Part shown: positions 1-64,000 of the stretch, one piece after another
Layout of the letters: each line of letters opens with the position of its first letter
Numbering within the stretch: the first letter of the stretch is position 1
Assembly: GCF_003259525.1 (NCBI RefSeq)
Contig: NZ_QLLO01000007.1
Coordinates: 62,001-126,000 of the forward strand
DNA length: 64,000 nucleotides
Source: Olleya aquimaris
GTDB lineage: Bacteria; Bacteroidota; Bacteroidia; Flavobacteriales; Flavobacteriaceae
Direction of reading: 5' to 3'
Notes under the pieces: model-generated
Told to the model about the DNA's origin: nothing
The model's input: only the letters and a program-made list of their open reading frames with translations
Databases searched by the model: none
Program-made: the position numbers and the translations under genes

Positions 1-509
1 TTATAACCTTTTTCTATGACGTCTACTATTTTTCCTTTTAGGTCTTCTGAAGGTGCGGGGATTTGCGTTACTGCTTCATGATGATCGGCATCAAACACAT
101 CGCCTTTATTAACTTCAATTTTTGCTAACCCTTTTTGTTGTAGCGTTTGCAATAGCTTGTTGTAAATTAACAACACGCCCTTACGTAGCTCTTCTGCTTC
201 TTTGTCATCTTCTATATGTAATAAGGCACGCTCAAAATCGTCTAAAACAGGTAACATTGACACCATGACGTCTTTGTTTGCTGTTTGAAACAACTCGATA
301 CGCTCTCTAGAGGTACGTTTTTTGTAATTTTCAAACTCGGCAAAAAGACGTAAAAACTTATCTTTTTCTTGTTGTAATTCGTTTTTTAATTGGTCTTCTA
401 CAGACAGCTCTTCTTTAGTTTCCTCTTGTACTGTAGTTGTTTCCTCTTGTTTTGAAGCGGTTTTAACGTCCTCTTCTATAATTGTTTCTTTTTTATTTTT
501 CTTGCTCAT
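1..509 (-). CDS. grpE: GrpE nucleotide exchange factor, 3' end cut by window edge
   Basis: GrpE releases ADP from DnaK in the cytoplasmic Hsp70 cycle. The visible 169 residues start MSKKNKKE, followed by an acidic, Lys-rich low-complexity stretch, a long coiled coil with the family signature LRLFAEFENYKKRT, and then VLDDFERAL and VFDADHHEAV. The last readable residues are IEKGY, which in GrpE lies about 15-20 residues before the end, so only the C-terminal strand is missing. The start is the ATG at 507-509, where GrpE similarity begins. dnaJ usually follows grpE in this group and would lie outside the window. The family call is firm. Confidence 0.95.
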   Translation of the reverse strand, partial: MSKKNKKETIIEEDVKTASKQEETTTVQEETKEELSVEDQLKNELQQEKDKFLRLFAEFENYKKRTSRERIELFQTANKDVMVSMLPVLDDFERALLHIEDDKEAEELRKGVLLIYNKLLQTLQQKGLAKIEVNKGDVFDADHHEAVTQIPAPSEDLKGKIVDVIEKGY

Positions 510-633
510 TGATGTACTTAATTTAAAATACTGTAATAGGATGGCAAAAGTACTGCCATTACTATTAATAATGTCAAAATGTCACACATTTTTTTTAACA
601 AACTTTTAATTAGTTTCCATGGAAGATTATTTA

Positions 634-641
634 TATATTTG
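634..641 (+). promoter_or_regulatory. Bacteroidota -7 box for yceI-like gene
   Basis: TATATTTG matches the TAnnTTTG -7 consensus and lies 33 bp before the chosen yceI start. No clear TTG -33 element is seen. It supports a start at 675 rather than at any ATG upstream of this box. Confidence 0.5.
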
Positions 642-674
642 CATATCAAATCACTAAAATTAAAAACTTATAAC

Positions 675-1325
675 ATGAAAAAAATTGTATTAAATCTATT
701 TACTGTAGCACTAATTGGATTAAGCGTTGTTGCTTGTAAAAGTGATGCTAAAGAGGCTAAAACTGGAGAAGCACAAGAAGTAGCAGAAAATAATGAGGCT
801 GCTAAATATAAAGCAGATGCTGAAAACTCGATGATTATTTGGAAAGCTAATAAAGTTGTTGGTGGACACGAAGGAACCATACATGTCTCTAACGGTGTAG
901 CACAATTACAAGGTGACCAATTAGTAGGAGGAAGTTTTATATTTGACTTAAACACTATTGCTTGTACAGACATTCCTGCAGAAGAAAAATCTAACGCAAA
1001 ATTAGTAGGACATTTAAAAAGCGACGACTTTTTTGATGTAGCCAATCACCCAACTGCAGCTTTTGAAATTACTAAAGTAGACGGTAACACAGTTAGCGGA
1101 AACTTGACTATTAAAGGAATTAAAAAGAACATTACCTTTCCTGCAAATGTGACTGTAACTGGTGATGAGATTGCTATAACTAGTGATACATTTACTATTG
1201 ACAGAACAGAATGGGATATTATGTATAATGCTGGTACCACACCAGATATAGCAGCATCTTTAGGTGACAAAATGATTAAAGACGATATTGAAATTAAAAT
1301 TATGGTTAAAGCGACTAAAGCGTAA
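675..1325 (+). CDS. YceI-family lipoprotein
   Basis: The protein has 216 residues. It opens with a lipoprotein signal (MKKIVLNLF...LSVVACKSD, lipobox VVAC, Cys about residue 20) and an acidic linker, followed by one YceI domain to the end. Family features include IIWKANKVVGGHEGTI, the central strands LKSDDFFDVANHP and the C-terminal part TFTIDRTEWDIMY. YceI domains are periplasmic lipocalin-like barrels that bind isoprenoid or other amphiphilic lipids; the ligand here is unknown. A longer in-frame start at 579 was rejected because the promoter box at 634 and the signal peptide both favour 675. A strong terminator follows, so it is probably monocistronic. Confidence 0.9.
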   Translation: MKKIVLNLFTVALIGLSVVACKSDAKEAKTGEAQEVAENNEAAKYKADAENSMIIWKANKVVGGHEGTIHVSNGVAQLQGDQLVGGSFIFDLNTIACTDIPAEEKSNAKLVGHLKSDDFFDVANHPTAAFEITKVDGNTVSGNLTIKGIKKNITFPANVTVTGDEIAITSDTFTIDRTEWDIMYNAGTTPDIAASLGDKMIKDDIEIKIMVKATKA

Positions 1326-1342
1326 TAACTTGTTTAAATATT

Positions 1343-1377
1343 AAAAAAAGCCACAACGTAAGTTGTGGCTTTTTTGG
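1343..1377 (+). terminator. Rho-independent terminator after yceI-like gene
   Basis: The stem GCCACAAC / GTTGTGGC has a short loop and is followed by a T run; an A run precedes it, so it may work in both directions. Confidence 0.85.
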
Positions 1378-1503
1378 TTTTTTCTACTTGACTTTGTCAT
1401 TTTTTTCGGCTAACTTCGTTTAACGATTGATAAAAAATATTGAAACGATTTTTTATCAGAGACATTGCCTTTAATGCAAAAAAACACCGATAAAGATTGA
1501 ACT

Positions 1504-2367
1504 ATGAATTTCGCAGAACACATTCAAGCAGGAAAAGAACTATTAGAAAAAAAAGACAAAACATCTCTACAAAGAGCATTATTTGAATTTATAAAAGCTG
1601 ATGAAATGGCTGATGAAATTGAAATGGCAAAACCACAAACACTATATTATTTAGCTTTAATTAATTATTGGATTGGAAATATAGTTTTGTCATATCAATT
1701 AGCAAAAAGAGCTGAAAAAAGTATTGATATTGCAATAGATAAAAGTTCAATTAATTTTAAGGATATGAGAACCAATTTAGGCGAAAACCAGATAATTGAT
1801 TTAATATCCAATATAAAACAACAATTTCCAACACTTATAAACTCAATTTCAATTGAAAATGTTGAATTTAATCCACACGAAATAGATTTCACTATGTTAG
1901 ACCAAATGAACAATTTTAATGACCAAAATGATTCAGAAGAATCATCTTCTCAAGATAAACTTTCAAACCAATTAGATAACGCTGAAAAACTTGATAGTTA
2001 TGTAGTAAATACATTAACCGAAAATCAAAAAAGAGGAATTTTATTTGGCTTAATTCTTTTAGCACAAGCTGATGGAGAAGTTCACAATAATGAAACTCAT
2101 TTCTTAAACCAAACAGCCAACTTATTGGATTATGATATTTATGATAGTGCTTTTGAACATTTTCAATCGCTTGGTGCAGATAAATTATTTGAAACATTAA
2201 CAACGTTAGACTCAAAGCAAAAAGATTGGTTCATATTTACAGCTTTTGGAATGATAAATGCCGATTTTAAGACAACAACAGAAGAAAATCAAATAATTCG
2301 AGTGATTTTTGAAAATATGGGAATTACAAGCGAAATGTTAGATGATAGTATATCAAGACTTGGTTAG
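1504..2367 (+). CDS. Hypothetical protein with TPR-like N-terminus and TerB-like C-terminus
   Basis: The protein has 287 residues and no signal peptide or membrane segment, so it is probably cytoplasmic. Residues 1-90 are helical and TPR-like (FAEHIQAGKELLEKKDK, YYLALINYWIGNIVLSYQLA). Residues 130-165 are a polar, low-complexity linker. Residues 170-287 are an all-helical segment with GLILLAQADGEVHNNE, resembling the TerB fold, in which an acidic ADG...E motif can bind metal. The codons are very AT-rich (AAA, GAA, ATT) compared with neighbours, and the gene lies alone between inverted repeats, so recent acquisition is plausible. The TerB assignment rests on this motif only. Confidence 0.6.
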   Translation: MNFAEHIQAGKELLEKKDKTSLQRALFEFIKADEMADEIEMAKPQTLYYLALINYWIGNIVLSYQLAKRAEKSIDIAIDKSSINFKDMRTNLGENQIIDLISNIKQQFPTLINSISIENVEFNPHEIDFTMLDQMNNFNDQNDSEESSSQDKLSNQLDNAEKLDSYVVNTLTENQKRGILFGLILLAQADGEVHNNETHFLNQTANLLDYDIYDSAFEHFQSLGADKLFETLTTLDSKQKDWFIFTAFGMINADFKTTTEENQIIRVIFENMGITSEMLDDSISRLG

Positions 2368-2377
2368 AACGTAAAAG

Positions 2378-2516
2378 CACTAAAAGGCAACACCGTATAT
2401 AATTTATTGCTGGTTCTAGCCTACTTACGAAAATCCTCGCGGATTTTCTATTCGGTATTTATTTGCTAAATTAGGTGCTTAAAACACGCAACAAACCATA
2501 TACAAACACGTTAAAC
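2378..2516. repeat. Long imperfect palindrome with central perfect hairpin
   Basis: The centre is a perfect 8-bp stem with a 4-base loop (GAAAATCC at 2429-2436, GGATTTTC at 2441-2448). The outer arms also pair imperfectly: GCAACACCGTATAT on the left against ATATACAAACACGTT on the right. The right end carries GTTAAAC (2510-2516), which fits the integron attC core GTTRRRY, but no matching RYYYAAC is found at the left end. I recall related GTATAT...ATATAC palindromes after AT-rich orphan genes in Flavobacteriaceae. Confidence 0.55.
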
Positions 2517-2524
2517 GAATTTAT

Positions 2525-2558
2525 AAAAAAGCACAACTCTTAGGTTGTGCTTTTTTTT
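2525..2558. terminator. Bidirectional terminator before pepD 3' end
   Basis: The stem AAGCACAAC / GTTGTGCTT (2529-2552) has an A run on the left and a T run on the right, so it can end transcription from both sides, including pepD on the minus strand. Confidence 0.8.
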
Positions 2559-2565
2559 AACAATA

Positions 2566-2589
2566 AAATTCCTGCCTACGCAGGAATTT
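2566..2589. repeat. REP-like hairpin
   Basis: This is a perfect inverted repeat with 10-bp arms AAATTCCTGC / GCAGGAATTT and loop CTAC, placed directly at the pepD stop codon. It resembles short extragenic palindromes common in this group, and no poly-T tail follows. Confidence 0.55.
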
Positions 2590-2590
2590 A

Positions 2591-4051
2591 TTACTTTTTA
2601 GGGATCTCCTTTAAAATCTCTAATACAAAAGTCCAATATTTTTGAGCAGAACTAATTTGTGCACGCTCGTCAGGACTGTGTGCACCTTTGATATTTGGTC
2701 CAAAACTAATCATGTCCATATCTGGATAGTTTTGTCCTAAAATACCACATTCTAATCCTGCGTGGCAAGCAGCAATGTGTGCTTTTTCTCCGTTTAGTTT
2801 TTGGTATAACTTATCTAACACTTTTAAAATAGCACTATCCATATTTGGTGTCCAACCTGGATAATCTCCAGAAAATTCGACCTCGCAACCGGTTAACTCA
2901 AACGTAGCACGTAGCATATTGGCTAAATCTAGTTTGCTGCTTTCTACAGAGCTACGCGTTAAACAACCAATTTTTATGTGTCCATCTTTTACAATTACAC
3001 GTGCTATATTATTAGAGGTTTCTACCAATTCTGGGATGTCTGCACTCATCCTATACACACCATTTAACGCAGCATAAATAGCTCTGGTTAACCCTTCTTG
3101 CACACCTAAATCCATTATTTTTTCTGGAGTCTCAGTTTTAGACATCACAATATCTAAATCGGGTTCCATGGTTTTAAATTCTGTTTTAATGGTGTTGGCT
3201 AAAGTCTCCATGTCGTTTAAAAAAGCAGCTTCATGTATAGCATCAATAGCTACTACTGCTCGACTCTCTCTTGGTATGGCGTTACGTAAACTTCCACCAT
3301 CAATTTCTGAAATGCGTAATCCAAAATTCTCAAAACCATCAAATAATAAACGGTTCATAATTTTGTTAGCATTACCTAATCCTTCATGGATTTGCATACC
3401 AGAATGTCCACCTTGTAAGCCTTTTACTTTAATTTCGAAACCTATCTTAAATTCTGGTGTTTCCTCTTCTTGGTAGGTTCTTGTTGCAGTCACGTCTATA
3501 CCACCAGCACAACCTACACCAATTTCGTCATCCTCTTCAGTGTCTAGATTTAATAGTATTTTACCTTCTAGTAATCCACCTTTTAATCCCATTGCGCCTG
3601 TCATACCTGTTTCTTCATCTATGGTAAATAAAGCTTCAATTGCAGGATGTGGTATGTCTGTGCTTTCTAAAATAGCCATGATGGTTGCCACACCTAAGCC
3701 ATTATCTGCACCTAATGTTGTTCCTTTTGCTTTTACCCAATCACCTTCCACAACCATTTGGATGCCTTGCGTATCAAAATCAAAATCGGTATCTGCATTT
3801 TTTTGATGGACCATATCTAAATGCGATTGCATGACAATGGTCACTCTGTCTTCCATTCCTGGAGTTGCAGGTTTTTTAATAATGACATTTCCTACTTCAT
3901 CTACTATAGTTTCTAAACCTAATTTGGCACCAAAATCTGTCATGAATTTAATGACGCGTTCTTCTTTTTTTGAAGGTCTTGGTACTGCGTTTAAATCGGC
4001 AAATTTATTCCATAATGCTTTTGGCTCTAAAGCTCTAACCTCTTGACTCAT
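2591..4051 (-). CDS. pepD: Aminoacyl-histidine dipeptidase (cytosol non-specific dipeptidase, M20)
   Basis: The protein has 486 residues, the usual PepD length. It hydrolyses Xaa-His and other dipeptides using two metal ions. Metal-site motifs are in order: QSHLDMV, GTTLGADNGLGVA, the catalytic pair in TIDEETGMTGA, NLDTEEDD, and a C-terminal His in SFGPNIKGAHSPDE. The dimerisation insert begins near the GGHSGMQIH stretch. The start is the ATG at 4049-4051 (MSQEVRALEPKALW), where PepD similarity begins; a start 19 codons upstream adds non-conserved residues. No signal peptide, so cytoplasmic. Confidence 0.95.
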   Translation of the reverse strand: MSQEVRALEPKALWNKFADLNAVPRPSKKEERVIKFMTDFGAKLGLETIVDEVGNVIIKKPATPGMEDRVTIVMQSHLDMVHQKNADTDFDFDTQGIQMVVEGDWVKAKGTTLGADNGLGVATIMAILESTDIPHPAIEALFTIDEETGMTGAMGLKGGLLEGKILLNLDTEEDDEIGVGCAGGIDVTATRTYQEEETPEFKIGFEIKVKGLQGGHSGMQIHEGLGNANKIMNRLLFDGFENFGLRISEIDGGSLRNAIPRESRAVVAIDAIHEAAFLNDMETLANTIKTEFKTMEPDLDIVMSKTETPEKIMDLGVQEGLTRAIYAALNGVYRMSADIPELVETSNNIARVIVKDGHIKIGCLTRSSVESSKLDLANMLRATFELTGCEVEFSGDYPGWTPNMDSAILKVLDKLYQKLNGEKAHIAACHAGLECGILGQNYPDMDMISFGPNIKGAHSPDERAQISSAQKYWTFVLEILKEIPKK

Positions 4052-4120
4052 TTGTATAATTTTAATTGAATTGCAAAAGTACACAATGCTAAGACATTTA
4101 GAAACCATTTAAAAAGAAAA

Positions 4121-4222
4121 AGACAGTAGTCGCTACTCCTGATGGTAGTGGCATCCTTTTTTTATTTGGTTACTGAGCGTAGTCGAAGTGCCAAATAAAA
4201 AAAGATATAACGGACAGCAGGT
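4121..4222 (+). ncRNA. Structured RNA candidate with REP core in its loop
   Basis: A small hairpin (CTAC / GTAG, 4133-4148) precedes a perfect 14-bp stem (4156-4169 with 4191-4204), which encloses a 21-base loop holding the REP-like core CTGAGCGTAGTCGAAG. The conserved-looking tail ATATAACGGACAGCAGG follows. I recall near-identical blocks (GGTAGTGGCATCC...ATAACGGACAGC) in other Flavobacteriaceae; it may correspond to the Flavo-1 RNA motif, but I cannot confirm that without a covariance search. On the plus strand it would be the 5' leader of the DUF3810 gene. Confidence 0.4.
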
Positions 4223-4278
4223 AGAAACCTTTTAAAAAAACCACAAGGATTGGTCCTTATTTTATTTATTTTTGAATC

Positions 4279-5346
4279 ATGCTGAAAAACAAAAAATTAC
4301 TGCTTGCTTTATCTGTAGTCCCAATGTATATTTTGGTGAAGATATTAGCGAATTACCCAACTGTTATCGAGCGTTTTTACAGCAATGGGTTGTACCCATA
4401 CATTTCTAAACTATTTAGATATTTATTGGGTTGGTTGCCTTTTAGTTTTGGCGATTTGGTGTATGGTTTTAGTATTATTTTTATGTTACGTTGGTTGTTT
4501 TTAAACCGAAAACGCATGTATAAAGACACTAAAAACTGGCTAATTGATGTGTTTGCAACCTTAAGTGTCGTGTACTTTGCGTTTCATTTATTTTGGGGAT
4601 TAAACTACTACCGAAACCCGTTACATGTCAACTTAAATTTGGAAGATGAGTACACCACAGAACAGCTGTTAACTGTCACCAAAAAACTAATTAAAAAGTC
4701 TAATGCCATACATTTAGAGATTACTAAAAACGATAGCATTAAGGTAGAATTACCATATACAAAAAAAGAGATTTTAAGGTTGACACCAAATAGCTATCAA
4801 GCGTTGGATAACACGTTTCCTAATTTAAAATACAGTCCAAAAAGCTTAAAAAAGTCACTATTTAGTGTACCATTAACTTATATGGGATTTAGTGGGTATT
4901 TAAACCCTTTAACTAATGAGGCTCAGGTGGATTATTTGATTCCTGTGTATAAATTCCCGACGACTGCTGCACATGAAGTGGCACACCAATTGGGTTATGC
5001 TAAAGAAAATGAAGCAAATTTTATTGGCTTTATGGCTACTATAAGTAATGACGACATCTACTTTAAATATTCTGGGTACACTTTTGGATTGCGTCATTGT
5101 TTGGGCGAAGTCTTTAGACGTAATCCACAACACTATGATAAGTTGTTACCAACCATTAACAAAGGAATTTTAAAAAATTACCAAGAGGTTAAAGATTTTT
5201 GGGTTAGTTATCAAAACCCATTAGAACCTATCTTCAGATCCACCTATTCGTCTTACTTAAAGGCTAACAATCAAGCAAATGGCATGCGTAGCTACAGCTA
5301 TGTGGTTGCGCTTTTGGTAAATTATCTGGAAGATAAAACCTTATAA
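4279..5346 (+). CDS. DUF3810 membrane protein, probable zinc metalloprotease-like
   Basis: The protein has 355 residues. Three hydrophobic segments near residues 7-25, 45-70 and 90-110 anchor the N-terminus. The rest is soluble, with HEVAHQLGYAKENEANF starting at His232. The HExxH followed by a Glu further on is the arrangement of a gluzincin-type zinc site. The pattern and length match the Bacteroidota family DUF3810, whose substrate is unknown. The next gene starts 85 bp downstream and may be read from its own promoter. The family call is good; peptidase activity is inferred from the motif. Confidence 0.85.
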   Translation: MLKNKKLLLALSVVPMYILVKILANYPTVIERFYSNGLYPYISKLFRYLLGWLPFSFGDLVYGFSIIFMLRWLFLNRKRMYKDTKNWLIDVFATLSVVYFAFHLFWGLNYYRNPLHVNLNLEDEYTTEQLLTVTKKLIKKSNAIHLEITKNDSIKVELPYTKKEILRLTPNSYQALDNTFPNLKYSPKSLKKSLFSVPLTYMGFSGYLNPLTNEAQVDYLIPVYKFPTTAAHEVAHQLGYAKENEANFIGFMATISNDDIYFKYSGYTFGLRHCLGEVFRRNPQHYDKLLPTINKGILKNYQEVKDFWVSYQNPLEPIFRSTYSSYLKANNQANGMRSYSYVVALLVNYLEDKTL

Positions 5347-5431
5347 AAACGTTAAAAGAGTATTACACTTTTGTTTAAGATAATGGTTATTGTTTATATT
5401 TAGTCATTAAACAACCTTAAACTAAATACTA

Positions 5432-8413
5432 ATGATTAAAAAATGGGCCATTCTAAGCCTACTGTTGTGCAGTTATTTTTCTTTTGCACAAGAGTATGTT
5501 CCTAAAAATGATGGTGTAAAAACAAACACGTCTAATTACACCGCTTTTACTAACGCAAAAATTTATGTCACGCCAAATCAAATTATAGATAATGGAACTT
5601 TACTAATTAAAGATGGTAAAGTTGTGTCTAGCGGAAGCGCAGTATCTATTCCGAAAAACGCTGTTATCATTGATGTCTCTGGTAAAACTATCTATCCGTC
5701 TTTTATAGATATTTATACCGATTTTGGTATTAAAAAACCAAGTACACCATCAGGTAATAGTCGTTCTCCACAATATGATGCTAGTCGCGAAGGCTACTAT
5801 TGGAATGACCATATTAGACCAGACCAAAATGCAGTAGACCATTTTGAGTTTGATAGTAAAAAAGCAGAAGAATTACGTAAAGCAGGATTTGGTGTCGTGA
5901 CCTCACACATCGACGATGGTATTATACAAGGTACAGGAATGCTAGTAACTTTAGCTCCAGAAGGAAGCGATGCAACACGATTGTTAGACGAAAAAGTTGG
6001 GCAATTTTCTGGGACCTCAAAAAGCAAAACCTCTAGACAAGCCTATCCAACCTCATTAATGGGTACTATGGCTTTATTAAGACAAGTTAACCATGATGCA
6101 GAATGGTATGCAAAAGGAAATATTAAAGAAAAAGATCGTGCTTTAGAAGCTTACCTTGCTAATAAAAACGTAGTTCAGTTTTTTGATGCTGGTAAAAAAG
6201 TAAATGCTTTACGATTTGACAAAATTGGTGACCAGTTTGGTATCCAGTACGTTTTTGTTGGTGGTGGTGATGAATATGAATTAATTAATGATATTAAGGC
6301 TACCAACGCAACATTTATCTTACCTCTAGATTTTCCTGATGCTTATGACATGGAAGACCCTTTACTTGCGCAATCTGTAAGTCTTGAAGATTTAAGAGCT
6401 TGGAACCAAAGTCCATCAAACCCTAAGGTTTTTGCTGATAATAATATTCCGTTTGCATTAACGACACATCAATTAAAAGGTGCTAAAGAGTTAATGCCAA
6501 ACCTGCTAAAAGCAATTGAATATGGTTTGGATAAAACAAAAGCTTTAGAAGCTTTAACAATAGTTCCTGCTAGCATCATTGGGAAATCTTCCGAATTAGG
6601 TCATCTTAAATCTGGTGCTCACGCTAATTTTTTAATAACCTCAGGAGATATTTTTGATAAAGAAACCACCATTTATCAAAATTGGATTACAGGTGTTAAA
6701 GATGAAATAAAACCAATGCACACCAAAGACATACGTGGTCATTATACATTTAATCTGGATAACACCAATTACAACTTAGAGATTTCTGGTGATGAGGATA
6801 AATTAAAATCTAAAGTTAAAACAGAAGACAAAGAATATGGCTCTAAATTAAGCTATAAGGACGATTGGATGCAATTAACGTTTGCTACAGCAGACTCAAC
6901 AAAACAAGAGTTTATAAGGGTAGTTTCAAATATAAAAGATTCCAACAATTTAAATGGTAAAGCCATTTATCCAAACGGAACAGAAGTTACTTTTTTTGCA
7001 ACAAAGCAAATCAAAGAAGAAAAGGAGGATGTTAAAAAGAAAGACAAAAAAGAAGATGAAACTCCTAAAATATATCCTGTTACCTATCCCAATATGGCGT
7101 ATGGTATGACTACTTTACCTCAACAAGAAACTTTGTTGTTTAAAAACGTTACCGTTTGGACCAATGAAAAAGAAGGTATATTAGAAAATACAGATGTCTT
7201 AATTAAAAATGGTAAAATAGCCAAAATAGGCACTAATCTGACTGATGGAAATGCTAAAGTAATTGATGGAAAAGGAAAACACTTAACCTCTGGAATTATT
7301 GATGAGCATTCACATATTGCTACAGAAAGCGTAAATGAAGCTGGTCACAACAGTACAGCAGAAGTAACCATTGAAGATGTTTTAGATGCCGAAGATGTAG
7401 ACATCTATCGCAATCTTGCTGGTGGTGTAACTAGTATTCAAATATTACATGGATCTGCTAACCCAATTGGAGGACGATCGGCAATTATCAAACTAAAATG
7501 GGGAGAAAAAGCTGAAAATTTAGTGTATAATAACAGTCCAAAATTCATCAAATTTGCTTTAGGTGAAAACGTGAAACAAAGTAATTGGGGAGACAATGCT
7601 AGAACCCGTTTTCCTCAAACAAGAATGGGAGTTGAGCAAGTCTTTACAGACTATTTCCAACGTGCTAAAGAATATGATGCATTAAAGAAAAGCGGAAAGC
7701 CTTACCGTAAAGACTTAGAGCTAGAAGTGATTGCTGAAATATTAAATAAAGAACGTTTTGTATCCTGCCACTCTTACGTGCAAAGCGAAATTAATATGTT
7801 AATGAAGGTTGCAGAGAAATACAACTTTAATATTAACACATTTACCCATATTTTAGAAGGCTACAAAGTAGCAGATAAAATGGTACAACATGGTGTTGGA
7901 GGGTCGACTTTCTCAGACTGGTGGGCTTATAAATATGAAGTTAATGATGCTATTCCGTTTAACGCTCCAATTATGCATAATGCTGGTGTGTTAGTCGCAA
8001 TTAATAGTGATGACGCAGAGATGTCAAGACGATTAAACCAAGAAGCAGCAAAAAGTGTTAAATATGGAGACATCAGTGAGGAAGATGCTTGGAAGTTTGT
8101 CACCCTAAATCCTGCAAAATTATTGCATATAGATGACAGAGTAGGTAGTATAAAAGTTGGAAAAGATGCAGATGTTGTTTTATGGTCAGACCATCCATTA
8201 TCTATTTATGCTAAAGCAGAAAAAACAATCATTGAAGGAAAAGTGTATTTTGATTTAGAACGTGATGCACAGTTAAGAGAAGCGATTAAAAAAGAAAAAA
8301 ACGAGTTAACTATGTTGATGCTTCAAGCTAAAAACAAAGGATTAAAAACGAAGCCAATCGAGAAAAAAGAAAAAGAACTTTTACACTGCGATTCTATTGA
8401 TCACCAATTTTAG
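5432..8413 (+). CDS. Secreted double amidohydrolase-family protein
   Basis: The protein has 993 residues: a signal peptide (about 1-19, SYFSFAQ) and two amidohydrolase-like halves joined by a charged linker (EEKEDVKKKDKKEDE). The N-terminal half has the family opening (TNAKIYVTPNQIIDNGTLLI, IYPSFIDIYTDFG) but not HxH, so its metal site appears lost. The C-terminal half keeps it: DEHSH at 624-628, His780 (CHSYVQ), His806 (FTHILEG) and NSDDAE. It is probably periplasmic or surface hydrolase acting on an unidentified cyclic amide or peptide-like substrate. A paralogue follows 84 bp downstream. Confidence 0.85.
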   Translation: MIKKWAILSLLLCSYFSFAQEYVPKNDGVKTNTSNYTAFTNAKIYVTPNQIIDNGTLLIKDGKVVSSGSAVSIPKNAVIIDVSGKTIYPSFIDIYTDFGIKKPSTPSGNSRSPQYDASREGYYWNDHIRPDQNAVDHFEFDSKKAEELRKAGFGVVTSHIDDGIIQGTGMLVTLAPEGSDATRLLDEKVGQFSGTSKSKTSRQAYPTSLMGTMALLRQVNHDAEWYAKGNIKEKDRALEAYLANKNVVQFFDAGKKVNALRFDKIGDQFGIQYVFVGGGDEYELINDIKATNATFILPLDFPDAYDMEDPLLAQSVSLEDLRAWNQSPSNPKVFADNNIPFALTTHQLKGAKELMPNLLKAIEYGLDKTKALEALTIVPASIIGKSSELGHLKSGAHANFLITSGDIFDKETTIYQNWITGVKDEIKPMHTKDIRGHYTFNLDNTNYNLEISGDEDKLKSKVKTEDKEYGSKLSYKDDWMQLTFATADSTKQEFIRVVSNIKDSNNLNGKAIYPNGTEVTFFATKQIKEEKEDVKKKDKKEDETPKIYPVTYPNMAYGMTTLPQQETLLFKNVTVWTNEKEGILENTDVLIKNGKIAKIGTNLTDGNAKVIDGKGKHLTSGIIDEHSHIATESVNEAGHNSTAEVTIEDVLDAEDVDIYRNLAGGVTSIQILHGSANPIGGRSAIIKLKWGEKAENLVYNNSPKFIKFALGENVKQSNWGDNARTRFPQTRMGVEQVFTDYFQRAKEYDALKKSGKPYRKDLELEVIAEILNKERFVSCHSYVQSEINMLMKVAEKYNFNINTFTHILEGYKVADKMVQHGVGGSTFSDWWAYKYEVNDAIPFNAPIMHNAGVLVAINSDDAEMSRRLNQEAAKSVKYGDISEEDAWKFVTLNPAKLLHIDDRVGSIKVGKDADVVLWSDHPLSIYAKAEKTIIEGKVYFDLERDAQLREAIKKEKNELTMLMLQAKNKGLKTKPIEKKEKELLHCDSIDHQF

Positions 8414-8463
8414 TAATTAGTAATTAGTACAAAGTACTTTTAAATAAAAAATAAAATGTTACA

Positions 8464-8478
8464 CTGAGCCTGTCGAAG
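8464..8478 (+). repeat. REP-like core
   Basis: CTGAGCCTGTCGAAG is a variant of the repeat core found in many gaps of this window. It lies in the 84-bp gap between the two amidohydrolase genes. Confidence 0.6.
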
Positions 8479-8497
8479 TGTTTTAATTATAAGAATC

Positions 8498-9790
8498 ATG
8501 AAAAAACTATATATATTACTCCTTGCACTTTGCTTTGCTAACTTTAGTTATGCACAGCAAACTCCTGCAGATAAACAATCACAAGCCATATCTATAGAAG
8601 GTGCTACTGCACATTTAGGTAACGGAGAGGTTATTGAAAACGCCTTAATTATGTTTGAAAATGGTAAACTAACATTTGTTGGTAGTGCCAATGCAAAAAT
8701 TGCTAGAAAAGGTACAGTCATCGATGCTAAAGGAAAGCATGTGTATCCTGGTTTTATTGCACCAAATTCTACATTAGGATTAGTAGAAGTAGATGCAGTA
8801 AGAGCTAGTGATGACGATGATGAAGTTGGTACAATGAATCCGCATGTAAGAAGTATTATTGCTTACAACACCGAGTCTAAAGTTGTAGAGTCTATGCGAC
8901 CAAACGGAGTTTTAATGGCGCAAATCACACCACGTGGTGGACGTATTTCTGGAACTTCAAGTATTGTGCAATTAGATGCATGGAACTGGGAAGATGCAGT
9001 TATCAAACAAGATGATGGTATACATTTAAATTGGCCAAGAACATATTCTAGAGGTCGTTGGTGGTTAGGAGAACCTAATGTTTTAAAAGAAAACAAGGAT
9101 TATGCAAAAGAAGTTGAAGAATTAAATCACTTTTTTGCACAGAGCAAAGCTTATCTTGCTAGTAACAAATCCCCTAAAAACTTACCTTTTGAAGCTTTAC
9201 AAGGATTAACGGAAGGTTCAAAAAAATTATTTATCCACGTTGATAATGAAAAAGGAATTACCGATGCAATCAATTTTGCTAACACACAAAACATTAAAAA
9301 TATAGTAATTGTAGGTGGTTACGAAGCTAATAATGTTTCTGATTTACTAAAACAACATAATATACCTGTGTTACTACAACGTGTACACTCTAGACCAAAT
9401 GGAGATGATCATGATTATGATTTACCATATAAATTAGCGACACAATTAGTAAACTCTGGTGTTTTAGTAGGATTAGAAAACGCTGGTGACATGGAACGTA
9501 TGAACACTAGAAACTTACCTTTTCTAGCAGGAACAACAGTTGCCTATGGGTTATCCAAAGAACAAGCTTTAAGTTTAATTACATTAAATACAGCAAAAAT
9601 TTTAGGAATAGATAATACTGTAGGCTCTTTAGAAGTTGGTAAAGACGCAACTTTGTTTATTAGTGAAGGTGATGCTTTAGATATGCGAACTAATAAATTA
9701 AGTAAAGCCTATATTCAAGGTCGTGATATTAGTCTAGAGACACATCAAACAGAGTTATATAAACGCTATTCTGCAAAATATAAGCAGTAA
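8498..9790 (+). CDS. Secreted amidohydrolase-like protein with degenerate metal site
   Basis: The protein has 430 residues with a signal peptide (1-19, cleavage after SYA). The frame of the amidohydrolase family is clear: an N-terminal beta region (IENALIMFENGKLTFVG, VIDAKGKHVYPGFIAP) and a C-terminal return (LSLITLNTAKILGIDNTVGSLEVGKDATLFI). However, the HxH that normally follows PGFID is replaced by PNSTLG, and the usual catalytic Asp region reads LENAGDMERMN. It resembles the N-terminal half of the upstream 993-residue protein. It may be a binding or regulatory partner of that enzyme; this is inference. Confidence 0.8.
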   Translation: MKKLYILLLALCFANFSYAQQTPADKQSQAISIEGATAHLGNGEVIENALIMFENGKLTFVGSANAKIARKGTVIDAKGKHVYPGFIAPNSTLGLVEVDAVRASDDDDEVGTMNPHVRSIIAYNTESKVVESMRPNGVLMAQITPRGGRISGTSSIVQLDAWNWEDAVIKQDDGIHLNWPRTYSRGRWWLGEPNVLKENKDYAKEVEELNHFFAQSKAYLASNKSPKNLPFEALQGLTEGSKKLFIHVDNEKGITDAINFANTQNIKNIVIVGGYEANNVSDLLKQHNIPVLLQRVHSRPNGDDHDYDLPYKLATQLVNSGVLVGLENAGDMERMNTRNLPFLAGTTVAYGLSKEQALSLITLNTAKILGIDNTVGSLEVGKDATLFISEGDALDMRTNKLSKAYIQGRDISLETHQTELYKRYSAKYKQ

Positions 9791-9805
9791 TATAAATGAA
9801 TTGAG

Positions 9806-10171
9806 ATGAAATTGTTATTCACTTTAAGTCTAACTTTAATAAGTTATATTGGGTTTTCTCAAGAAGTCATAATTGAAGATAATCAACCAAACACTATTGA
9901 TTTATCTATAAATTATCAAGGCTTTGAAGACATTTACAATAAACTTAGAGCTATAAGTGAACATATTAATGAAACAACTACCATTATTAAACGTTTTGAT
10001 GAAATTAGACAGGGTCAATTAATAATCAATACAGAAAACCTAGGACGCTCTTTTGAAGGACTAAAAATGGATGCAAGACCTAGTTTGGATGTCGAGTTAC
10101 AACGCATCATGTTTACTGGTAATTTTTTTAATACTCAACAACGCACACCTTTGATTGTAAATCATGAATAA
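9806..10171 (+). CDS. Small secreted protein of unknown function
   Basis: The protein has 121 residues with a signal peptide (MKLLFTLSLTLISYIGFSQ) and a short, mostly helical mature part (FEDIYNKLRAISEHINETTTIIKRFDEIRQ). It starts 15 bp after the amidohydrolase-like gene, so the two are likely co-transcribed. I do not recognise the family. Confidence 0.7.
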   Translation: MKLLFTLSLTLISYIGFSQEVIIEDNQPNTIDLSINYQGFEDIYNKLRAISEHINETTTIIKRFDEIRQGQLIINTENLGRSFEGLKMDARPSLDVELQRIMFTGNFFNTQQRTPLIVNHE

Positions 10172-10198
10172 GGTCTAAATTTTAATCGTTAATAATTT

Positions 10199-10596
10199 AT
10201 GTCAGTCTGAGCGCAGTCGAAGACCTATAAACACCCTAATTTTTAATGTACTTTTATTATGTCTATATTCTAAAATGTTCTGACAACTCCTATTATACAG
10301 GAATTACAAATAATTTAGATCAAAGAATAAAAGAACACCAATTTGGAAAACATACAAATTGTTACACTTTTAAACGAAGACCCTTAAAACTAGAATTTTA
10401 TCAAGAATTTAATAATGTATTGCAAGCTATATATTTTGAAAAGAAAATAAAAGGTTGGACTAGAGCAAAAAAATTAGCTTTAATTACAAATGATGCTGAT
10501 ATGCTTCAAATTTTATCTGAATGCAGAAATGCTACTCATTTTAAATATGAAGGAATCTAGTACTGTATTACACTTCGACTGCGCTCAGTGTGACAT
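10199..10596. mobile_element. Inverted REP-like ends around a GIY-YIG gene (candidate element)
   Basis: The left end 10199-10222 and the right end 10573-10596 are inverted copies of a 24-base sequence with two mismatches; both contain CTGAGCGCAGTCGAAG in full. The only gene between them is the GIY-YIG nuclease. The arrangement is that of a small element made of one nuclease gene with terminal inverted repeats, and the ends belong to the dispersed repeat family of this genome. No target-site duplication was identified. Confidence 0.4.
10246..10560 (+). CDS. GIY-YIG nuclease family protein
   Basis: The protein has 104 residues, a single GIY-YIG domain without other parts. Its motifs are the YYVYILKCSDNSYYTGITNN opening, where YV-Y and YTG stand for GIY and YIG, Arg in LDQRIKEH (catalytic Arg), and a later Glu in AIYFEKKIKGW. 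Small stand-alone proteins of this type are frequent in Bacteroidota and often labelled UvrC-like; their role is not known. The gene lies between inverted REP-like sequences, and its last residues (ECRNATHFKYEGI) are close to the right repeat. Start ATG at 10246 is the only one that keeps the first strand. Confidence 0.85.
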   Translation: MYFYYVYILKCSDNSYYTGITNNLDQRIKEHQFGKHTNCYTFKRRPLKLEFYQEFNNVLQAIYFEKKIKGWTRAKKLALITNDADMLQILSECRNATHFKYEGI

Positions 10597-10636
10597 CCAA
10601 GTTTACATGTATATTTATAAATTACATTAAAACGAA

Positions 10637-11443
10637 TTATTTAACAAAATTACCCTTTTCAGGTTTTTCAAATAAAGAAGCATCTGGAGCTTTTGTTGAG
10701 ATTTTTACATCAGTAAACACATTTGGTGCTTTTGGTGTGGTTGGTTTATCATCTTTGTACCCATAACCTGTAATAGATTTAGGGACTAATAATCCATTTA
10801 TTGTTTGCCAATCATTATAGCGTCTAAAATGAAACTCGGTAGTATCAATTCCTGGCACAAAGTTAACCGTATAACCTAACCATTCCATGACATATGTGTT
10901 AGGATTATAAAATAATAAATATTGGTCTTCTGGTGTTTCTCCCACTCCGTTTTGGTAAGTTATTTTAATTCCAGGATAGGTAACTCCTTCAAAAACCAAA
11001 GGTTCTGTTTCTGAGTAATTAATTCCGTCATCAGACAATATAAAAGGCATAGCATAAAAATAAAACATCAAATTATATCCATATTTAGGGTCGTAACCTT
11101 TATAGGCTTGTTCTGTTTTATTAAGTAGCCAAACTTGCTTACCATCAAAACCAATACTATAATTTGGTGCGTCTATTAATGCTTTTCTGTTTAAAAGATT
11201 GGTTAGTGTGACCTCTTTACCTTCTGGTTTTTGTTGTGTGTATTCTAAAGATTTCATGGACTTCCATAAATCTATTCCACCATGTGCATCAAACACTTTT
11301 GTTAAATGTTCTGGATAAATTGATGTGGTAACATCTAAGGTTTCTTTTGAATAATCTGTAACAGTTGTTGTTTCTGATTTTGGTTCATTTTTACATGACA
11401 TTACTAGTAGCACGAGTAATAATGGGAAAGCTAATGGTTTCAT
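10637..11443 (-). CDS. DUF6503-like lipoprotein
   Basis: The protein has 268 residues. It begins with a lipoprotein signal (FPLLLVLLVMSCKNE, lipobox VMSC). The mature part has the look of a LolA/LolB-like half-barrel: HLTKVFDAHGGIDLWKSMKSLEYT, FDGKQVWLLNK, YPGIKITYQNGVG and FHFRRYNDWQTINGLLVPKSI. This pattern fits the flavobacterial DUF6503 family as I remember it. The probable site is the inner face of the outer membrane or the periplasm; the ligand is unknown. It has its own terminator side shared with the next minus-strand gene. Confidence 0.7.
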   Translation of the reverse strand: MKPLAFPLLLVLLVMSCKNEPKSETTTVTDYSKETLDVTTSIYPEHLTKVFDAHGGIDLWKSMKSLEYTQQKPEGKEVTLTNLLNRKALIDAPNYSIGFDGKQVWLLNKTEQAYKGYDPKYGYNLMFYFYAMPFILSDDGINYSETEPLVFEGVTYPGIKITYQNGVGETPEDQYLLFYNPNTYVMEWLGYTVNFVPGIDTTEFHFRRYNDWQTINGLLVPKSITGYGYKDDKPTTPKAPNVFTDVKISTKAPDASLFEKPEKGNFVK

Positions 11444-11500
11444 TTATATGTTGATTTTTTTAATTATAAATCTATGTCGAATTTAATTACTCTTCTTTAC

Positions 11501-11535
11501 AAAAAAAGCTTCAGTAATTACACTGAAGCTTTTTA
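11501..11535. terminator. Bidirectional terminator
   Basis: The stem AAAAGCTTCAG / CTGAAGCTTTT has runs of A and T on the two sides. It lies 60 bp downstream of the T9SS protein gene (minus strand) and upstream of the DUF6503 gene. Confidence 0.75.
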
Positions 11536-11548
11536 TTTTTAAGAGACA

Positions 11549-11564
11549 CTTCGGTTGCGCTCAG
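11549..11564 (-). repeat. REP-like core
   Basis: CTTCGGTTGCGCTCAG is the reverse-oriented repeat core with one changed base. It sits between the terminator and the stop codon of the T9SS protein gene. Confidence 0.6.
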
Positions 11565-11594
11565 AATGATAAAAAAATAACATGGTCTATATGC

Positions 11595-14500
11595 TTATTT
11601 CACAATGAGTTTTTGAATATGCTCTGTATTGCTGTTTTTAAGTTTTACAAAATACAATCCGCTTTCTAAGTTGCTAACATTAAAAGTATTTGAGGTCTCA
11701 GAATTAACTTGAGCAGATAGTACTTGTTTACCCTGAATGTCTATCACTGTCAAGGCGAAGCTTCCGCGTAAAGCGTTATTAAAACGAATAGTAACCTCTG
11801 AACTTGCTGGATTTGGATATACATTAAATGCATTAAAACTAAACTCGTCAACAGATAACTGAGGAGTTACAAAAGTGGTATTAAATGTATTTGTAACTAC
11901 TGCAGCATTGAAATCGAAATAGATTTCGGCAGTATTAGGGATTACAGTTCCAACAGTATAACCAGCTACAGGTTTAATTTTATAAACCACATATCCATGA
12001 CTTCCACGCTCATCTTGTATTTCTGCTGGAAGGTAGATATTATCAAATGTCCAAGTTAATTGGTTGTCTAATCTGTGCATGACCACATCGTGACTGGCAT
12101 CCAACATTTGGATAGTGGTGTTGTCTAATAAAGCATCTAAAGTGTTTTCTATTCTAATATTTACCGCTTCTGCTGTTCCTAAATTTTGAAATCTAATGGT
12201 GTAATACAAATACTCATCGGTTGTTATAAAATCGTCATAAACTACGTCAGGACCGTAAGATTCTGTAATATCATTAGGATCATAAGAACCCACGACTTCT
12301 TGGGTTACAGAAGCTGAATTATTTTCTGCAACAATATCATTGGTTGTGGTGATATAGGACACACTATTGGTTAACATAGTTCCTAAAGCTACAGAAGCTG
12401 GAACAGTCAAATCTGCATACATTGTTATAGATTGACCAGGTTGTAAGTTTACAAAATCGTAAATAAATCCTGTAGCAGTTAGTGTGATGGTTCCTGTTGC
12501 TGGAGGATTCCAAACATCATCAAAAATTACCGCAGGATCATGCATAAACTCGACACTTCCAGAAGTTACTGTTGTAGCACCTAGGTTTTCTATAACCACA
12601 TTGTTCCAGTATAAAAACCCTGGTACTGGAGAGATAGAAGGCACTAAATAGACTGCAACGTCTTCGCATTGCGCTATTTCTACAATAGGTATATCGACCA
12701 CAGTAGTATTACCAGTTGTAGCACTAATATTTTCGAATAATGCTGTTGGTATGCTATAACAGGTTTCGTATCCGGAATTGATAGTAAAGGTGATATCGTA
12801 GCTATTAGTTTCGTCATTATTAAAAATGGTGAAGCTTCCAGTTGTAGAGTTAACGGTATTGATAATGGTATCGTCATTGACTTCGTAAGTGAAAAAACCA
12901 TTAGTAAAAGGGGTGTCATTTCCATTAAAAACACCATCGTTATTGGCATCTAAAAAGGCATTTACCTGAATAAAACTTACTATTGAGGCACAAAACACAT
13001 CCACATCTAAAGATGTATAATTGTTACTACTACAACTAATAGAGACATCTGAATCTACAGTGAATGATATTGAATCTCCAGTTGATGTAAAGGTTAAACC
13101 TGAAATATCTCCAGCATTACCATAAGGTGTACTTGCATTTAGATTTGTTGTTCCATCAGAATCATACACAATAAGTTCGTCAAAATTATTTTCTACTTGT
13201 CCTGCATTAAAAACTATAGTTAAAGGTAAACCATCACTACTAGTATATGTAAACAAAGTAGTATCATTATTGTCATAACAATACGTCATGTTTGCAGGTT
13301 GATTTGTAGAACAATCTACTATAAAGTTAGTTTGTGGTAGTGTGGTAAAACTGTCTAAACATACCCAATCACTAAACCCATCTGCAGCACAATCCGAACG
13401 TACACAGACTTCATAATCTGTATTATAATTTAAGCCTGTTACAACAACTGGTATTGTATTGGTTACAATTCCGCCACCAACAGGCTCTCCTGTCCCAACT
13501 GGTTGCACAACATATTCCCAAGCGGTTTCAGTGCCATTTGCTGTCCAAGAAATATCTGCAGTAGATTCTGTAATATTAGTAACCGTAATATTACTTGGCA
13601 CTACACAAAAAGACCCACAAGTTTGTACGCGTAATAAGTCTATTGCAAGATCACCTTCAAAACTGTTTCCTGTTGCACCATAGCTAATTTCTATGTAAAT
13701 AATTTGACCTAAATAAGCATCTAAATTAACTCCAATAGGTAACCAGTCTTCTGTTTCAGATGCTTGATACTCTCCAGCCCAAGTAAATAGTGTTGTAAAT
13801 GGACCTGTAGCATCATTAGAGATTCCAACGTTTAGAGTTCCTATTTCTGCACCATAAGCATGCATATAAAATGATAATTCTGCAGACGTTAATGCATTAG
13901 TTAAATCTATTGCTGGACTAATTGCCGATGCTATTGCAGAAGAGTTTCCGCTAGCTTCATATTCTAGATGAGAATTTCCACTAAACGAGGCAAATGGTCC
14001 AGTATTTTGCGAGTTTGCATTACCAACAGTCACATCCCATTCGCCATTAGAACCCGTAAATGCTGTTCCTGTCCAACCGCTTGGTGTATCTGTTTCAAAA
14101 TCTTCAGTAAAAATATATGTAGCTGGTTCAGAACCACAATTAACTCCAACTGGTGGATTAGGAATTGTTCTAGTTGTAAAGCTTTCTTCAGTACATCCAA
14201 CTGCGTCTCCATTTGCATTGTATGGCACTATTGTAACGTAGTATGTTGTACTAGTTATTAAAGTTGCAGGTGTGTAAGTTAATACGTTTCCAACATCTAA
14301 TGCGTTAAGCACATCTGTACCACCAGAAGTAGTCCCAATAGATAGTTTGTAACCAACTACAACACCAGTTGCAGAATTCCAAGTTATTGAGGTGTTTTCA
14401 TTAACATTAACTGCAGCGTTTAATGGTGAACTTAATGTTGTACAACTAGGTACTGAAGACGTATTGACACAAAACACATCAAAATCCCATGGGCTACTGG

Positions 14501-15644
14501 TACAGCCAATAATAGATCCATCGGATGAAACTCCAATAGTAATAGTACTTCCAGTTGACACATAAGTTAACCCAGTTAAATCACCATTATTTCCATAAGG
14601 AGTTTGGCTATTTAAATCTGTAACTCCATCAGAATCTAAAATAATAACTTCATCATAACTATTTTCTGTTAATCCTGAGTTAAATACAACCTGTAAAGGT
14701 GAGCCATCACTACTTTCAAAAGTAAATTGTGTGGTATCGTTATTTTCATAACAGAAGGTTGTGTTTACAGATGTTCCGCAAGTTACTTGAGTAGGCGTTA
14801 CAGAGCAATCGTCTACAATTAAATCAAAACTAGTTATAGAATAACAATCTGTATGATTAGGTCTAACTCTTACGTAAATGGTCTCAGTTTGTAAAGCAGG
14901 ATAAGTCGTGGAATTAGGTATAGAATTGACATTGTTATCTGCATCTGCTTGAGTTAAGAAAAATGATATTTCATAAGCAAAATTTGCTGGTGCATTTTGT
15001 ACAATATTAGAGGTATGACCTATCAATGAAACTGCATCATTTAAACACGCAGTTAAAGGGTTTGGTGTACTTAAAACTGGAATATCATAGCTAATTACTT
15101 CTATAGTATTTGTGCTTTGGCAACCTGTGTTTGGATCATAAATATCAACTGTATAAGTACCACCAATATTGGTGGTTATAGTAGCAGTATTTTCGCCTGT
15201 ACTCCATTGATACACATAATTAGGATTAAGATTAGGGTTAAGCACGATGGATTCTCCGTCGCAAATCGCATTATCCACACCAAAATTGGCTACGGTAGAT
15301 TGGTTGACATATAAATTAAAACTAGTCGTTGCAGTATTACCTGTTGTTAAATCCATAACTGCAGCATAAATAGTTTGTGGATTTGTAGTATTGGTATAAG
15401 GACTTGATAATGGATTAACAACCGAAATAGCTTCCTGCTGCGAGGTATGATAAGTTACCTGAAACGAATTTGGGTCTTGACTACCAAGAATGGTATTATC
15501 TTGAACCGTTAAATCCCAATCGTAAAAACCATCTAAATTATCATCACAAACTTCTAAATCTGAAGGTTGATTGGCTGTAACTTGTCCAAATGCGGTTATT
15601 GAAATTAAAAAAGAGGCAAACAAAAACAGTAATTGTCTAGTCAT
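11595..15644 (-). CDS. Large T9SS-exported surface protein (CUB-like, FN3, MAM-like, DUF7619)
   Basis: The protein has 1349 residues from the ATG at 15642-15644, giving a signal peptide (MTRQLLFLFASFLISITAFGQ). The order is: an N-terminal repeat-like region with a PKD/Ig-like part (VYQWSTGENTATITTN), a CUB-like domain (TFCYENNDTTQFTFESSDG), an FN3 domain, a MAM-like jelly roll (FTEDFETDTPSGWTG), another FN3 (VTNITESTADISWTANG), a second CUB-like copy (TYCYDNNDTTLFTYTSSDG), a Cna-B-like stretch, DUF11/DUF7619 (GSYDPNDITESYG), and a type A sorting tail (FNVYPNPASSEVTI ... LYFVKLKNSN). It is probably an adhesin-like cell-surface protein. Confidence 0.9.
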   Translation of the reverse strand: MTRQLLFLFASFLISITAFGQVTANQPSDLEVCDDNLDGFYDWDLTVQDNTILGSQDPNSFQVTYHTSQQEAISVVNPLSSPYTNTTNPQTIYAAVMDLTTGNTATTSFNLYVNQSTVANFGVDNAICDGESIVLNPNLNPNYVYQWSTGENTATITTNIGGTYTVDIYDPNTGCQSTNTIEVISYDIPVLSTPNPLTACLNDAVSLIGHTSNIVQNAPANFAYEISFFLTQADADNNVNSIPNSTTYPALQTETIYVRVRPNHTDCYSITSFDLIVDDCSVTPTQVTCGTSVNTTFCYENNDTTQFTFESSDGSPLQVVFNSGLTENSYDEVIILDSDGVTDLNSQTPYGNNGDLTGLTYVSTGSTITIGVSSDGSIIGCTSSPWDFDVFCVNTSSVPSCTTLSSPLNAAVNVNENTSITWNSATGVVVGYKLSIGTTSGGTDVLNALDVGNVLTYTPATLITSTTYYVTIVPYNANGDAVGCTEESFTTRTIPNPPVGVNCGSEPATYIFTEDFETDTPSGWTGTAFTGSNGEWDVTVGNANSQNTGPFASFSGNSHLEYEASGNSSAIASAISPAIDLTNALTSAELSFYMHAYGAEIGTLNVGISNDATGPFTTLFTWAGEYQASETEDWLPIGVNLDAYLGQIIYIEISYGATGNSFEGDLAIDLLRVQTCGSFCVVPSNITVTNITESTADISWTANGTETAWEYVVQPVGTGEPVGGGIVTNTIPVVVTGLNYNTDYEVCVRSDCAADGFSDWVCLDSFTTLPQTNFIVDCSTNQPANMTYCYDNNDTTLFTYTSSDGLPLTIVFNAGQVENNFDELIVYDSDGTTNLNASTPYGNAGDISGLTFTSTGDSISFTVDSDVSISCSSNNYTSLDVDVFCASIVSFIQVNAFLDANNDGVFNGNDTPFTNGFFTYEVNDDTIINTVNSTTGSFTIFNNDETNSYDITFTINSGYETCYSIPTALFENISATTGNTTVVDIPIVEIAQCEDVAVYLVPSISPVPGFLYWNNVVIENLGATTVTSGSVEFMHDPAVIFDDVWNPPATGTITLTATGFIYDFVNLQPGQSITMYADLTVPASVALGTMLTNSVSYITTTNDIVAENNSASVTQEVVGSYDPNDITESYGPDVVYDDFITTDEYLYYTIRFQNLGTAEAVNIRIENTLDALLDNTTIQMLDASHDVVMHRLDNQLTWTFDNIYLPAEIQDERGSHGYVVYKIKPVAGYTVGTVIPNTAEIYFDFNAAVVTNTFNTTFVTPQLSVDEFSFNAFNVYPNPASSEVTIRFNNALRGSFALTVIDIQGKQVLSAQVNSETSNTFNVSNLESGLYFVKLKNSNTEHIQKLIVK

Positions 15645-15760
15645 AAAAGTGAGGGTTAGATTAATGTAATTAAAACAAGTCAATCTAGATTATTCCTACT
15701 TTTCAAATAAAAAATTAAGGAATAATTAAATTGAAAAAGTAGAGACTGCAAGAATTAACT

Positions 15761-15768
15761 TAAATTTG
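15761..15768 (+). promoter_or_regulatory. -7 box for RNA methyltransferase gene
   Basis: TAAATTTG fits TAnnTTTG and lies about 35 bp before the start at 15803. No well-spaced TTG was found. Confidence 0.4.
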
Positions 15769-15802
15769 TTTCAGTTTAAATATATGAATTTTAGTTATAC
15801 TA

Positions 15803-16600
15803 ATGAGTATTAAACAGATAAGCAGCACTCAAAACCCGTTAATTAAGCATCTTGTTTTATTAAAAGATAAATCTAGAGAACGAAAAAAAACAGGAACTTT
15901 TATCATTGAAGGCGAACGTGAGCTTCAACTAGCTATTAAAGGACACTATAGCATTGAAACCATTTTATTTTATCCAGAAATTTATGATGAAAAAAAGCTA
16001 AATCAATTTTCTGATGACTTGGACATCATTGAAATCTCTAAAGATGTGTATCAAAAATTAGCACATCGTGATACTACTGAAGGGATTATAGCTGTCGCAA
16101 AAAGCAAATCAAATGCTATTGAAAACTTAAATTTCAACACTAAAACACCTTTAGTACTTATTGCCGAAGCACCAGAAAAACCAGGAAATATTGGCGCCAT
16201 TTTACGCACTGCAGATGCAGCAAATGTGGATGCTGTTATTATAGCAAATCCTAAAACAGATTTATACAATCCAAACATTATACGCTCTAGTGTTGGCTGT
16301 GTATTTACTAACCAAATTGCTACAGGGACCACCACAGAGATTATCACCTTTTTAAACCAAAATAATATTGCAATATACAGTGCTATTTTGCAAGATGCTG
16401 TTAATTATCACGAGCAAGATTACACACAAGCATCTGCAATAGTAGTTGGTACCGAAGCAGATGGTTTAAGCCAAGAATGGCGAGACGCGTCCAATCAAAA
16501 CATTAAAATCCCTATGCAAGGAGCAATAGATTCTATGAACGTATCTGTTGCAGCAGGTATCCTAATTTTTGAAGCTAAACGTCAGCGTAATTTTAAATAA
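15803..16600 (+). CDS. TrmH/SpoU-family RNA 2'-O-methyltransferase
   Basis: The protein has 265 residues. The N-terminal 95 residues form the RNA-binding substrate domain of the family (ISSTQNPLIKHLVLLKDKSRERK, GTFIIEGERELQLA). The C-terminal SPOUT knot has its three motifs: EKPGNIGAILRTADA, VVGTEADGLS and IPMQGAIDSMNVSVAAGILIFE. It uses SAM to methylate a ribose in rRNA or tRNA. The exact target cannot be read from the sequence. The next gene begins 4 bp downstream, so the two probably form an operon. Confidence 0.9.
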   Translation: MSIKQISSTQNPLIKHLVLLKDKSRERKKTGTFIIEGERELQLAIKGHYSIETILFYPEIYDEKKLNQFSDDLDIIEISKDVYQKLAHRDTTEGIIAVAKSKSNAIENLNFNTKTPLVLIAEAPEKPGNIGAILRTADAANVDAVIIANPKTDLYNPNIIRSSVGCVFTNQIATGTTTEIITFLNQNNIAIYSAILQDAVNYHEQDYTQASAIVVGTEADGLSQEWRDASNQNIKIPMQGAIDSMNVSVAAGILIFEAKRQRNFK

Positions 16601-16604
16601 TTTT

Positions 16605-17837
16605 ATGACTCCTACTACTCTATTTTACATTATCATAGCTATAATAGTTATTAATTTTATTATTGATACTATTTTAAATGCGCTTAACGCGAAACATTTT
16701 AATGATGTTTTACCTGCAGAATTAGAAGATGTTTATGATACAGAAGAATACAAAAAATCGCAACGTTACAAAGCCACAAACTATACATTTGGTTTGCTTA
16801 CTTCTGGGTTTTCTTTGGTATTGACCTTAGCGTTTTTCTATTTAGATGGTTTTGCATTTGTGGATCAATTAGCACGACAATTTAGCGATAATTCTATAGT
16901 AATTTCCTTAGTGTTTTTTGGAATTATTATGTTAGGTAGTGATCTATTAACCACACCATTTGCATATTACAAAACCTTTGTTATAGAAGAGCAATTTGGG
17001 TTTAACAAAACCACAACAACCACTTTTATTTTAGACAAAATAAAAGGTTGGATTATGATGATTATAGTTGGAGGAGCCATATTAGCTGCATTAGCCTGGT
17101 TTTACCAACAAACAGGTGAGCAGTTTTGGTTGTATGCTTGGTTACTAATTACTGTGTTTACTGTTTTTGTTAACCTGTTTTACTCCAAATTAATTGTACC
17201 CATTTTTAATAAACAAAGTCCTTTAGAGGAAGGTGATTTGCGGACATCAATTTCTGATTATGCTAAATCCGTAGGTTTTAATTTGGACAAAATATTTGTT
17301 ATAGATGGCTCCAAACGCAGTACAAAAGCTAACGCCTATTTTTCTGGATTTGGAAGCGAAAAACGCGTCACACTTTACGACACACTAATTAACGATTTAG
17401 ACAACGACGAAATCGTAGCAGTACTTGCACACGAGGTTGGACATTACAAGAAAAAACACATTATATTTAACTTAATAGCATCTGTAATACTTACTGGATT
17501 TACCTTATTTATTTTGTCGTTATTGATTGGTAACCCTATACTAAGTCAAGCATTGGGTATTCCTCAACCTAGTTTTCATATTGGATTGATAGCTTTTGGT
17601 ATTTTATATTCGCCAATATCAGAAATAACAGGATTAATTATGAATTGGTTTTCGCGTAAGTTTGAATATCAAGCAGATAATTATGCCAAAACCACCTTTA
17701 AAGCAGAGCCTTTAATAACCTCTTTAAAAAAGCTATCTAAAAATAGCTTAAGTAACTTAACACCACATCCTGCATATGTTTTTATGCATTATTCGCATCC
17801 TACTTTATTAGAAAGAATAACCAATTTAAAGGGGTAA
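16605..17837 (+). CDS. M48 family (Ste24/CAAX protease-like) membrane metallopeptidase
   Basis: The protein has 410 residues, the usual Ste24 size. There are membrane segments near 1-20, 55-80, 95-115, 140-165, 175-195, 290-315 and 325-350. The zinc site is HEVGH at His276 with the third ligand in FEYQADNYA. The N-terminal part has the CAAX-protease signature region (DIYDTEEYKKSQRY-like, EDVYDTEEYKKSQRYKAT). It probably acts in membrane protein quality control, since prenylation is not expected in bacteria. The start at 16605 leaves 4 bp after the methyltransferase stop; a longer start inside that gene is unlikely. Confidence 0.9.
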   Translation: MTPTTLFYIIIAIIVINFIIDTILNALNAKHFNDVLPAELEDVYDTEEYKKSQRYKATNYTFGLLTSGFSLVLTLAFFYLDGFAFVDQLARQFSDNSIVISLVFFGIIMLGSDLLTTPFAYYKTFVIEEQFGFNKTTTTTFILDKIKGWIMMIIVGGAILAALAWFYQQTGEQFWLYAWLLITVFTVFVNLFYSKLIVPIFNKQSPLEEGDLRTSISDYAKSVGFNLDKIFVIDGSKRSTKANAYFSGFGSEKRVTLYDTLINDLDNDEIVAVLAHEVGHYKKKHIIFNLIASVILTGFTLFILSLLIGNPILSQALGIPQPSFHIGLIAFGILYSPISEITGLIMNWFSRKFEYQADNYAKTTFKAEPLITSLKKLSKNSLSNLTPHPAYVFMHYSHPTLLERITNLKG

Positions 17838-17850
17838 ACTTTGTCCCTAA

Positions 17851-17882
17851 AAATTATTATTTAGAATTATTATAAATAATTT
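17851..17882. promoter_or_regulatory. Inverted repeat overlapping the TonB receptor promoter (possible Fur-type operator)
   Basis: The 32-bp AT-rich dyad has arms AAATTATTAT and ATAAATAATTT and ends on the -33 TTG. Its position and composition suit a metal-dependent repressor site in front of an iron uptake operon. The identity of the regulator is inference. Confidence 0.35.
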
Positions 17883-17911
17883 GGAAAATCCAAAACACTG
17901 AGATATTTTTG
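17881..17911 (+). promoter_or_regulatory. Promoter of TonB receptor gene
   Basis: TTG at 17881-17883 and TATTTTTG at 17904-17911 are 20 bp apart, close to the Bacteroidota TTG-N19-TAnnTTTG pattern. The start codon is 41 bp downstream of the box. Confidence 0.6.
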
Positions 17912-17951
17912 CCCAAAATTAACTATTTATATTAAGTCTAAATAAAAATAA

Positions 17952-20321
17952 ATGAAAAATCTATTACTATTATTAACTGTTTTTGTACTCTCATTACCAG
18001 CTATTGCTCAAAATGCAACAATTGAAGGAACTATTTTAGATTATAGCCAATCACCATTATTTGGTGTAAATGTGCTTATAAAAAACACAACAAAAGGAAC
18101 AACATCTAATTATGATGGTAACTTTAAAATTAACAATGTAACTAATGGCGATTATATAATTTCAATGTCTTACTTAGGTTTTAAAACCAAAGAAATTAAC
18201 GTTACTGTAATAAATAATGAAAATGTCTCTTTAGGATTCATTACCATGTATGAAGGAAATGAAATACTAAATGAAGTTGTTTTAGACATTAACAGAAAAA
18301 ACAAATTTTCTAGAAAGCAAAGTGCTTATGTTTCTAAATTACCATTAAAAAACATAGACAACTCACAAGTTTATAACACAATTACAAACCAATTATTAAT
18401 TTCACAGTCTGTAAATACTTTTGAAGACGCTTTAAAAAATGCAGCTGGTATTACAAAATTATGGTCATCTACTGGACGTAGTGGTGATGGTGCAGGGTAT
18501 TATTCTAGTCGTGGGTTTGCAGTACAACCACAATTGGTAAATGGTGTTGCTGGTATTACTAATGGTTTTATTAACCCATCAAATGTTGAGCGTATAGAGG
18601 TTATTAAAGGACCTGCTGGAACATTATTTGGAAGTTCTGTTTCTTCATATGGAGGATTGATTAATATTATTACTAAAAAACCATACAATAAAACTGGTGG
18701 AGAAATAACTGTATCTGGAGGATCTTTTGATTTTGCTAAGTTAAATGCAGATGTTAATGTTAGCCCAAGTGATAAACTATCATTTCGTTTAAATACAGGA
18801 TTTCAACAAGAACATAGTTTTCAAGATGCTGGATTTAAAAAATCTGTATTTATAGCACCTTCAATTTCTTATAAGTTAAATAACAACTTAACTTTTAACT
18901 TTTCATATGAAGCCTCAGATAACGAACAAACCAATGAGACCTTCCTATTTCTAAACAGATATGCGCCTTTAGCATTTAACTCTATTGACGAGTTAAATTA
19001 CAATACAGACTTATCATTTACTAATGATGACGTTAGTATTAAAAATATCACACAAAATTATCGTGGTGAAATCGCTTGGAAAATATCAGACCAATGGTCT
19101 TCTCAAACATTAATTTCTGGTGGACTGGCAAAGTCTTTAGGGTATTACACATATTTATGGAATGGATCTGATGCATTATTTAACTTATATGCACAAGATA
19201 CAGATGCTAGAACCATAACTAGAAATTTACAACAAAACTTTACTGGTACTTTTAAAGTTGGTAACATCCAAAATAAGTTATTAATTGGAGCAGATTATTT
19301 AGATTCTAACATCATTGATAACAGCTCAAATTGGGGTTATTTACACACCATTAATATTGCTGGAGATTTAGTGTATGGTGAGCCAGAAATTAACGAAGAA
19401 AATTTAAGCACAGCTTTATCGGGTCTTGGTTTTTTAGACAGTGATGTACGTCAAAACATATTAGGTTTTTATATATCTGATGTAGCTACTATTTTACCTA
19501 GTCTATCTGTAATGGCAAGTTTAAGGTATGATAGATTTGATTATCAAGGTGACAGACAAACAGATACTGATGATGACACTGAATATACAGAGTCTACATT
19601 TTCGCCAAAGTTTGGTATTGTTTATCAACCTATCATTGATCAGTTATCAATATTTGCTAACTACCAAAATGGATTTTCTTATGTAAACCCTCAATACATT
19701 ACAAATTATGATACTGGTGAAGTTACACTACAATCATATGATGTAGAACAAGCAAACCAATTTGAAGTTGGTATAAAAACAAACTTGTTTAATAATAAGC
19801 TAGAAACTACTTTAAGTTATTACAACATAAACGTAGACAACAAATACTATTGGGCTACTCAAACTCAAGATGTAGCTATTAATAGTCAAGGTATAGAATT
19901 AGAAGTAAACGCAAATCCAATTGATGGCTTAAACATCCATACTGGTTTTAGCTATAATGATTCTGAAATTACAGATTCTCCTTCTGCTAGATTTTTAGAA
20001 GGAAATCGTTACGGAGAATCTGGAGCAGATATAACCTATAACTTCTGGGCAGACTACAAATTTTTTGAAAACTTTGGTGCTGGAGTAGGATTTAATGGTC
20101 AGTCAGAATATGATACTATGGTAGACTACAAATCAGTTACAGGTAGTTTTGATATTCCAGCTTACACAATATTTAATGCGTCTTTATACTATGAAACTAA
20201 TACGTTTAGAGCTAGTATAAAAGCAAACAATATTACAGATAAAACTTATTTCTCAGGATGGAGTACTGTTACTCCGCAGAGACCAAGAACACTTCTTGGA
20301 AGCGTTACATTTAAATTTTAA
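17952..20321 (+). CDS. TonB-dependent receptor, siderophore type
   Basis: The protein has 789 residues: signal peptide 1-20 (LPAIAQ), a CarboxypepD_reg-like beta-sandwich at about 22-105 (IEGTILDYSQSPLFGVNVLI), a plug domain near 140-240 (YSSRGFAVQPQLVNGV, NPSNVERIEVIKGPAGTLFG), then a 22-strand barrel ending in a typical aromatic strand (LLGSVTFKF). It imports a ligand across the outer membrane with TonB energy. The plug wording and the downstream PepSY protein point to ferric siderophores. A dyad at its promoter suggests metal control. The siderophore identity is unknown. Confidence 0.92.
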   Translation: MKNLLLLLTVFVLSLPAIAQNATIEGTILDYSQSPLFGVNVLIKNTTKGTTSNYDGNFKINNVTNGDYIISMSYLGFKTKEINVTVINNENVSLGFITMYEGNEILNEVVLDINRKNKFSRKQSAYVSKLPLKNIDNSQVYNTITNQLLISQSVNTFEDALKNAAGITKLWSSTGRSGDGAGYYSSRGFAVQPQLVNGVAGITNGFINPSNVERIEVIKGPAGTLFGSSVSSYGGLINIITKKPYNKTGGEITVSGGSFDFAKLNADVNVSPSDKLSFRLNTGFQQEHSFQDAGFKKSVFIAPSISYKLNNNLTFNFSYEASDNEQTNETFLFLNRYAPLAFNSIDELNYNTDLSFTNDDVSIKNITQNYRGEIAWKISDQWSSQTLISGGLAKSLGYYTYLWNGSDALFNLYAQDTDARTITRNLQQNFTGTFKVGNIQNKLLIGADYLDSNIIDNSSNWGYLHTINIAGDLVYGEPEINEENLSTALSGLGFLDSDVRQNILGFYISDVATILPSLSVMASLRYDRFDYQGDRQTDTDDDTEYTESTFSPKFGIVYQPIIDQLSIFANYQNGFSYVNPQYITNYDTGEVTLQSYDVEQANQFEVGIKTNLFNNKLETTLSYYNINVDNKYYWATQTQDVAINSQGIELEVNANPIDGLNIHTGFSYNDSEITDSPSARFLEGNRYGESGADITYNFWADYKFFENFGAGVGFNGQSEYDTMVDYKSVTGSFDIPAYTIFNASLYYETNTFRASIKANNITDKTYFSGWSTVTPQRPRTLLGSVTFKF

Positions 20322-20342
20322 GTTCAATTAGTCTAATTATAA

Positions 20343-20370
20343 AGGGCAACTGTAACAAGTTGTCCTTTTG
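20343..20370 (+). terminator. Weak terminator or attenuator
   Basis: The stem GGGCAACT / AAGTTGTCC, with one G-T pair, is followed by TTTTG. It lies between the TonB receptor and the PepSY gene and could lower expression of the second gene. Confidence 0.5.
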
Positions 20371-20384
20371 ATATTTAAAAAAAT

Positions 20385-21512
20385 ATGACCTTTAAAAAAT
20401 TCATTTTTCAATTACATAAAATTTTAGGTTTAGCAACAGGTTTAGTTGTGTTTATTGTAGCTATAACAGGTTGTTGTTGGGCTTTCAAAGAAGAAATTGA
20501 GAGCCTTTACAACGACTATAAAAAGGTAGAACCACAAGACAAACCAATTTTAACACCTACACAAGCCAAAGATTTTGCTAAAGCTGTATTACCAAATCAC
20601 CACATACATGGTACCTTATTTAAAAAAGCTGATGATGCTATTGAGGTTATTTTTTATGATGCAGAACCAGAATTTTATCAGAGTGTTTTTTTAAACCCTT
20701 ACTCTGGTGAAGTTATACAAGTAGATGACCATATGTCTGGATTTTTTGCTTTTATACTTAAAGGACATATGCGTTTATGGTTACCAAAAGCCATAGGTGA
20801 ACAAGTTGTAGCTGCTTCAATTTTAATTTTTATTTTAATTATTATTTCAGGTTTTATTTTATGGATTCCAAAAAAGCGTAAAAACTTAAAACAACGTTTA
20901 AAATTTGACTGGAAAAAAACAACTAGATGGAAACGTAAAAACTTTGATTTACATACTGTTATTGGGTTTTACATATGCTTTTTTGCTTTAATTTTAGCTT
21001 TTACTGGATCTGTAATATCATACAATTGGCTAAAATATGTTGTGTATGTCTCTGCTGGAGGTGATAAAGTACCTGCTTTTATTATTCCTAAAAATAATAG
21101 TGAAACCACTAAAAACGATAGTATTAAGCCAATGGATTACTTGATTGTAAAACTAATGAAAGAATCTCCTGATGCTGAAAGTTTTGAATTACACTATCCA
21201 ACTAATGATGAAGAAAGTATTTATGTGGAAGTCTCTAATAGTAAAGGCTTGTATTATGATTCTGATTATAGATTTTTTGATCAAAATACTTTAGAAGAAA
21301 TAGAGACTCCTGCCATATACGGAAAATACAAAGACGCAAAATTTGCTGACAAAATACTGCGTATGAATTATGATATTCATATTGGAGCAATAGGTGGTAT
21401 AGCAGGAAAAATTCTTGCTTTCTTGATTAGTTTACTTACTGCAACTTTACCTGTAACTGGAGTTTTATTGTGGTATGGAAGAAATTACAAAAAAAATAAA
21501 TCAAAGGTCTAA
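20385..21512 (+). CDS. PepSY-associated TM domain protein (siderophore iron reductase-like)
   Basis: The protein has 375 residues. There are four membrane helices near 15-38, 140-165, 185-210 and 340-365, with PepSY domains in the loops (TPTQAKDFAKAVLPNHH, NPYSGEVIQVDDH). Conserved His residues stand near helix ends (FQLHKILGLATG, FFAFILKGHMRLWLP, FDLHTVIGFYI, MNYDIHIGAIGG), as in proteins thought to bind haem and reduce ferric siderophores in the inner membrane. It lies 63 bp after the TonB receptor and ends 3 bp before a convergent gene. Confidence 0.88.
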   Translation: MTFKKFIFQLHKILGLATGLVVFIVAITGCCWAFKEEIESLYNDYKKVEPQDKPILTPTQAKDFAKAVLPNHHIHGTLFKKADDAIEVIFYDAEPEFYQSVFLNPYSGEVIQVDDHMSGFFAFILKGHMRLWLPKAIGEQVVAASILIFILIIISGFILWIPKKRKNLKQRLKFDWKKTTRWKRKNFDLHTVIGFYICFFALILAFTGSVISYNWLKYVVYVSAGGDKVPAFIIPKNNSETTKNDSIKPMDYLIVKLMKESPDAESFELHYPTNDEESIYVEVSNSKGLYYDSDYRFFDQNTLEEIETPAIYGKYKDAKFADKILRMNYDIHIGAIGGIAGKILAFLISLLTATLPVTGVLLWYGRNYKKNKSKV

Positions 21513-21515
21513 ATT

Positions 21516-22418
21516 TTAATACTCCTCTTCCAAAGCTCTTTGTAAATTGTAATGCTTAAAGTTAAATCCTGTGTCTTCAATTTTTTTAGAGCTAACACGC
21601 TGACTTTCAAATAACAAAATATACATCTCGCCTAAGATTAACTTCATAGCAAATTTTGGAATGTTAGGTAAAAATAAAGGGCGGTTTAATTGTTTTGCGA
21701 TTGCTTTTGTAAGTTGCTGATTAGTTTTTGGGTTTGGTGCTACTCCGTTATACACACCTTCTAATTTATTTTCTAAAACATGCAAAAATAGATTGGCCAA
21801 ATCGGTAAGATGTATCCAAGATTGCCACTGCTTACCAGAACCAAATGCTGCACCTGCACCAAATTTAATTGGCTTTGCCATTTCTGGAAGTGCACCTCCT
21901 TTGGCTGATAGTACTAATCCTATCCTAACTTTAGCGACTTTTAACTCTAATGCTTTAAAAACATCAACCGCTTGTTCCCACTGCTCCACCACTTGTCCTA
22001 AAAAGGACGTGCTTACTTCTGTGTGATCTTCAGCATAATAATTAGTAAAAGAGCTTGGATATATACCAATTGCACTAGCAGACACTAGGTGTTTGACTTG
22101 ATGCGAGGTGTTTTGAAGGGTATTAAATAATAGCTGAGACGTTTGGGTACGACTGAGTAGGATTTCTTTTTTATAGCTTTCTGTCCAACGTTTAGAAATA
22201 CTTGCTCCAACTAAATGGATGATAGCTTCTACTCCGTTAAGGCAATCTGTATCTATTTCGTTTTTTGAAGGATTCCAATAAAAACCTGTGTAGTTTTGGT
22301 CTTTAGACAACTTAGATTTACTGGTGGTTAAGTAATTTACTGCAATTCCATTGGCGTGACATTGCTTAACAATCTCGCTTCCAATTAACCCTGTTGCACC
22401 TGTAATTAGTATTCGCAT
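21516..22418 (-). CDS. TIGR01777 family epimerase/oxidoreductase (SDR39U1-like)
   Basis: The protein has 300 residues. It starts with a Rossmann nucleotide site (ILITGATGLIGSEIVKQC) and continues with VEAIIHLVGASISKRWTESYK, the SDR region LVSASAIGIYPSS, and RIGLVLSAKGGALPEM. The C-terminal DUF1731-like part is IPKFAMKLILGEMYILLFESQRVSS. Extended SDRs of this family are NAD(P)-dependent with unknown substrate; YfcH of E. coli is a relative. The catalytic Tyr appears at IGIYPSS rather than in a clean YxxxK, as is usual for this subgroup. Confidence 0.9.
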   Translation of the reverse strand: MRILITGATGLIGSEIVKQCHANGIAVNYLTTSKSKLSKDQNYTGFYWNPSKNEIDTDCLNGVEAIIHLVGASISKRWTESYKKEILLSRTQTSQLLFNTLQNTSHQVKHLVSASAIGIYPSSFTNYYAEDHTEVSTSFLGQVVEQWEQAVDVFKALELKVAKVRIGLVLSAKGGALPEMAKPIKFGAGAAFGSGKQWQSWIHLTDLANLFLHVLENKLEGVYNGVAPNPKTNQQLTKAIAKQLNRPLFLPNIPKFAMKLILGEMYILLFESQRVSSKKIEDTGFNFKHYNLQRALEEEY

Positions 22419-22573
22419 TAGTTTTTATATAAAAATACGCAATAGTAGAGATTGTAGGTGTGGATTTAAGTTAGGTTTAACACTAAATATTAAAGTTTTG
22501 CAACAATATTAATAAGCTTTAAATACAACTAATTACTATTAACTTTTTAATATCACTTTTCACTTTTTACTAC

Positions 22574-23260
22574 TCACTCTTTAACAGCACGTAAAATGTG
22601 TCGTTTGCTTGGTGGACCAGGCAATCTGCTAACTTTAAAACCTACACTTTGCATAGCACGTCTAGCATTGCCTTGAGCACAATAGGTCACTAAAACGCCT
22701 TGTGTTTTTAATGCAGCATACATAATTTTAAAAATTTTGGCTGTCCATAATTCTGGTTGTGCATCTGGACCAAATGCATCAAAATAAATCACATCATATT
22801 GATTAGTAATTTTAAAATTAAAGATGTCCTCTTGACGTTTTTCTAAACTAAATTGTTTAGTTAGTTGATGTTTTTCTTGCCATGATACGTCATGAATTTT
22901 ATTAAAAATGTCTGTTTTGTGATTTGCCAATAACTGTTCTGGGTAGTTTAATTTTTTGATAATATTTAAAGGTACAGGATTGGTTTCTACACCTAAGTAA
23001 TCAATGTTTATTGGCAAAGATTCGGTTTTAAGAAGTGTATTAAAGGCATTAAGTCCAGTACCAAAGCCAACTTCTAAAACAGAACAGGATTGTTTTATCT
23101 CTTGCCTAATTTCTGAAGACAAAACATATAACAACCCTGTGTTTATGTAAACAAAATCTGACTCTTCTATTGCTCCAAAAACCGAATGATAATGTGTTTG
23201 GTACTTTGGATGCAATAAGGTTGTAGACCCGTCTTTTGTAATTTCTATTTTAAGCTTCAC
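22574..23260 (-). CDS. mnmD: tRNA 5-methylaminomethyl-2-thiouridine methyltransferase
   Basis: The protein has 228 residues and is the stand-alone MnmD (first half of E. coli MnmC), which makes the final methylation of mnm5s2U at the wobble position with SAM. Motifs: SVFGAIEESDFVYINTGL, the SAM site VLEVGFGTGLNAF, the catalytic-pocket region YDVIYFDAFGPDAQPELW, and YCAQGNARRAMQSVGF with LPGPPSKRHILRA at the end. The start codon is a GTG that overlaps the stop of the DUF4920 gene (TAGTG), so the two are probably translationally coupled. Confidence 0.93.
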   Translation of the reverse strand: MKLKIEITKDGSTTLLHPKYQTHYHSVFGAIEESDFVYINTGLLYVLSSEIRQEIKQSCSVLEVGFGTGLNAFNTLLKTESLPINIDYLGVETNPVPLNIIKKLNYPEQLLANHKTDIFNKIHDVSWQEKHQLTKQFSLEKRQEDIFNFKITNQYDVIYFDAFGPDAQPELWTAKIFKIMYAALKTQGVLVTYCAQGNARRAMQSVGFKVSRLPGPPSKRHILRAVKE

Positions 23261-23781
23261 TATTTAGTTTCAACTAATAGCACACCATCTGCTTCAAAAG
23301 AAAAGGTACGTTTAGGTTCTGTGATTTTTTCTACCTCCTCTTTAGTAGCACCTTTATCTTCTGCATAATGACGTTGCTCGTCAACCGGAACTTCTTTAAC
23401 ATAAGCTAATCCGTTAACAATCACTTCTTGCCCAGCAATATCCTTTGGCATAAAAAAACCATAGTCTTTAAACTTAACCATAACCTCATTACCATCGCCT
23501 AAATCTGCTGTCATCCAACATCCTTTGGCTTGACAAACTTCTTTAACTTTCAGGGTTACTTTGGCAGGAATACTATCGCCAACATTCATGTCTTTGTAGT
23601 GATTAAACATAGATGCAGATGCAATTGCATCATTGGGTTGAATCTCTTTTCCAAACGATTTGTAATCCACCTCAACAGTTTCTTTAACCATATCGTCTTT
23701 TACAGAATCGTCTTGTTTAGTTTCATTTTTACAAGCCATTACTGACACCAATAATGCTATAAGAATTAAATAATTTTTCAT
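23260..23781 (-). CDS. DUF4920 lipoprotein
   Basis: The protein has 173 residues. It has a lipoprotein signal (LIALLVSVMACKNE, lipobox VMAC), an acidic linker, then an OB-like domain of the DUF4920 type: SIPAKVTLKVKEVCQAKGCWMTADLGDGNEVMVKF with a conserved KGCWM element, followed by GFFMPKDIAGQEVIVNGLAYV and the Glu-rich end KEEVEKITEPKRTFSFEADGV. Its function is unknown; periplasmic. It precedes mnmD with a one-base overlap. Confidence 0.9.
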   Translation of the reverse strand: MKNYLILIALLVSVMACKNETKQDDSVKDDMVKETVEVDYKSFGKEIQPNDAIASASMFNHYKDMNVGDSIPAKVTLKVKEVCQAKGCWMTADLGDGNEVMVKFKDYGFFMPKDIAGQEVIVNGLAYVKEVPVDEQRHYAEDKGATKEEVEKITEPKRTFSFEADGVLLVETK

Positions 23782-23857
23782 CTTATTTTTTATTAAATTA
23801 TGAATTTCAAAGATAGTATTTTAAGGCGAATACAATACTTTCTAATTTATAATTCTG

Positions 23858-23865
23858 TATTTTTG
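23858..23865 (+). promoter_or_regulatory. -7 box for ilvE
   Basis: TATTTTTG matches TAnnTTTG, 23 bp before the ilvE start codon. Confidence 0.5.
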
Positions 23866-23888
23866 TTAGCGAAATTTAACCACATTAT

Positions 23889-24956
23889 ATGGCAACTCTA
23901 ACCAAAAACGAAATTAAAATTACTACATGTGAAACCTCTAAAATCAACTCTATCGATTTTAGTAATCTAGCATTTGGACAGGTGTTTTCTGACCATATGT
24001 TAACCTGCGATTTTAAAGATGGTAAATGGCAATCTCCAGAAATTGTTCCTTACGGACCATTAACCCTGGAACCTTCTGCTAAGATTTTTCATTATGGACA
24101 ATCTATTTTTGAAGGTATGAAAGCCTATAAAGATGCAAATGACAACGTCTTTTTATTTAGACCAATGGACAATATCAAACGTTTAAATATTTCTGCAAAA
24201 CGTTTAGCAATTCCAGAATTACCAGAAGCATATTTTATGGAAGGACTAAAAGCGCTTTTAGATTTGGATAAGGATTGGATTCCTACTGCAGAAGGTAGCT
24301 CGTTATACATTAGACCATTTATATTTGCTTCAGGTGAAGGATTTCACGCTTCTCCTGCTAATGCATATAAATTTATTATAGCAACTGCTCCTTCTGGCGC
24401 TTATTTTTCTGGAAAAGTCAAAGTACTTATAGAAGAAAAATACTCGCGTAGTGCTAATGGTGGTGTTGGTTTTGCTAAAGCTGGTGGTAACTATGCTGGA
24501 CAATTTTATCCAACACAATTAGCTAAAGACAAAGGGTACCAACAAGTAATATGGACCGATGATACATCACATGAATATATTGAAGAAGCTGGAGCAATGA
24601 ATGTATTTGTTCGTATTAACGATACCTTATTAACATCTCCTGTAAGCGATCGTATTTTAGACGGAATTACAAGAAAAAGTATTTTAGAACTAGCGGAAGC
24701 TGAAGGCATTAAAACTGAAGTAAGAAAAGTAAAGGTTTCTGAATTGGTTGAAGCTGCAAAAAATGGTAGCTTAAAAGAAATGTTTGGAGCAGGAACTGCA
24801 GCAGTCATATCACCAATCTCTGGATTTGGATTTAGAGGTGAAGATTTTGAAATCCCAGAACAGGATAACTCTTTTGGTTTGCAATTAAAAGAACGTATTG
24901 TAGCAATACAGACTAATAAAACTGAAGATCCTTATGGATGGCGAATGAAAGTATAG
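23889..24956 (+). CDS. ilvE: Branched-chain amino acid aminotransferase (class IV)
   Basis: The protein has 355 residues, typical of the longer BCAT2-like group. It is a PLP enzyme that transfers the amino group between glutamate and Leu, Ile or Val. Motifs: FHYGQSIFEGMKAYK, the substrate-side RPFIFASGEGF, GGNYAGQFYPTQLAKDKGYQQVIW (PLP lysine in AKAGGNYA), EEAGAMNVFV, LDGITRKSILELAE and EMFGAGTAAVISPI. It stands alone between a divergent lipoprotein gene and its own terminator. Confidence 0.95.
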   Translation: MATLTKNEIKITTCETSKINSIDFSNLAFGQVFSDHMLTCDFKDGKWQSPEIVPYGPLTLEPSAKIFHYGQSIFEGMKAYKDANDNVFLFRPMDNIKRLNISAKRLAIPELPEAYFMEGLKALLDLDKDWIPTAEGSSLYIRPFIFASGEGFHASPANAYKFIIATAPSGAYFSGKVKVLIEEKYSRSANGGVGFAKAGGNYAGQFYPTQLAKDKGYQQVIWTDDTSHEYIEEAGAMNVFVRINDTLLTSPVSDRILDGITRKSILELAEAEGIKTEVRKVKVSELVEAAKNGSLKEMFGAGTAAVISPISGFGFRGEDFEIPEQDNSFGLQLKERIVAIQTNKTEDPYGWRMKV

Positions 24957-24999
24957 TTAGCAGTAGTCAGTCTTCAGTAAACAGTAATATTCATAACTT

Positions 25000-25028
25000 A
25001 AAAAAAGCAACTTTTGTTGCTTTTTTTA
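25000..25028. terminator. Terminator after ilvE
   Basis: AAAAAAAGCAAC / GTTGCTTTTTTT with a four-base loop; symmetrical, so it may also end the convergent gene. Confidence 0.85.
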
Positions 25029-25059
25029 AGTTATATAAACAAATTAACGAATCCACAAA

Positions 25060-25446
25060 TTACCTTTTTAAAATCGCCTCAATATTAGGTTTAAAATAAT
25101 TTGGTCCTTTTAGTACTTTTCCATCCTCTCTGTAAATAGGTTCTCCATCGTCTCCTAATTTACTCATGTTACTGCGTTGTATTTCTTCAAAGACTTCTTC
25201 AATTTTATCTTGCATACCGTGTTCTATAATAGTACCACACAAAATATAAAGCATGTCGCCTAAAGCATCTGCAACTTCTACTAAGTCATTGTTTTTTGCT
25301 GCTTCTAAATACTCTTCATTTTCTTCACGCATCAGCTCGTAACGCAACAGGTTTTTTTCTAATCCTAAATCGGCTTTTGGTGTTTCTCTGTGTCCTATTT
25401 TAAAAGCAGTATGAAACGCTTTAACTGCGTCTATTTTATCTTGCAT
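25060..25446 (-). CDS. MazG-like nucleotide pyrophosphohydrolase
   Basis: The protein has 128 residues, all helical. The all-alpha NTP-PPase signature is present as ELMREENEEYLEAA (ExxE) followed by LVEVADALGDMLYIL (ExxD), which together bind Mg2+. The C-terminus (GEPIYREDGKVLKGPNYFKP) is typical of the Bacteroidota phosphoribosyl-ATP pyrophosphohydrolase-like group that is not part of a his operon. It probably cleaves a non-canonical NTP in the cytoplasm; its substrate is not known. Confidence 0.88.
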   Translation of the reverse strand: MQDKIDAVKAFHTAFKIGHRETPKADLGLEKNLLRYELMREENEEYLEAAKNNDLVEVADALGDMLYILCGTIIEHGMQDKIEEVFEEIQRSNMSKLGDDGEPIYREDGKVLKGPNYFKPNIEAILKR

Positions 25447-25464
25447 ATAATTATTATTTATTCC

Positions 25465-25495
25465 TTGATGTTAGTGACTAGTTTTATTAATTTTG
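25465..25495 (+). promoter_or_regulatory. Promoter of small membrane protein gene
   Basis: TTG at 25465-25467 and TAATTTTG at 25488-25495 are 20 bp apart, a good Bacteroidota promoter. The start codon follows 14 bp later, so the 5' leader is very short. Confidence 0.6.
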
Positions 25496-25509
25496 CTTAA
25501 AAATAAATT

Positions 25510-25695
25510 ATGTTTAGTAAAGGACAAATGGTTTTTGGAGTTTTATTCGCAATCGCATTTATTTTAGTGCTGATTAGAATGTATCGCAAAGATTTAAACT
25601 TACATAAAATCCATTACAAAGGTGTCCTTTGGATACTACTTGCCTTTATTGGTTTTATTGGGATGATAGTTGCTATTAAAGTACTATTTAAATAA
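25510..25695 (+). CDS. Small two-helix membrane protein
   Basis: The protein has 61 residues with two hydrophobic helices (about 5-22 and 38-58) and a basic loop RMYRKDLNLHKIHYKG. It is real by context: a well-formed promoter upstream and a strong terminator directly downstream. I recall similar short proteins in other Flavobacteriaceae; no function is known. Confidence 0.75.
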   Translation: MFSKGQMVFGVLFAIAFILVLIRMYRKDLNLHKIHYKGVLWILLAFIGFIGMIVAIKVLFK

Positions 25696-25699
25696 AATA

Positions 25700-25737
25700 A
25701 AAAAAGCCTTAATCAAAATTAGATTAAGGCTTTTTTA
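25700..25737. terminator. Bidirectional terminator
   Basis: The stem GCCTTAATC / GATTAAGGC is flanked by an A run and a T run. It can serve the small membrane protein gene and the convergent dipeptidyl-peptidase gene. Confidence 0.85.
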
Positions 25738-25744
25738 TTTCGTA

Positions 25745-25760
25745 CTTCGACTACGCTCAG
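25745..25760 (-). repeat. REP-like core
   Basis: CTTCGACTACGCTCAG, reverse-oriented repeat core, between the terminator and the stop of the M49 gene. Confidence 0.6.
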
Positions 25761-25781
25761 TATAAACTCGCTGTTATAATC

Positions 25782-27821
25782 TTAATTATCTTCAGGTAAA
25801 AAGCTATAGTTTTTACTGTAGTCTAGCATTTGTCCATCAAATGTCTCTGGTTGCGTCACTTTGATTGCTGTAATTTCGCCATCATCATTTGTTTCAGCAA
25901 CTAAAACAGGATTAACAAATCCGCTATAAGGTGCAGACGTAAATTGCTTGTTACGCTCTAAAACTTCTGCATGTATATCTTGATCTACTTTAACACCATA
26001 CCCTTCTACTAAAGCCTCTACTGCTTTAAAATCGCCTTCAGATTTAATACGTTGAGTTTCGCGTAACAACTCGCCAAACAACTCGTGTAACTTATCATAA
26101 TCGTTAATATTAAAATAGGTTTTTCCGTCTCGTGTAACTTTTTCAATAACATTGTTTGCTTTTCCTTTTTCAAAAGCCCAAGCACTTACCCATTGTCTGT
26201 TACGCATGTGTGCTTCTTCTACATCGTCTCCTAAATTTAATCTAATTAATTGAGTCATTAATCCGTTACGTATGTAACCATCATAAGCTGCCATTCCTAT
26301 TTTTTTCCAATCGTCAACCAATCCTAATTCTTGTAATTTAGGGTTATATAAATAGTAAAGACCTACTAAATCTGCACGACCTTCTTCTAAAGTAGATGCA
26401 TAATTTTTAAGTGTTTCTTTGGTTTCGCCAACCCCTGGATTTAATTGTCCAGATGCGTGACCAATAACTTCGTGTAAAGCAGTGTGTAATTTATCTGCTT
26501 GTTGTCCGTATTTTTCTTCTAATTCATACTCTTCTTCATCATGGACAAATTCTTTTAAACGACCAGTACTTCCTGCATTGTTGTAGGCGTGTATGATGTT
26601 TCCTAAAGATACCGACTTACTTCCAACTGCAGCACGAATCCAGTTAGCGTTAGGTAAATTAACACCAATTGGAGTGCTTGGTGAAGCGTCTCCAGCTTCT
26701 CCAGCAACGTTTACTACTTTATAGGTAACTCCTACAACGTTTTTCTTTTTATGCTCGTCCATTAAAGGTGAATTATCTTCAAACCACTGAGCGTTTTCAG
26801 ATAATACAGCCATTTTTTGCGACATATCAAAATCGTTGATTTGCACAATATTCTCATAAGACCCTCTGTAACCTAATGGGTCGTTATACACTTCTATAAA
26901 ACTATTAATATAATCTACATTACCTTCGGTAGCAGCTGTCCAAGCCACATTGTAATCGTCCCATGTTTGTAAATCACCTGTTTTATAATACTCGATTAAC
27001 AATCCTAAGGCGTCTCCTTGTGCTTTATTTTCGGCAACACCTTTTGCTAATTCTAACCATTTTACAATCTCGTCAATAGCAGAACCATATAATCCTCCAG
27101 ATTTATATACGCGCTCTTTTAACACACCATTCTCTTTAACTAACTGCGAGTTTAAACCAAACGATAAAGGTTTGTCTGGATTTGGTGATTTCATTTTAGA
27201 ATAAAACGCTTCTACATCTTCATTAGTCACATTTGGACCATAAAAGTTAACTGCAGACAAGGCAACATTATCCACACCTTTTGCTTGATTAACTTTTTTA
27301 CTATCTACATCGTTAAAAATAACATCAAAAGCTTCTCCAGCTAATGTTGTGTTAGTTGCAGACATAATTTCTTTTAAATATTCTTGAGAAAACTCAGGTT
27401 TTAGCTTGTCGTTAGAATAGTGATGATGGATACCATTACTAAACCAAACACGCTTTAAGTAAGTAGTAAATGCCTTCCAATTATCCGTATTTTTATCACC
27501 TTCGTAATTAGAGTAAATATTTTCTAAAGCTTTTCTAATTTTTAGATTGTGTCTGTAATTTTGGTCCCACATAATGTCACGACCTGCTAAACCTGCTTCT
27601 GTTAAATAGTAGACAAGTTTTTGTTCTTTTAAAGTTAAATTATCCCATCCTGGAATTTGATATCGTAAAATTTTAATATCCGCAAACTGCTCGACATTAA
27701 AGTCAAAGTCTGCTTCGGTTTTTTTATTGTCTTCATTGGTTGACTTATCGGTTTTATCATTACCGCAAGACAAAAATAGAGTTGCAATTAAAGCAACACT
27801 TAATAAGTGTTTTATTCTCAT
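25782..27821 (-). CDS. Dipeptidyl-peptidase III family (M49) lipoprotein
   Basis: The protein has 679 residues with a lipoprotein signal (LIATLFLSCGND) and an acidic linker. The M49 zinc motif HExxxH reads HEVIGH near residue 447, followed by ASGQLNPGV and the second motif EEGRADLVGLYY with the third ligand. It removes dipeptides from peptide N-termini, here probably in the periplasm or at the surface. Bacteroidota members are sometimes mislabelled dihydrofolate reductase; nothing in the sequence supports that. It is monocistronic, with a divergent neighbour. Confidence 0.9.
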   Translation of the reverse strand: MRIKHLLSVALIATLFLSCGNDKTDKSTNEDNKKTEADFDFNVEQFADIKILRYQIPGWDNLTLKEQKLVYYLTEAGLAGRDIMWDQNYRHNLKIRKALENIYSNYEGDKNTDNWKAFTTYLKRVWFSNGIHHHYSNDKLKPEFSQEYLKEIMSATNTTLAGEAFDVIFNDVDSKKVNQAKGVDNVALSAVNFYGPNVTNEDVEAFYSKMKSPNPDKPLSFGLNSQLVKENGVLKERVYKSGGLYGSAIDEIVKWLELAKGVAENKAQGDALGLLIEYYKTGDLQTWDDYNVAWTAATEGNVDYINSFIEVYNDPLGYRGSYENIVQINDFDMSQKMAVLSENAQWFEDNSPLMDEHKKKNVVGVTYKVVNVAGEAGDASPSTPIGVNLPNANWIRAAVGSKSVSLGNIIHAYNNAGSTGRLKEFVHDEEEYELEEKYGQQADKLHTALHEVIGHASGQLNPGVGETKETLKNYASTLEEGRADLVGLYYLYNPKLQELGLVDDWKKIGMAAYDGYIRNGLMTQLIRLNLGDDVEEAHMRNRQWVSAWAFEKGKANNVIEKVTRDGKTYFNINDYDKLHELFGELLRETQRIKSEGDFKAVEALVEGYGVKVDQDIHAEVLERNKQFTSAPYSGFVNPVLVAETNDDGEITAIKVTQPETFDGQMLDYSKNYSFLPEDN

Positions 27822-27878
27822 AATTAGTTATTTTATTAAAGTCAATAAATATAAGAATTTAACATATTATAATTTGAT

Positions 27879-27886
27879 TATCTTTG
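27879..27886 (+). promoter_or_regulatory. -7 box for SRPBCC-crcB operon
   Basis: TATCTTTG matches TAnnTTTG, 28 bp before the start at 27915. Confidence 0.5.
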
Positions 27887-27914
27887 AAATAACTAACTTT
27901 TTAATTTTATAAAA

Positions 27915-28934
27915 ATGAAATATTTAAAATATATCTTATTTCTATTACTTATAGTCATAATCGCTACTGCAATTTATATTGCTGTACAGCCTAATAGCTA
28001 CACTGTAACAAGAAGCAAAACCATACAAGCACCTGCTAGTCTGGTATATAATGAAGTTATTGATTTTAAAAATTGGGAAGATTGGAATGCTTGGGTTGAA
28101 GAAAAGCCAGAAATGATTTTAACTTTTCCTGAAAAAACTAGTGGTGTTGAGGGATCATATTCTTGGACTGATGATGGTGAAACAGGTACAATGAAAACCA
28201 TTGCTGCTAATCCAAACACCTCTATTACCCAAGAAATGCAATTTGGAGAATTTCCAAAATCTGATGTTATGTGGGAATTTACACCCAATGAAGATGGTAG
28301 TACAGAAGTAAAATGGACCATATCTGGTAAAGATTTACCATTTGGGTTTAAAGCTTACGCAGCTTTTTCTGGTGGAATGGAAAAACAAATTGGACCTTAT
28401 TACGAGCGTAGTTTAGAACTTTTAGACAGAAAAGTTGTTGAAAGCATGAAACAATTTAATATAAAAGTAGATGGTATTACAGAATATGGAGGTGGTTTTT
28501 ACATGTATAAAACCACAGCAGCAACAGGTACAAATATTAGCGAAATAATGGGTAGGCAATATGGCGAAATAATGAGTTATATGGCAAAAAATAATATAGT
28601 ACAAACTGGAATGCCTTTTACTATTTATAACGAAATGAATCCTGAAACTGGTAATATAATTATGAGTCAAGCTATACCTGTGATGAATAAAATTTCTGTC
28701 GAAAATGATAGTGAAGTCCTTTGTGGATATATCCCAAAAACTAAAGCTTTAAAAACAACATTAAAAGGTAATTACACTAATTTACCTAAAGCTTGGGAAG
28801 CTGCAAATAAATATTTAGCTGAAAATAATCTAGAGCAATCAGAGTTACATCCATTTGAAATATATACTAATGATCCAGGAAATGTTCCAAATCCTTCTAA
28901 TTGGATTACAGAAATATATATACCAATACAATAA
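27915..28934 (+). CDS. SRPBCC domain protein with C-terminal GyrI-like domain
   Basis: The protein has 339 residues. An N-terminal membrane helix (3-23) is followed by a START-like SRPBCC domain at 30-175 (VTRSKTIQAPASLVYNEVIDFKNWEDWNAWVEE), then a GyrI-like/effector-binding domain at 180-339 (YGGGFYMYKTTAATGTNISEIMGRQYGEIMSYM, NPSNWITEIYIPIQ). Both folds bind small hydrophobic ligands; no enzyme residues are obvious. It lies directly before crcB with no spacing, suggesting one transcript, although no functional link with fluoride is known. Confidence 0.88.
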   Translation: MKYLKYILFLLLIVIIATAIYIAVQPNSYTVTRSKTIQAPASLVYNEVIDFKNWEDWNAWVEEKPEMILTFPEKTSGVEGSYSWTDDGETGTMKTIAANPNTSITQEMQFGEFPKSDVMWEFTPNEDGSTEVKWTISGKDLPFGFKAYAAFSGGMEKQIGPYYERSLELLDRKVVESMKQFNIKVDGITEYGGGFYMYKTTAATGTNISEIMGRQYGEIMSYMAKNNIVQTGMPFTIYNEMNPETGNIIMSQAIPVMNKISVENDSEVLCGYIPKTKALKTTLKGNYTNLPKAWEAANKYLAENNLEQSELHPFEIYTNDPGNVPNPSNWITEIYIPIQ

Positions 28935-29306
28935 ATGAAGCAACTTCTTTTAGTTTTTGTAGGTGGTGGGTTTGGAAGTGTCCTTAGATATATCATAGGT
29001 AAATCTTTAAATAGCTCTCAAAATGGTATTCCTTACGGAACGTTTTTAGCCAACGTATTAGGAAGTTTATTAATAGGTATTATTCTTGGTTTAGCCTTAA
29101 AAAACAATACGCTTTCAACTAATCAAACATTGTTATTAGCAACTGGATTTTGTGGTGGATTCACCACGTTTTCTACGTTTGCTTATGAAAATCATGTGTT
29201 TTTAAAAACAGGAGATTTTACCAGCTTTGCCCTATATACCATTGCTAGTTTTATAGTAGGTTTTTCAGCAGTATTTTTAGGATTGTGGGTAGCTAAGCAA
29301 TTTTAA
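28935..29306 (+). CDS. crcB: Fluoride efflux channel CrcB/Fluc
   Basis: The protein has 123 residues and four membrane helices. The family signature GFCGGFTTFSTFAYE is present (Phe box and Na+ site region), as are GGGFGSVLRYIIG and GTFLANVLGSLLIG. Fluc dimers export fluoride from the cytoplasm. The start codon follows the SRPBCC stop with no gap, implying translational coupling. No fluoride riboswitch was recognised upstream of the operon. The end overlaps the convergent DUF1684 gene by 4 bp. Confidence 0.95.
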   Translation: MKQLLLVFVGGGFGSVLRYIIGKSLNSSQNGIPYGTFLANVLGSLLIGIILGLALKNNTLSTNQTLLLATGFCGGFTTFSTFAYENHVFLKTGDFTSFALYTIASFIVGFSAVFLGLWVAKQF

Positions 29307-29905
29307 TGTTTATCGTACTTTTTAACACCTGCTTCAATGTTAACATATAATCTATTTTCATCTGGTACTATTGGACAAGAATACTTTTTATTATAAGCAC
29401 AATAAGGGTTGTAAGCTTTATTAAAATCTATAACCATTTGATTGTTTTCTGGTAACTTAACCTCAACATAACGACCTCCTTTATAACTTTCTTCACCATT
29501 AGTATTATCCATAAAAGGTAAAAACAAAGCTTCTTCTTCACCTAATTGCTCAACCATTTCTAGGTTTTGATAGACATTTAGCTTTAATTCTTTTCCTTTT
29601 AATGTAAACGTCACTTCACCATATTTGACATAATCAACTAATCGGTCTGTGGTGGTTTTCATTTTAAAAGAAACCTCATCTGGTGTTCTTTTAAACGAAG
29701 CAGTAAGAACGTAAGTACTATCAAACTTAAAAAAATCTAAGCCTCTAAAGTCTTTGCGATCTTGATCTGTTAATGGAGATTTTGCTGCGTCTTTAAAATT
29801 TGCATTCATTTCGCGTTGATGCTCAGTCTCGCCTAACAATGGTAATTTATCTTGTGCACAACTTAGTGTAGTGATGGTTAAAAAGAAAATAATTAGAACT
29901 CTCAT
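29303..29905 (-). CDS. DUF1684 lipoprotein-like secreted protein
   Basis: The protein has 200 residues with an N-terminal signal (FFLTITTLSCAQ, lipobox TLSC). The DUF1684 core is clear: DFRGLDFFKFDSTYVLTASF, GEVTFTLKGKELKLNVY, LFLPFMDNTNGEESYKGGRY and the hallmark end VIDFNKAYNPYCAYNKKYSCPI. The family is common in Bacteroidota and Actinobacteria and has no known activity. Confidence 0.9.
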   Translation of the reverse strand: MRVLIIFFLTITTLSCAQDKLPLLGETEHQREMNANFKDAAKSPLTDQDRKDFRGLDFFKFDSTYVLTASFKRTPDEVSFKMKTTTDRLVDYVKYGEVTFTLKGKELKLNVYQNLEMVEQLGEEEALFLPFMDNTNGEESYKGGRYVEVKLPENNQMVIDFNKAYNPYCAYNKKYSCPIVPDENRLYVNIEAGVKKYDKH

Positions 29906-29972
29906 GTTAGATTGTTTGTATTAATAAAATCAAAAATTTCAACTCAAAAATACAACTTATTAAAAATTTGAT

Positions 29973-29980
29973 TAGCTTTG
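29973..29980 (+). promoter_or_regulatory. -7 box before 24-residue ORF
   Basis: TAGCTTTG fits TAnnTTTG and ends 20 bp before the small ORF, so the leader would be only about 10-15 nt. No clear TTG at -33. Confidence 0.4.
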
Positions 29981-30000
29981 AGTATATAAAATCGTAAAAA

Positions 30001-30075
30001 ATGAATGTAGTCATTACCAATACTAAGCAATATACCACGTGTACAGATACAGGTTGGTCGTCTTATATTTTGTGA
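30001..30075 (+). CDS. 24-residue Thr-rich peptide, possible leader peptide
   Basis: ATG to TGA encodes MNVVITNTKQYTTCTDTG followed by WSSYIL. Six of 24 residues are Thr. A -7 box precedes it, and a strong terminator follows 28 bp after the stop, giving a self-contained transcript of about 145 nt. It could be a leader peptide controlling the MFS transporter gene by attenuation, a free-standing small protein, or an ORF by chance in an sRNA. No known family recognised. Confidence 0.4.
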   Translation: MNVVITNTKQYTTCTDTGWSSYIL

Positions 30076-30102
30076 TGATGTAATTATCAATTAATACAAT
30101 AT

Positions 30103-30133
30103 AAAAAGTCCAACTTCTACGTTGGACTTTTTT
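30103..30133 (+). terminator. Terminator between small ORF and MFS gene
   Basis: AAAAAGTCCAAC / GTTGGACTTTTTT with loop TTCTAC. It lies 87 bp before the MFS start and may be an attenuator. Confidence 0.8.
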
Positions 30134-30219
30134 AATTTGGTACAACTTCAAATTAATTATCCAACTCAATTAGAAATTAGACTATGTAAAAAAACAAACC
30201 ACTAAAACCAATCCAACCA

Positions 30220-31440
30220 ATGAAAACGTTATTAAAAAGATACTTAAGTAATTATAAAGGCATTGCCAAAGAAATCTGGTTTTTATCTTTTGTTACTTTT
30301 ATTAATCGTGCAGGAGCAATGGTTATTCCGTTCTTGTCATTATATCTTACTGATGTTAAAAGCTTTACTTTACCAGAGGTTGGTTGGATAATGACCAGTT
30401 ATGGATTTGGATCTTTAGTAGGTAACTTTATTGGTGGAAAATTAACGGATATTATTGGTTATTATAAAACTATTGTTCTTAGCTTGTTTGCTGGTGGATT
30501 GGGTTTTATAGGTATCCAGTTTTTAGACAGTTTTAATGCATTGTGTTTAGGTGTTTTCTTTTTGATGCTTGCTGTAGATACTTACAGACCAGCAATATTT
30601 GTAGCAACAGACGTTTACAGCATCAATAATAACGTGACAAGAAATATTGGACTTATAAGATTAGCTATTAATTTAGGGTTTTCAATTGGACCTGTTATTG
30701 GCGGAATTTTAATTGCTAAAGCCAATTATGCTTCCATTTTTTGGGTGGATGGTATTACTTGTATTCTTGCTGCAACCTCATTAATTGTTTTACTTAAACC
30801 TAAAAAAGGAAAGAAAAAAGAAGAAAAAGTTACTGTTGTTAAAGAAGGTGTTTCACCATATAAAAATCCTGCCTTTTTATTGTTCTTTTTTATCATGGTA
30901 GTTAATGCTATAGCTTTTGTACAGTATTTTTCTAGTGTTCCTGTATTTTATAAACAACATCATTTTTTAAACGAAGACACCATTGGTTGGCTATTGTTTT
31001 TAAATGGAGTTATGATTGTTTTCTTGGAAATGCCTTTAATTGTTTTTCTAGAAAAATTACAAATCACTAAAGTCACAGCTACTATTTTGGGTATTGTTTT
31101 TCTAGCCTTTAGTTTTATTATTTTAAACTATTCTGATTGGTTTGGAATTTTAATTATTGGAATGATTTTAATGACTTTAGGCGAAATGATTGGGTCGCCA
31201 TTTGCAAATGCTTTAGCGCTTGATATGGCACCAATAGGAAGAAAAGGAAGTTATATGGGTTTGTATAGTATGAGTTTTTCCATCTCGCACATCATTGGTC
31301 ATAATGCTATTATGAATACTATTGACCAATTTGGATTTAAAACAACCTGGTTTTGGCTTTTTGTAGCTTTAATTGTTGTAGCTGCAATCACTTTGTATTT
31401 ACCAAAAATGATGAAATCTTTAAAAACAGAAGTGAAATGA
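30220..31440 (+). CDS. MFS transporter
   Basis: The protein has 406 residues with 12 predicted helices. The motif A region between helices 2 and 3 reads GGKLTDIIGYYKT; motif C-like glycine-rich helix 5 is INLGFSIGPVIGGIL. The cytoplasmic loop between the halves is very basic and acidic (KPKKGKKKEEKVTVVKEG). It is closest in look to multidrug-type MdtH/YfcJ-like exporters, but the substrate cannot be told. The stop overlaps the start of the VOC gene (ATGA), so the two form an operon. Confidence 0.88.
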   Translation: MKTLLKRYLSNYKGIAKEIWFLSFVTFINRAGAMVIPFLSLYLTDVKSFTLPEVGWIMTSYGFGSLVGNFIGGKLTDIIGYYKTIVLSLFAGGLGFIGIQFLDSFNALCLGVFFLMLAVDTYRPAIFVATDVYSINNNVTRNIGLIRLAINLGFSIGPVIGGILIAKANYASIFWVDGITCILAATSLIVLLKPKKGKKKEEKVTVVKEGVSPYKNPAFLLFFFIMVVNAIAFVQYFSSVPVFYKQHHFLNEDTIGWLLFLNGVMIVFLEMPLIVFLEKLQITKVTATILGIVFLAFSFIILNYSDWFGILIIGMILMTLGEMIGSPFANALALDMAPIGRKGSYMGLYSMSFSISHIIGHNAIMNTIDQFGFKTTWFWLFVALIVVAAITLYLPKMMKSLKTEVK

Positions 31441-31814
31441 ATTTAAATCAAGTTACCATATCCTCAAAAAATTTAGACAAATCTGTCGCTTTTTATAAGC
31501 TTCTAGGACTAAAACTTATAGTTGATGCCTTACCACGTTATGCACGATTAGAGTGTCCTGATGGTGAAGCAACATTTTCTATTCATTTAAATGAAGACAT
31601 GCAACCCAACCAAAATACAACCGTCTATTTTGAAGATGAAGACTTAGATCATTTAGTTTTAAAACTTAAACAAAAAGGGGTTAATTTTCTTTCAGAACCT
31701 AAAGACCAACCATGGTTATGGCGTGAAGCCCATTTACAAGATCCTGACGGAAACGCCATAATACTTTTTAAAGCTGGACAACATAGAAAGTCGCCACCTT
31801 GGGTTATTTCTTAA
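31437..31814 (+). CDS. VOC family (glyoxalase/bleomycin resistance-like) protein
   Basis: The protein has 125 residues from the ATG that overlaps the MFS stop codon. It holds one vicinal oxygen chelate domain with paired beta-alpha-beta-beta-beta modules: VTISSKNLDKSVAFYKLLGLKLIV and HLVLKLKQKGVNFLSEPKDQPWLWREAHLQDPDGNAIILF. A metal-binding Glu/His set is plausible but not certain. Co-transcribed with the exporter, it may sequester or modify a compound that the exporter removes; that is inference. A much longer frame extends upstream inside the MFS gene and was not used. Confidence 0.88.
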   Translation: MNLNQVTISSKNLDKSVAFYKLLGLKLIVDALPRYARLECPDGEATFSIHLNEDMQPNQNTTVYFEDEDLDHLVLKLKQKGVNFLSEPKDQPWLWREAHLQDPDGNAIILFKAGQHRKSPPWVIS

Positions 31815-32421
31815 CCTCAACAATTCTTGCATTAAACATAAACCAGTCTTGAAAAGCTTTTATCTTAGAATTAAAGGTTTCAGAGAAAATAACAAACTGT
31901 GCTTTTGGCGCGCTTTCGCTTAATCTTAAAATATAATTATGGTAGTTGTTTCTGGTAATAAAATCGGCATCATGTATAATAAACAACTTTAGTTCTCCAG
32001 AATGCACACTATTTAAATGGTACAGTTTGCTTAATCGTTTTGGTGTAGCAATTAAAATATCAACTCCGTAATAAATTTCTTCACGTTGTTTTTCTAAATC
32101 GCTTTCCTCGTAAGCACAATAAATACGTAAATCGGTATTTTTAGTGAATACCTCAAAGCGTTCTTTTAACTCTAAAGTAGTTTGCTTGTCTTGTGCAATA
32201 ATTAGTGCTCTAGGCGAATCTTCAAACGCAGCAGCATCTAATTTTTGAATGGTGCTAATTATCATTGCTGTAGTCTTACCACAACCTTTTGGGCCAATTG
32301 CATACACATCACTTCCTCCTTTTATTAAAGGCATCACTTGTTTTTGAAACGCATTTGTGGTAGCAAAACCTACATTTTCAATTGATTCTTTTAATAATGG
32401 ATGGTATTTTTTGAAAGACAT
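31804..32421 (-). CDS. Solitary DEAD-box N-terminal RecA-like domain protein
   Basis: The protein has 205 residues. It covers only the first RecA-like domain of a DEAD-box helicase: Q-motif region (FATTNAFQKQVMPLIKGG), motif I GPKGCGKTT, motif Ib TPKRL, motif II altered to HDAD in FIIHDADFI, and motif III SET in place of SAT. The second RecA domain is absent, and the frame ends naturally at a stop. It may bind ATP or RNA without being a complete helicase. Its 3' end overlaps the convergent VOC gene by 11 bp. Confidence 0.8.
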   Translation of the reverse strand: MSFKKYHPLLKESIENVGFATTNAFQKQVMPLIKGGSDVYAIGPKGCGKTTAMIISTIQKLDAAAFEDSPRALIIAQDKQTTLELKERFEVFTKNTDLRIYCAYEESDLEKQREEIYYGVDILIATPKRLSKLYHLNSVHSGELKLFIIHDADFITRNNYHNYILRLSESAPKAQFVIFSETFNSKIKAFQDWFMFNARIVEVKK

Positions 32422-32526
32422 TTGCTTTTATTTATTACGAAATTACGCATTATTAACTTGATACAAAAAACACCAAAAGCATAATGCTTCTGGTGAGATT
32501 TTTTGTTGTTATTTTTTGATTTTACA

Positions 32527-32731
32527 CTTCGACTGCGCTCAGTGTGACACTCAGGATATGCGATTCACACACATTTTCTATGGAAAATGTGGTTCTCTGA
32601 GATCCTTCGACTGTGCTCAGGATAAGCGATTCACACACATTTTCTATGAAAAATGTGGTTCTCTGAGATCCTTCGACTGTGCTCAGGATAAGCGATTCAC
32701 ACACATTTTCTATGAAAAATGTGGTTCTCTG
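32527..32731. repeat. Tandem 66-bp repeat (about 2.7 copies) built on the REP-like core
   Basis: Units start at 32551, 32617 and 32683 (last one partial). Each complete unit contains TCAGGATAAGCGATTCACAC, a hairpin CATTTTCTATGAAAAATG, GGTTCTCTGAGATC and the repeat core CTTCGACTGTGCTCAG. A further core copy lies at 32527-32542. The array ends two bases before the icmF stop codon. Because 66 is a multiple of three, it produces repetitive open frames on both strands, which I do not consider genes. The 311 bp between icmF and the helicase gene hold nothing else. Confidence 0.85.
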
Positions 32732-32732
32732 C

Positions 32733-35700
32733 TTACATGTTGCGTCTGTACTGACCTCCTACTTCAAATAAAGCTGAAGTAATTTGTCCTAAACTACATA
32801 CTTTACAGACTTCCATTAGTGCCTCAAAAATATTTTCGTTTTTAATAGCTCGTTCTTGTAAATCTTTTAACAATGCTTTAGTGTCATTTGCTTTATGAAG
32901 GTTTTCCAAAGTTTTAATTTGAAATTGCTTCTCTTCTTCTGTTGCTCTAATAACTTCTGCAGGAATAACTGTTGGCGAACCTTTACTGCTTAAAAAAGTA
33001 TTGACACCTACTATTGGGAATTCACCATTATGCTTTAAAGTTTCGTAATACAGGCTTTCTTCTTGTATTTTACTACGTTGGTACATGGTTTCCATTGCAC
33101 CTAAAACACCACCACGTTCTGTAATTCTGTCAAATTCCAACAACACAGCTTCTTCCACTAAATCGGTTAATTCTTCAATAATAAACGACCCTTGTATTGG
33201 GTTTTCGTTTTTATTTAACCCTAATTCTTTATTGATTATTAATTGAATAGCCATAGCACGTCTAACCGACTCTTCTGTTGGCGTTGTAATGGCTTCGTCG
33301 TAAGCATTTGTGTGTAATGAGTTACAATTATCGTAAATGGCATATAATGCTTGAAGCGTTGTACGTATGTCGTTAAAGTCAATTTCTTGAGCGTGTAAGC
33401 TTCGTCCAGATGTTTGAATATGGTACTTCAACATTTGCGCTCTTGCATTTGCACCATATTTGTGCTTCATGGCTTTTGCCCAAATTTTACGTGCTACTCT
33501 ACCAATTACTGCGTATTCTGGATCGATTCCGTTTGAGAAAAAGAAGGATAAGTTTGGTCCAAACTTATTAATGTCCATTCCGCGACTTAAATAATATTCC
33601 ACGTAAGTGAAACCATTAGACAAGGTTAACGCTAACTGTGTAATTGGATTAGCTCCTGCTTCTGCAATATGATACCCAGAAATAGATACCGAATAGAAGT
33701 TACGCACATTATTCTCGATAAAATACTCCTGCACATCTCCCATTAAACGCAATGCAAATTCTGTTGAAAATATACACGTATTTTGTGCTTGGTCTTCTTT
33801 TAAAATATCTGCTTGAACCGTTCCTCTTACTTGGGCAATGGTTTTCTTTTTAATTTCTGCATAAATATCTGCAGGTAATACTTGGTCTCCTGTAACACCA
33901 AGAAGCATTAAGCCTAACCCGTTATTTCCTTCTGGTAATTCGCCATTATACTTAGGACGTTCTTTGTCTTTGTAGATTTTTTCAATTTTAGCTTCTACTT
34001 CTTTTTCCAGTCCATGTTCTTTAATGTATAATTCACATTGTTGGTCGATAGCAGCATTCATAAAAAAGCCTAATAACATTGGTGCAGGACCATTAATAGT
34101 CATACTTACCGATGTCATAACATGTGCTAAATCGAAACCAGAATATAGTTTTTTAGCATCGTCTAAACAGCAGATAGAAACTCCTGCATTTCCAATTTTT
34201 CCGTAAATATCTGGACGTAAATCTGGATCGTTTCCATAAAGTGTCACACTATCAAAAGCAGTCGATAAACGCTTTGCTGGTAAACCTGCACTAACGTAGT
34301 GAAAACGTCTGTTTGTACGTTCTGGTCCACCTTCTCCTGCAAACATACGTGCTGGATCTTCTCCAGTACGTTTAAAAGGATATAAACCTGACGCATAAGG
34401 AAACTCTCCAGGAACATTCTCTTGTAAACACCATTTTAAAATATCTCCCCAAGCTTGGTATTTTGGTAAGGCTACTTTTGGTATTTGTAAATGAGATAAT
34501 GATTCGGTATGTGTTTCAATTTTTATTTCTTTATCTCTTACTTTAAAAGAATAAATTGGGTTTTTATATTTGTTTACTTTTTCATCCCATCCTGTAATGA
34601 TTTCCCAGTTGTAAGGATCTAAGTTTAGTTTTACACGGTCAAATTCCTTTATTAGAAGATTAAGTAAGCTTCTTTGAGATTCCTCGTCAGTCATTCCTCC
34701 TTCTGTCGGAATGACATTACTAGTGTCATTCTGAGCTTGTTGAAGAATCTCTTCTTGATTTAATCCTAATTTTCCAATAAAAGACATCTCGACTGCGCTC
34801 GATGCGACATTAGAAACAGAACAGATAGTTTTATAAATCCCATATAGTTTTTGAGCAACCTCAACTTGCTCTGATGCTTTTTTATCGTAAGCGCGATTGT
34901 TTTCTGCTATTTCAGACAAATAGCGAGTTCGAGATGGTGGTATGACAAATATTTTTTCGCTCATTTCCTGAGAAATCTCGAATGTCGATTTTAGATCAGC
35001 GTTAGCTTTTTCGACTAATTTATCCATTACCGCTTTGTATAAGGTATTCATTCCTGGATCATTAAACTGTGACGCTATTGTCCCATATACTGGTAATTGA
35101 TCTTGTGGAATATCCCACAGATTATTATTACGCATGTATTGCTTTTTAACATCACGTAAAGCATCTAAAGATCCACGTTTATCAAATTTGTTAATAGCTA
35201 CCAAATCTGCAAAATCCAACATGTCGATTTTTTCTAATTGCGTTGCAGCACCAAATTCTGGTGTCATAACGTACAAGGACACATCGCTATGTTCTATAAT
35301 TTCTGTATCAGATTGTCCAATTCCAGAAGTCTCTAAAATAATTAAATCGTATTCTGCTGCTTTTAAAACCTCAACCGCTTCATTTACATATTTAGACAAT
35401 GCTAAATTAGATTGACGAGTTGCCAAACTACGCATGTAAACTCTAGAATTATTAATCGCATTCATTCGGATTCTATCACCTAGAAGCGCTCCTCCTGTTT
35501 TACGTTTTGAAGGATCAACAGAGACTAATCCTATTGTTTTTTCTGGAAAATCTATTAAAAAGCGACGAACCAACTCGTCCACTAAAGACGATTTTCCTGC
35601 TCCACCAGTTCCTGTAATACCTAAAACTGGAGTTTTAGAGCGTTCATTTTTTTTATGAATTTTATCTAATGTATCTTTTGCTACTTCCGGAAAATTTTCG

Positions 35701-36218
35701 GCAGAAGAAATAACCCTAGCTATGGTTTTAGGATTTTTTGCAGAAAGACTTTCAATATCTACATCTAAAGTGTCTCCAATTGCAAAGTCGGATTGTTCTA
35801 CCAAATCGTTAATCATGCCTTGTAATCCCATTGCACGACCATCGTCAGGTGAGTAGATACGAGAAATACCATAATCCATCAACTCTTTAATTTCTGATGG
35901 TAAGATAACTCCACCACCACCTCCAAAGATTTTAATATGTCCTGCTCCACGCTCTTGAAGTAAGTCATACATGTATTTAAAATACTCGTTATGACCACCT
36001 TGATACGATGTTAAACAAATTGCATTAACATCTTCTTGAATGGCAGTATTGACTACTTCGTCCACACTTCTATCATGACCTAAATGAATCACCTCTACAC
36101 CAGTAGCTTGGATGATTCGTCGCATAATATTAATAGATGCATCATGTCCATCAAATAGAGATGCTGCAGTAACAATTCTTACTTTATGTTTTGGTTTATA
36201 AGGAGTTGCTTGTATCAT
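32733..36218 (-). CDS. icmF: Fused acyl-CoA mutase IcmF (isobutyryl-CoA/methylmalonyl-CoA mutase family)
   Basis: The protein has 1161 residues in the IcmF order. First comes a B12-binding domain (FDGHDASI at about 22-29, His25 as cobalt ligand, [12 protein letters not shown]). Next is a MeaB-like G-protein domain with Walker [10 protein letters not shown] near 203-211, [17 protein letters not shown] and NKFD. The last part is the mutase TIM barrel ([39 protein letters not shown]). It rearranges the carbon skeleton of an acyl-CoA; substrate choice cannot be fixed here. Residues about 470-515, between the G domain and the mutase part, are translated repeat DNA (see the nested entry). Cytoplasmic, monocistronic. 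Confidence 0.92.
34676..34808. repeat. REP-like sequences inserted in frame inside icmF
   Basis: Three intergenic-type repeat pieces lie side by side: 34676-34714 (AGATTCCTCGTCAGTCATTC type), 34725-34751 (GTCATTCTGAGCTTGTTGAA type) and 34788-34808 (CTCGACTGCGCTCGATGCGA type). They encode residues about 470-515, including [16 protein letters not shown] and ASSAVEMS, which read like translated repeats rather than protein family sequence. The flanks ([11 protein letters not shown] and [19 protein letters not shown]) join smoothly without them. Confidence 0.75.
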
Positions 36219-36384
36219 TCTTAAAATATAATCTATTTTGAGGTCGCAATTTACGAAATATTCAAAAAAAATGCTTGATAATACGTAATTATCTAAAAGT
36301 TAAAATACAGACCATAATCGGTACTTTTTAAAGTAAATTAGTAGTGCTATTAACTCAAATTATTTGTTGTCACAGAAAGTAAAC

Positions 36385-37239
36385 ATGAAAAAAATAACCT
36401 TACTCATTAACTGTAAAGATCGATCTGGAATAATTGCAAATGTCACAAATTTTATTGCTAAAAACTATGGTAATATTGTTTACATCGACCAACATGTAGA
36501 TAGAGAGCAAAATATCTTTTTTATGCGTTTAGAAAGCGAGTTTAAAAAGGACACTTTTACTATGGAGGTTTTTAAAACTAAATTTAAAACAGATTTAGCT
36601 GATACCTTTGACATGAAATGGCGTGTTTATGCAGCAGAGGACATCCCAAAAATGGCGTTGTTTGTTTCTAAATACGACCATTGTTTGTATGATATATTAG
36701 GTAGATATAATTCTGGTGAGTTAGACGTAGATATTCCTTTTATAGTAAGTAATCATAATGATTTAAAACCTATTGCTGATAGTTTTAATATACCGTTTTA
36801 CCATATTCCTGTGACTAAAGATACTAAAGCGGAAGCAGAACAAAAGCAATTAGAATTGTGTAAAACATTTGGAATTCATTTTATCGTGCTTGCACGTTAC
36901 ATGCAAATAGTATCTAGCAAAATTATTAACCAGTATCCTAATAAGGTGATTAATATTCATCATTCCTTTTTACCAGCATTTGTTGGTGCAAAACCTTACC
37001 ATTCTGCTTATAAACGTGGTGTTAAAATTATTGGTGCTACAAGCCATTATGTTACTGAAGAATTGGATGCAGGACCAATCATAGAACAAGATGTTACTAG
37101 AGTTTCTCACACACATGCTATTGGAGACTTGATAGCCAAAGGGCGAGATTTAGAAAAAATAGTTTTAGCCAATGCCATCAAACTTCATATTAAACGAAAA
37201 GTAATGGTATATAATAATAAAACTGTTATTTTCTCGTAG
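36385..37239 (+). CDS. purU: Formyltetrahydrofolate deformylase
   Basis: The protein has 284 residues. An N-terminal ACT domain (TLLINCKDRSGIIANVTNFIAK) senses amino acids, perhaps glycine or methionine as in E. coli. It is followed by the hydrolase domain with ALFVSKYDHCLYDIL, LARYMQIVSS, and the catalytic Asn-His-Asp set in VINIHHSFLPAFVGAKPY and TSHYVTEELDAGPIIEQD. It releases formate from 10-formyl-THF. Start chosen at the ATG at 36385, since the ACT strand begins directly there; the TTG 7 codons earlier adds nothing conserved. Confidence 0.95.
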   Translation: MKKITLLINCKDRSGIIANVTNFIAKNYGNIVYIDQHVDREQNIFFMRLESEFKKDTFTMEVFKTKFKTDLADTFDMKWRVYAAEDIPKMALFVSKYDHCLYDILGRYNSGELDVDIPFIVSNHNDLKPIADSFNIPFYHIPVTKDTKAEAEQKQLELCKTFGIHFIVLARYMQIVSSKIINQYPNKVINIHHSFLPAFVGAKPYHSAYKRGVKIIGATSHYVTEELDAGPIIEQDVTRVSHTHAIGDLIAKGRDLEKIVLANAIKLHIKRKVMVYNNKTVIFS

Positions 37240-37273
37240 TTAGAAGTATATTTACTACTTTAAAACATTCAAC

Positions 37274-37975
37274 ATGAAAAAAATTTTAACCCTTTTAGTT
37301 ATTTTAAATGTTACTGCTTGTGCAGAATTAAGAGACGTTGTAAATCAATTACCACAAGGAGGTGGAGTAAGCGAATTAGATATTGCTAATGGTTTGCGTG
37401 AAGCTTTAGATTTAGGTATAGATAAACAAGTGTCTAAGCTTACTCAAACTGATGGGTTTTTTAAAAACGAATTGGTTAAAATATTACTACCTGAAGAGTT
37501 ACAAAAAGTAGATAAAGCACTTAGAGATATAGGATTAGGCAATTTAGCTGATGAAGGTTTAAAAGTATTAAACAGAGCTGCTGAAGATGCTGTTGGAGAA
37601 GCCACACCTATTTTTGTCAATGCAGTTAAAGATATTACTTTTACAGACGCTAAAAATATATTATTAGGTAATAATGATGCTGCTACTAACTATCTAAAAT
37701 CCAAAACAGAAACTGCTTTATATGACAAGTTTAACCCAGTCATTAAAGCATCGTTTAGTAAAGTTGGTGCTGACCAAATTTGGGAGAATTTAATTAATAA
37801 ATACAATACCATACCTTTTACAAATAATGTAAATCCAGATTTGACAGATTACGTTACTGGCGAAGCATTAAAAGGGGTCTACACAATGATTGCTATTGAG
37901 GAACAAGAAATAAGAACTAAAGTAAGCTCTAGAGCAACAGATTTACTTAAAAAGGTGTTTGCATTACAGGATTAG
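37274..37975 (+). CDS. DUF4197 lipoprotein
   Basis: The protein has 233 residues. It begins with a lipoprotein signal (LLVILNVTACAEL, lipobox VTAC), and the rest is helical and matches DUF4197: DIANGLREALDLGIDKQVSKL, LLPEELQKVDKALRDIGLG, AEDAVGEATPIFVNAVKDITFTDAKNILLG, and DYVTGEALKGVYTMIAIEEQEIR. Function unknown; periplasmic. It starts 34 bp after purU and may share its transcript. The stop abuts the convergent next gene with no gap. Confidence 0.92.
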   Translation: MKKILTLLVILNVTACAELRDVVNQLPQGGGVSELDIANGLREALDLGIDKQVSKLTQTDGFFKNELVKILLPEELQKVDKALRDIGLGNLADEGLKVLNRAAEDAVGEATPIFVNAVKDITFTDAKNILLGNNDAATNYLKSKTETALYDKFNPVIKASFSKVGADQIWENLINKYNTIPFTNNVNPDLTDYVTGEALKGVYTMIAIEEQEIRTKVSSRATDLLKKVFALQD

Positions 37976-38476
37976 TTATTTTCTTTTATACAATCCATCA
38001 AAAGCCACAACAACCTCTGTATTGTTTGTTGTAGTTTCCCAAAGTTGACGTACAGAACCATCATTGTTTAACGTCCAAGTAATCCTATGAAAATAGGGAT
38101 TCCCTTCTTTATTTTTTAACGTATCAGATTGTAAAATCATTTGATTACCAGTTCTGTTTCCTTTTAGATGTAAAGTACCACCTTGATTATCTATCCAAAT
38201 TTGTTCCCACTGACCCGTTTTTGAGTTATAAAAATTCTGGCTTGTACCTGTATAATTACCTTTAGCACTCACCCAATTTTCTTGAAGAATACAATTGTCC
38301 TGAACTTTTAAAATGGTATTATGTCCAGCTATAGATCCATCTGGATTAGTAACTTGCCACTCTCCTATCCAAAAATCAAAAGCTTGATGTTGTTCTGTAC
38401 AACAAGCACAATCGTTGTTTTGTGAAATTGCATTGAAAGATATTAGCGCTAAAAAAAGTATGATGACGTGTTTCAT
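37976..38476 (-). CDS. Secreted lipocalin-like protein (DUF1579-like)
   Basis: The protein has 166 residues with a signal peptide (LFLALISFNAISQ). The mature part starts CACCTEQHQAFDFWIGEWQVTNPDGSIAGHN and continues with antiparallel strands (NTILKVQDNCILQENWVS, GQWEQIWIDNQGGTLHLKG, HRITWTLNNDGSVRQLWE). The FDFWIGEWxV element is seen in DUF1579-type and related beta-barrel proteins. The cluster of Cys near the mature N-terminus is unusual. Ligand unknown. Confidence 0.75.
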   Translation of the reverse strand: MKHVIILFLALISFNAISQNNDCACCTEQHQAFDFWIGEWQVTNPDGSIAGHNTILKVQDNCILQENWVSAKGNYTGTSQNFYNSKTGQWEQIWIDNQGGTLHLKGNRTGNQMILQSDTLKNKEGNPYFHRITWTLNNDGSVRQLWETTTNNTEVVVAFDGLYKRK

Positions 38477-38632
38477 TTTTTTAAAAGATTTGTTATAAAG
38501 CTATTGAATTTAAATAACTTAATGATAGCTTAATAATTAAATAATATTATCCGCCTTGTATTTTATGATCTTTACAACATAAAAGTTATAAAATACATTT
38601 CTTTTATTAAGAGTTAGTTTAGTTAGTTTTTT

Positions 38633-38672
38633 AGAGCCTATTTTAATCTTAAAATAGGCTCTTTTGTTTTTT
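38633..38672 (+). terminator. Orphan plus-strand terminator in 5' region of 65-residue gene
   Basis: Arms AGAGCCTATTTTA / TAAAATAGGCTCT form a 13-bp stem with a 4-base loop, followed by TTTTGTTTTTTT. No plus-strand gene ends before it (the nearest is 650 bp away and a minus-strand gene lies between), so it ends either a small RNA or the leader of the next gene. The remaining part of the 277-bp gap (38477-38630) is AT-rich and shows nothing else. Confidence 0.75.
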
Positions 38673-38753
38673 TAAGATTTTTTTTTGATTAATTATTTTT
38701 TTTATTTAAATAAAAAAAGTAATTTAATTTACTCAAAATCAACCCTTAAGCCC

Positions 38754-38951
38754 ATGAGTCGCCCAGATAAATTGAAAAAACACCAACGTAAGCTTAACAA
38801 ACGCTACAAGCAACTTGTAGAGCAAGCTTATAACCTACGACAAACAGATCACGAAGCTAGTGATGTATCAGAATACAGAGCTATTAAACTTTTAGATAAA
38901 CTAAATAAATTGAATTATTTGGTAAGAGAACAATCACAAACGCTCTCTTAG
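38754..38951 (+). CDS. Small basic protein, Lacal_2735/DUF6435-like
   Basis: The protein has 65 residues, helical and basic: RPDKLKKHQRKLNKRYKQL, EQAYNLRQTDHEASDVSE, then LLDKLNKLNYL. The pattern of a long Lys-rich helix, a short xxTDxxASD segment and a second helix resembles the small flavobacterial family DUF6435 (Lacal_2735), as I remember it. ATG at 38754 (MSRPDKLKK) is preferred to a start 23 codons upstream in AT-rich leader sequence. The last 18 bp overlap the convergent gene. Confidence 0.6.
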   Translation: MSRPDKLKKHQRKLNKRYKQLVEQAYNLRQTDHEASDVSEYRAIKLLDKLNKLNYLVREQSQTLS

Positions 38952-39725
38952 AAGCTTAAAGTAACTAAATGCTTTTATCAACCTAGATCCATACCAAGAA
39001 AAAAACTCGCCATCTACAAAAATAGTTTTAGCATGATGACTGTGTCTTCCTAGTTCAAACGCATGTTCTTCTTTAAATGGGTAAGGCTCGTTTGATAATA
39101 AGATAATTTCTGGGTCACCTTCCTTTCTAATTTTAGTAATATCAACTTCAGGATAACGCTGTAAATTTGAGTAGATGTTTTCAAATTTATTTAATTTTAA
39201 AAGATAATTAATAAACGTATTATTACCAGCTACCATCCAAGGGTTTCGCCAAATAAAATAAGCGGTTTTTAATGTAGGTTTATCTTTTATATAATTTTGA
39301 AAGTCTTTTAAATTAAAATTAATTTTATCTATTATTTTTTGTGCATTAGTACGCTTATTAAAGAGCTGTCCATACTGAGAAATCAATTCTAAGCAGTCAT
39401 TAATAGTAATAATATCTGAAACATGAACATCACAAATCTCTTGGCAGGCTTCTACAATTTCTTTTGTGTTTTCTTCTTTATTACACAAAATAATATCTGG
39501 TTGTAAAGCTTTAATTTTTTCAATGTTAATTTGCTTAGTACCACCAACAATTGTTTTTGTACTTTTAAAATGAAAGGGATGCACACAGAATTTTGTAATC
39601 CCAACCACAGCATCTTCCAAACCTAAATCAAAGAGTAATTCGGTTTGAGAAGGAACAAGTGAAACTATTCGTTTTGGAGTCGAATTTAGTATTAATTGGT
39701 TTCCAAGTTGATCTGTTAGTTTCAT
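38934..39725 (-). CDS. BtuF-like helical backbone metal receptor, no signal peptide
   Basis: The protein has 263 residues. It matches class III substrate-binding proteins: TPKRIVSLVPSQTELLFDLGLEDAVVGIT, VHPFHFKSTKTIVGGTKQINIEKIKALQPDIIL, a backbone helix, and a C-terminal lobe (EIILLSNEPYPFKEEHAFEL). BtuF and HmuT relatives bind cobalamin or haem for ABC import. Here the first residues (MKLTDQLGNQLILNS) form a strand, not a signal peptide, so it appears cytoplasmic. It is separated from pyrF by 32 bp containing a repeat. Confidence 0.85.
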   Translation of the reverse strand: MKLTDQLGNQLILNSTPKRIVSLVPSQTELLFDLGLEDAVVGITKFCVHPFHFKSTKTIVGGTKQINIEKIKALQPDIILCNKEENTKEIVEACQEICDVHVSDIITINDCLELISQYGQLFNKRTNAQKIIDKINFNLKDFQNYIKDKPTLKTAYFIWRNPWMVAGNNTFINYLLKLNKFENIYSNLQRYPEVDITKIRKEGDPEIILLSNEPYPFKEEHAFELGRHSHHAKTIFVDGEFFSWYGSRLIKAFSYFKLLRERL

Positions 39726-39730
39726 TAATG

Positions 39731-39756
39731 AGATTGCTTCGTTCCTCGCAATGACG
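39731..39756. repeat. Second short repeat type
   Basis: AGATTGCTTCGTTCCTCGCA followed by ATGACG is a repeat type commonly seen in Bacteroidota gaps (TTCGTTCCTCGCAATGACG). It fills almost the whole gap between the metal receptor gene and pyrF, ending one base before the pyrF stop codon. Confidence 0.55.
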
Positions 39757-39757
39757 A

Positions 39758-40573
39758 TTACATGTTTAAGATTTCTTCCATTTGTTGCTGCAATGCTTTA
39801 GCGTTATTAGCAGCAGCTTGAGCAAAATCTTCTTTGTTTGAAGCATAAATAATCCCTCTAGATGAGTTGATTAGCAATCCAACGTTGTCACTCATACCAT
39901 ATTTACAAACGTCTTGTAGGTTTCCGCCTTGAGCGCCAACTCCTGGCACTAGTAAAAAGCTATTTGGGATTATTTTTCTAATGTCAGAAAAATATTCTGC
40001 TTTAGTCGCACCAACAACATACATCAGGTTTTCTGAATTCTGGTAAGTTTTTGACGTTTCTAGTACTTGTTTGTATAACTCTTTTCCATCAATAGATTTT
40101 GTCTGAAAATCAAATGCTCCAGTATTTGATGTTAAAGCCAACAATATAGTATGCTTGTTTTTAAACGCTAAAAAAGGCTCGACAGAATCTTTACCCATAT
40201 ATGGCGCAATGGTGACGCTGTCAAACGCTAAATCCTCAAAAAACGCTTTGGCATACATGGTACTGGTGTTACCAATATCTCCACGTTTAGCATCTGCAAT
40301 GGTAAAAATGTCTGGATGGTTTTGGTTTAAATATTGAATTGTTTTTTCTAACGCTTTCCAACCTTTGATTCCATAAGCTTCATAAAACGCAGTATTAGGT
40401 TTATAAGCCACACACAAATGATGTGTCGCATCGATGATGGCTTTATTAAATTCAAAAATAGGATCCTCGGTATCTAAAAGATGTTTGGGTATTTTGTTTA
40501 AATCGACATCTAATCCTATACAAAGGAAAGATTTCTTTTTTTTGATTTGGTCTGTTAGTTGTTGTGTAGTCAT
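39758..40573 (-). CDS. pyrF: Orotidine-5'-phosphate decarboxylase, type 2
   Basis: The protein has 271 residues and belongs to the longer type 2 group. Motifs: [36 protein letters not shown], the catalytic Asp-Lys-Asp region [50 protein letters not shown] and NSSRGI. It catalyses OMP to UMP, the last step of pyrimidine synthesis. It lies downstream of prfA with a terminator between. Confidence 0.96.
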
Positions 40574-40576
40574 GAT

Positions 40577-40605
40577 ATAAAAAAAGCCTCAAAAAATGAG
40601 GCTTA
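40577..40605 (-). terminator. Terminator after prfA
   Basis: On the minus strand the stem AAGCCTC / GAGGCTT is followed by a seven-T run. It directly precedes the pyrF start codon, so pyrF needs read-through or another promoter. Confidence 0.75.
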
Positions 40606-40608
40606 GAA

Positions 40609-41685
40609 TTAAATATGTTCGTCGCTAGCTTTTAGTTTTTCAGTATTTTCAGCTAGTTGTAACTCGTCTATAATTTTTTGAATATCTCCATTAACAATAT
40701 TAGATAAATCGTATAATGTTAATCCAATTCTATGGTCCGTCACACGTCCTTGTGGATAGTTATAGGTTCTAATTTTAGCACTTCTATCACCAGAGGTTAC
40801 CATAGTACCACGTAACGCTGCATCTTCTTCCATTTTTTTAGCCAACTCCATATCATATAATCTAGAGCGTAATACTTTAAAGGCTTTTTCTTTGTTTTTA
40901 TGCTGCGACTTTTGATCCTGACACTGTGCCACTAATCCTGTTGGAATGTGCGTTAAACGCACTGCAGAATAGGTTGTATTAACCGATTGTCCTCCAGGTC
41001 CAGATGAACAGAAAAAGTCAATACGTACGTCTTTAGGGTTGATTTCTACATCAAACTCTTCTGCTTCTGGAAACACCATAACGGTAGCTGCACTGGTGTG
41101 CACACGACCTTGTGTTTCGGTTTGAGGGACACGTTGTACACGATGTACACCTGCTTCAAATTTTAATGTTCCGTAAACATCTTCACCAGAAACTTCAAAT
41201 TGAATTTCTTTAAATCCTCCATTAGTACCTTCACTATAATCTACAGTATCTACTTTCCATCCTCTACCTTCGCAATACTTGGTGTACATTCTAAATAAAT
41301 CTCCTGCAAAAATACTAGCTTCATCTCCTCCTGTTCCTGCACGTAACTCGACAACAGCATTTTTAGAATCTTGAGGATCTTTTGGGATTAATAGTAATCT
41401 TATTTCTTCTTCAAGTTTAGGAATACCTTCTTTAGCTTCGTCATATTGCATTTTAGCCATTTCTACCATTTCTGGGTCGCTACCATCTGCAATAATCTCT
41501 TCAGCTTCCTTTAAATTTTCTGTAAACTCTATATATTGTTCACGCTTGTCCATTAACAAACGTAAGTCTTTATACTCTTTATTTAGCTCCACATAACGTT
41601 TCTGATCAGTAATAATATCAGGTTGAATTATTAAATCACTAACCTCATCAAAACGTTGTTTTACTATTTGTAATTTTTCTAACAT
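40609..41685 (-). CDS. prfA: Peptide chain release factor 1
   Basis: The protein has 358 residues. It recognises UAA and UAG on the ribosome. The GGQ loop is in [21 protein letters not shown], and the codon-recognition tripeptide region is REQ-like to PAT/PxT type in [21 protein letters not shown] (RF1 pattern PxT). The N-terminal coiled coil and the Glu-rich hinge [17 protein letters not shown] are as in the family. It is not frameshifted, unlike typical prfB genes. Confidence 0.97.
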
Positions 41686-41795
41686 TTAATTTTTCAAAAT
41701 TGTGAAACAAAAATACGATAATTTATGGATTTGCAATACTTAAACCTTGTTTGCTTAAAATTAAAATAATAGCGTGATTTTGGCGTTAAAATATC

Positions 41796-42089
41796 ATGCT
41801 AAGTCAGTTATTCGCTATACTATTTTACTACCGCACTTTTGCATTATGGTCTTTAGGAATTAATATTTTGTTATTAATTACCGGAAGTTCAACCCTGATT
41901 TTGGCATTGATTACCAAACTGTTTTTGGTAGCTTTATTGTTTTATTTGGTTAGCGAAGCTGAAGCAAAACAAAAACTAAGTTTTTATAAAAAATTAGGAA
42001 TCTCTGATTTAAAATTATTTAGTGTTTTATACCTAATTGATGCTATTATAACTATTGGATTTTTAAGTGTAATAAACGAATTTATATAG
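41796..42089 (+). CDS. Small membrane protein
   Basis: The protein has 97 residues with three hydrophobic helices (about 5-25, 28-50 and 75-95) and a polar loop SEAEAKQKLSFYKKLGISDLKLF between the second and third. It lies alone between prfA and purM. I do not recognise the family; I recall similar small proteins near ABC transporter genes in flavobacteria, but no such gene is present here. Confidence 0.65.
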   Translation: MLSQLFAILFYYRTFALWSLGINILLLITGSSTLILALITKLFLVALLFYLVSEAEAKQKLSFYKKLGISDLKLFSVLYLIDAIITIGFLSVINEFI

Positions 42090-42133
42090 CTTCAAATTGA
42101 TGTTTTTAAATTCAATTCTATGCGACACTCAGC

Positions 42134-43312
42134 CTAATATTCAAACGTTCCAAACTCACTTTTAATAGTCAGTTTTTTTTCTTCTGAAGCTTCAACACGA
42201 CCAATAATTTGAGCATTGACATTAAAAGATTTTGATATTGAAATAATATCTTCTGCAATTTCTGGAGACACATATAATTCCATTCTGTGTCCACAATTAA
42301 AAACTTGATACATTTCTTTCCAATCTGTTTTAGATTGTTCTTGTATTAATTTAAACAGAGGTGGAATTGAAAACATATTGTCTTTAACAATATGTAAATT
42401 ATCTATAAAATGAAGAATTTTTGTTTGTGCACCTCCACTACAATGCACCATTCCATGGATGTCCTGTTTATTATATTTAGCTAATATAGCTTTTATAATA
42501 GGTGCATAGGTACGTGTTGGTGACAACACTAGTTTACCAGCATCTATAGGCGAATCTGTAACAGCATCTGTTAGTTTAACTTGACCAGAATACACTAAAT
42601 CCTCAGGGACAGACGCATCAAAACTTTCTGGATATTTTTTAGCTAAATACTTGCTAAATACATCATGTCGTGCAGAGGTTAATCCGTTACTTCCCATTCC
42701 GCCATTATATTCTTTCTCATAAGTAGCTTGACCAAAGCTTTCTAATCCTACTATGACATCTCCTGCTTTAATATTTGCGTTGTCTATAACTTCACTTCTT
42801 TTTATCCTTGCAGTTACTGTAGAATCAACAATGATAGTTCTAACTAAATCTCCAACATCTGCAGTCTCGCCACCAGTTGAATGTATGGTAACACCAAAAG
42901 ATTTTAAATCTTCAATCAGCTCTTCTGTACCATTAATGATTGCAGAAATGACTTCGCCAGGAATTAAGTTTTTATTTCTTCCAATTGTAGAAGATAACAT
43001 GATGTTATCTGTTGCACCAACACATAACAAATCATCAATATTCATGATTAGGGCGTCTTGAGCAATTCCTTTCCAAACGGAAATATCACCAGTTTCTTTC
43101 CAATACATATACGCTAAAGACGATTTTGTTCCTGCACCATCTGCGTGCATAATCAAACAATAATCTTCATGGTTAGTAAGGTAGTCTGGTACTATTTTAC
43201 AAAACGCTTTAGGAAACAGACCTTTGTCTATATTTTTAATAGCGTTGTGTACGTCTTCTTTAGAGGCAGAAACACCTCTTTGGCTATAGCGTTTTGAAAT
43301 TTCGGAACTCAT
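42134..43312 (-). CDS. purM: Phosphoribosylformylglycinamidine cyclo-ligase (AIR synthase)
   Basis: The protein has 392 residues, the length of Bacteroidota PurM. It closes FGAM to AIR with ATP. Motifs: YCLIMHADGAGTKSSLAYMYW, ALIMNIDDLLCVGATDNIML, IHSTGGETADVGDLVRTIIVDST, DVIVGLESFGQATYE and HGMVHCSGGAQTKILHF. The N-terminal glycine-rich ATP loop is present. The N- and C-terminal PurM/ThiL-type lobes are complete. Its upstream gap holds the csg operon terminator. Confidence 0.93.
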   Translation of the reverse strand: MSSEISKRYSQRGVSASKEDVHNAIKNIDKGLFPKAFCKIVPDYLTNHEDYCLIMHADGAGTKSSLAYMYWKETGDISVWKGIAQDALIMNIDDLLCVGATDNIMLSSTIGRNKNLIPGEVISAIINGTEELIEDLKSFGVTIHSTGGETADVGDLVRTIIVDSTVTARIKRSEVIDNANIKAGDVIVGLESFGQATYEKEYNGGMGSNGLTSARHDVFSKYLAKKYPESFDASVPEDLVYSGQVKLTDAVTDSPIDAGKLVLSPTRTYAPIIKAILAKYNKQDIHGMVHCSGGAQTKILHFIDNLHIVKDNMFSIPPLFKLIQEQSKTDWKEMYQVFNCGHRMELYVSPEIAEDIISISKSFNVNAQIIGRVEASEEKKLTIKSEFGTFEY

Positions 43313-43346
43313 TGTGTGTTGTTAAGCTACAAAGATATTTATAAAT

Positions 43347-43376
43347 AAAAAGCACACAAATAATATGTGTGCTTTT
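43347..43376 (-). terminator. Terminator of csg secretion operon
   Basis: AAAAGCACAC / GTGTGCTTTT with a nine-base loop; on the minus strand it lies 28 bp after the propeller lipoprotein stop. Confidence 0.8.
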
Positions 43377-43403
43377 ATAATTAAATTGATATGAATGTGT
43401 GAA

Positions 43404-44891
43404 TTACTTCCAATCTGGCATTTTTCCGTTTTCTAAAAATAATGTTCTATTACTTACAGAAGCAATTTCTACTTTAACCAAATTTTGCTGCGAGACACCA
43501 TCATTAGAGGTGTTTACAAAAATAATTTCTGCTTCATTAGGAGAAAATTTTGGATCTAAATCGTTAGTACCTGCTGGCTTAGATGTAGATATATCTGTTA
43601 CTACCATTGTATTTATATCATAAATAAACATATGCGAATCTAGTTGTCTGTATTCTGCATTTTGATTACCAGACACATCATACGTGTATAATAATTTAGA
43701 GCCATCAAAAGTATAATCTAAACCACCTGCTGCACCAGGAACACCTTGAAGTATATAATCTACAATGCCACCAGAATTAGTCATGGTATAGATTTCTACA
43801 TTATACCCAACAGAATTATTAGTTTTAACTGCTAAACGTTGTGTTAATTGACACCAATCAACCTCTGTAATAAAATTACCATTTAAGGTTTGATGCACTA
43901 AATTTAAACCAGAACCATTACTATTGATTTCGTATAATTTATCAAAGTTTGGATACACTAGCTTAGTATTATTACTTTTCCATTCAAAATCTAACTCTTC
44001 TAAATTAAATCCATTAACAGATACTGTATTAGTAATTTGCATAATGTTAGATCCATTTAAATCCATAGTATAAATATGAACTTGTCCACCATTAGATCTT
44101 AAAAAAGCTAATTTATTAATATTACTGGCTTTTCTAGGTCTCCAGCTATTATTGCTTGCAGACGTTAACTGATACTCGATACCAGCATCATCTACAGAAA
44201 AAATAACATTATTTCCATTTATTTTCCTGGTGAAAAAATGCCTGTTATCTGGAAATTCTAAGGTTTTAAAATTAAATGTTTCGCTTAAAATAGGATCGTT
44301 TATATTATCTGAAGCAGAAACTTGCCAGAAATATTTAGTATTATAATCTAACCCTGAAACCGTTAAGGTGGTATCTGTTACATCTGTATACGTTAATACA
44401 TCTGTATTTTGATCGTTAAAAATTTGGATTTCGTAAATCAAATCATCGTCTTCTGGATCGGAACCTGTCCAAACTAAATCTACAGTTATAGGCTGATTTA
44501 CAGCATTGTTTTCAGGACTAACTAAGATTGGTGCATCTGGTGCATTATTATTTGCAGTTTCTATATCTAATTCAAAAATTACATTTACGGTATTATCGTC
44601 TGTAACTGTTGCAGGTTCAAATTCTGTTAAAAACCCTTCCTTTTGTGCTTGTACAGAATAGCTTCTAACAGGTACATCATTAATTACAAAATTTCCTGAA
44701 GCATCAGTAAAAACGATACTAGAACTTGGGTTAGTTGAAACTCTTGTATTTTCTAGAGGTATATTATCTCCTTTAGATACTACTTTTCCTGTAATTGTTC
44801 CTGTTCCGCTTAGTGTTATCTTGTCTTCACTACAACTAATTAGCAAAGTAATAATAACAATTAGGCTTATATATTTTGATAGTATTTTCAT
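43404..44891 (-). CDS. Lipoprotein with carboxypeptidase-like, FN3 and TolB-type propeller domains
   Basis: The protein has 495 residues from the ATG at 44889-44891; a TTG three codons earlier is less likely. It has a lipoprotein signal (IVIITLLISCSED), a CarboxypepD_reg-like domain at about 25-100 (TGKVVSKGDNIPLENTRVST), an FN3 domain at about 110-210 (DAPILVSPENNAVNQPITVDLVW), and a TolB/PD40-like propeller to the end (SWRPRKASNINKLAFLRSNG, FSPNEAEIIFVN). It starts 40 bp after csgG in the same direction, and a terminator follows, so it is the last gene of the curli operon. A surface anchoring or assembly role is inference. Confidence 0.8.
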   Translation of the reverse strand: MKILSKYISLIVIITLLISCSEDKITLSGTGTITGKVVSKGDNIPLENTRVSTNPSSSIVFTDASGNFVINDVPVRSYSVQAQKEGFLTEFEPATVTDDNTVNVIFELDIETANNNAPDAPILVSPENNAVNQPITVDLVWTGSDPEDDDLIYEIQIFNDQNTDVLTYTDVTDTTLTVSGLDYNTKYFWQVSASDNINDPILSETFNFKTLEFPDNRHFFTRKINGNNVIFSVDDAGIEYQLTSASNNSWRPRKASNINKLAFLRSNGGQVHIYTMDLNGSNIMQITNTVSVNGFNLEELDFEWKSNNTKLVYPNFDKLYEINSNGSGLNLVHQTLNGNFITEVDWCQLTQRLAVKTNNSVGYNVEIYTMTNSGGIVDYILQGVPGAAGGLDYTFDGSKLLYTYDVSGNQNAEYRQLDSHMFIYDINTMVVTDISTSKPAGTNDLDPKFSPNEAEIIFVNTSNDGVSQQNLVKVEIASVSNRTLFLENGKMPDWK

Positions 44892-44931
44892 CTGTTTCAA
44901 TTATTTAAATGTTAAATTAAAATTTAACAGA

Positions 44932-46419
44932 TTAATTATTTTTTTTGTTTTGACGTTCTGCTCTTTTTTTCTCCTGCATTAACCTTCTATTTTCAAGTTT
45001 TTGAGCTTTTAACTCGGCTTTTTTAAGTTTTTCAAGTTCTTTTCTTTGGTTAAATTTGGTTGGAGGTTTGGACAGGTAATAATTAACTCCTAAACCAAAT
45101 CTATAAAACATATCGTCTACACTACCAGCAACCACACCATCTAATTCATCTGTAAAGGCTAGGTTATGCTCTCCGTAAAGATATACGCCTAAGTTGTCAT
45201 GTATTAAATATTCTAAACCAAATCCTGCTTGTATTTTAGGGTCTACAGCTTTAAAATAGTTAGATGCATTAGTCCCAACACCTGCAAATAGATAGGGTGT
45301 AAAATTATCGTAAGGCAATACTTTGTATTCTATATTTAAATCAAAAGACATAAAGCCTTCATTTAAAATTTCTTTATTTTCTAGATTATATTTGTTGTAA
45401 GTAAAATCTAAACTCAAATAGGGGTTTAGAGAGCGTTTAAGTCCTATTTTAGTGTTGAGTTCTGGTTGAGGGTCTGGTAAATCTCCGTTAATTAATGTAC
45501 CTCCTAATGCACCAGTGATTGCATAATCACCACGACGTTCTGTTAAAAAACGCTCGTATAACTCCGTTGATATTGCTTCATCTTTTTCTGCATCAAAATC
45601 TTCAATAAGCTGTGCAGTAGACTCTTCACTTAGTCTTGGCAACCACAATTTGTCTTTTATACCTTCTATAATTAAAGCTTCCACAGCTTTTTCTATAGCT
45701 TCTTTCATGGCTAACTGTACTGGTTCGTTTTTTGTAAAACCTATTTCAGTTTCAAGTAAGCGTTGGTATTTTACATATTTAAATAAGTTAGCGGATACTG
45801 CTTGAGATAAAATTGTTTTTGAGATGTAAACGGTTTTTAAAATTTTTCCGCTTGACGTAGATACTGCTCTAAGATATACTGTAATTCTGTCTTGTCTGTA
45901 TTGTGTAGAACTACCAATACCTAAATATCTTGCACCTGCTCCGCCTGTTATAATGTTTGTATCATAAGATATTATTCCACCTTCTAGTAAAACTCCCGCG
46001 TATAATAGTGGTGGTAAATTAGGCTCGTTTGGATTTTGGTTTTTTCTGTATTCGTCTCTTGTAGAACGAATGATATTTCTTTCGTTTAAAAGGTTACCAA
46101 GGTTTTCTCTCTCTATTACAGTAAACCATTTAGAATCTTCTAATGCTTTAATTAGCATGGTTGTTCCACCTTGTGATACTGCTGTACTAAAGGTGCTACC
46201 GTTTTCTACAGCTTTGTATTGCCCAGTTTGATCCTTAAAATTGTATACACCAGCTACAACTGGTTCTTGAGGTAACGGGAATTCTGTTAGTTTACTAGTA
46301 ACAGGAGTAGTTTCTCCAATCCTTGCCCTTTCTTGTTTGTAAGGTTGATTAAAAAATGCACCACAACCGGTTAAAATTAAAAATAATATGACTGCAATAG
46401 CAGGTCTAAAATTTAGCAT
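44932..46419 (-). CDS. csgG: CsgG curli secretion pore with C-terminal beta-barrel-like extension
   Basis: The protein has 495 residues, compared with 277 in E. coli CsgG. The lipoprotein signal ends in ILTGCGAFF, followed by the CsgG start PYKQERARIGETTP, then VAGVYNFKDQTGQYK, TMLIKALEDSKWFTVIERENLGNLLNERNIIRSTR, GVLLEGGIISYDTN and the strands TVYLRAVSTSSGKIL. Residues about 300-450 form an added OmpA/OMP-like beta region (YLSLDFTYNKYNLENK, YLFAGVGTN, FRFGLGVNYY-like). The tail (KPPTKFNQ onward) is a Lys/Arg-rich coiled coil. CsgG forms the outer-membrane nonamer that exports curlins. Confidence 0.9.
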   Translation of the reverse strand: MLNFRPAIAVILFLILTGCGAFFNQPYKQERARIGETTPVTSKLTEFPLPQEPVVAGVYNFKDQTGQYKAVENGSTFSTAVSQGGTTMLIKALEDSKWFTVIERENLGNLLNERNIIRSTRDEYRKNQNPNEPNLPPLLYAGVLLEGGIISYDTNIITGGAGARYLGIGSSTQYRQDRITVYLRAVSTSSGKILKTVYISKTILSQAVSANLFKYVKYQRLLETEIGFTKNEPVQLAMKEAIEKAVEALIIEGIKDKLWLPRLSEESTAQLIEDFDAEKDEAISTELYERFLTERRGDYAITGALGGTLINGDLPDPQPELNTKIGLKRSLNPYLSLDFTYNKYNLENKEILNEGFMSFDLNIEYKVLPYDNFTPYLFAGVGTNASNYFKAVDPKIQAGFGLEYLIHDNLGVYLYGEHNLAFTDELDGVVAGSVDDMFYRFGLGVNYYLSKPPTKFNQRKELEKLKKAELKAQKLENRRLMQEKKRAERQNKKNN

Positions 46420-46436
46420 GATGTGAAGTTAAGTGA

Positions 46437-46835
46437 TTAGTTAGGGACTATAATTTGTGTTTGTTCTCCTGTATCTGTATCCAGAATATTAATGACTAGT
46501 CCTTCTGCAGAGTCATAAATCTCTAAAGCTAAGCTACCAAAACTAAAGTTTCCTTCTTGTAACCCATCGCCTAATTGTGTTTGAAATAAAGATCTTGACA
46601 ATTGACTTAAAATTTGTCTGTTTAAATTTTCTGCAAAAGCTTCTAAAGAGCTTTCGTCATTACCTAAATCGGCACTAGGATCTGTAAACGAGTTTTGTGC
46701 ATTTGCAGAACTTAGTAACCATTGATAGTTAAAAGTATCTCCTCCAAAAGCAGGATTGATAGGCTTGTAAGTTAATTGCTGTCCAATACAAAAATATCCA
46801 GCTAAGAATATTATAAATGTTAATAGTTTTTTCAT
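46437..46835 (-). CDS. csgF: CsgF curli assembly protein
   Basis: The protein has 132 residues with a signal peptide (IIFLAGYFCIGQ). The mature N-terminus is the CsgF signature that plugs into CsgG: QLTYKPINPAFGGDTFNYQWLL, where NPAFGG is invariant. The neck helix follows (DESSLEAFAENLNRQILSQLSR), then a small beta head to VINILDTDTGEQTQIIVPN. CsgF sits at the cell surface on CsgG and couples export to nucleation. It lies 10 bp after csgE and 17 bp before csgG. Confidence 0.92.
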   Translation of the reverse strand: MKKLLTFIIFLAGYFCIGQQLTYKPINPAFGGDTFNYQWLLSSANAQNSFTDPSADLGNDESSLEAFAENLNRQILSQLSRSLFQTQLGDGLQEGNFSFGSLALEIYDSAEGLVINILDTDTGEQTQIIVPN

Positions 46836-46845
46836 GACTAAATAA

Positions 46846-48042
46846 TTAATAGCGTTTAATTGTTTTAGATTCTTTCTCTAGTTTTTTAAAATGTTTATAC
46901 ACATTAATTATGGCATAATCATTCATTTTGGTTAAATACTCTGTACTAGGTCTTACAAAAAACGAAAAAATCTTATCATCTCCAACTATAACTTCTATTT
47001 TCGTGTTTCTACCAATTGCTAAAATTTCTTTTATGGTAACTACTTGATTACCGTTAATGTTATTTTGAGTGTATAATGAGTAAAACAATTTGTAAAAATC
47101 TCTTCCAGGTTTTGTTTTAGTGTCTTCTACAACAATTCCTTTAAGTTCTAAACCATCTCTTTTTTGAGTGTTTATGTCTTTAGAAAGTTCTTGCTCTTGC
47201 TTTAATTTTTCTAATATTCGTTGCTTTTTGGCTTCTTCTTCTTTTAAATCCTCATTAAAAACTACTCTATCCTGTCCAACAATATTATTATCTAAATCAT
47301 AGATTAATAATACCGCTATTTTCTTTTCATTGTCATTTAACTTAAATGTTATTGAAGATAAATCCGTTTTTTGATTAGCATTTAAAATAAACCGTTCGTT
47401 TGTTAATTCTTCAATGTTATTTAAACTTTCATCTTTATTAAACAACACTAATTTATAAATAAGGCTTTTAGTAATTTCTGTTTTGTTAAAGGCAGTTCCT
47501 TTTATGGTTGTAAAATCGTTTTGATTGTCTGTTTGTATTTCTGCTTCAACCTCATTGTTTATTGCTTGCGCATTTATTTTTATGGAAACATCTTCAACTT
47601 TAGCAGCAATATCTTTTAGTACTTCTACTTTATTGATGTTATTCTGACCATCGTCATTAAGTACTACTCGGTCTTTTCCTATTATATTTTCATTTGCATC
47701 ATAAAGTAAAAGTAGAATAATCACTTTTGTTTTCTGATCAAAATTGATTGAGGTGGTTGATAAGTCTTTTTGTTGGTTGGAATCTAAAGTAAACTGACCG
47801 CTTTGTTCGTTTTTAGATTTGTTTTTATGTTCATCTGTTTTAAAGACAGACAATTTATAACTCAAGTTTTTAGTGTTTTGAGTTTTATTAATGGCTATGC
47901 CTTTAATATTAATATTATCGTTGTCCTGATTGATGTTAAGTTTGGCCTCAACTTCTGTATTGTATAGTTGTGCCTGAACAGTTATTGTAAAGAGAAGAAT
48001 AACAACAGATATTATTGTTTTTTGGTTTACACACAAAACCAT
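46846..48042 (-). CDS. csgE: CsgE with duplicated N-terminal domain
   Basis: The protein has 398 residues, compared with about 130 for E. coli CsgE. A signal peptide (VVILLFTITVQAQ) is followed by two copies of a beta-rich domain, about 30-130 and 162-262, with matching elements (KGIAINKTQNTKNLSYKL and KGTAFNKTEITKSLIYKL; GKDRVVLND and GQDRVVFNE). A charged helix at 265-295 leads to the CsgE domain (GLELKGIVVEDTKTKPGRDF, SLYTQNN, FVRPSTEYLTKM). CsgE caps the CsgG pore on the periplasmic side. The duplicated part resembles CsgH/CsgC-type amyloid-inhibiting domains; this is inference. Confidence 0.88.
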   Translation of the reverse strand: MVLCVNQKTIISVVILLFTITVQAQLYNTEVEAKLNINQDNDNINIKGIAINKTQNTKNLSYKLSVFKTDEHKNKSKNEQSGQFTLDSNQQKDLSTTSINFDQKTKVIILLLLYDANENIIGKDRVVLNDDGQNNINKVEVLKDIAAKVEDVSIKINAQAINNEVEAEIQTDNQNDFTTIKGTAFNKTEITKSLIYKLVLFNKDESLNNIEELTNERFILNANQKTDLSSITFKLNDNEKKIAVLLIYDLDNNIVGQDRVVFNEDLKEEEAKKQRILEKLKQEQELSKDINTQKRDGLELKGIVVEDTKTKPGRDFYKLFYSLYTQNNINGNQVVTIKEILAIGRNTKIEVIVGDDKIFSFFVRPSTEYLTKMNDYAIINVYKHFKKLEKESKTIKRY

Positions 48043-48052
48043 AATAGTATTG

Positions 48053-48568
48053 TTAAAAATTTCTAATAATTATAGATTGATCTTGTCCTTGCATAGAAAT
48101 TTTTATTTTTTCTGATAAAGAATTAGATCCAAACATGGTTAAATTTTGATTGTTACCTGTTTGATTAATAGTTGCATTTCTAAGATTTGATTTAAATGGG
48201 CTATAATCTAAAAACGTATTATTATCTCCATTTTGTATAACTGTTTCTTTTAAGGTAGTACTGTTAATGTCTAATACAGTTAAATTATCATCTCCATTTT
48301 GCAGTACTGTAACAGTACTCTCTCTAGAAGTTGTTGTGCTTATTAAATTGTTATTATCACCTATTTGCGCTATATAAATAGCATTATCTGTAGTACTAAC
48401 AGTGGTTGATGTTGCACTTTGATTTAATAAGAAATTTTCTTGGGAAGACTGCGTATCAAAACCAGAAATATCTGAAGTATCATTTCCAGCTTCAAAAGTT
48501 TGAGCTGTAATTGTACTACTTGAAACTAGTATTGAAATCACTATTAAACATTTAAATAAAGTTTTCAT
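48053..48568 (-). CDS. CsgB-like minor curlin (nucleator candidate)
   Basis: The protein has 171 residues with a signal peptide (VISILVSSSTITAQ). The mature part has about five curlin-like repeats with a wide spacing near 22 residues: IAQIGDNNNLISTTT, VLQNGDDNLTVLD, VIQNGDNNTFLD, INQTGNNQNLTMFG and SMQGQDQSIIIRNF. It is less regular and less Asp-rich than the four large paralogues and is the first gene of the csgEFG operon (10 bp before csgE), as expected for a nucleator. The name csgB is likely but not proven. Confidence 0.75.
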   Translation of the reverse strand: MKTLFKCLIVISILVSSSTITAQTFEAGNDTSDISGFDTQSSQENFLLNQSATSTTVSTTDNAIYIAQIGDNNNLISTTTSRESTVTVLQNGDDNLTVLDINSTTLKETVIQNGDNNTFLDYSPFKSNLRNATINQTGNNQNLTMFGSNSLSEKIKISMQGQDQSIIIRNF

Positions 48569-48621
48569 AGTCTTAAGTGTTATAGATATAATTATGTGTA
48601 AGTTATAAAATATATCTGTTA

Positions 48622-48656
48622 TAAAAAGTATAAGAGCAAATTAATGCTCTTATACC
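48622..48656 (-). terminator. Terminator after first CsgA-like gene
   Basis: GTATAAGAGCA / TGCTCTTATAC, 11-bp stem, minus-strand T run at 48622-48627. It separates the structural genes from the secretion operon. Confidence 0.8.
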
Positions 48657-48702
48657 TTATAATTATTTTAATAAAATAATTCTATTTTATAAAAGCTTCT
48701 GC

Positions 48703-50646
48703 TTAGTCATTTTGAGTTACAGAAGACGAGTTACTATTACCAATTTGGTCTACAGTACTTGTATGCGTAGTTCCATTTTGGTCTACAGTGCTCATGTTAA
48801 AGTCCCCTTGTTGGTTAACAGAACTATCATGCATAAACCCATCTTGGTCAACAATACTGTTGTTTAACATACCATTTTGAGTTACAGTAGATAAATGTAA
48901 GTCTCCCATTTGAGATACAGAACTATTGTTAGCCATACCGTCTTGGTCAACATAAGATTGATTATTATCACCTGTAGAAGTTACTTGACTTTGGTGGCCT
49001 GTACCATCTTGCGTTACTACAGATAAGTTAGCATCTCCAGTTTGTGTAACATTACTACCATTACCATTACCATTTTGGTCAACATCAGAACTGTTACCAG
49101 TACCCTGCTGCCATACAAATGAACCATTATTGTTTCCAATTTGGTCTACGTAAGAAATATTACTGTCTCCAATTTGATAAGTTGATGCAGTATTTGCATT
49201 ACCAACTTGATTTTGAGTAGAGTAGTTAGAATCACCTTGTTGAATTGTTAATCCATAATTAAAGTCTCCTACTTGGTCAACGTCACTCTGGTTCATGTCA
49301 CCATATTGTCCTACTCCAGCAGTGTTGCTATTTCCAGTTTGATCAATATCAGACATGTTAGAGTTTCCATATTGTTGATTAATACCATAGTTATTATCTC
49401 CTGACTGAGATATAGAACTTAGGTTACTATCACCCTGTTGGTCTATTTCAGCTGCATTAACATTACCATCTTGGTCAACAGTAGCGTCATTCATATCACC
49501 TAATTGATCAACATCAGAATCATTCATATCACCGTCTTGGTCAACATCTGACATATTCATGTCTCCTGTTTGATCTACATCACTAATGTTAGACTCACCG
49601 TCTTGACGTACGTTTGAATCATTATCATCACCAGTTTGAGTCACAGAAGAGTTATTACCTACTCCAGTTGCTCCATTAGTATCTTGACGAACATAAGAAT
49701 AGTTATTGTCACCATCTTGATCCACAACACTTATGTTTTCATGACCATTATATCCCTGATATACAATTGCATCGTTATTGTCACCATCTTGGTCAATATC
49801 TGAATTATTGAAATTACCCCACTGGTCTGAATAAACATAGTTAGAATCTCCAGTTTGGTCTACATCAGAGATATTATCATCTCCATCTTGCCAATTATAG
49901 TTATAGTTGTTGTCTCCTATTTGAGAAACGTCACCATCATTTCTGTTTCTTAGACCAAATCCTTGTTGTCTTACATAAGACCAGTTACCATCCCCTGACT
50001 GTAAAACATCAGCATCGTTATCATCACCTACAGAGTTAACTCTACTAGTATTATTATCTCCAACCTGATTTGTCCAGCTAAAGTTACTATCACCTATTTG
50101 ATCTACATCAGAAGAGTTACTATCACCAGATTGAAAAACCCATGAAGTATTAGACATACCAACTTGGTCTTGTGTTGATCCATTAAAATCACCATTTTGA
50201 CTGTTGTAAGCATAGTTGTTGTCACCTGTTTGATCGATAGAGGAAGTATTATCATCAGAACCATCAGTATCTCCATACTGGTCGATGTGTCCTGTGTTGT
50301 TATTTCCGTCTTGAGAAACAGACGCAGTGTTGTTGTCATTAACTGATGCACCACCACCAAAACCTTGATGGATATCTGCTTCGTTATTGTCACCTAATTG
50401 GATAACATCACCTTCGTTATCGTTACCTAATTGGTCTACATCAGAGTCGTTAGACACACCATTCTGCATTACGTCAGAATCATTGGTATCGCCTACTTGG
50501 TCGACATCTGAGTTGTTGGTCATTCCAGTTTGTGATACTACAGAAGCATTTCCGCTTCCTACTTGATCGACATCACTGTTGTTGGATTGTGCAAACATTA
50601 GTGTTCCACACATAAGCGCAGCTGCGCTGAAGAATAATTTTTTCAT
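48703..50646 (-). CDS. Giant CsgA-type curlin, about 55 repeats
   Basis: The protein has 647 residues, compared with 151 in E. coli CsgA. It has a signal peptide MKKLFFSAAALMCGTLMFAQ, then about 55 units of the 11-residue repeat NxSxVxQxGDx (for example NNSDVDQVGDT, NISDVDQTGDS), ending SSSVTQND. A few longer units occur (IHQGFGGGASVNDN, IDQYGDTDGSDD). Each unit would be one strand and turn of a beta-solenoid with Gln and Asn ladders as in curlins. Asp is very frequent, so the fibre should be strongly acidic and may bind Ca2+. Secreted through CsgG. Own promoter and terminator. Confidence 0.92.
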   Translation of the reverse strand: MKKLFFSAAALMCGTLMFAQSNNSDVDQVGSGNASVVSQTGMTNNSDVDQVGDTNDSDVMQNGVSNDSDVDQLGNDNEGDVIQLGDNNEADIHQGFGGGASVNDNNTASVSQDGNNNTGHIDQYGDTDGSDDNTSSIDQTGDNNYAYNSQNGDFNGSTQDQVGMSNTSWVFQSGDSNSSDVDQIGDSNFSWTNQVGDNNTSRVNSVGDDNDADVLQSGDGNWSYVRQQGFGLRNRNDGDVSQIGDNNYNYNWQDGDDNISDVDQTGDSNYVYSDQWGNFNNSDIDQDGDNNDAIVYQGYNGHENISVVDQDGDNNYSYVRQDTNGATGVGNNSSVTQTGDDNDSNVRQDGESNISDVDQTGDMNMSDVDQDGDMNDSDVDQLGDMNDATVDQDGNVNAAEIDQQGDSNLSSISQSGDNNYGINQQYGNSNMSDIDQTGNSNTAGVGQYGDMNQSDVDQVGDFNYGLTIQQGDSNYSTQNQVGNANTASTYQIGDSNISYVDQIGNNNGSFVWQQGTGNSSDVDQNGNGNGSNVTQTGDANLSVVTQDGTGHQSQVTSTGDNNQSYVDQDGMANNSSVSQMGDLHLSTVTQNGMLNNSIVDQDGFMHDSSVNQQGDFNMSTVDQNGTTHTSTVDQIGNSNSSSVTQND

Positions 50647-50675
50647 GTTTAAATATATATTGATTAATAGCTTCT

Positions 50676-50683
50676 CAAAGATA
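50676..50683 (-). promoter_or_regulatory. -7 box for first CsgA-like gene
   Basis: Read on the minus strand, TATCTTTG fits TAnnTTTG, 29 bp before the start. The sequence between box and start (CTATTAATCAATATATATTT) is almost identical in all four paralogues. Confidence 0.55.
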
Positions 50684-50849
50684 CAGAAATTATTAGCTCG
50701 AAAAATTTGTTATTTAAAAAAACATCTGTTTTTAACACTATTTTCGTTGACTATTCTTATTTATACGATAAAACGCACAAAACAATAAGTGTTTTCCTAC
50801 ATAATAATTTTTACTAAAAATAGGCAAAACCCTTAAAAACACTAGTAAC

Positions 50850-50866
50850 TACGTAGAAATACGTAC
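50850..50866. promoter_or_regulatory. Paired TACGTA site
   Basis: TACGTAGAAATACGTAC holds two TACGTA palindromes with a 10-bp repeat distance. It lies 204 bp upstream of the 647-residue CsgA-like gene. The rest of the 378-bp gap (50647-51024) contains the promoter region and the upstream terminator. Confidence 0.55.
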
Positions 50867-50956
50867 ATATTAGATGTAATAAATTAACATTGAACCTACG
50901 CTCTAGTATTTAGTATTAATTCAATTGATTTGTAGGCATATTTTAAACTATATACA

Positions 50957-50991
50957 TTAAAAAAGGGTTCAGTTAAAATCTGAACCCTTTT
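50957..50991. terminator. Terminator after second CsgA-like gene
   Basis: AAAAGGGTTCA / TGAACCCTTTT with a nine-base loop. Confidence 0.85.
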
Positions 50992-51024
50992 GAATATTTA
51001 GTAAGATTAAACTTTATAACATGA

Positions 51025-52278
51025 TTAATCATTTTGAGTCACAGAAGAACCGTTACCATTACCAATTTGATCTACAGTACTTGTATGCATGTTACCTGAT
51101 TGCATCACAGAACTTGTATTTAAGTCACCATCTTGTAAAACAGTACTCATATGAGACATCCCTCCTTGATCAACAAAAGAAGTGTTACCATCACCCAATT
51201 GATCGACATCAGAATCATTTAAAGCCCCATCATGTTGCCAAACGATACTAGAATTAGAATCTCCTAATTGATTGACATCAGAATTATTATCGTCTGAATT
51301 ATAATATTGATTGACTTGAGAACTGTTACCATCACCAGTTTGCAACACCGTACTTGTGTTATCATCACCTGTATATCCTTGTGCTACATAAGAAGAGTTT
51401 CCATCTCCTATTTGATCGACGTTTGAATCGTTATCGTTTCCATATTGAAAAACAAAATTCGCATTATTATCTCCTATTTGGTCCACATCAGATACATTAC
51501 TATCTATCCATTGACCAACATTAGAAAAATTACCATTACCACTTTGAGTAACAGTAGAAACGTTATTGTCGCCAATAGTTGTATAATAAAACCCTCCCTG
51601 AGCTACTTGTGAAATATTTGAGTCACCATTTTGATCTACATCAGAAAAATTTGAGTCTCCTTGCTGAAACATTGTAGAACTGTTAAAGTCACCAAATTGG
51701 TCTGTAATTGAAAAGTTACTATCCCCTATTTGATCTTCGTCAGAATAATTACCGTCACCAGTTTGAAAAACCCATGAAGTATTTAACATTCCATTCTGAT
51801 CTTGAGTTGATCCATTAAAATCACCAATTTGACTGTTGTAAGCATTATTCCAATCTCCTGTTTGATTGATAGCAGAACTGTTGTTGTCAGATCCATCAGT
51901 ATCTCCATATTGGTCAATATGACCACCATTTGAGTTACCATTTTGAGTAATAGACCCTGAGTTACCATCGTTAGCACCTGCTCCAGTACCAAAACCTTGA
52001 TGAATAGCTGAGTAGTTATTATCTCCTGTTTGAGACGCATTAGCGTCATTACCATCCCCTAATGAGTCAACATCAGAGCCATTAGAAACTCCATCCTGCA
52101 TGACATCTGCAGAGTTTAAGTCTCCCCATTGATCGACGTCTGAGTTATTGGTCATTCCAGTTTGTGATACTATAGAAGCGTTTCCGCTTCCTACTTGATC
52201 CACATCACTGTTGTTTGATTGTGCAAACATAAGTGTTCCACACATTAGCGCAGCTGCGCTGAAGAATAATTTTTTCAT
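51025..52278 (-). CDS. CsgA-type curlin, about 36 repeats
   Basis: The protein has 417 residues from the ATG that begins MKKLFFSAAALMCGTLMFAQ; a start 9 codons upstream lies in the conserved leader and is rejected. It has about 36 units of the same 11-residue repeat (NNSDVDQWGDL, NFSDVDQNGDS) and ends GSSVTQND. The irregular units IHQGFGTGAGANDG and IDQYGDTDGSDN stand at the same places as in its neighbours, so the paralogues share an aligned N-terminal third. Extracellular amyloid subunit. Confidence 0.9.
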   Translation of the reverse strand: MKKLFFSAAALMCGTLMFAQSNNSDVDQVGSGNASIVSQTGMTNNSDVDQWGDLNSADVMQDGVSNGSDVDSLGDGNDANASQTGDNNYSAIHQGFGTGAGANDGNSGSITQNGNSNGGHIDQYGDTDGSDNNSSAINQTGDWNNAYNSQIGDFNGSTQDQNGMLNTSWVFQTGDGNYSDEDQIGDSNFSITDQFGDFNSSTMFQQGDSNFSDVDQNGDSNISQVAQGGFYYTTIGDNNVSTVTQSGNGNFSNVGQWIDSNVSDVDQIGDNNANFVFQYGNDNDSNVDQIGDGNSSYVAQGYTGDDNTSTVLQTGDGNSSQVNQYYNSDDNNSDVNQLGDSNSSIVWQHDGALNDSDVDQLGDGNTSFVDQGGMSHMSTVLQDGDLNTSSVMQSGNMHTSTVDQIGNGNGSSVTQND

Positions 52279-52473
52279 AATTAAATATATATTGATTAAT
52301 AGCATTATAAATTTAAGAACTTAAAAGTTACCTATCCACTTTAGGGTCTTAAAATTTATTATACACAAGGTAATTTTCGATAAACAGAAATTTTTTCAGG
52401 GTAAAATACATTTTACTGTAGGAATAAACGCTCTTAAAATAATGTGCAACTAATTGATTTTAAGTGTTTTATG

Positions 52474-52490
52474 TACGTAGTTATACGTAC
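52474..52490. promoter_or_regulatory. Paired TACGTA site
   Basis: TACGTAGTTATACGTAC, two palindromes 10 bp apart, 196 bp upstream of the 417-residue gene. In the 305-bp gap (52279-52583) the only other features are the upstream terminator and the AT-rich promoter region. Confidence 0.55.
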
Positions 52491-52520
52491 TAATTATGAA
52501 AAACACGTCAGCAAAAAGAA

Positions 52521-52553
52521 AAAAAAGGCTTGATTTTTCAATCAAGCCTTTTT
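52521..52553. terminator. Terminator after third CsgA-like gene
   Basis: AAAAAGGCTTGAT / ATCAAGCCTTTTT with a short loop. Confidence 0.85.
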
Positions 52554-52583
52554 AGTTTAATAGATTTTAGTTACTACTAATAA

Positions 52584-54104
52584 TTAGTCATTCTGGATTA
52601 CAGTAGACGAATTAGAGTCTCCTATTTGATCTACAGAACTTGAATGTGTTGTACCAGTTTGGTCAACATCCGAGTTATTCATATCTCCTAACTGATTAAC
52701 AGTACTAGTATGCATTAAACCAGATTGGTTAACATCACTAATGTTAAAGTCACCTGTAGATAATACTATAGAAGAGTTAGCGTCACCATGTTGACGCACT
52801 TCACTATGGTTATCATCACCTAATTGATCTACAGTAGAGGTATGATTATCATCAAATTGTGCAGTAAAGCTATAGTTATTGTCTCCTGTTTGTGTTACTG
52901 CACTATAGTTAAAGTCAGAGCCATCTCCAACAGGAGTATATTGATCTGTACCATTCCAGTTGTTATTTCCAGTTTGTGTAACGCTACTTATATTATTATC
53001 ACTTGAAGCAGTTATAGCATCAAAAGGAGCTCCTTGATAATTATAAGAAAAGTTACCATCTCCTGTTTGTATTACGTCACTATCATTAGTATTACCATAT
53101 TGCCAAACATTAGACCCATTAAAATCTCCTTGTTGCACGGTAAAAGCATTATTATTGTCACCTACTTGTGTAATAGTAGATTGACTATCGTTACTTCCTC
53201 CTCCAATATAAAGGCCATACTGATCTGTGTGAGCATAATTATTGTTTCCTGTTTGGATAGTAGCAGAATTGTTTCTGTCTCCATAAACTCCCTGATGGGT
53301 GTATTGAATATTAAAATCTCCTGTTTGAACAGAAGTACTCACGTTTTCATTACCCCATTGATCGACATCAGAATAATTTGAGTTTCCATATTGTTCAACA
53401 TCACTATCATTTAAATTACCATTTTGAAATACATCAGAGTAATTAGAATCTCCGCTTTGTAATACTCTACTATCATTATCGTCCCCACTCTGTGTCATTT
53501 GAGAATAGTTCATATCACCCCATTGGTCAGTATCACTAAAATTACCATCTCCAGTTTGATCCTCATCAGAGATATTACTATCACCTAATTGGGAGACTAA
53601 ACTATAATTTGAGTTTCCATTTTGATCTTGAGTAGAACTGTTTTGATCTCCATTTTGATAGTTGAAAGCAACATTACCATTACCAGTTTGGTTAATCGCA
53701 GAAAAGTTATTATCAGAACCATCAGTATCACCATATTGGTCAATGTGCCCTGTGTTACTATTACCTGTTTGCGTTACAGATGCGGTATTGTTGTCATTAA
53801 CAGATGCACCACCACCAAAACCTTGATGGATATCTGATTGGTTATTATCTCCTAATTGGATAACATCACCTTCGTTATCGTTACCTAGTTGATCTACGTC
53901 AGAGTCGTTAGACACACCATCTTGCATGACATCTGAGTCATTGGTATCGCCTACTTGGTCTACATCTGAGTTGTTGGTCATTCCAGTTTGCGATACTACA
54001 GAAGCATTTCCGCTTCCTACTTGATCGACATCACTGTTGTTGGATTGTGCAAACATTAGTGTTCCACACATTAGCGCAGCTGCGCTGAAAAATAGTTTTT
54101 TCAT
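52584..54104 (-). CDS. CsgA-type curlin, about 44 repeats
   Basis: The protein has 506 residues with the same signal peptide and about 44 repeat units, ending SSTVIQND. Its first 80 residues are nearly identical to those of the 647-residue paralogue. Inserts such as HQGVYGDRNN, QYGLYIGGGSNDSQ and AQFDDN break the regular register in the middle. The Val positions are often Tyr or Phe (NYSDVFQNGNL, NYAHTDQYGLY). Own promoter (TTG-N18-TACCTTTG) and terminator. Confidence 0.9.
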   Translation of the reverse strand: MKKLFFSAAALMCGTLMFAQSNNSDVDQVGSGNASVVSQTGMTNNSDVDQVGDTNDSDVMQDGVSNDSDVDQLGNDNEGDVIQLGDNNQSDIHQGFGGGASVNDNNTASVTQTGNSNTGHIDQYGDTDGSDNNFSAINQTGNGNVAFNYQNGDQNSSTQDQNGNSNYSLVSQLGDSNISDEDQTGDGNFSDTDQWGDMNYSQMTQSGDDNDSRVLQSGDSNYSDVFQNGNLNDSDVEQYGNSNYSDVDQWGNENVSTSVQTGDFNIQYTHQGVYGDRNNSATIQTGNNNYAHTDQYGLYIGGGSNDSQSTITQVGDNNNAFTVQQGDFNGSNVWQYGNTNDSDVIQTGDGNFSYNYQGAPFDAITASSDNNISSVTQTGNNNWNGTDQYTPVGDGSDFNYSAVTQTGDNNYSFTAQFDDNHTSTVDQLGDDNHSEVRQHGDANSSIVLSTGDFNISDVNQSGLMHTSTVNQLGDMNNSDVDQTGTTHSSSVDQIGDSNSSTVIQND

Positions 54105-54133
54105 AATTAAATATATATTGATTAATAGCTTCT

Positions 54134-54162
54134 CAAAGGTACTTTATTAATTTGGACTACAA
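54134..54162 (-). promoter_or_regulatory. Promoter of third CsgA-like gene
   Basis: On the minus strand TTG and TACCTTTG are separated by 18 bp, the best-formed promoter of the four paralogues. The box ends 29 bp before the start codon. Confidence 0.6.
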
Positions 54163-54289
54163 CATATTGTCATCCTTATACCTACATAATTATTGTGTTT
54201 TTTCGTTAAAATGAAAAATAAATTAGATGAGTAACAATTTTTAGTAGGAAAAAGACTTCGATTAATCTTCTGAAAATCAAATAATTATA

Positions 54290-54306
54290 TACGTACTTAT
54301 ACGTAC
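54290..54306. promoter_or_regulatory. Paired TACGTA site
   Basis: TACGTACTTATACGTAC, two palindromes 10 bp apart, 186 bp upstream of the 506-residue gene. The 303-bp gap (54105-54407) otherwise holds the promoter and the upstream terminator. Confidence 0.55.
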
Positions 54307-54357
54307 AAATAGCACCTATTACTCTAAAAAATTAAAATTTTCAGAAAAATAAAACAT

Positions 54358-54388
54358 AAAAAAAAGACTCAAAATATTGAGTCTTTTT
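54358..54388. terminator. Terminator after fourth CsgA-like gene
   Basis: AAAAAAGACTCAA / TTGAGTCTTTTT with a short loop. Confidence 0.8.
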
Positions 54389-54407
54389 AAAAAATAAATT
54401 TTAATAA

Positions 54408-55343
54408 TTAATCGTTTTGTGTAACAATAGATGAATTAGAATTACCTATTTGATCTACATCACTAACATGGGTATTACCTGTTTGATTAACCGTGCTCAT
54501 ATTTAAGTCACCATCTTGAAACACATTACTTAAATGAGAAAATCCATTTTGATCAACCATACTACTATTAGAATTTCCTAATTGTAAAGTTGTAGAATCG
54601 TTTAAGTTTCCGTCTTGAATAGTTGAAGCATAGTTACTATCTCCAGTTTGATCTGTATCATCTACATTATCATCTCCTGTTTGCGACACGTAAGACTCGT
54701 TTAAATTACCTAACTGATCTACATTAGATGAGTTGTTAATTCCTACTTGAAACACTCTAGATTCGTTATCATTTCCAGTTTGGTTTACATCTGTAAAGTT
54801 GTCGTTACCAACTTGGTCTTGATTAGAATAGTTTCTGTTACCTAACTGTGTCAAGTAAGCATCGTTACCTGCAGATTGATTAGGACCAGAACTTTGGTAT
54901 TGTCTCCCTCTGTTTCTGTTTCCGTCTTGATCTGTATCTGCAAAGTTATTATCAAATCTTTGGATTTGATTAGATCTGTTACGATTTCCTAATTGGTTTG
55001 CATAAGCAATGTTATCTTCTGCAAAATTAACCCCTTGATCAATACTCGCTCTGTTACGGTTACCTTCTTGATAGATATCACCAAGGTTTCGGTCTCCAGC
55101 TTGCTTGACTGTAGCTTCGTTTAAATCTCCTAATTGATACACATCTGCATCATTAAGCTCACCACTGTTGGGATTTGTTGGAACAGCACCATACTGATCG
55201 ACATCAGAATCGTTACCAGCTCCTTGTTGGAAAACATCAGCATCGTTGGAAGTACCAGATTGGTCTACATCACTGACATTGGATTGTGCAAACAATAGTG
55301 TTCCACACATTAGCGCAGCTGCGCTGAAAAAAAGTTTTTTCAT
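54408..55343 (-). CDS. CsgA-type curlin, about 26 repeats, divergent N-terminal region
   Basis: The protein has 311 residues from the ATG of MKKLFFSAAALMCGTLLFAQ. It has about 26 repeat units, ending SSIVTQND. The first half differs from the other three: Arg-containing units occur (GDRNLGDIYQEGNRNRAS, NRSNQIQRFDNN, RGRQYQSSGPNQS), so this subunit carries positive charge amid the acidic repeats. It is the first gene of the array and lacks the TACGTA pair upstream. It could be a minor or adaptor subunit; that is inference. Confidence 0.88.
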   Translation of the reverse strand: MKKLFFSAAALMCGTLLFAQSNVSDVDQSGTSNDADVFQQGAGNDSDVDQYGAVPTNPNSGELNDADVYQLGDLNEATVKQAGDRNLGDIYQEGNRNRASIDQGVNFAEDNIAYANQLGNRNRSNQIQRFDNNFADTDQDGNRNRGRQYQSSGPNQSAGNDAYLTQLGNRNYSNQDQVGNDNFTDVNQTGNDNESRVFQVGINNSSNVDQLGNLNESYVSQTGDDNVDDTDQTGDSNYASTIQDGNLNDSTTLQLGNSNSSMVDQNGFSHLSNVFQDGDLNMSTVNQTGNTHVSDVDQIGNSNSSIVTQND

Positions 55344-55485
55344 GTTTAAATATATATTGATTAATAGCACTATAAATCTAAGTCAAATATTCATAGCAAA
55401 AAAGTGCTTTTGAAGAACGAGACTATTTTTTCGACAAGCTTACAATTTAATCGTTGTAATGTAAAACTTACAAACAAAATAACAT

Positions 55486-55517
55486 AAAAAAAGCCTTTCG
55501 TATTTAGAAAGGCTTTC
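55486..55517 (-). terminator. Terminator after GSIII gene
   Basis: AAAAAAAGCCTTTC / GAAAGGCTTT; the T run is on the minus strand, so it ends glnN. Confidence 0.8.
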
Positions 55518-55536
55518 ATAAAATAGTAATTCATTA

Positions 55537-57723
55537 TTATTTAGTAAATAATAACTCTCTATATTTTGTGAGTGGCCACAACTCGTCATCCACCAACAAT
55601 TCTAACTTATCGCAATGGTATCTAATATCATCAAATATTGGTTTAACTTTATGACAGTAGTCTATTGCTTTTTTAGTTTCGTCTTTAATAGAGTTAGCTT
55701 TTTTACGCGCTTCGGTCATTTTTGTAACATTAGAATTAATGTTAGCTATATGACCTGAGATTTCCTCTATTAAATTTAGTTGCTCTTGGGCTAATTTTTT
55801 AAAGTCGTCACCATAAATGTCTTTTAACCCTTTAACGTTATCAATTAATAGGTTTTGATATCTTACCGCTGTAGGTACAATGTGGTTTCGAGCGATATCA
55901 CCTAAAACACGTCCTTCTATTTGAATACGCATAGTGTATTCTTCTATTTCAATTTCATATCGTGCTTCAGCTTCTACGGTATTCATTACACCTAGTTCCT
56001 CAAACAATTGTAATGTTTTTTTAGAGACTCTAGCTTGCAATGCTTCCGGAGTGGTTTTATTATTACTTAACCCACGCTTTTTAGCTTCTTTCTCCCAAGC
56101 TTCTCCATAACCATTACCTTCAAATAATATAGCTTTAGATTGTTTAATATATTCTCTTAACACATTAAAGACAGCATCGTCTTTTTTCATGCTCTTTTTA
56201 TCTATTAACGTATCTACTTCTGCTTTAAAATCTATAAGCTGTTTAGCAACAATAGCATTTAAAACCGTCATTGGATTGGCACAATTTGCTGTAGAACCTA
56301 CTGCTCTAAATTCAAATTTATTCCCTGTAAAAGCAAAAGGAGACGTACGATTTCTGTCTGTATTATCCAATAACACGTCAGGTATTTTACCAACGACGTT
56401 AAGTTTAAGGTCTGTCTTCTCTTCTGGAGATAACTTACCATTGGTTACATTTTCTAATTCGTTTAATGTCGCTGTTAATTGCGCTCCGATAAATACAGAT
56501 ATAATCGCTGGAGGCGCTTCATTTGCACCTAATCTGTGATCATTACTTGCAGATGCTATGGATGCACGTAGTAATTCTTCATTTTCATGAACCGCTTTTA
56601 TAGTATTAATAAAAAACGTTAAAAACTGAAGGTTGCTCATAGGTGTTTTTCCTGGACTTAATAAATTAACTCCAGTATCTGTACTTAAACTCCAATTGTT
56701 ATGTTTTCCAGACCCATTAACTCCAGCAAAAGGTTTTTCGTGAAATAAGACTTTAAAATTGTGTCGGTCTGCAATTTTATCCATCACATCCATTAATAGA
56801 GAGTTGTGGTCTACTGCTAAATTAGCTTCTTCGTAAATTGGCGCTAATTCAAATTGATTTGGAGCTACTTCGTTATGCCTAGTCTTTACAGGAATACCTA
56901 GTAACATGCATTCGGTTTCTAAATCACGCATAAAAGACATGGCACGATTAGGAATGGTACCAAAGTAATGATCATCTAATTGCTGACCCTTAGCAGGAGA
57001 ATGACCTAACAATGTACGACCCGTTTGTACTATATCAGGTCTTGACATGGCTAAATCACGATCTATTAAAAAATATTCTTGCTCCCAACCTAAGGATGCA
57101 TTTACTTTTTTGACATTTTTATCAAAATATTTACAGACTGCAACTGCTGCACTATCTACAGCTTGTAATGCTCTTAACAAAGGAGTTTTGTAATCTAAAG
57201 CTTCGCCTGTATAAGCTACAAATACAGTTGGTATACATAAGGTAGTACCATAAATAAAGGCTGGAGACGTTGGATCCCAAGCGGTATATCCTCTTGCTTC
57301 AAAGGTGTTTCTAATTCCACCATTTGGAAAACTTGATGCATCAGGTTCTTGCTGAACCAATTGTCCACCACCAAATTTTTCAATTGCCAGACCATTACCT
57401 ATAGTTTCAAAAAATGCATCGTGTTTTTCTGCGGTAGCACCTGTTAATGGTTGAAACCAATGCGTATAGTGAGTAGCTCCTTTAGAAATTGCCCACTCTT
57501 TCATTCCTGTAGAAATATGATCTGCTATAACACGATCTATTTTTTTTCCATATTGAATGGCGTCCATAACACCTGCAAGCGCCTCTTTTGTTAGATATTG
57601 ACGCATAATTGCCTCTCCAAATACATTGGACCCAAAAATCTCAGAGCGACGCTGCTTCTCTTTAATTACTAAGGGTTTGTGTTTTAATGATTCTTTGATT
57701 GCATGAAATCTTAATGTTGACAT
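55537..57723 (-). CDS. glnN: Glutamine synthetase type III
   Basis: The protein has 728 residues, the GSIII size. It makes glutamine from glutamate, ammonia and ATP. Motifs: an N-terminal region with FGSNVFGEAIMRQYL, AYTGEALDYKTPLLRA, the Glu ligands in LGWEQEYFLID and HNEVAPNQFELAPIYEEAN, the ATP and loop region FAGVNGSGKHNNWSL, and NRTSPFAFTGNKFEFRAVGS. The C-terminal extension is helical. Divergent from a GSII gene 186 bp away, so a shared nitrogen-controlled region is likely. Confidence 0.96.
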   Translation of the reverse strand: MSTLRFHAIKESLKHKPLVIKEKQRRSEIFGSNVFGEAIMRQYLTKEALAGVMDAIQYGKKIDRVIADHISTGMKEWAISKGATHYTHWFQPLTGATAEKHDAFFETIGNGLAIEKFGGGQLVQQEPDASSFPNGGIRNTFEARGYTAWDPTSPAFIYGTTLCIPTVFVAYTGEALDYKTPLLRALQAVDSAAVAVCKYFDKNVKKVNASLGWEQEYFLIDRDLAMSRPDIVQTGRTLLGHSPAKGQQLDDHYFGTIPNRAMSFMRDLETECMLLGIPVKTRHNEVAPNQFELAPIYEEANLAVDHNSLLMDVMDKIADRHNFKVLFHEKPFAGVNGSGKHNNWSLSTDTGVNLLSPGKTPMSNLQFLTFFINTIKAVHENEELLRASIASASNDHRLGANEAPPAIISVFIGAQLTATLNELENVTNGKLSPEEKTDLKLNVVGKIPDVLLDNTDRNRTSPFAFTGNKFEFRAVGSTANCANPMTVLNAIVAKQLIDFKAEVDTLIDKKSMKKDDAVFNVLREYIKQSKAILFEGNGYGEAWEKEAKKRGLSNNKTTPEALQARVSKKTLQLFEELGVMNTVEAEARYEIEIEEYTMRIQIEGRVLGDIARNHIVPTAVRYQNLLIDNVKGLKDIYGDDFKKLAQEQLNLIEEISGHIANINSNVTKMTEARKKANSIKDETKKAIDYCHKVKPIFDDIRYHCDKLELLVDDELWPLTKYRELLFTK

Positions 57724-57871
57724 ATCTTCTTTTTAATTTATTATTTTACGAAATTACAAATTTTTATATACCTAAAATGTTATACCCTAAAAAAAACAGG
57801 GTTATTAACAATGTTTTAATAAAAATACATTTTAGACCCTTGTTTTTTTATGGGTGATTTTAAAATTATTC

Positions 57872-57879
57872 TATATTTG
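57872..57879 (+). promoter_or_regulatory. -7 box for GSII gene
   Basis: TATATTTG fits TAnnTTTG and lies 30 bp before the GSII start at 57910; this rules out a start at 57850, which is upstream of the box. Confidence 0.55.
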
Positions 57880-57909
57880 CTGAAATTAATACCAAAACGA
57901 ATTTTTATC

Positions 57910-58929
57910 ATGAGTAAATCTAAATTAGAGTACATCTGGCTGGATGGTTACTATCCAACACAAAACATGAGAAGTAAAACTAAAGTTGAGAATGATTTTA
58001 GTGGAAAATTAGAAGATTGTCCAATTTGGTCTTTTGACGGAAGCTCAACTAAGCAAGCGTCAGGTGGATCTTCAGATTGTCTTTTAAAACCAGTAGCTAT
58101 TTATCCAGATCCAGCAAGAAGAGATGGTTATTTAGTAATGACTGAAGTTTTAAATGCAGATGGAACACCTCACGTATCTAACGGAAGAGCAACTATTGAA
58201 GATGAAGATAATGACTTCTGGTTTGGATTTGAACAAGAGTATTTTATCATGGATACCAAAACACAACTACCTTTAGGGTTTCCTATTGGTGGATATCCTG
58301 CGCCACAAGGAATGTATTACTGTTCTGTAGGTGGAAAAAATACACATGGTAGAGATTTAGTTGAAGAACATGCAGATTTATGTATTGATGCTGGTTTAAA
58401 TTTTGAAGGTATTAATCAAGAGGTTGCTTCTGGACAATGGGAGTTTCAATTATTTGCTAAAGGTGCAAAAAAAGCAGGAGACGAAATCTGGATTGCAAGA
58501 TACCTATTGGATAGATTAACAGAACAATATGGTTACTATATAGAATATCACCCAAAACCATTAGGTAAAGATATGGACTGGAATGGATCTGGTATGCATG
58601 CCAACTTCTCTAACTCTGTTTTAAGAACATGTGGAAGTAAAGAAACTTATGAAAAAATTTGTGAAGCGTTTAGACCTGTGGTAAAAGAGCACATTGCTGT
58701 TTACGGTGAGTTTAACGACCAACGTTTAACAGGAGATCATGAAACTGCATCTATAGATGACTTTAGCTACGGAGTTTCAGACAGAGGAGCTTCAATCCGT
58801 ATTCCAATTATTACAGTAGAAAAAGGATGGAAAGGTTGGTTAGAAGACCGTCGTCCAGCTTCTAATGGTGATCCATATAAAATTGCAGGACGAATTATAA
58901 AAACTGTTAAATCTGCTAATATTAGCTAG
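57910..58929 (+). CDS. Glutamine synthetase type II (eukaryote-like)
   Basis: The protein has 339 residues, the usual GSII size in Bacteroidota. It has the beta-grasp start KLEYIWLDGYYPTQNMRSKT, PIWSFDGSSTKQASGGSSD, the catalytic Glu in FWFGFEQEYFIMD, GINQEVASGQWEFQLF, DWNGSGMHANFSN, GDHETASIDDFSYGVSDRGASIRIP and the end EDRRPASNGDPYKIAGR. It uses ammonia, glutamate and ATP. Start ATG at 57910 (MSKSKLEY). A terminator follows. Confidence 0.95.
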   Translation: MSKSKLEYIWLDGYYPTQNMRSKTKVENDFSGKLEDCPIWSFDGSSTKQASGGSSDCLLKPVAIYPDPARRDGYLVMTEVLNADGTPHVSNGRATIEDEDNDFWFGFEQEYFIMDTKTQLPLGFPIGGYPAPQGMYYCSVGGKNTHGRDLVEEHADLCIDAGLNFEGINQEVASGQWEFQLFAKGAKKAGDEIWIARYLLDRLTEQYGYYIEYHPKPLGKDMDWNGSGMHANFSNSVLRTCGSKETYEKICEAFRPVVKEHIAVYGEFNDQRLTGDHETASIDDFSYGVSDRGASIRIPIITVEKGWKGWLEDRRPASNGDPYKIAGRIIKTVKSANIS

Positions 58930-58948
58930 ATTAATTATAGTTAAATCC

Positions 58949-58989
58949 AAAAAAAAACGCTTTCTAAAATTAGAAAGCGTTTTTTTTTA
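58949..58989. terminator. Terminator after GSII gene
   Basis: ACGCTTTC / GAAAGCGT with long A and T runs on both sides; bidirectional. Confidence 0.85.
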
Positions 58990-59024
58990 TTATTTAATAA
59001 ATAGGTCTCAAATAACAGATATAA

Positions 59025-59399
59025 TTATTCTATTTTAATCATTTCTTGCTCTACAGTAAGACCTTCAGATACTGTTCTGCATAATATCTTGTTATTATTG
59101 ATTTCCATAATTTCTATTACAAACTTTGTCCCAATTAAAAGATCCAATTTTGAATCATTTACTGCTATATAAATCATTTCATATTTACAGTCATTTAACC
59201 AATTTATTTTACTAGTTAATTCCCAACCAAAATTAGGATAATAATCTATTTGTAATGTGTCTTTACGTATTGTAATTAAATCTGAGTAATCTGGGTTTGT
59301 ATATTTAAATTTACCAACTTTAAAATTTAAGCATTCTTTGTCTTGAGCCTTACCTGTTAAAGCCAATAGAAAGATTATTATAGGTAAAAGGTTTCTCAT
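59025..59399 (-). CDS. Small secreted protein of unknown function
   Basis: The protein has 124 residues with a signal peptide (IIIFLLALTGKAQ). The mature part starts CLNFKVGKFKYTNPDYSDL and forms antiparallel strands (TIRKDTLQIDYYPNFGWELTS, WLNDCKYEMIYIAV, KFVIEIMEINNNKILCRTV), a lipocalin-like look. The KVGKFKY.NPDYSDL opening is one I have seen in other flavobacterial secreted proteins. No function known. Confidence 0.7.
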   Translation of the reverse strand: MRNLLPIIIFLLALTGKAQDKECLNFKVGKFKYTNPDYSDLITIRKDTLQIDYYPNFGWELTSKINWLNDCKYEMIYIAVNDSKLDLLIGTKFVIEIMEINNNKILCRTVSEGLTVEQEMIKIE

Positions 59400-59442
59400 T
59401 ATTTACAAACAGTTATCAATTTTATTTTTTAGATACAAAATT

Positions 59443-60384
59443 TTACCCTTTAAAAGCTATAAAAATAAAAATCCCATAGATTAACACTAATCCAAAGCCT
59501 TTCATTTTACCTATTTCGTGTTGTTTAGGTAATAATCCTAAAACTAATACTGATGCTGCAAAAATGAGCATCCAAAAAATATCTCGAGATAAGATTAATG
59601 GTTCTGTAACTGGAATTACTTTTATCATAGACGTCAGTCCTAAAACCGAACCAATATTAAAAATATTAGACCCAATTAAATTACCTAAAGAAATTGCTTT
59701 TTCTTTTTTAGCTGCAGCAATTACAGATGCTGCAAGTTCTGGCACACTGGTACCAATTGCAATCATGGTGACACCAATAACCGCCTCGCTAACACCTAAA
59801 CTTGTAGCAATTTCTGTTGCACCTTTAACTAACCACTCACTACCAAAATACAATGCAGTTGCACCGATTAATAACCAAATTATAATTTTAAAATTGGACA
59901 CCACTGACAAAGCATCATCAACCTCTTCTAAATCGTCAGTAGATTTTTGAGTTTTAATTAGATATATAATAAAGATAATTAACCCTATAAACAGCACTGC
60001 ACCTTCAATAGCTATTAGTTGATTGTCATTCCACAGAAAATAGTACAATGCTATTGAAAACAACATCATAACTGGCCAAGTTAACTTATAAAAAGACTTA
60101 TCTATAGCTATTGCACCAACAATTGCAGTTATACCTAACACCAAACCTATATTGGCAATATTAGATCCTACCACATTGTTGATAGCAATTGCTGGAGAAC
60201 CTTTTAACGCTGCTTGTAAACTAACTAAAAGCTCTGGTGCAGAGGTTGCAAAAGACACAACCGTCATACCAATTACAATTTTAGATATGTTAAGCTTAAA
60301 CGATAAGGCTACAGAAGACCGCACTAAAAACTCTCCTCCTACTACCAATAGCACAAATCCTAGTATTAAAAAAACAACACTCAT
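59443..60384 (-). CDS. Calcium/sodium antiporter (CaCA family, YrbG-like)
   Basis: The protein has 313 residues and 10 helices in two homologous halves. The alpha-repeats are clear: VVSFATSAPELLVSL ... NNVVGSNIANIGLVLG and MIAIGTSVPELAASV ... GNLIGSNIFNIGSVLG, each with the conserved acidic SAPEL/SVPEL and GSN elements that bind Ca2+. It exchanges Ca2+ for Na+ across the inner membrane. The central cytoplasmic loop is short and acidic (STDDLEEVDD). Single gene. Confidence 0.94.
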   Translation of the reverse strand: MSVVFLILGFVLLVVGGEFLVRSSVALSFKLNISKIVIGMTVVSFATSAPELLVSLQAALKGSPAIAINNVVGSNIANIGLVLGITAIVGAIAIDKSFYKLTWPVMMLFSIALYYFLWNDNQLIAIEGAVLFIGLIIFIIYLIKTQKSTDDLEEVDDALSVVSNFKIIIWLLIGATALYFGSEWLVKGATEIATSLGVSEAVIGVTMIAIGTSVPELAASVIAAAKKEKAISLGNLIGSNIFNIGSVLGLTSMIKVIPVTEPLILSRDIFWMLIFAASVLVLGLLPKQHEIGKMKGFGLVLIYGIFIFIAFKG

Positions 60385-60484
60385 AGATTAATTTTTTGCG
60401 AAGATACATTTAGAATTTTTATTAGATAAACTCCATTTCCATTTTTTCGCTGATGCGGAAACAATCTTGAAGAAAACTAAAAAA

Positions 60485-60537
60485 ATAGTTAAAAAACTAT
60501 ATTTTTAGTTATATAACTATTTTTTTAGTTATGTTTG
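60485..60537 (+). promoter_or_regulatory. BlaI-type operator and promoter
   Basis: Two dyads, ATAGTT...AACTAT at 60485-60500 and the perfect palindrome TAGTTATATAACTA at 60506-60519, precede a half site TTAGTT and the -7 box TATGTTTG at 60530-60537. The repeated TAGTT half sites around the promoter suit autoregulation by the BlaI-like repressor encoded just downstream. Confidence 0.65.
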
Positions 60538-60566
60538 TGTTTAAGACATTCATATAAATCTGAAAA

Positions 60567-60926
60567 ATGCAAAAACTAACAAACAAAGAGGAAGAAATCA
60601 TGCATATTTTATGGAAGCTAGAACATGCTTTTGTTAAAGATGTTATGGCAGAAATAAAAGAAGACAAACCGCATTACAACACATTGTCTACCATGATTAG
60701 AAATCTTGAAGACAAAGGTTATGTTAGCTATGAAGCTTTTGGAAAAACGCATCGTTACTACCCTATTGTTAAAAAAGAAGACTATCGCAAAAAATTTATG
60801 AATACTGCTATTGACAACTATTTTAATAGCTCTTATAAAAACGTCGTGTCCTTTTTTGCAAAAGAAGAAAAAATTAGTGTTGACGAGCTAAAAGAGATAA
60901 TTCGTTTAATTGAAAAACAAGATTAA
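60567..60926 (+). CDS. BlaI/MecI/CopY family transcriptional repressor
   Basis: The protein has 119 residues. The winged helix is at 1-75 (LTNKEEEIMHILWKLEHAFVKDVMAEI, PHYNTLSTMIRNLEDKGYVSYEAFGKTHRYYPIV) and the dimerisation helices follow to the end (YFNSSYKNVVSFFAKEEKISVDELKEIIRLI). In this family the partner M56 protease leads to cleavage of the repressor on signal. It starts 3 bp before the M56 gene's start region in the same operon and has dyads at its promoter. Confidence 0.94.
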   Translation: MQKLTNKEEEIMHILWKLEHAFVKDVMAEIKEDKPHYNTLSTMIRNLEDKGYVSYEAFGKTHRYYPIVKKEDYRKKFMNTAIDNYFNSSYKNVVSFFAKEEKISVDELKEIIRLIEKQD

Positions 60927-60928
60927 TT

Positions 60929-62788
60929 ATGGATTATATTTTAAAATCTTCTGCAGTTATTATCCTATTTTATGCTTGCTATAAATTGTTTTTACAACGT
61001 GAAACTTTTTTTCAGGCTAATCGTTGGTTTTTGTTAATTGGATTAATAGTTTCGGCTTGTATTCCTTTAATTGTTATTCCAAATTATATAGAAATATTGG
61101 AAATCCCTGAACAAACTATTATTGCAAATAGTGCTACACATACTATACAACAATCAAGTTCTTCTTTTGATATATATAATGTGTTGTATTGGATTTATGT
61201 TATTGGTATTTTAGCATGTAGTACAAAACTTGTTATAGAGATTAGTTCTCTTGCTTTTCAACTTTACAACAAACCCTATAAATCATTTCAAAATTTTAAA
61301 CTTATTGAAACCACCAATAAGGTCTCACCGTTTTCATTTTTTAACTGGATAGTTTATAACCCAAGTCAATTTAATAAAGAGGAATTGACTCATATTATTA
61401 ACCACGAAAAAATCCATGTTAAACAACATCATTCTATAGATACCATTCTAGCACAATTGGCCTGTATCGTTTTTTGGTTTAATCCTTTTACTTGGTTATA
61501 CAAAAAAGAAATACAACAAAACTTAGAGTTTATTGCAGATCAAAAAGCACAAAATAATGCCGATTGCGATGTAAGTTACCAACAAGTATTGCTAAAAGCA
61601 ACTGTACCAAATTATCAATTAGCTATAGCTAATAATTTTTATAATTCACTACTCAAAAAACGAATCATTATGTTACACAAATCAAAATCAAGTACCTTAA
61701 AAGCCTGGAAATTTTTATTAATACTTCCAGCACTAGCTTTATTTTTAATGAGCTTTAACACCAAAGACGTATATGTTACTAACCCTAAAACAGACACAAA
61801 AACATTACCAAATACGTTAGGCGAGATTGAAGTTTTAATGATAAACAAAAACACAACTGATGCTGGCTTAACCAAAGCTGAAACAGAATTTAAAGACAAA
61901 GGGGTTACACTAAAATTTAAAGGTGTTAAAAGAAACTCAAGTGGAGAAATCATTGCAATTAAAATTACTGCTAAGTCTTCAACATCTAATGCTAACTTTA
62001 GTTTAGATTCTGACAACCCTATTCAACCTATAAAAATAGTGTTTGACAAATCAAAAGATAGTATTTCGATTAGCAATGGAAAGGCTTCACATGATAAAGA
62101 CTACTATTTTACTAGTAAAGATGACCACACTAAAATTTTAACCCAGAAAAAAGGAAACAATGTTTTTGTTTTTTCTTCCAATAATGATAGCATCCAACAT
62201 GAGGATGTCAAAATTATAATTAAAAATGATGCCGACACAACTAAACGTCATGCGCTTGTTTGGAAAAGCAAAGATTCAATTCATTTAGATTATGAAGATT
62301 TAGAAGACGAACAAATTATTATTATGGACGGGACCGATGGTAAAAAAATGAAGGCCAGAATTGTTACAAAGTATATAGACTCTGATTCTTTATGGGTTGA
62401 AAAAACACACGATAGCATTCATGTTTTAAAGCTTAAAAATGCTGATGTATCTGATAAAAACACATTTATTATTAAAAAAGAAATAACTAAAGATGGTCTA
62501 AATAAAAATGAAGATTCTAATGTGTTTATAATAAAAGACAATGACGATAAAACCGTTAAAAAAAGGATAAAAATTAAAAACTCTGATGACACTAAATTTA
62601 CTTTAAGAAGTAGTAATGGTGGAACTCCGCTCATCATTATAGATGGTAAAGAAGTTGCAGAAGACCAACTAAAATCTTTAGACCCAGACCGTATTGAAAG
62701 TATGAATGTTATAAAAGGAGAGGCTGCGTTAAAGCTTTATGGAGACAAAGGAAAAGATGGAGTTATTGAAATTAAAACTAAAAAATAA
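60929..62788 (+). CDS. M56 (BlaR1-like) membrane metallopeptidase with plug-like C-terminus
   Basis: The protein has 619 residues. Membrane helices lie near 5-20, 32-50, 80-105 and 265-285. The M56 zinc motif HEKIH begins at His159, with a following Glu in NLEFIADQKA as third ligand. After the fourth helix comes a long Ser/Asp/Lys-rich periplasmic region (about 290-560) and a final segment similar to a TonB-receptor plug (PLIIIDGKEVAEDQL, DPDRIESMNVIKGEAALKLYG). It probably senses an envelope signal and releases the BlaI-like repressor. The ligand is unknown; beta-lactam sensing is not shown, as no transpeptidase domain is present. Confidence 0.9.
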   Translation: MDYILKSSAVIILFYACYKLFLQRETFFQANRWFLLIGLIVSACIPLIVIPNYIEILEIPEQTIIANSATHTIQQSSSSFDIYNVLYWIYVIGILACSTKLVIEISSLAFQLYNKPYKSFQNFKLIETTNKVSPFSFFNWIVYNPSQFNKEELTHIINHEKIHVKQHHSIDTILAQLACIVFWFNPFTWLYKKEIQQNLEFIADQKAQNNADCDVSYQQVLLKATVPNYQLAIANNFYNSLLKKRIIMLHKSKSSTLKAWKFLLILPALALFLMSFNTKDVYVTNPKTDTKTLPNTLGEIEVLMINKNTTDAGLTKAETEFKDKGVTLKFKGVKRNSSGEIIAIKITAKSSTSNANFSLDSDNPIQPIKIVFDKSKDSISISNGKASHDKDYYFTSKDDHTKILTQKKGNNVFVFSSNNDSIQHEDVKIIIKNDADTTKRHALVWKSKDSIHLDYEDLEDEQIIIMDGTDGKKMKARIVTKYIDSDSLWVEKTHDSIHVLKLKNADVSDKNTFIIKKEITKDGLNKNEDSNVFIIKDNDDKTVKKRIKIKNSDDTKFTLRSSNGGTPLIIIDGKEVAEDQLKSLDPDRIESMNVIKGEAALKLYGDKGKDGVIEIKTKK

Positions 62789-62806
62789 TACCAATTATAT
62801 ACAAAC

Positions 62807-62838
62807 AAAAAAGACCTTCAATTGAAGGTCTTTTTTTT
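62807..62838. terminator. Bidirectional terminator
   Basis: AAAAAAGACCTTCAA / TTGAAGGTCTTTTTTTT, between the convergent M56 and endonuclease genes. Confidence 0.85.
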
Positions 62839-62853
62839 ATTTTAAATTATACT

Positions 62854-64000
62854 TTATTCAACAATAATCTTTTTAATTAAGCTGTCGCCTTCTGCTTCAA
62901 TTTTAACAAGATATAAACCACTTGCTAATTTTAAATCTACATAGCTATTGTTAATTATGGTTTGGTTTAACACTGCTCGACCTTCCGAAGAAAAAATAGC
63001 AATATCATAATTTTGTTTGTTACCAGAAATAAATAATTTATCGGTTACTGGGTTTGGATATACCTTAATGGTTTCAGTATTAAAATCTGTTACACTTAAG
63101 GGCTGACTCCAAGGGTTTCCCATTTGATTACCCCAAATATACTCTACTAAATCTGGTTGATCAATAAAAGGGTTACGGTTAAATTGCCAAGTGTAAACCA
63201 CGTTGTTTCTGTTCATTTCATAATCGTCAGGTGGATCATTTCTATGCCAATCTAAAATGGTAGCTAAATCTCCCATTTGACCTGTGGTTGTTGGAAAACC
63301 ATTAACCACACTTAACCCATTATATCTAATTTGCATGTACAATACACTTCTAGCAACATCGCCTTTAAAACTTCCTGCGTTACCTGTAGGACCATTATAT
63401 TGACCATAATGCTGATTACCTCTTGAACTGTTTTCTGGTCCATCTGCTGCACGTAAAGCATGCGCATCACTATTACCATGTCTTAGTGAATCTGCTGTTG
63501 TATTCCAAAACACGTCTTTACCATCTCTAACCTCATCTAAGTCAATACTATTATAACCTGCTAACGATCTAGGGAAGGTGTGTTCTCTATTCCATGTTCC
63601 AACATTATTAGATGTGGTTTGATAATCTAATTTTGCTCGACCTTGTTCTGTATAGACTAACCATACCTGATTGCTATTGGCTGGATTTTGATCGGCTTCT
63701 TCTAATATATCAATCACATCATTATAAGTTTGTGCTCTAACCACACCTTCTTCAGCAATAATATCTTGTAAAGCTTGTTCTAAATTAGTACCAGAGAGAC
63801 CATCTAAACTATCATAATAACCTGCTGGTTGCGTACTTTGCACTGTTAAAGGTGCTGGATTAAGATTTGGATAGGGTTGACTTGTTGGAACACCAAAAGA
63901 CGCCATAGTAAAGTCGTTATCAACTACTCTAACCTCGATATTATTATTTAAAGCTAAATACGCTGTTGGTAATGCAGACACAACTATCTTTAAAACCTCG
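62854..64000 (-). CDS. Endonuclease I family nuclease with T9SS sorting domain, 5' end cut
   Basis: The frame is open through the window edge, so the N-terminus is missing; the GTG at 63981 is internal. Visible residues include a short Calx-beta or Ig-like end (LNNNIEVRVVDNDF), then the endonuclease I domain: YYDSLDGLSGTNLEQALQDII, the catalytic stretch WNREHTFPRSLAG, SDAHALRAADGPENSSRGN and GDVARSVLYMQIRYNG. The C-terminal 80 residues are a type A sorting domain (TIKVYPNPVTDKLFISG, GLYLVKIEAEGDSLIKKIIVE). It is a secreted DNase/RNase of the EndA/NucM type, probably on or outside the cell. Confidence 0.92.
   Translation of the reverse strand, partial: EVLKIVVSALPTAYLALNNNIEVRVVDNDFTMASFGVPTSQPYPNLNPAPLTVQSTQPAGYYDSLDGLSGTNLEQALQDIIAEEGVVRAQTYNDVIDILEEADQNPANSNQVWLVYTEQGRAKLDYQTTSNNVGTWNREHTFPRSLAGYNSIDLDEVRDGKDVFWNTTADSLRHGNSDAHALRAADGPENSSRGNQHYGQYNGPTGNAGSFKGDVARSVLYMQIRYNGLSVVNGFPTTTGQMGDLATILDWHRNDPPDDYEMNRNNVVYTWQFNRNPFIDQPDLVEYIWGNQMGNPWSQPLSVTDFNTETIKVYPNPVTDKLFISGNKQNYDIAIFSSEGRAVLNQTIINNSYVDLKLASGLYLVKIEAEGDSLIKKIIVE

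Follow-up and report, generated by a model that had tools for sequence, protein, structure and literature searches.

A curli locus with four long, acidic CsgA-type subunits in Olleya aquimaris

Gene content of the locus

We analyzed a window of 64,000 nucleotides from Olleya aquimaris (contig NZ_QLLO01000007.1, positions 62,001 to 126,000), which contains a complete curli (type VIII secretion) locus: the genes for CsgG, CsgF, and CsgE adjoin those for the subunits of curli, protein fibres with which many bacteria construct their biofilms. The features of the locus are listed below in window coordinates.

43404..44900, minus strand: putative lipoprotein (CarboxypepD_reg and weak TolB-propeller matches)
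44932..46419, minus strand: CsgG with a C-terminal domain (PF03783, E 3.7e-68)
46437..46835, minus strand: CsgF (PF10614, E 5e-34)
46846..48042, minus strand: CsgE fusion, 398 aa, with a pair of CsgC/CsgH-like Ig domains at the N-terminus
46849..47151, minus strand: CsgE domain (PF10627, E 1.7e-9)
47248..47565, minus strand: CsgC/CsgH-like domain 2 of CsgE, 44% identical to domain 1
47653..47967, minus strand: CsgC/CsgH-like domain 1 of CsgE (by fold and sequence comparison)
48053..48568, minus strand: short curlin, 171 aa, four QxG units (Pfam Curlin_rpt)
48703..50646, minus strand: csgA-type subunit A1, 647 aa, 55 strands = 27.5 curlin repeats
50850..50865, no strand: palindrome TACGTA-N4-TACGTA upstream of A1
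51025..52278, minus strand: csgA-type subunit A2, 417 aa, 34 strands
52474..52489, no strand: palindrome TACGTA-N4-TACGTA upstream of A2
52584..54104, minus strand: csgA-type subunit A3, 506 aa, 41 strands
54290..54305, no strand: palindrome TACGTA-N4-TACGTA upstream of A3
54408..55343, minus strand: csgA-type subunit A4, 311 aa, 25 strands, without a palindrome upstream

An earlier note, made from the DNA letters, had described four adjacent minus-strand genes of CsgA type that share a signal peptide, a repeat NxSxVxQxGDx, and a common end, and most of this description holds. The open reading frames have the lengths given there (647, 417, 506, and 311 residues), although a mechanical ORF list puts the starts of the second and fourth genes nine codons earlier. 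All four proteins start with MKKLFF, with residues 1-21 identical in three and one position different in the fourth, and all four end in VTQND or VIQND. Segmentation counts 55+34+41+25 = 155 strand units, close to the "about 160" of the note, with the expected maximum of 55 in A1. Among the 131 units picked by QxG, the motif is recovered with N1 in 120, S3 in 95, V5 in 87, and D10 in 66. The proposed strong acidity is also evident: mature A1 has 104 D/E versus 6 K/R, the D fraction is 0.13-0.158 in the four proteins, K/R residues number 12 in A4 and 0-6 in A1-A3, and the computed pI is 4.05 for each, a value that is probably the lower limit of the program.

CsgA-type identity was supported by Pfam Curlin_rpt, the sole Pfam family matched by A1-A4 at E <= 0.001. 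Its E-values (4.7e-79, 5.9e-40, 3e-43, and 4.7e-39, respectively) exclude a chance likeness of the repeats, and the PF07012 scores (260.4, 135.3, 145.9, and 132.5 bits) pass the family cut-off of 20.7. The E. coli-type NCBIfam CsgA equivalog cut-off of 160 was missed by all four (156.7, 83.6, 98, and 72.3 bits), whereas A1 exceeds that for CsgB (268.7 versus 165); therefore, the E. coli A and B labels are not transferable to these proteins. Neither A1 nor the short curlin has a match in PHROGs. The short curlin is probably a CsgB-like nucleator, a role assigned by analogy.

Ten loci of the same family, one located on a short contig, have an identical gene order by comparison of the order, lengths, and first residues of their ORFs, and the putative lipoprotein gene is the next in line in the compared loci. 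A survey of flavobacterial loci, along the lines that the note had proposed, found long curlins of up to 808 residues in 76 of 79 loci and a short curlin of 156-198 aa in 77 of the 79. The 113 long curlins surveyed in flavobacterial relatives span 207-808 residues, with a median D fraction of 0.083. This natural series of length, charge, and copy number offers material to test the influence of repeat number and surface charge on curli nucleation; it would also be useful for engineered curli materials. Long curlins are already known in related bacteria, and the Olleya set is a further example of long acidic ones; less familiar are the fused CsgE, a barrel-like C-terminal domain of CsgG, the acid-poor tail of the subunits, and the palindrome. 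Our literature search found no paper on curli in Olleya and none pairing "CsgA homolog" with flavobacteria. With regard to CsgG, residues 322-447 match outer membrane beta-barrel models weakly (OMP_b-brl, 23.2 bits, below the cut-off of 28.7).

Repeat architecture and distribution of acidic residues

The earlier note had taken the repeat unit to be one strand and turn, unlike that of E. coli CsgA. This reading does not stand: the 11-residue unit is half of an ordinary two-strand curlin repeat, because its two halves are not alike, and their differences recur every two strands, at about 22 residues and not 11. The published curlin repeat consists of two strand-turn halves (PMC10192328), and A1-A4 show the pattern N-x-psi-x-psi-x-Q-x-G-x-x twice in about 22-23 residues. 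Outward aromatic residues recur at lag 2 with a frequency of 0.65 against a base of 0.35, and 0 of 2000 shuffles reached 0.65. The description of the subunits as giant is a relative one; A1 has 27.5 repeats, and curlins with 4-62 repeats have been published (PMC10192328).

Structure prediction, which the note had suggested as a check on a beta-solenoid, was run for A1 and gave regular short strands with 11-residue spacing; a Foldseek search of the PDB with the model brought up 14 matches, all of them weak and above E 0.001. The prediction has 52 strand elements, three of them double-length, which fits 55 strands (pLDDT 89.3 and pTM 0.81 for the best model; mean pLDDT from 69.4 to 89.3 across the five). 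By sequence, A1 matches the solved long curlin 8C50 with E 3.4e-37, the entry deposited for Pontibacter R15.5. A1 may form a two-sheet beta-solenoid, the solenoid and its handedness being inferred.

According to the part of PMC10192328 available, the CsgA R15.5 of Pontibacter korlensis (8C50) resembles A1 in its long, regular two-strand repeats, although it has 15.5 repeats versus 27.5 in A1. Its core residues are nearly identical in both halves, as in the Olleya subunits, and its acidic grid on one face can be likened to theirs; it also shares the half-repeat ending with them, but the strand count of A2, by segmentation, is even. Arc insertions, as in A1-A4, are described there for the 10-stranded CsgA of Sediminicola sp. 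YIK13 (degenerate class), a comparison made by description only. E. coli CsgA, as far as the sources consulted go, shares with the Olleya proteins the curlin repeat, the CsgG/CsgF/CsgE pathway, and surface Asp gatekeepers; it is shorter, with about 152 residues and 4-5 repeats, and its gatekeepers lie in R2-R4 (PMC11414021), whereas outward Asp extends over most of the chain in Olleya.

In agreement with the note, Asp fills outward strand positions in A1-A4. In 20% of the 155 strands, Asp occupies both of the outward positions 4 and 6, and this pair recurs at 0.33 two strands on versus 0.10 on the next strand. The acid pattern is less regular along the chains than the aromatic one: taken alone, acids at position 6 (lag 2 and base level both 0.39) and at position 2 (lag 1 0.32, lag 2 0.29) show no two-strand period. 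We had expected Asp to favour one sheet along the entire chain, but such a bias is not consistent across the four proteins. Position-6 D/E on one sheet versus the other is 12/28 versus 12/27 in A1, 8/21 versus 6/20 in A3, and 10/17 versus 3/17 in A2, and position-4 D/E in A4 leans the opposite way (2/13 versus 7/12). Either the acidic side shifts along the chain, or the strand phase of the segmentation slips at insertions. Native E. coli CsgA gatekeepers presumably occupy the same strand positions as the outward Asp residues here.

In 96 proteins of other loci, outward acids are depleted in the last nine strands (361/2592 versus 1675/6948 elsewhere), a trend present in 21 of the 22 groups with data (26 groups named). 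In A1-A4 the depletion is weak (24/108 versus 115/357; permutation value 0.058). Such fading of outward acids toward the C-terminus points to sites where gatekeepers may not be tolerated, and a study on electrostatics and nucleation (PMC9900396) may bear on this gradient.

A CsgE with fused CsgC/CsgH-like domains

The CsgE domain scores 38.3 bits in Pfam against a cut-off of 25, and its profile matches the CsgE structure 2NA4 (E 0.0011); the E. coli-type NCBIfam CsgE equivalog cut-off was missed (26.6 versus 137). Domain 1 scores 33.1 bits with the CsgH model, just below the cut-off of 35, and 34 of 40 proteins, the Olleya fusion included, match this model at E <= 0.01; domain 2 alone has no NCBIfam match. 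In fold, domain 1 resembles E. coli CsgC (2XSK; Z 12.4, 2.3 A over 94) and Rhodopseudomonas CsgH (2N59; Z 11.0, 2.8 A over 96), which are separate proteins, whereas the Olleya domains lie in tandem, are fused to CsgE, and have no disulphide. In this fold comparison CsgC ranked first, with unrelated domains within 0.6 Z; therefore, the fold alone is not decisive for kinship with CsgC/CsgH. A Foldseek search with the whole fusion, which barely probed the CsgE part, ranked transglutaminases and RbmA on top, and we think that these ranks are owed to the two successive Ig-like domains. The family disulphide is formed by a CxC in CsgC and by a distant pair in CsgH, as far as the text of Taylor 2016 available indicates. 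Neither N-terminal domain of the fusion contains a cysteine in its sequence; therefore, we call them CsgC/CsgH-like and not family members by the disulphide definition. Flavobacterial CsgE bears a domain resembling the amyloid inhibitor CsgC, whose gene is reported, in the material seen, to be absent from Bacteroidetes.

Proposed function and alternative explanations

We consider it highly probable that this is a complete curli locus with four long acidic CsgA paralogs that work along the lines of curli elsewhere. By analogy with the curli literature, the signal peptide would direct each subunit to the periplasm, where CsgE with its two CsgC/CsgH-like domains may hold the chain unfolded and deliver it to the CsgG-CsgF pore. 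Nucleation outside the cell would fall to the short CsgB-like curlin, and the subunits would fold into long two-sheet beta-solenoids that stack end to end into curli fibres. Added surface Asp gatekeepers are reported to block spontaneous nucleation but not seeded growth (PMC11414021, as far as available). The dense outward Asp could act as built-in gatekeepers against premature nucleation, and the acid-poor C-terminal strands could be the end where folding or stacking starts. A more speculative extension, which we regard as rather improbable as a whole, is a self-gated flavobacterial curli system: acids along most of the chain would stop periplasmic nucleation, the acid-poor C-terminal end would nucleate or dock, a single chaperone chain (CsgC/CsgH-like plus CsgE) would couple amyloid suppression to the export gate, and the CsgB-like seed, perhaps with divalent cations of sea water, would release assembly.

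The acidic faces might instead make assembly or bundling cation-dependent, with subunits kept apart at low salt or Ca2+ and Asp rows bridged by sea-water Ca2+/Mg2+, or make the fibres scaffolds for minerals or metals. The Asp pairs and their two-strand recurrence agree with this reading, as do the findings on R15.5, the closest relative that has been characterized. R15.5 has a D/E grid on one face, and its authors attribute sheet stacking to divalent bridges; at 30 mM CaCl2, sheet formation gave way to mineral encrustation of single fibrils, a crust that the authors take to be calcium phosphate (PMC10192328). Yet the part of that paper available names no Ca2+ requirement for the fibrils, and acid content varies widely among flavobacterial relatives, with the median D fraction of the 113 proteins well below that of A1-A4. 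We hold this reading to be unlikely. Asp-rich turns and outward Asp pairs could also suggest a repeat fold other than curli; the Ca2+ beta-roll of RTX type would be one candidate, and a solenoid that binds ice another. RTX repeats have a period of nine, while that of A1-A4 is 11/22; together with Curlin_rpt as the only Pfam match at E <= 0.001, the adjoining curli secretion genes, and the sequence match of A1 to 8C50, this rules out such folds for practical purposes, leaving them highly improbable.

Returning to the four curli paralogs, these may be specialized, with A1-A3 as bulk subunits co-induced via the palindrome and A4 as a conserved subunit that is under separate control and takes a position of its own within the fibre. 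We put this forward tentatively, as a possibility suggested by sequence. The palindrome lies upstream of 13 of 17 Olleya csgA genes, and the four genes without it are all of the 311-aa A4 type; the body of A4 is also 90% identical to its ortholog in genome G008, versus 73% for A1 and 69% for A3, and A4 is the richest in K/R. Against specialization, 54 of 76 loci show a single long curlin within the locus stretch retrieved. In a wider set of 125 long curlin genes (some genomes counted twice), the palindrome precedes 18, and almost all of these 18 are from Olleya. A role as a curli-only operator was ruled out, as the palindrome is present before other genes too; two Olleya genomes in which no CsgE was found contain 23 (G004) and 29 (G005) sites.

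Long acidic curlins and their repeat unit

The four minus-strand genes A1 to A4 (647, 417, 506 and 311 residues, within 48703-55343) have the coordinates and lengths that the earlier note gave, as the ORFs found confirm, and the strong acidity described there is present in the mature chains. Each protein far exceeds the Pfam Curlin_rpt cut-off, which rules out a chance match. When the chains are segmented dynamically on N-x-S-x-V-x-Q, A1, A2, A3 and A4 have 55, 34, 41 and 25 strands (each a strand plus turn), respectively, 155 in total. A1 to A4 are an ordinary kind of object, namely long acidic curlins; the find was well seen but its novelty overstated, because a published relative already has an acidic grid and a Ca2+ response.

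According to the accessible part of Sleutel 2023 (PMC10192328), a curlin repeat comprises motifs a and b, both made of one strand and the turn after it. A core pattern common to both halves defines the centrosymmetric class, which A1 to A4 resemble. The 11-residue strand-turn had been proposed as the unit, but outward aromatics and Asp pairs follow a period of about 22 residues and the repeat unit is therefore not 11 residues. In A1 to A4, an outward aromatic recurs two strands onward at 0.65 and one strand onward at 0.33, compared with a base of 0.35 (0 of 2000 shuffles reached the lag-2 value). For Asp paired at positions 4 and 6, recurrence is 0.33 at lag 2 and 0.10 at lag 1; for D/E at position 4 it is 0.46 and 0.35, respectively (base 0.33). 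The period is confined to some outward residues: at position 6, D/E falls below base at lag 1 (0.22 vs 0.39) without enrichment at lag 2 (0.39), D/E at position 2 has no contrast between lag 2 (0.29) and lag 1 (0.32; base 0.18), and only in A2 does the acidic side keep constant parity over the whole chain. Counted in published two-strand units, A1 to A4 hold 27.5, 17, 20.5 and 12.5 repeats, inside the curlin ranges of 4-62 (PMC10192328) and 3-52 found in the accessible literature text.

Structure prediction, which had been suggested earlier, was run on A1 and returned regular strands, but a Foldseek search of the model against PDB gave no match at E <= 0.001. The AlphaFold2 model, built from A1 plus 11 further sequences, has 52 strand elements (three of double length) spaced mostly by 11 residues; mean pLDDT is 89.3 (pTM 0.81) for the best model and 87.0, 86.9, 76.6 and 69.4 for the remaining four. 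By sequence, the single PDB match of A1 at E <= 0.001 is 8C50, the curli model of Pontibacter R15.5 (E 3.4e-37). The predicted fold of A1 is very likely a beta-solenoid.

The sequences hint at gene conversion between A1 and A3 (window 48703-54104), which share 97% over the first 94 residues and 58% over the remainder. Over these 94 residues, similarity is slightly higher between A3 and A1 within a genome (0.936, 0.957) than between the A3 genes themselves (0.908).

Acid gradient along the subunits

Outward acids become scarce towards the C-terminus. Among 96 curlins of other loci, acids occupy 361/2592 outward positions in the last nine strands vs 1675/6948 before, under a motif filter that favours regular strands. 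Depletion was found in 21 of 22 roughly genus-level groups with data, which partly depend on each other; the sole exception is one MAG (0.111 vs 0.107). Across grouped curlins the acid fraction falls to 0.02 at the final strand. For A1 to A4 alone, the counts are 24/108 vs 115/357 (permutation 0.058). In E. coli CsgA, as the available part of PMC11414021 describes, native gatekeepers sit in R2-R4, and added outward Asp abolishes spontaneous fibrillation while seeded fibrillation is kept. The acid-poor end may be the docking or nucleating end. This gradient and the multi-domain chaperone described below are the parts that merit specialist attention.

The curli locus and its predicted chaperone

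Order along transcription (minus strand): A4, A3, A2, A1, short curlin, CsgE fusion, CsgF, CsgG, lipoprotein

Comparison of ORF order, length and first residues shows the same arrangement in ten same-family loci; one of them is on a 7-kb contig ending in the lipoprotein gene. The search for copy number that the earlier note proposed was carried out over 79 loci (the window and 78 others collected by CsgE similarity), and 76 hold at least one complete long curlin. Of these, 54 loci have one copy, 11 have two, 8 have three, 2 (including the window) have four and 1 has five. All are lower bounds, since the stretches covered were at most about 20 kb long, the 64-kb window apart. Four long copies are therefore at the high end of the range but not unique. 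The 113 long curlins range from 207 to 808 residues, 9 of them reaching 600 or more, and 77/79 loci contain a short curlin that has 4-5 QxG units. Since the loci were gathered through CsgE, they are uninformative on how common curli is; CsgE was detected in 11 of 60 relatives and in 29 of 296 genomes sampled from the phylum, own genome counted in both. Adjoining the locus at 55537-58929 are 728-aa and 359-aa genes, presumably glutamine-synthetase-like, and a 728-aa gene also borders 9/10 related loci compared.

The 398-aa CsgE carries its CsgE domain C-terminally, preceded by two further domains. Domain 1 scores 33 bits against NCBIfam CsgH (slightly below the cut-off of 35) and matches CsgC weakly; when its model is aligned with known structures, CsgC 2XSK ranks first and CsgH 2N59 is also matched, other domains following closely. 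Domain 2 shares 44% identity with domain 1 and alone has no NCBIfam match. Among 40 CsgE proteins scanned, the window's included, all match CsgE and 34 match CsgH (E <= 0.01). In a wider sample of 25, CsgH matches 9, a LysM model 5 and Pfam LysM 4; in some members of more distant Bacteroidota (L117-L145) the N-terminal part is LysM-like, not CsgH-like. Among eight Olleya loci, length and alignment indicate two such N-terminal domains in seven and only one in L017.

Neither domain contains cysteine, so the disulphide that separates CsgC from CsgH in the accessible text of Taylor 2016 is absent. Net charges are +1 (domain 1), -5 (domain 2) and +7 (CsgE domain); domain 2 is thus acidic overall, in contrast to the basic sheet surface described for the CsgC/CsgH family in the same text. 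That text mentions a Bacteroidetes subfamily of CsgH and does not contain the word 'fused', while Dueholm 2012, in its accessible part, reports csgC as absent from Bacteroidetes. Titles and visible abstracts, with subscription papers mostly outside reach, gave no account of a CsgC/CsgH-like-CsgE fusion.

The C-terminal domain of CsgG (44932-46419) matches an OMP beta-barrel model, below the Pfam cut-off in the window's own protein; the match was found in 10/12 proteins at E <= 0.01, the window's included. E. coli CsgG is not known to carry such a domain.

Candidate control elements

The window contains three copies of the palindrome TACGTA-N4-TACGTA, one each upstream of A1, A2 and A3 (0.06 expected with one mismatch allowed). 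This palindrome precedes 13 of 17 long curlin genes in eight Olleya loci, and the distance from its far end to the gene start is 197-221 bases (counted for A2 from the MKK start; 184 if from the earlier ATG). All four misses are 311-aa A4-type genes. The own genome has 13 sites (backwards control 0), those outside the curli locus near genes of other kinds.

csgA leader: 50647-50671, 52279-52303, 54105-54129 and 55344-55368, immediately before the csgA starts
Cassette array, unit of about 139 bases: L113:2760-3660 (G000:C4:127068-127636, own genome), a short way downstream of the gene for a LuxR-type response regulator

Each of the four csgA genes has an identical leader (GCTATTAATCAATATATATTTAA plus two bases) abutting its start codon. 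The genome contains nine copies of the first 13 bases of this leader (backwards control 0): four belong to the csgA genes, one lies within the small-RNA-like array and four lie elsewhere. The array holds the palindrome TACGTAGTTCTACGTA, and its first copy overlaps the stop codon of the regulator gene. The sequence of two cassettes resembles that of a short RNA, 64-66 bases long, which has two hairpins and ends like a terminator. Judged from sequence, the array possibly encodes multicopy small RNAs whose control is shared with curli. Among the matches listed, the genus members G001, G003, G004 and G009 show comparable palindrome spacing. Elsewhere in the window, an Rfam Flavo-1 RNA lies at 4131-4228 (63.5 bits vs a cut-off of 42).
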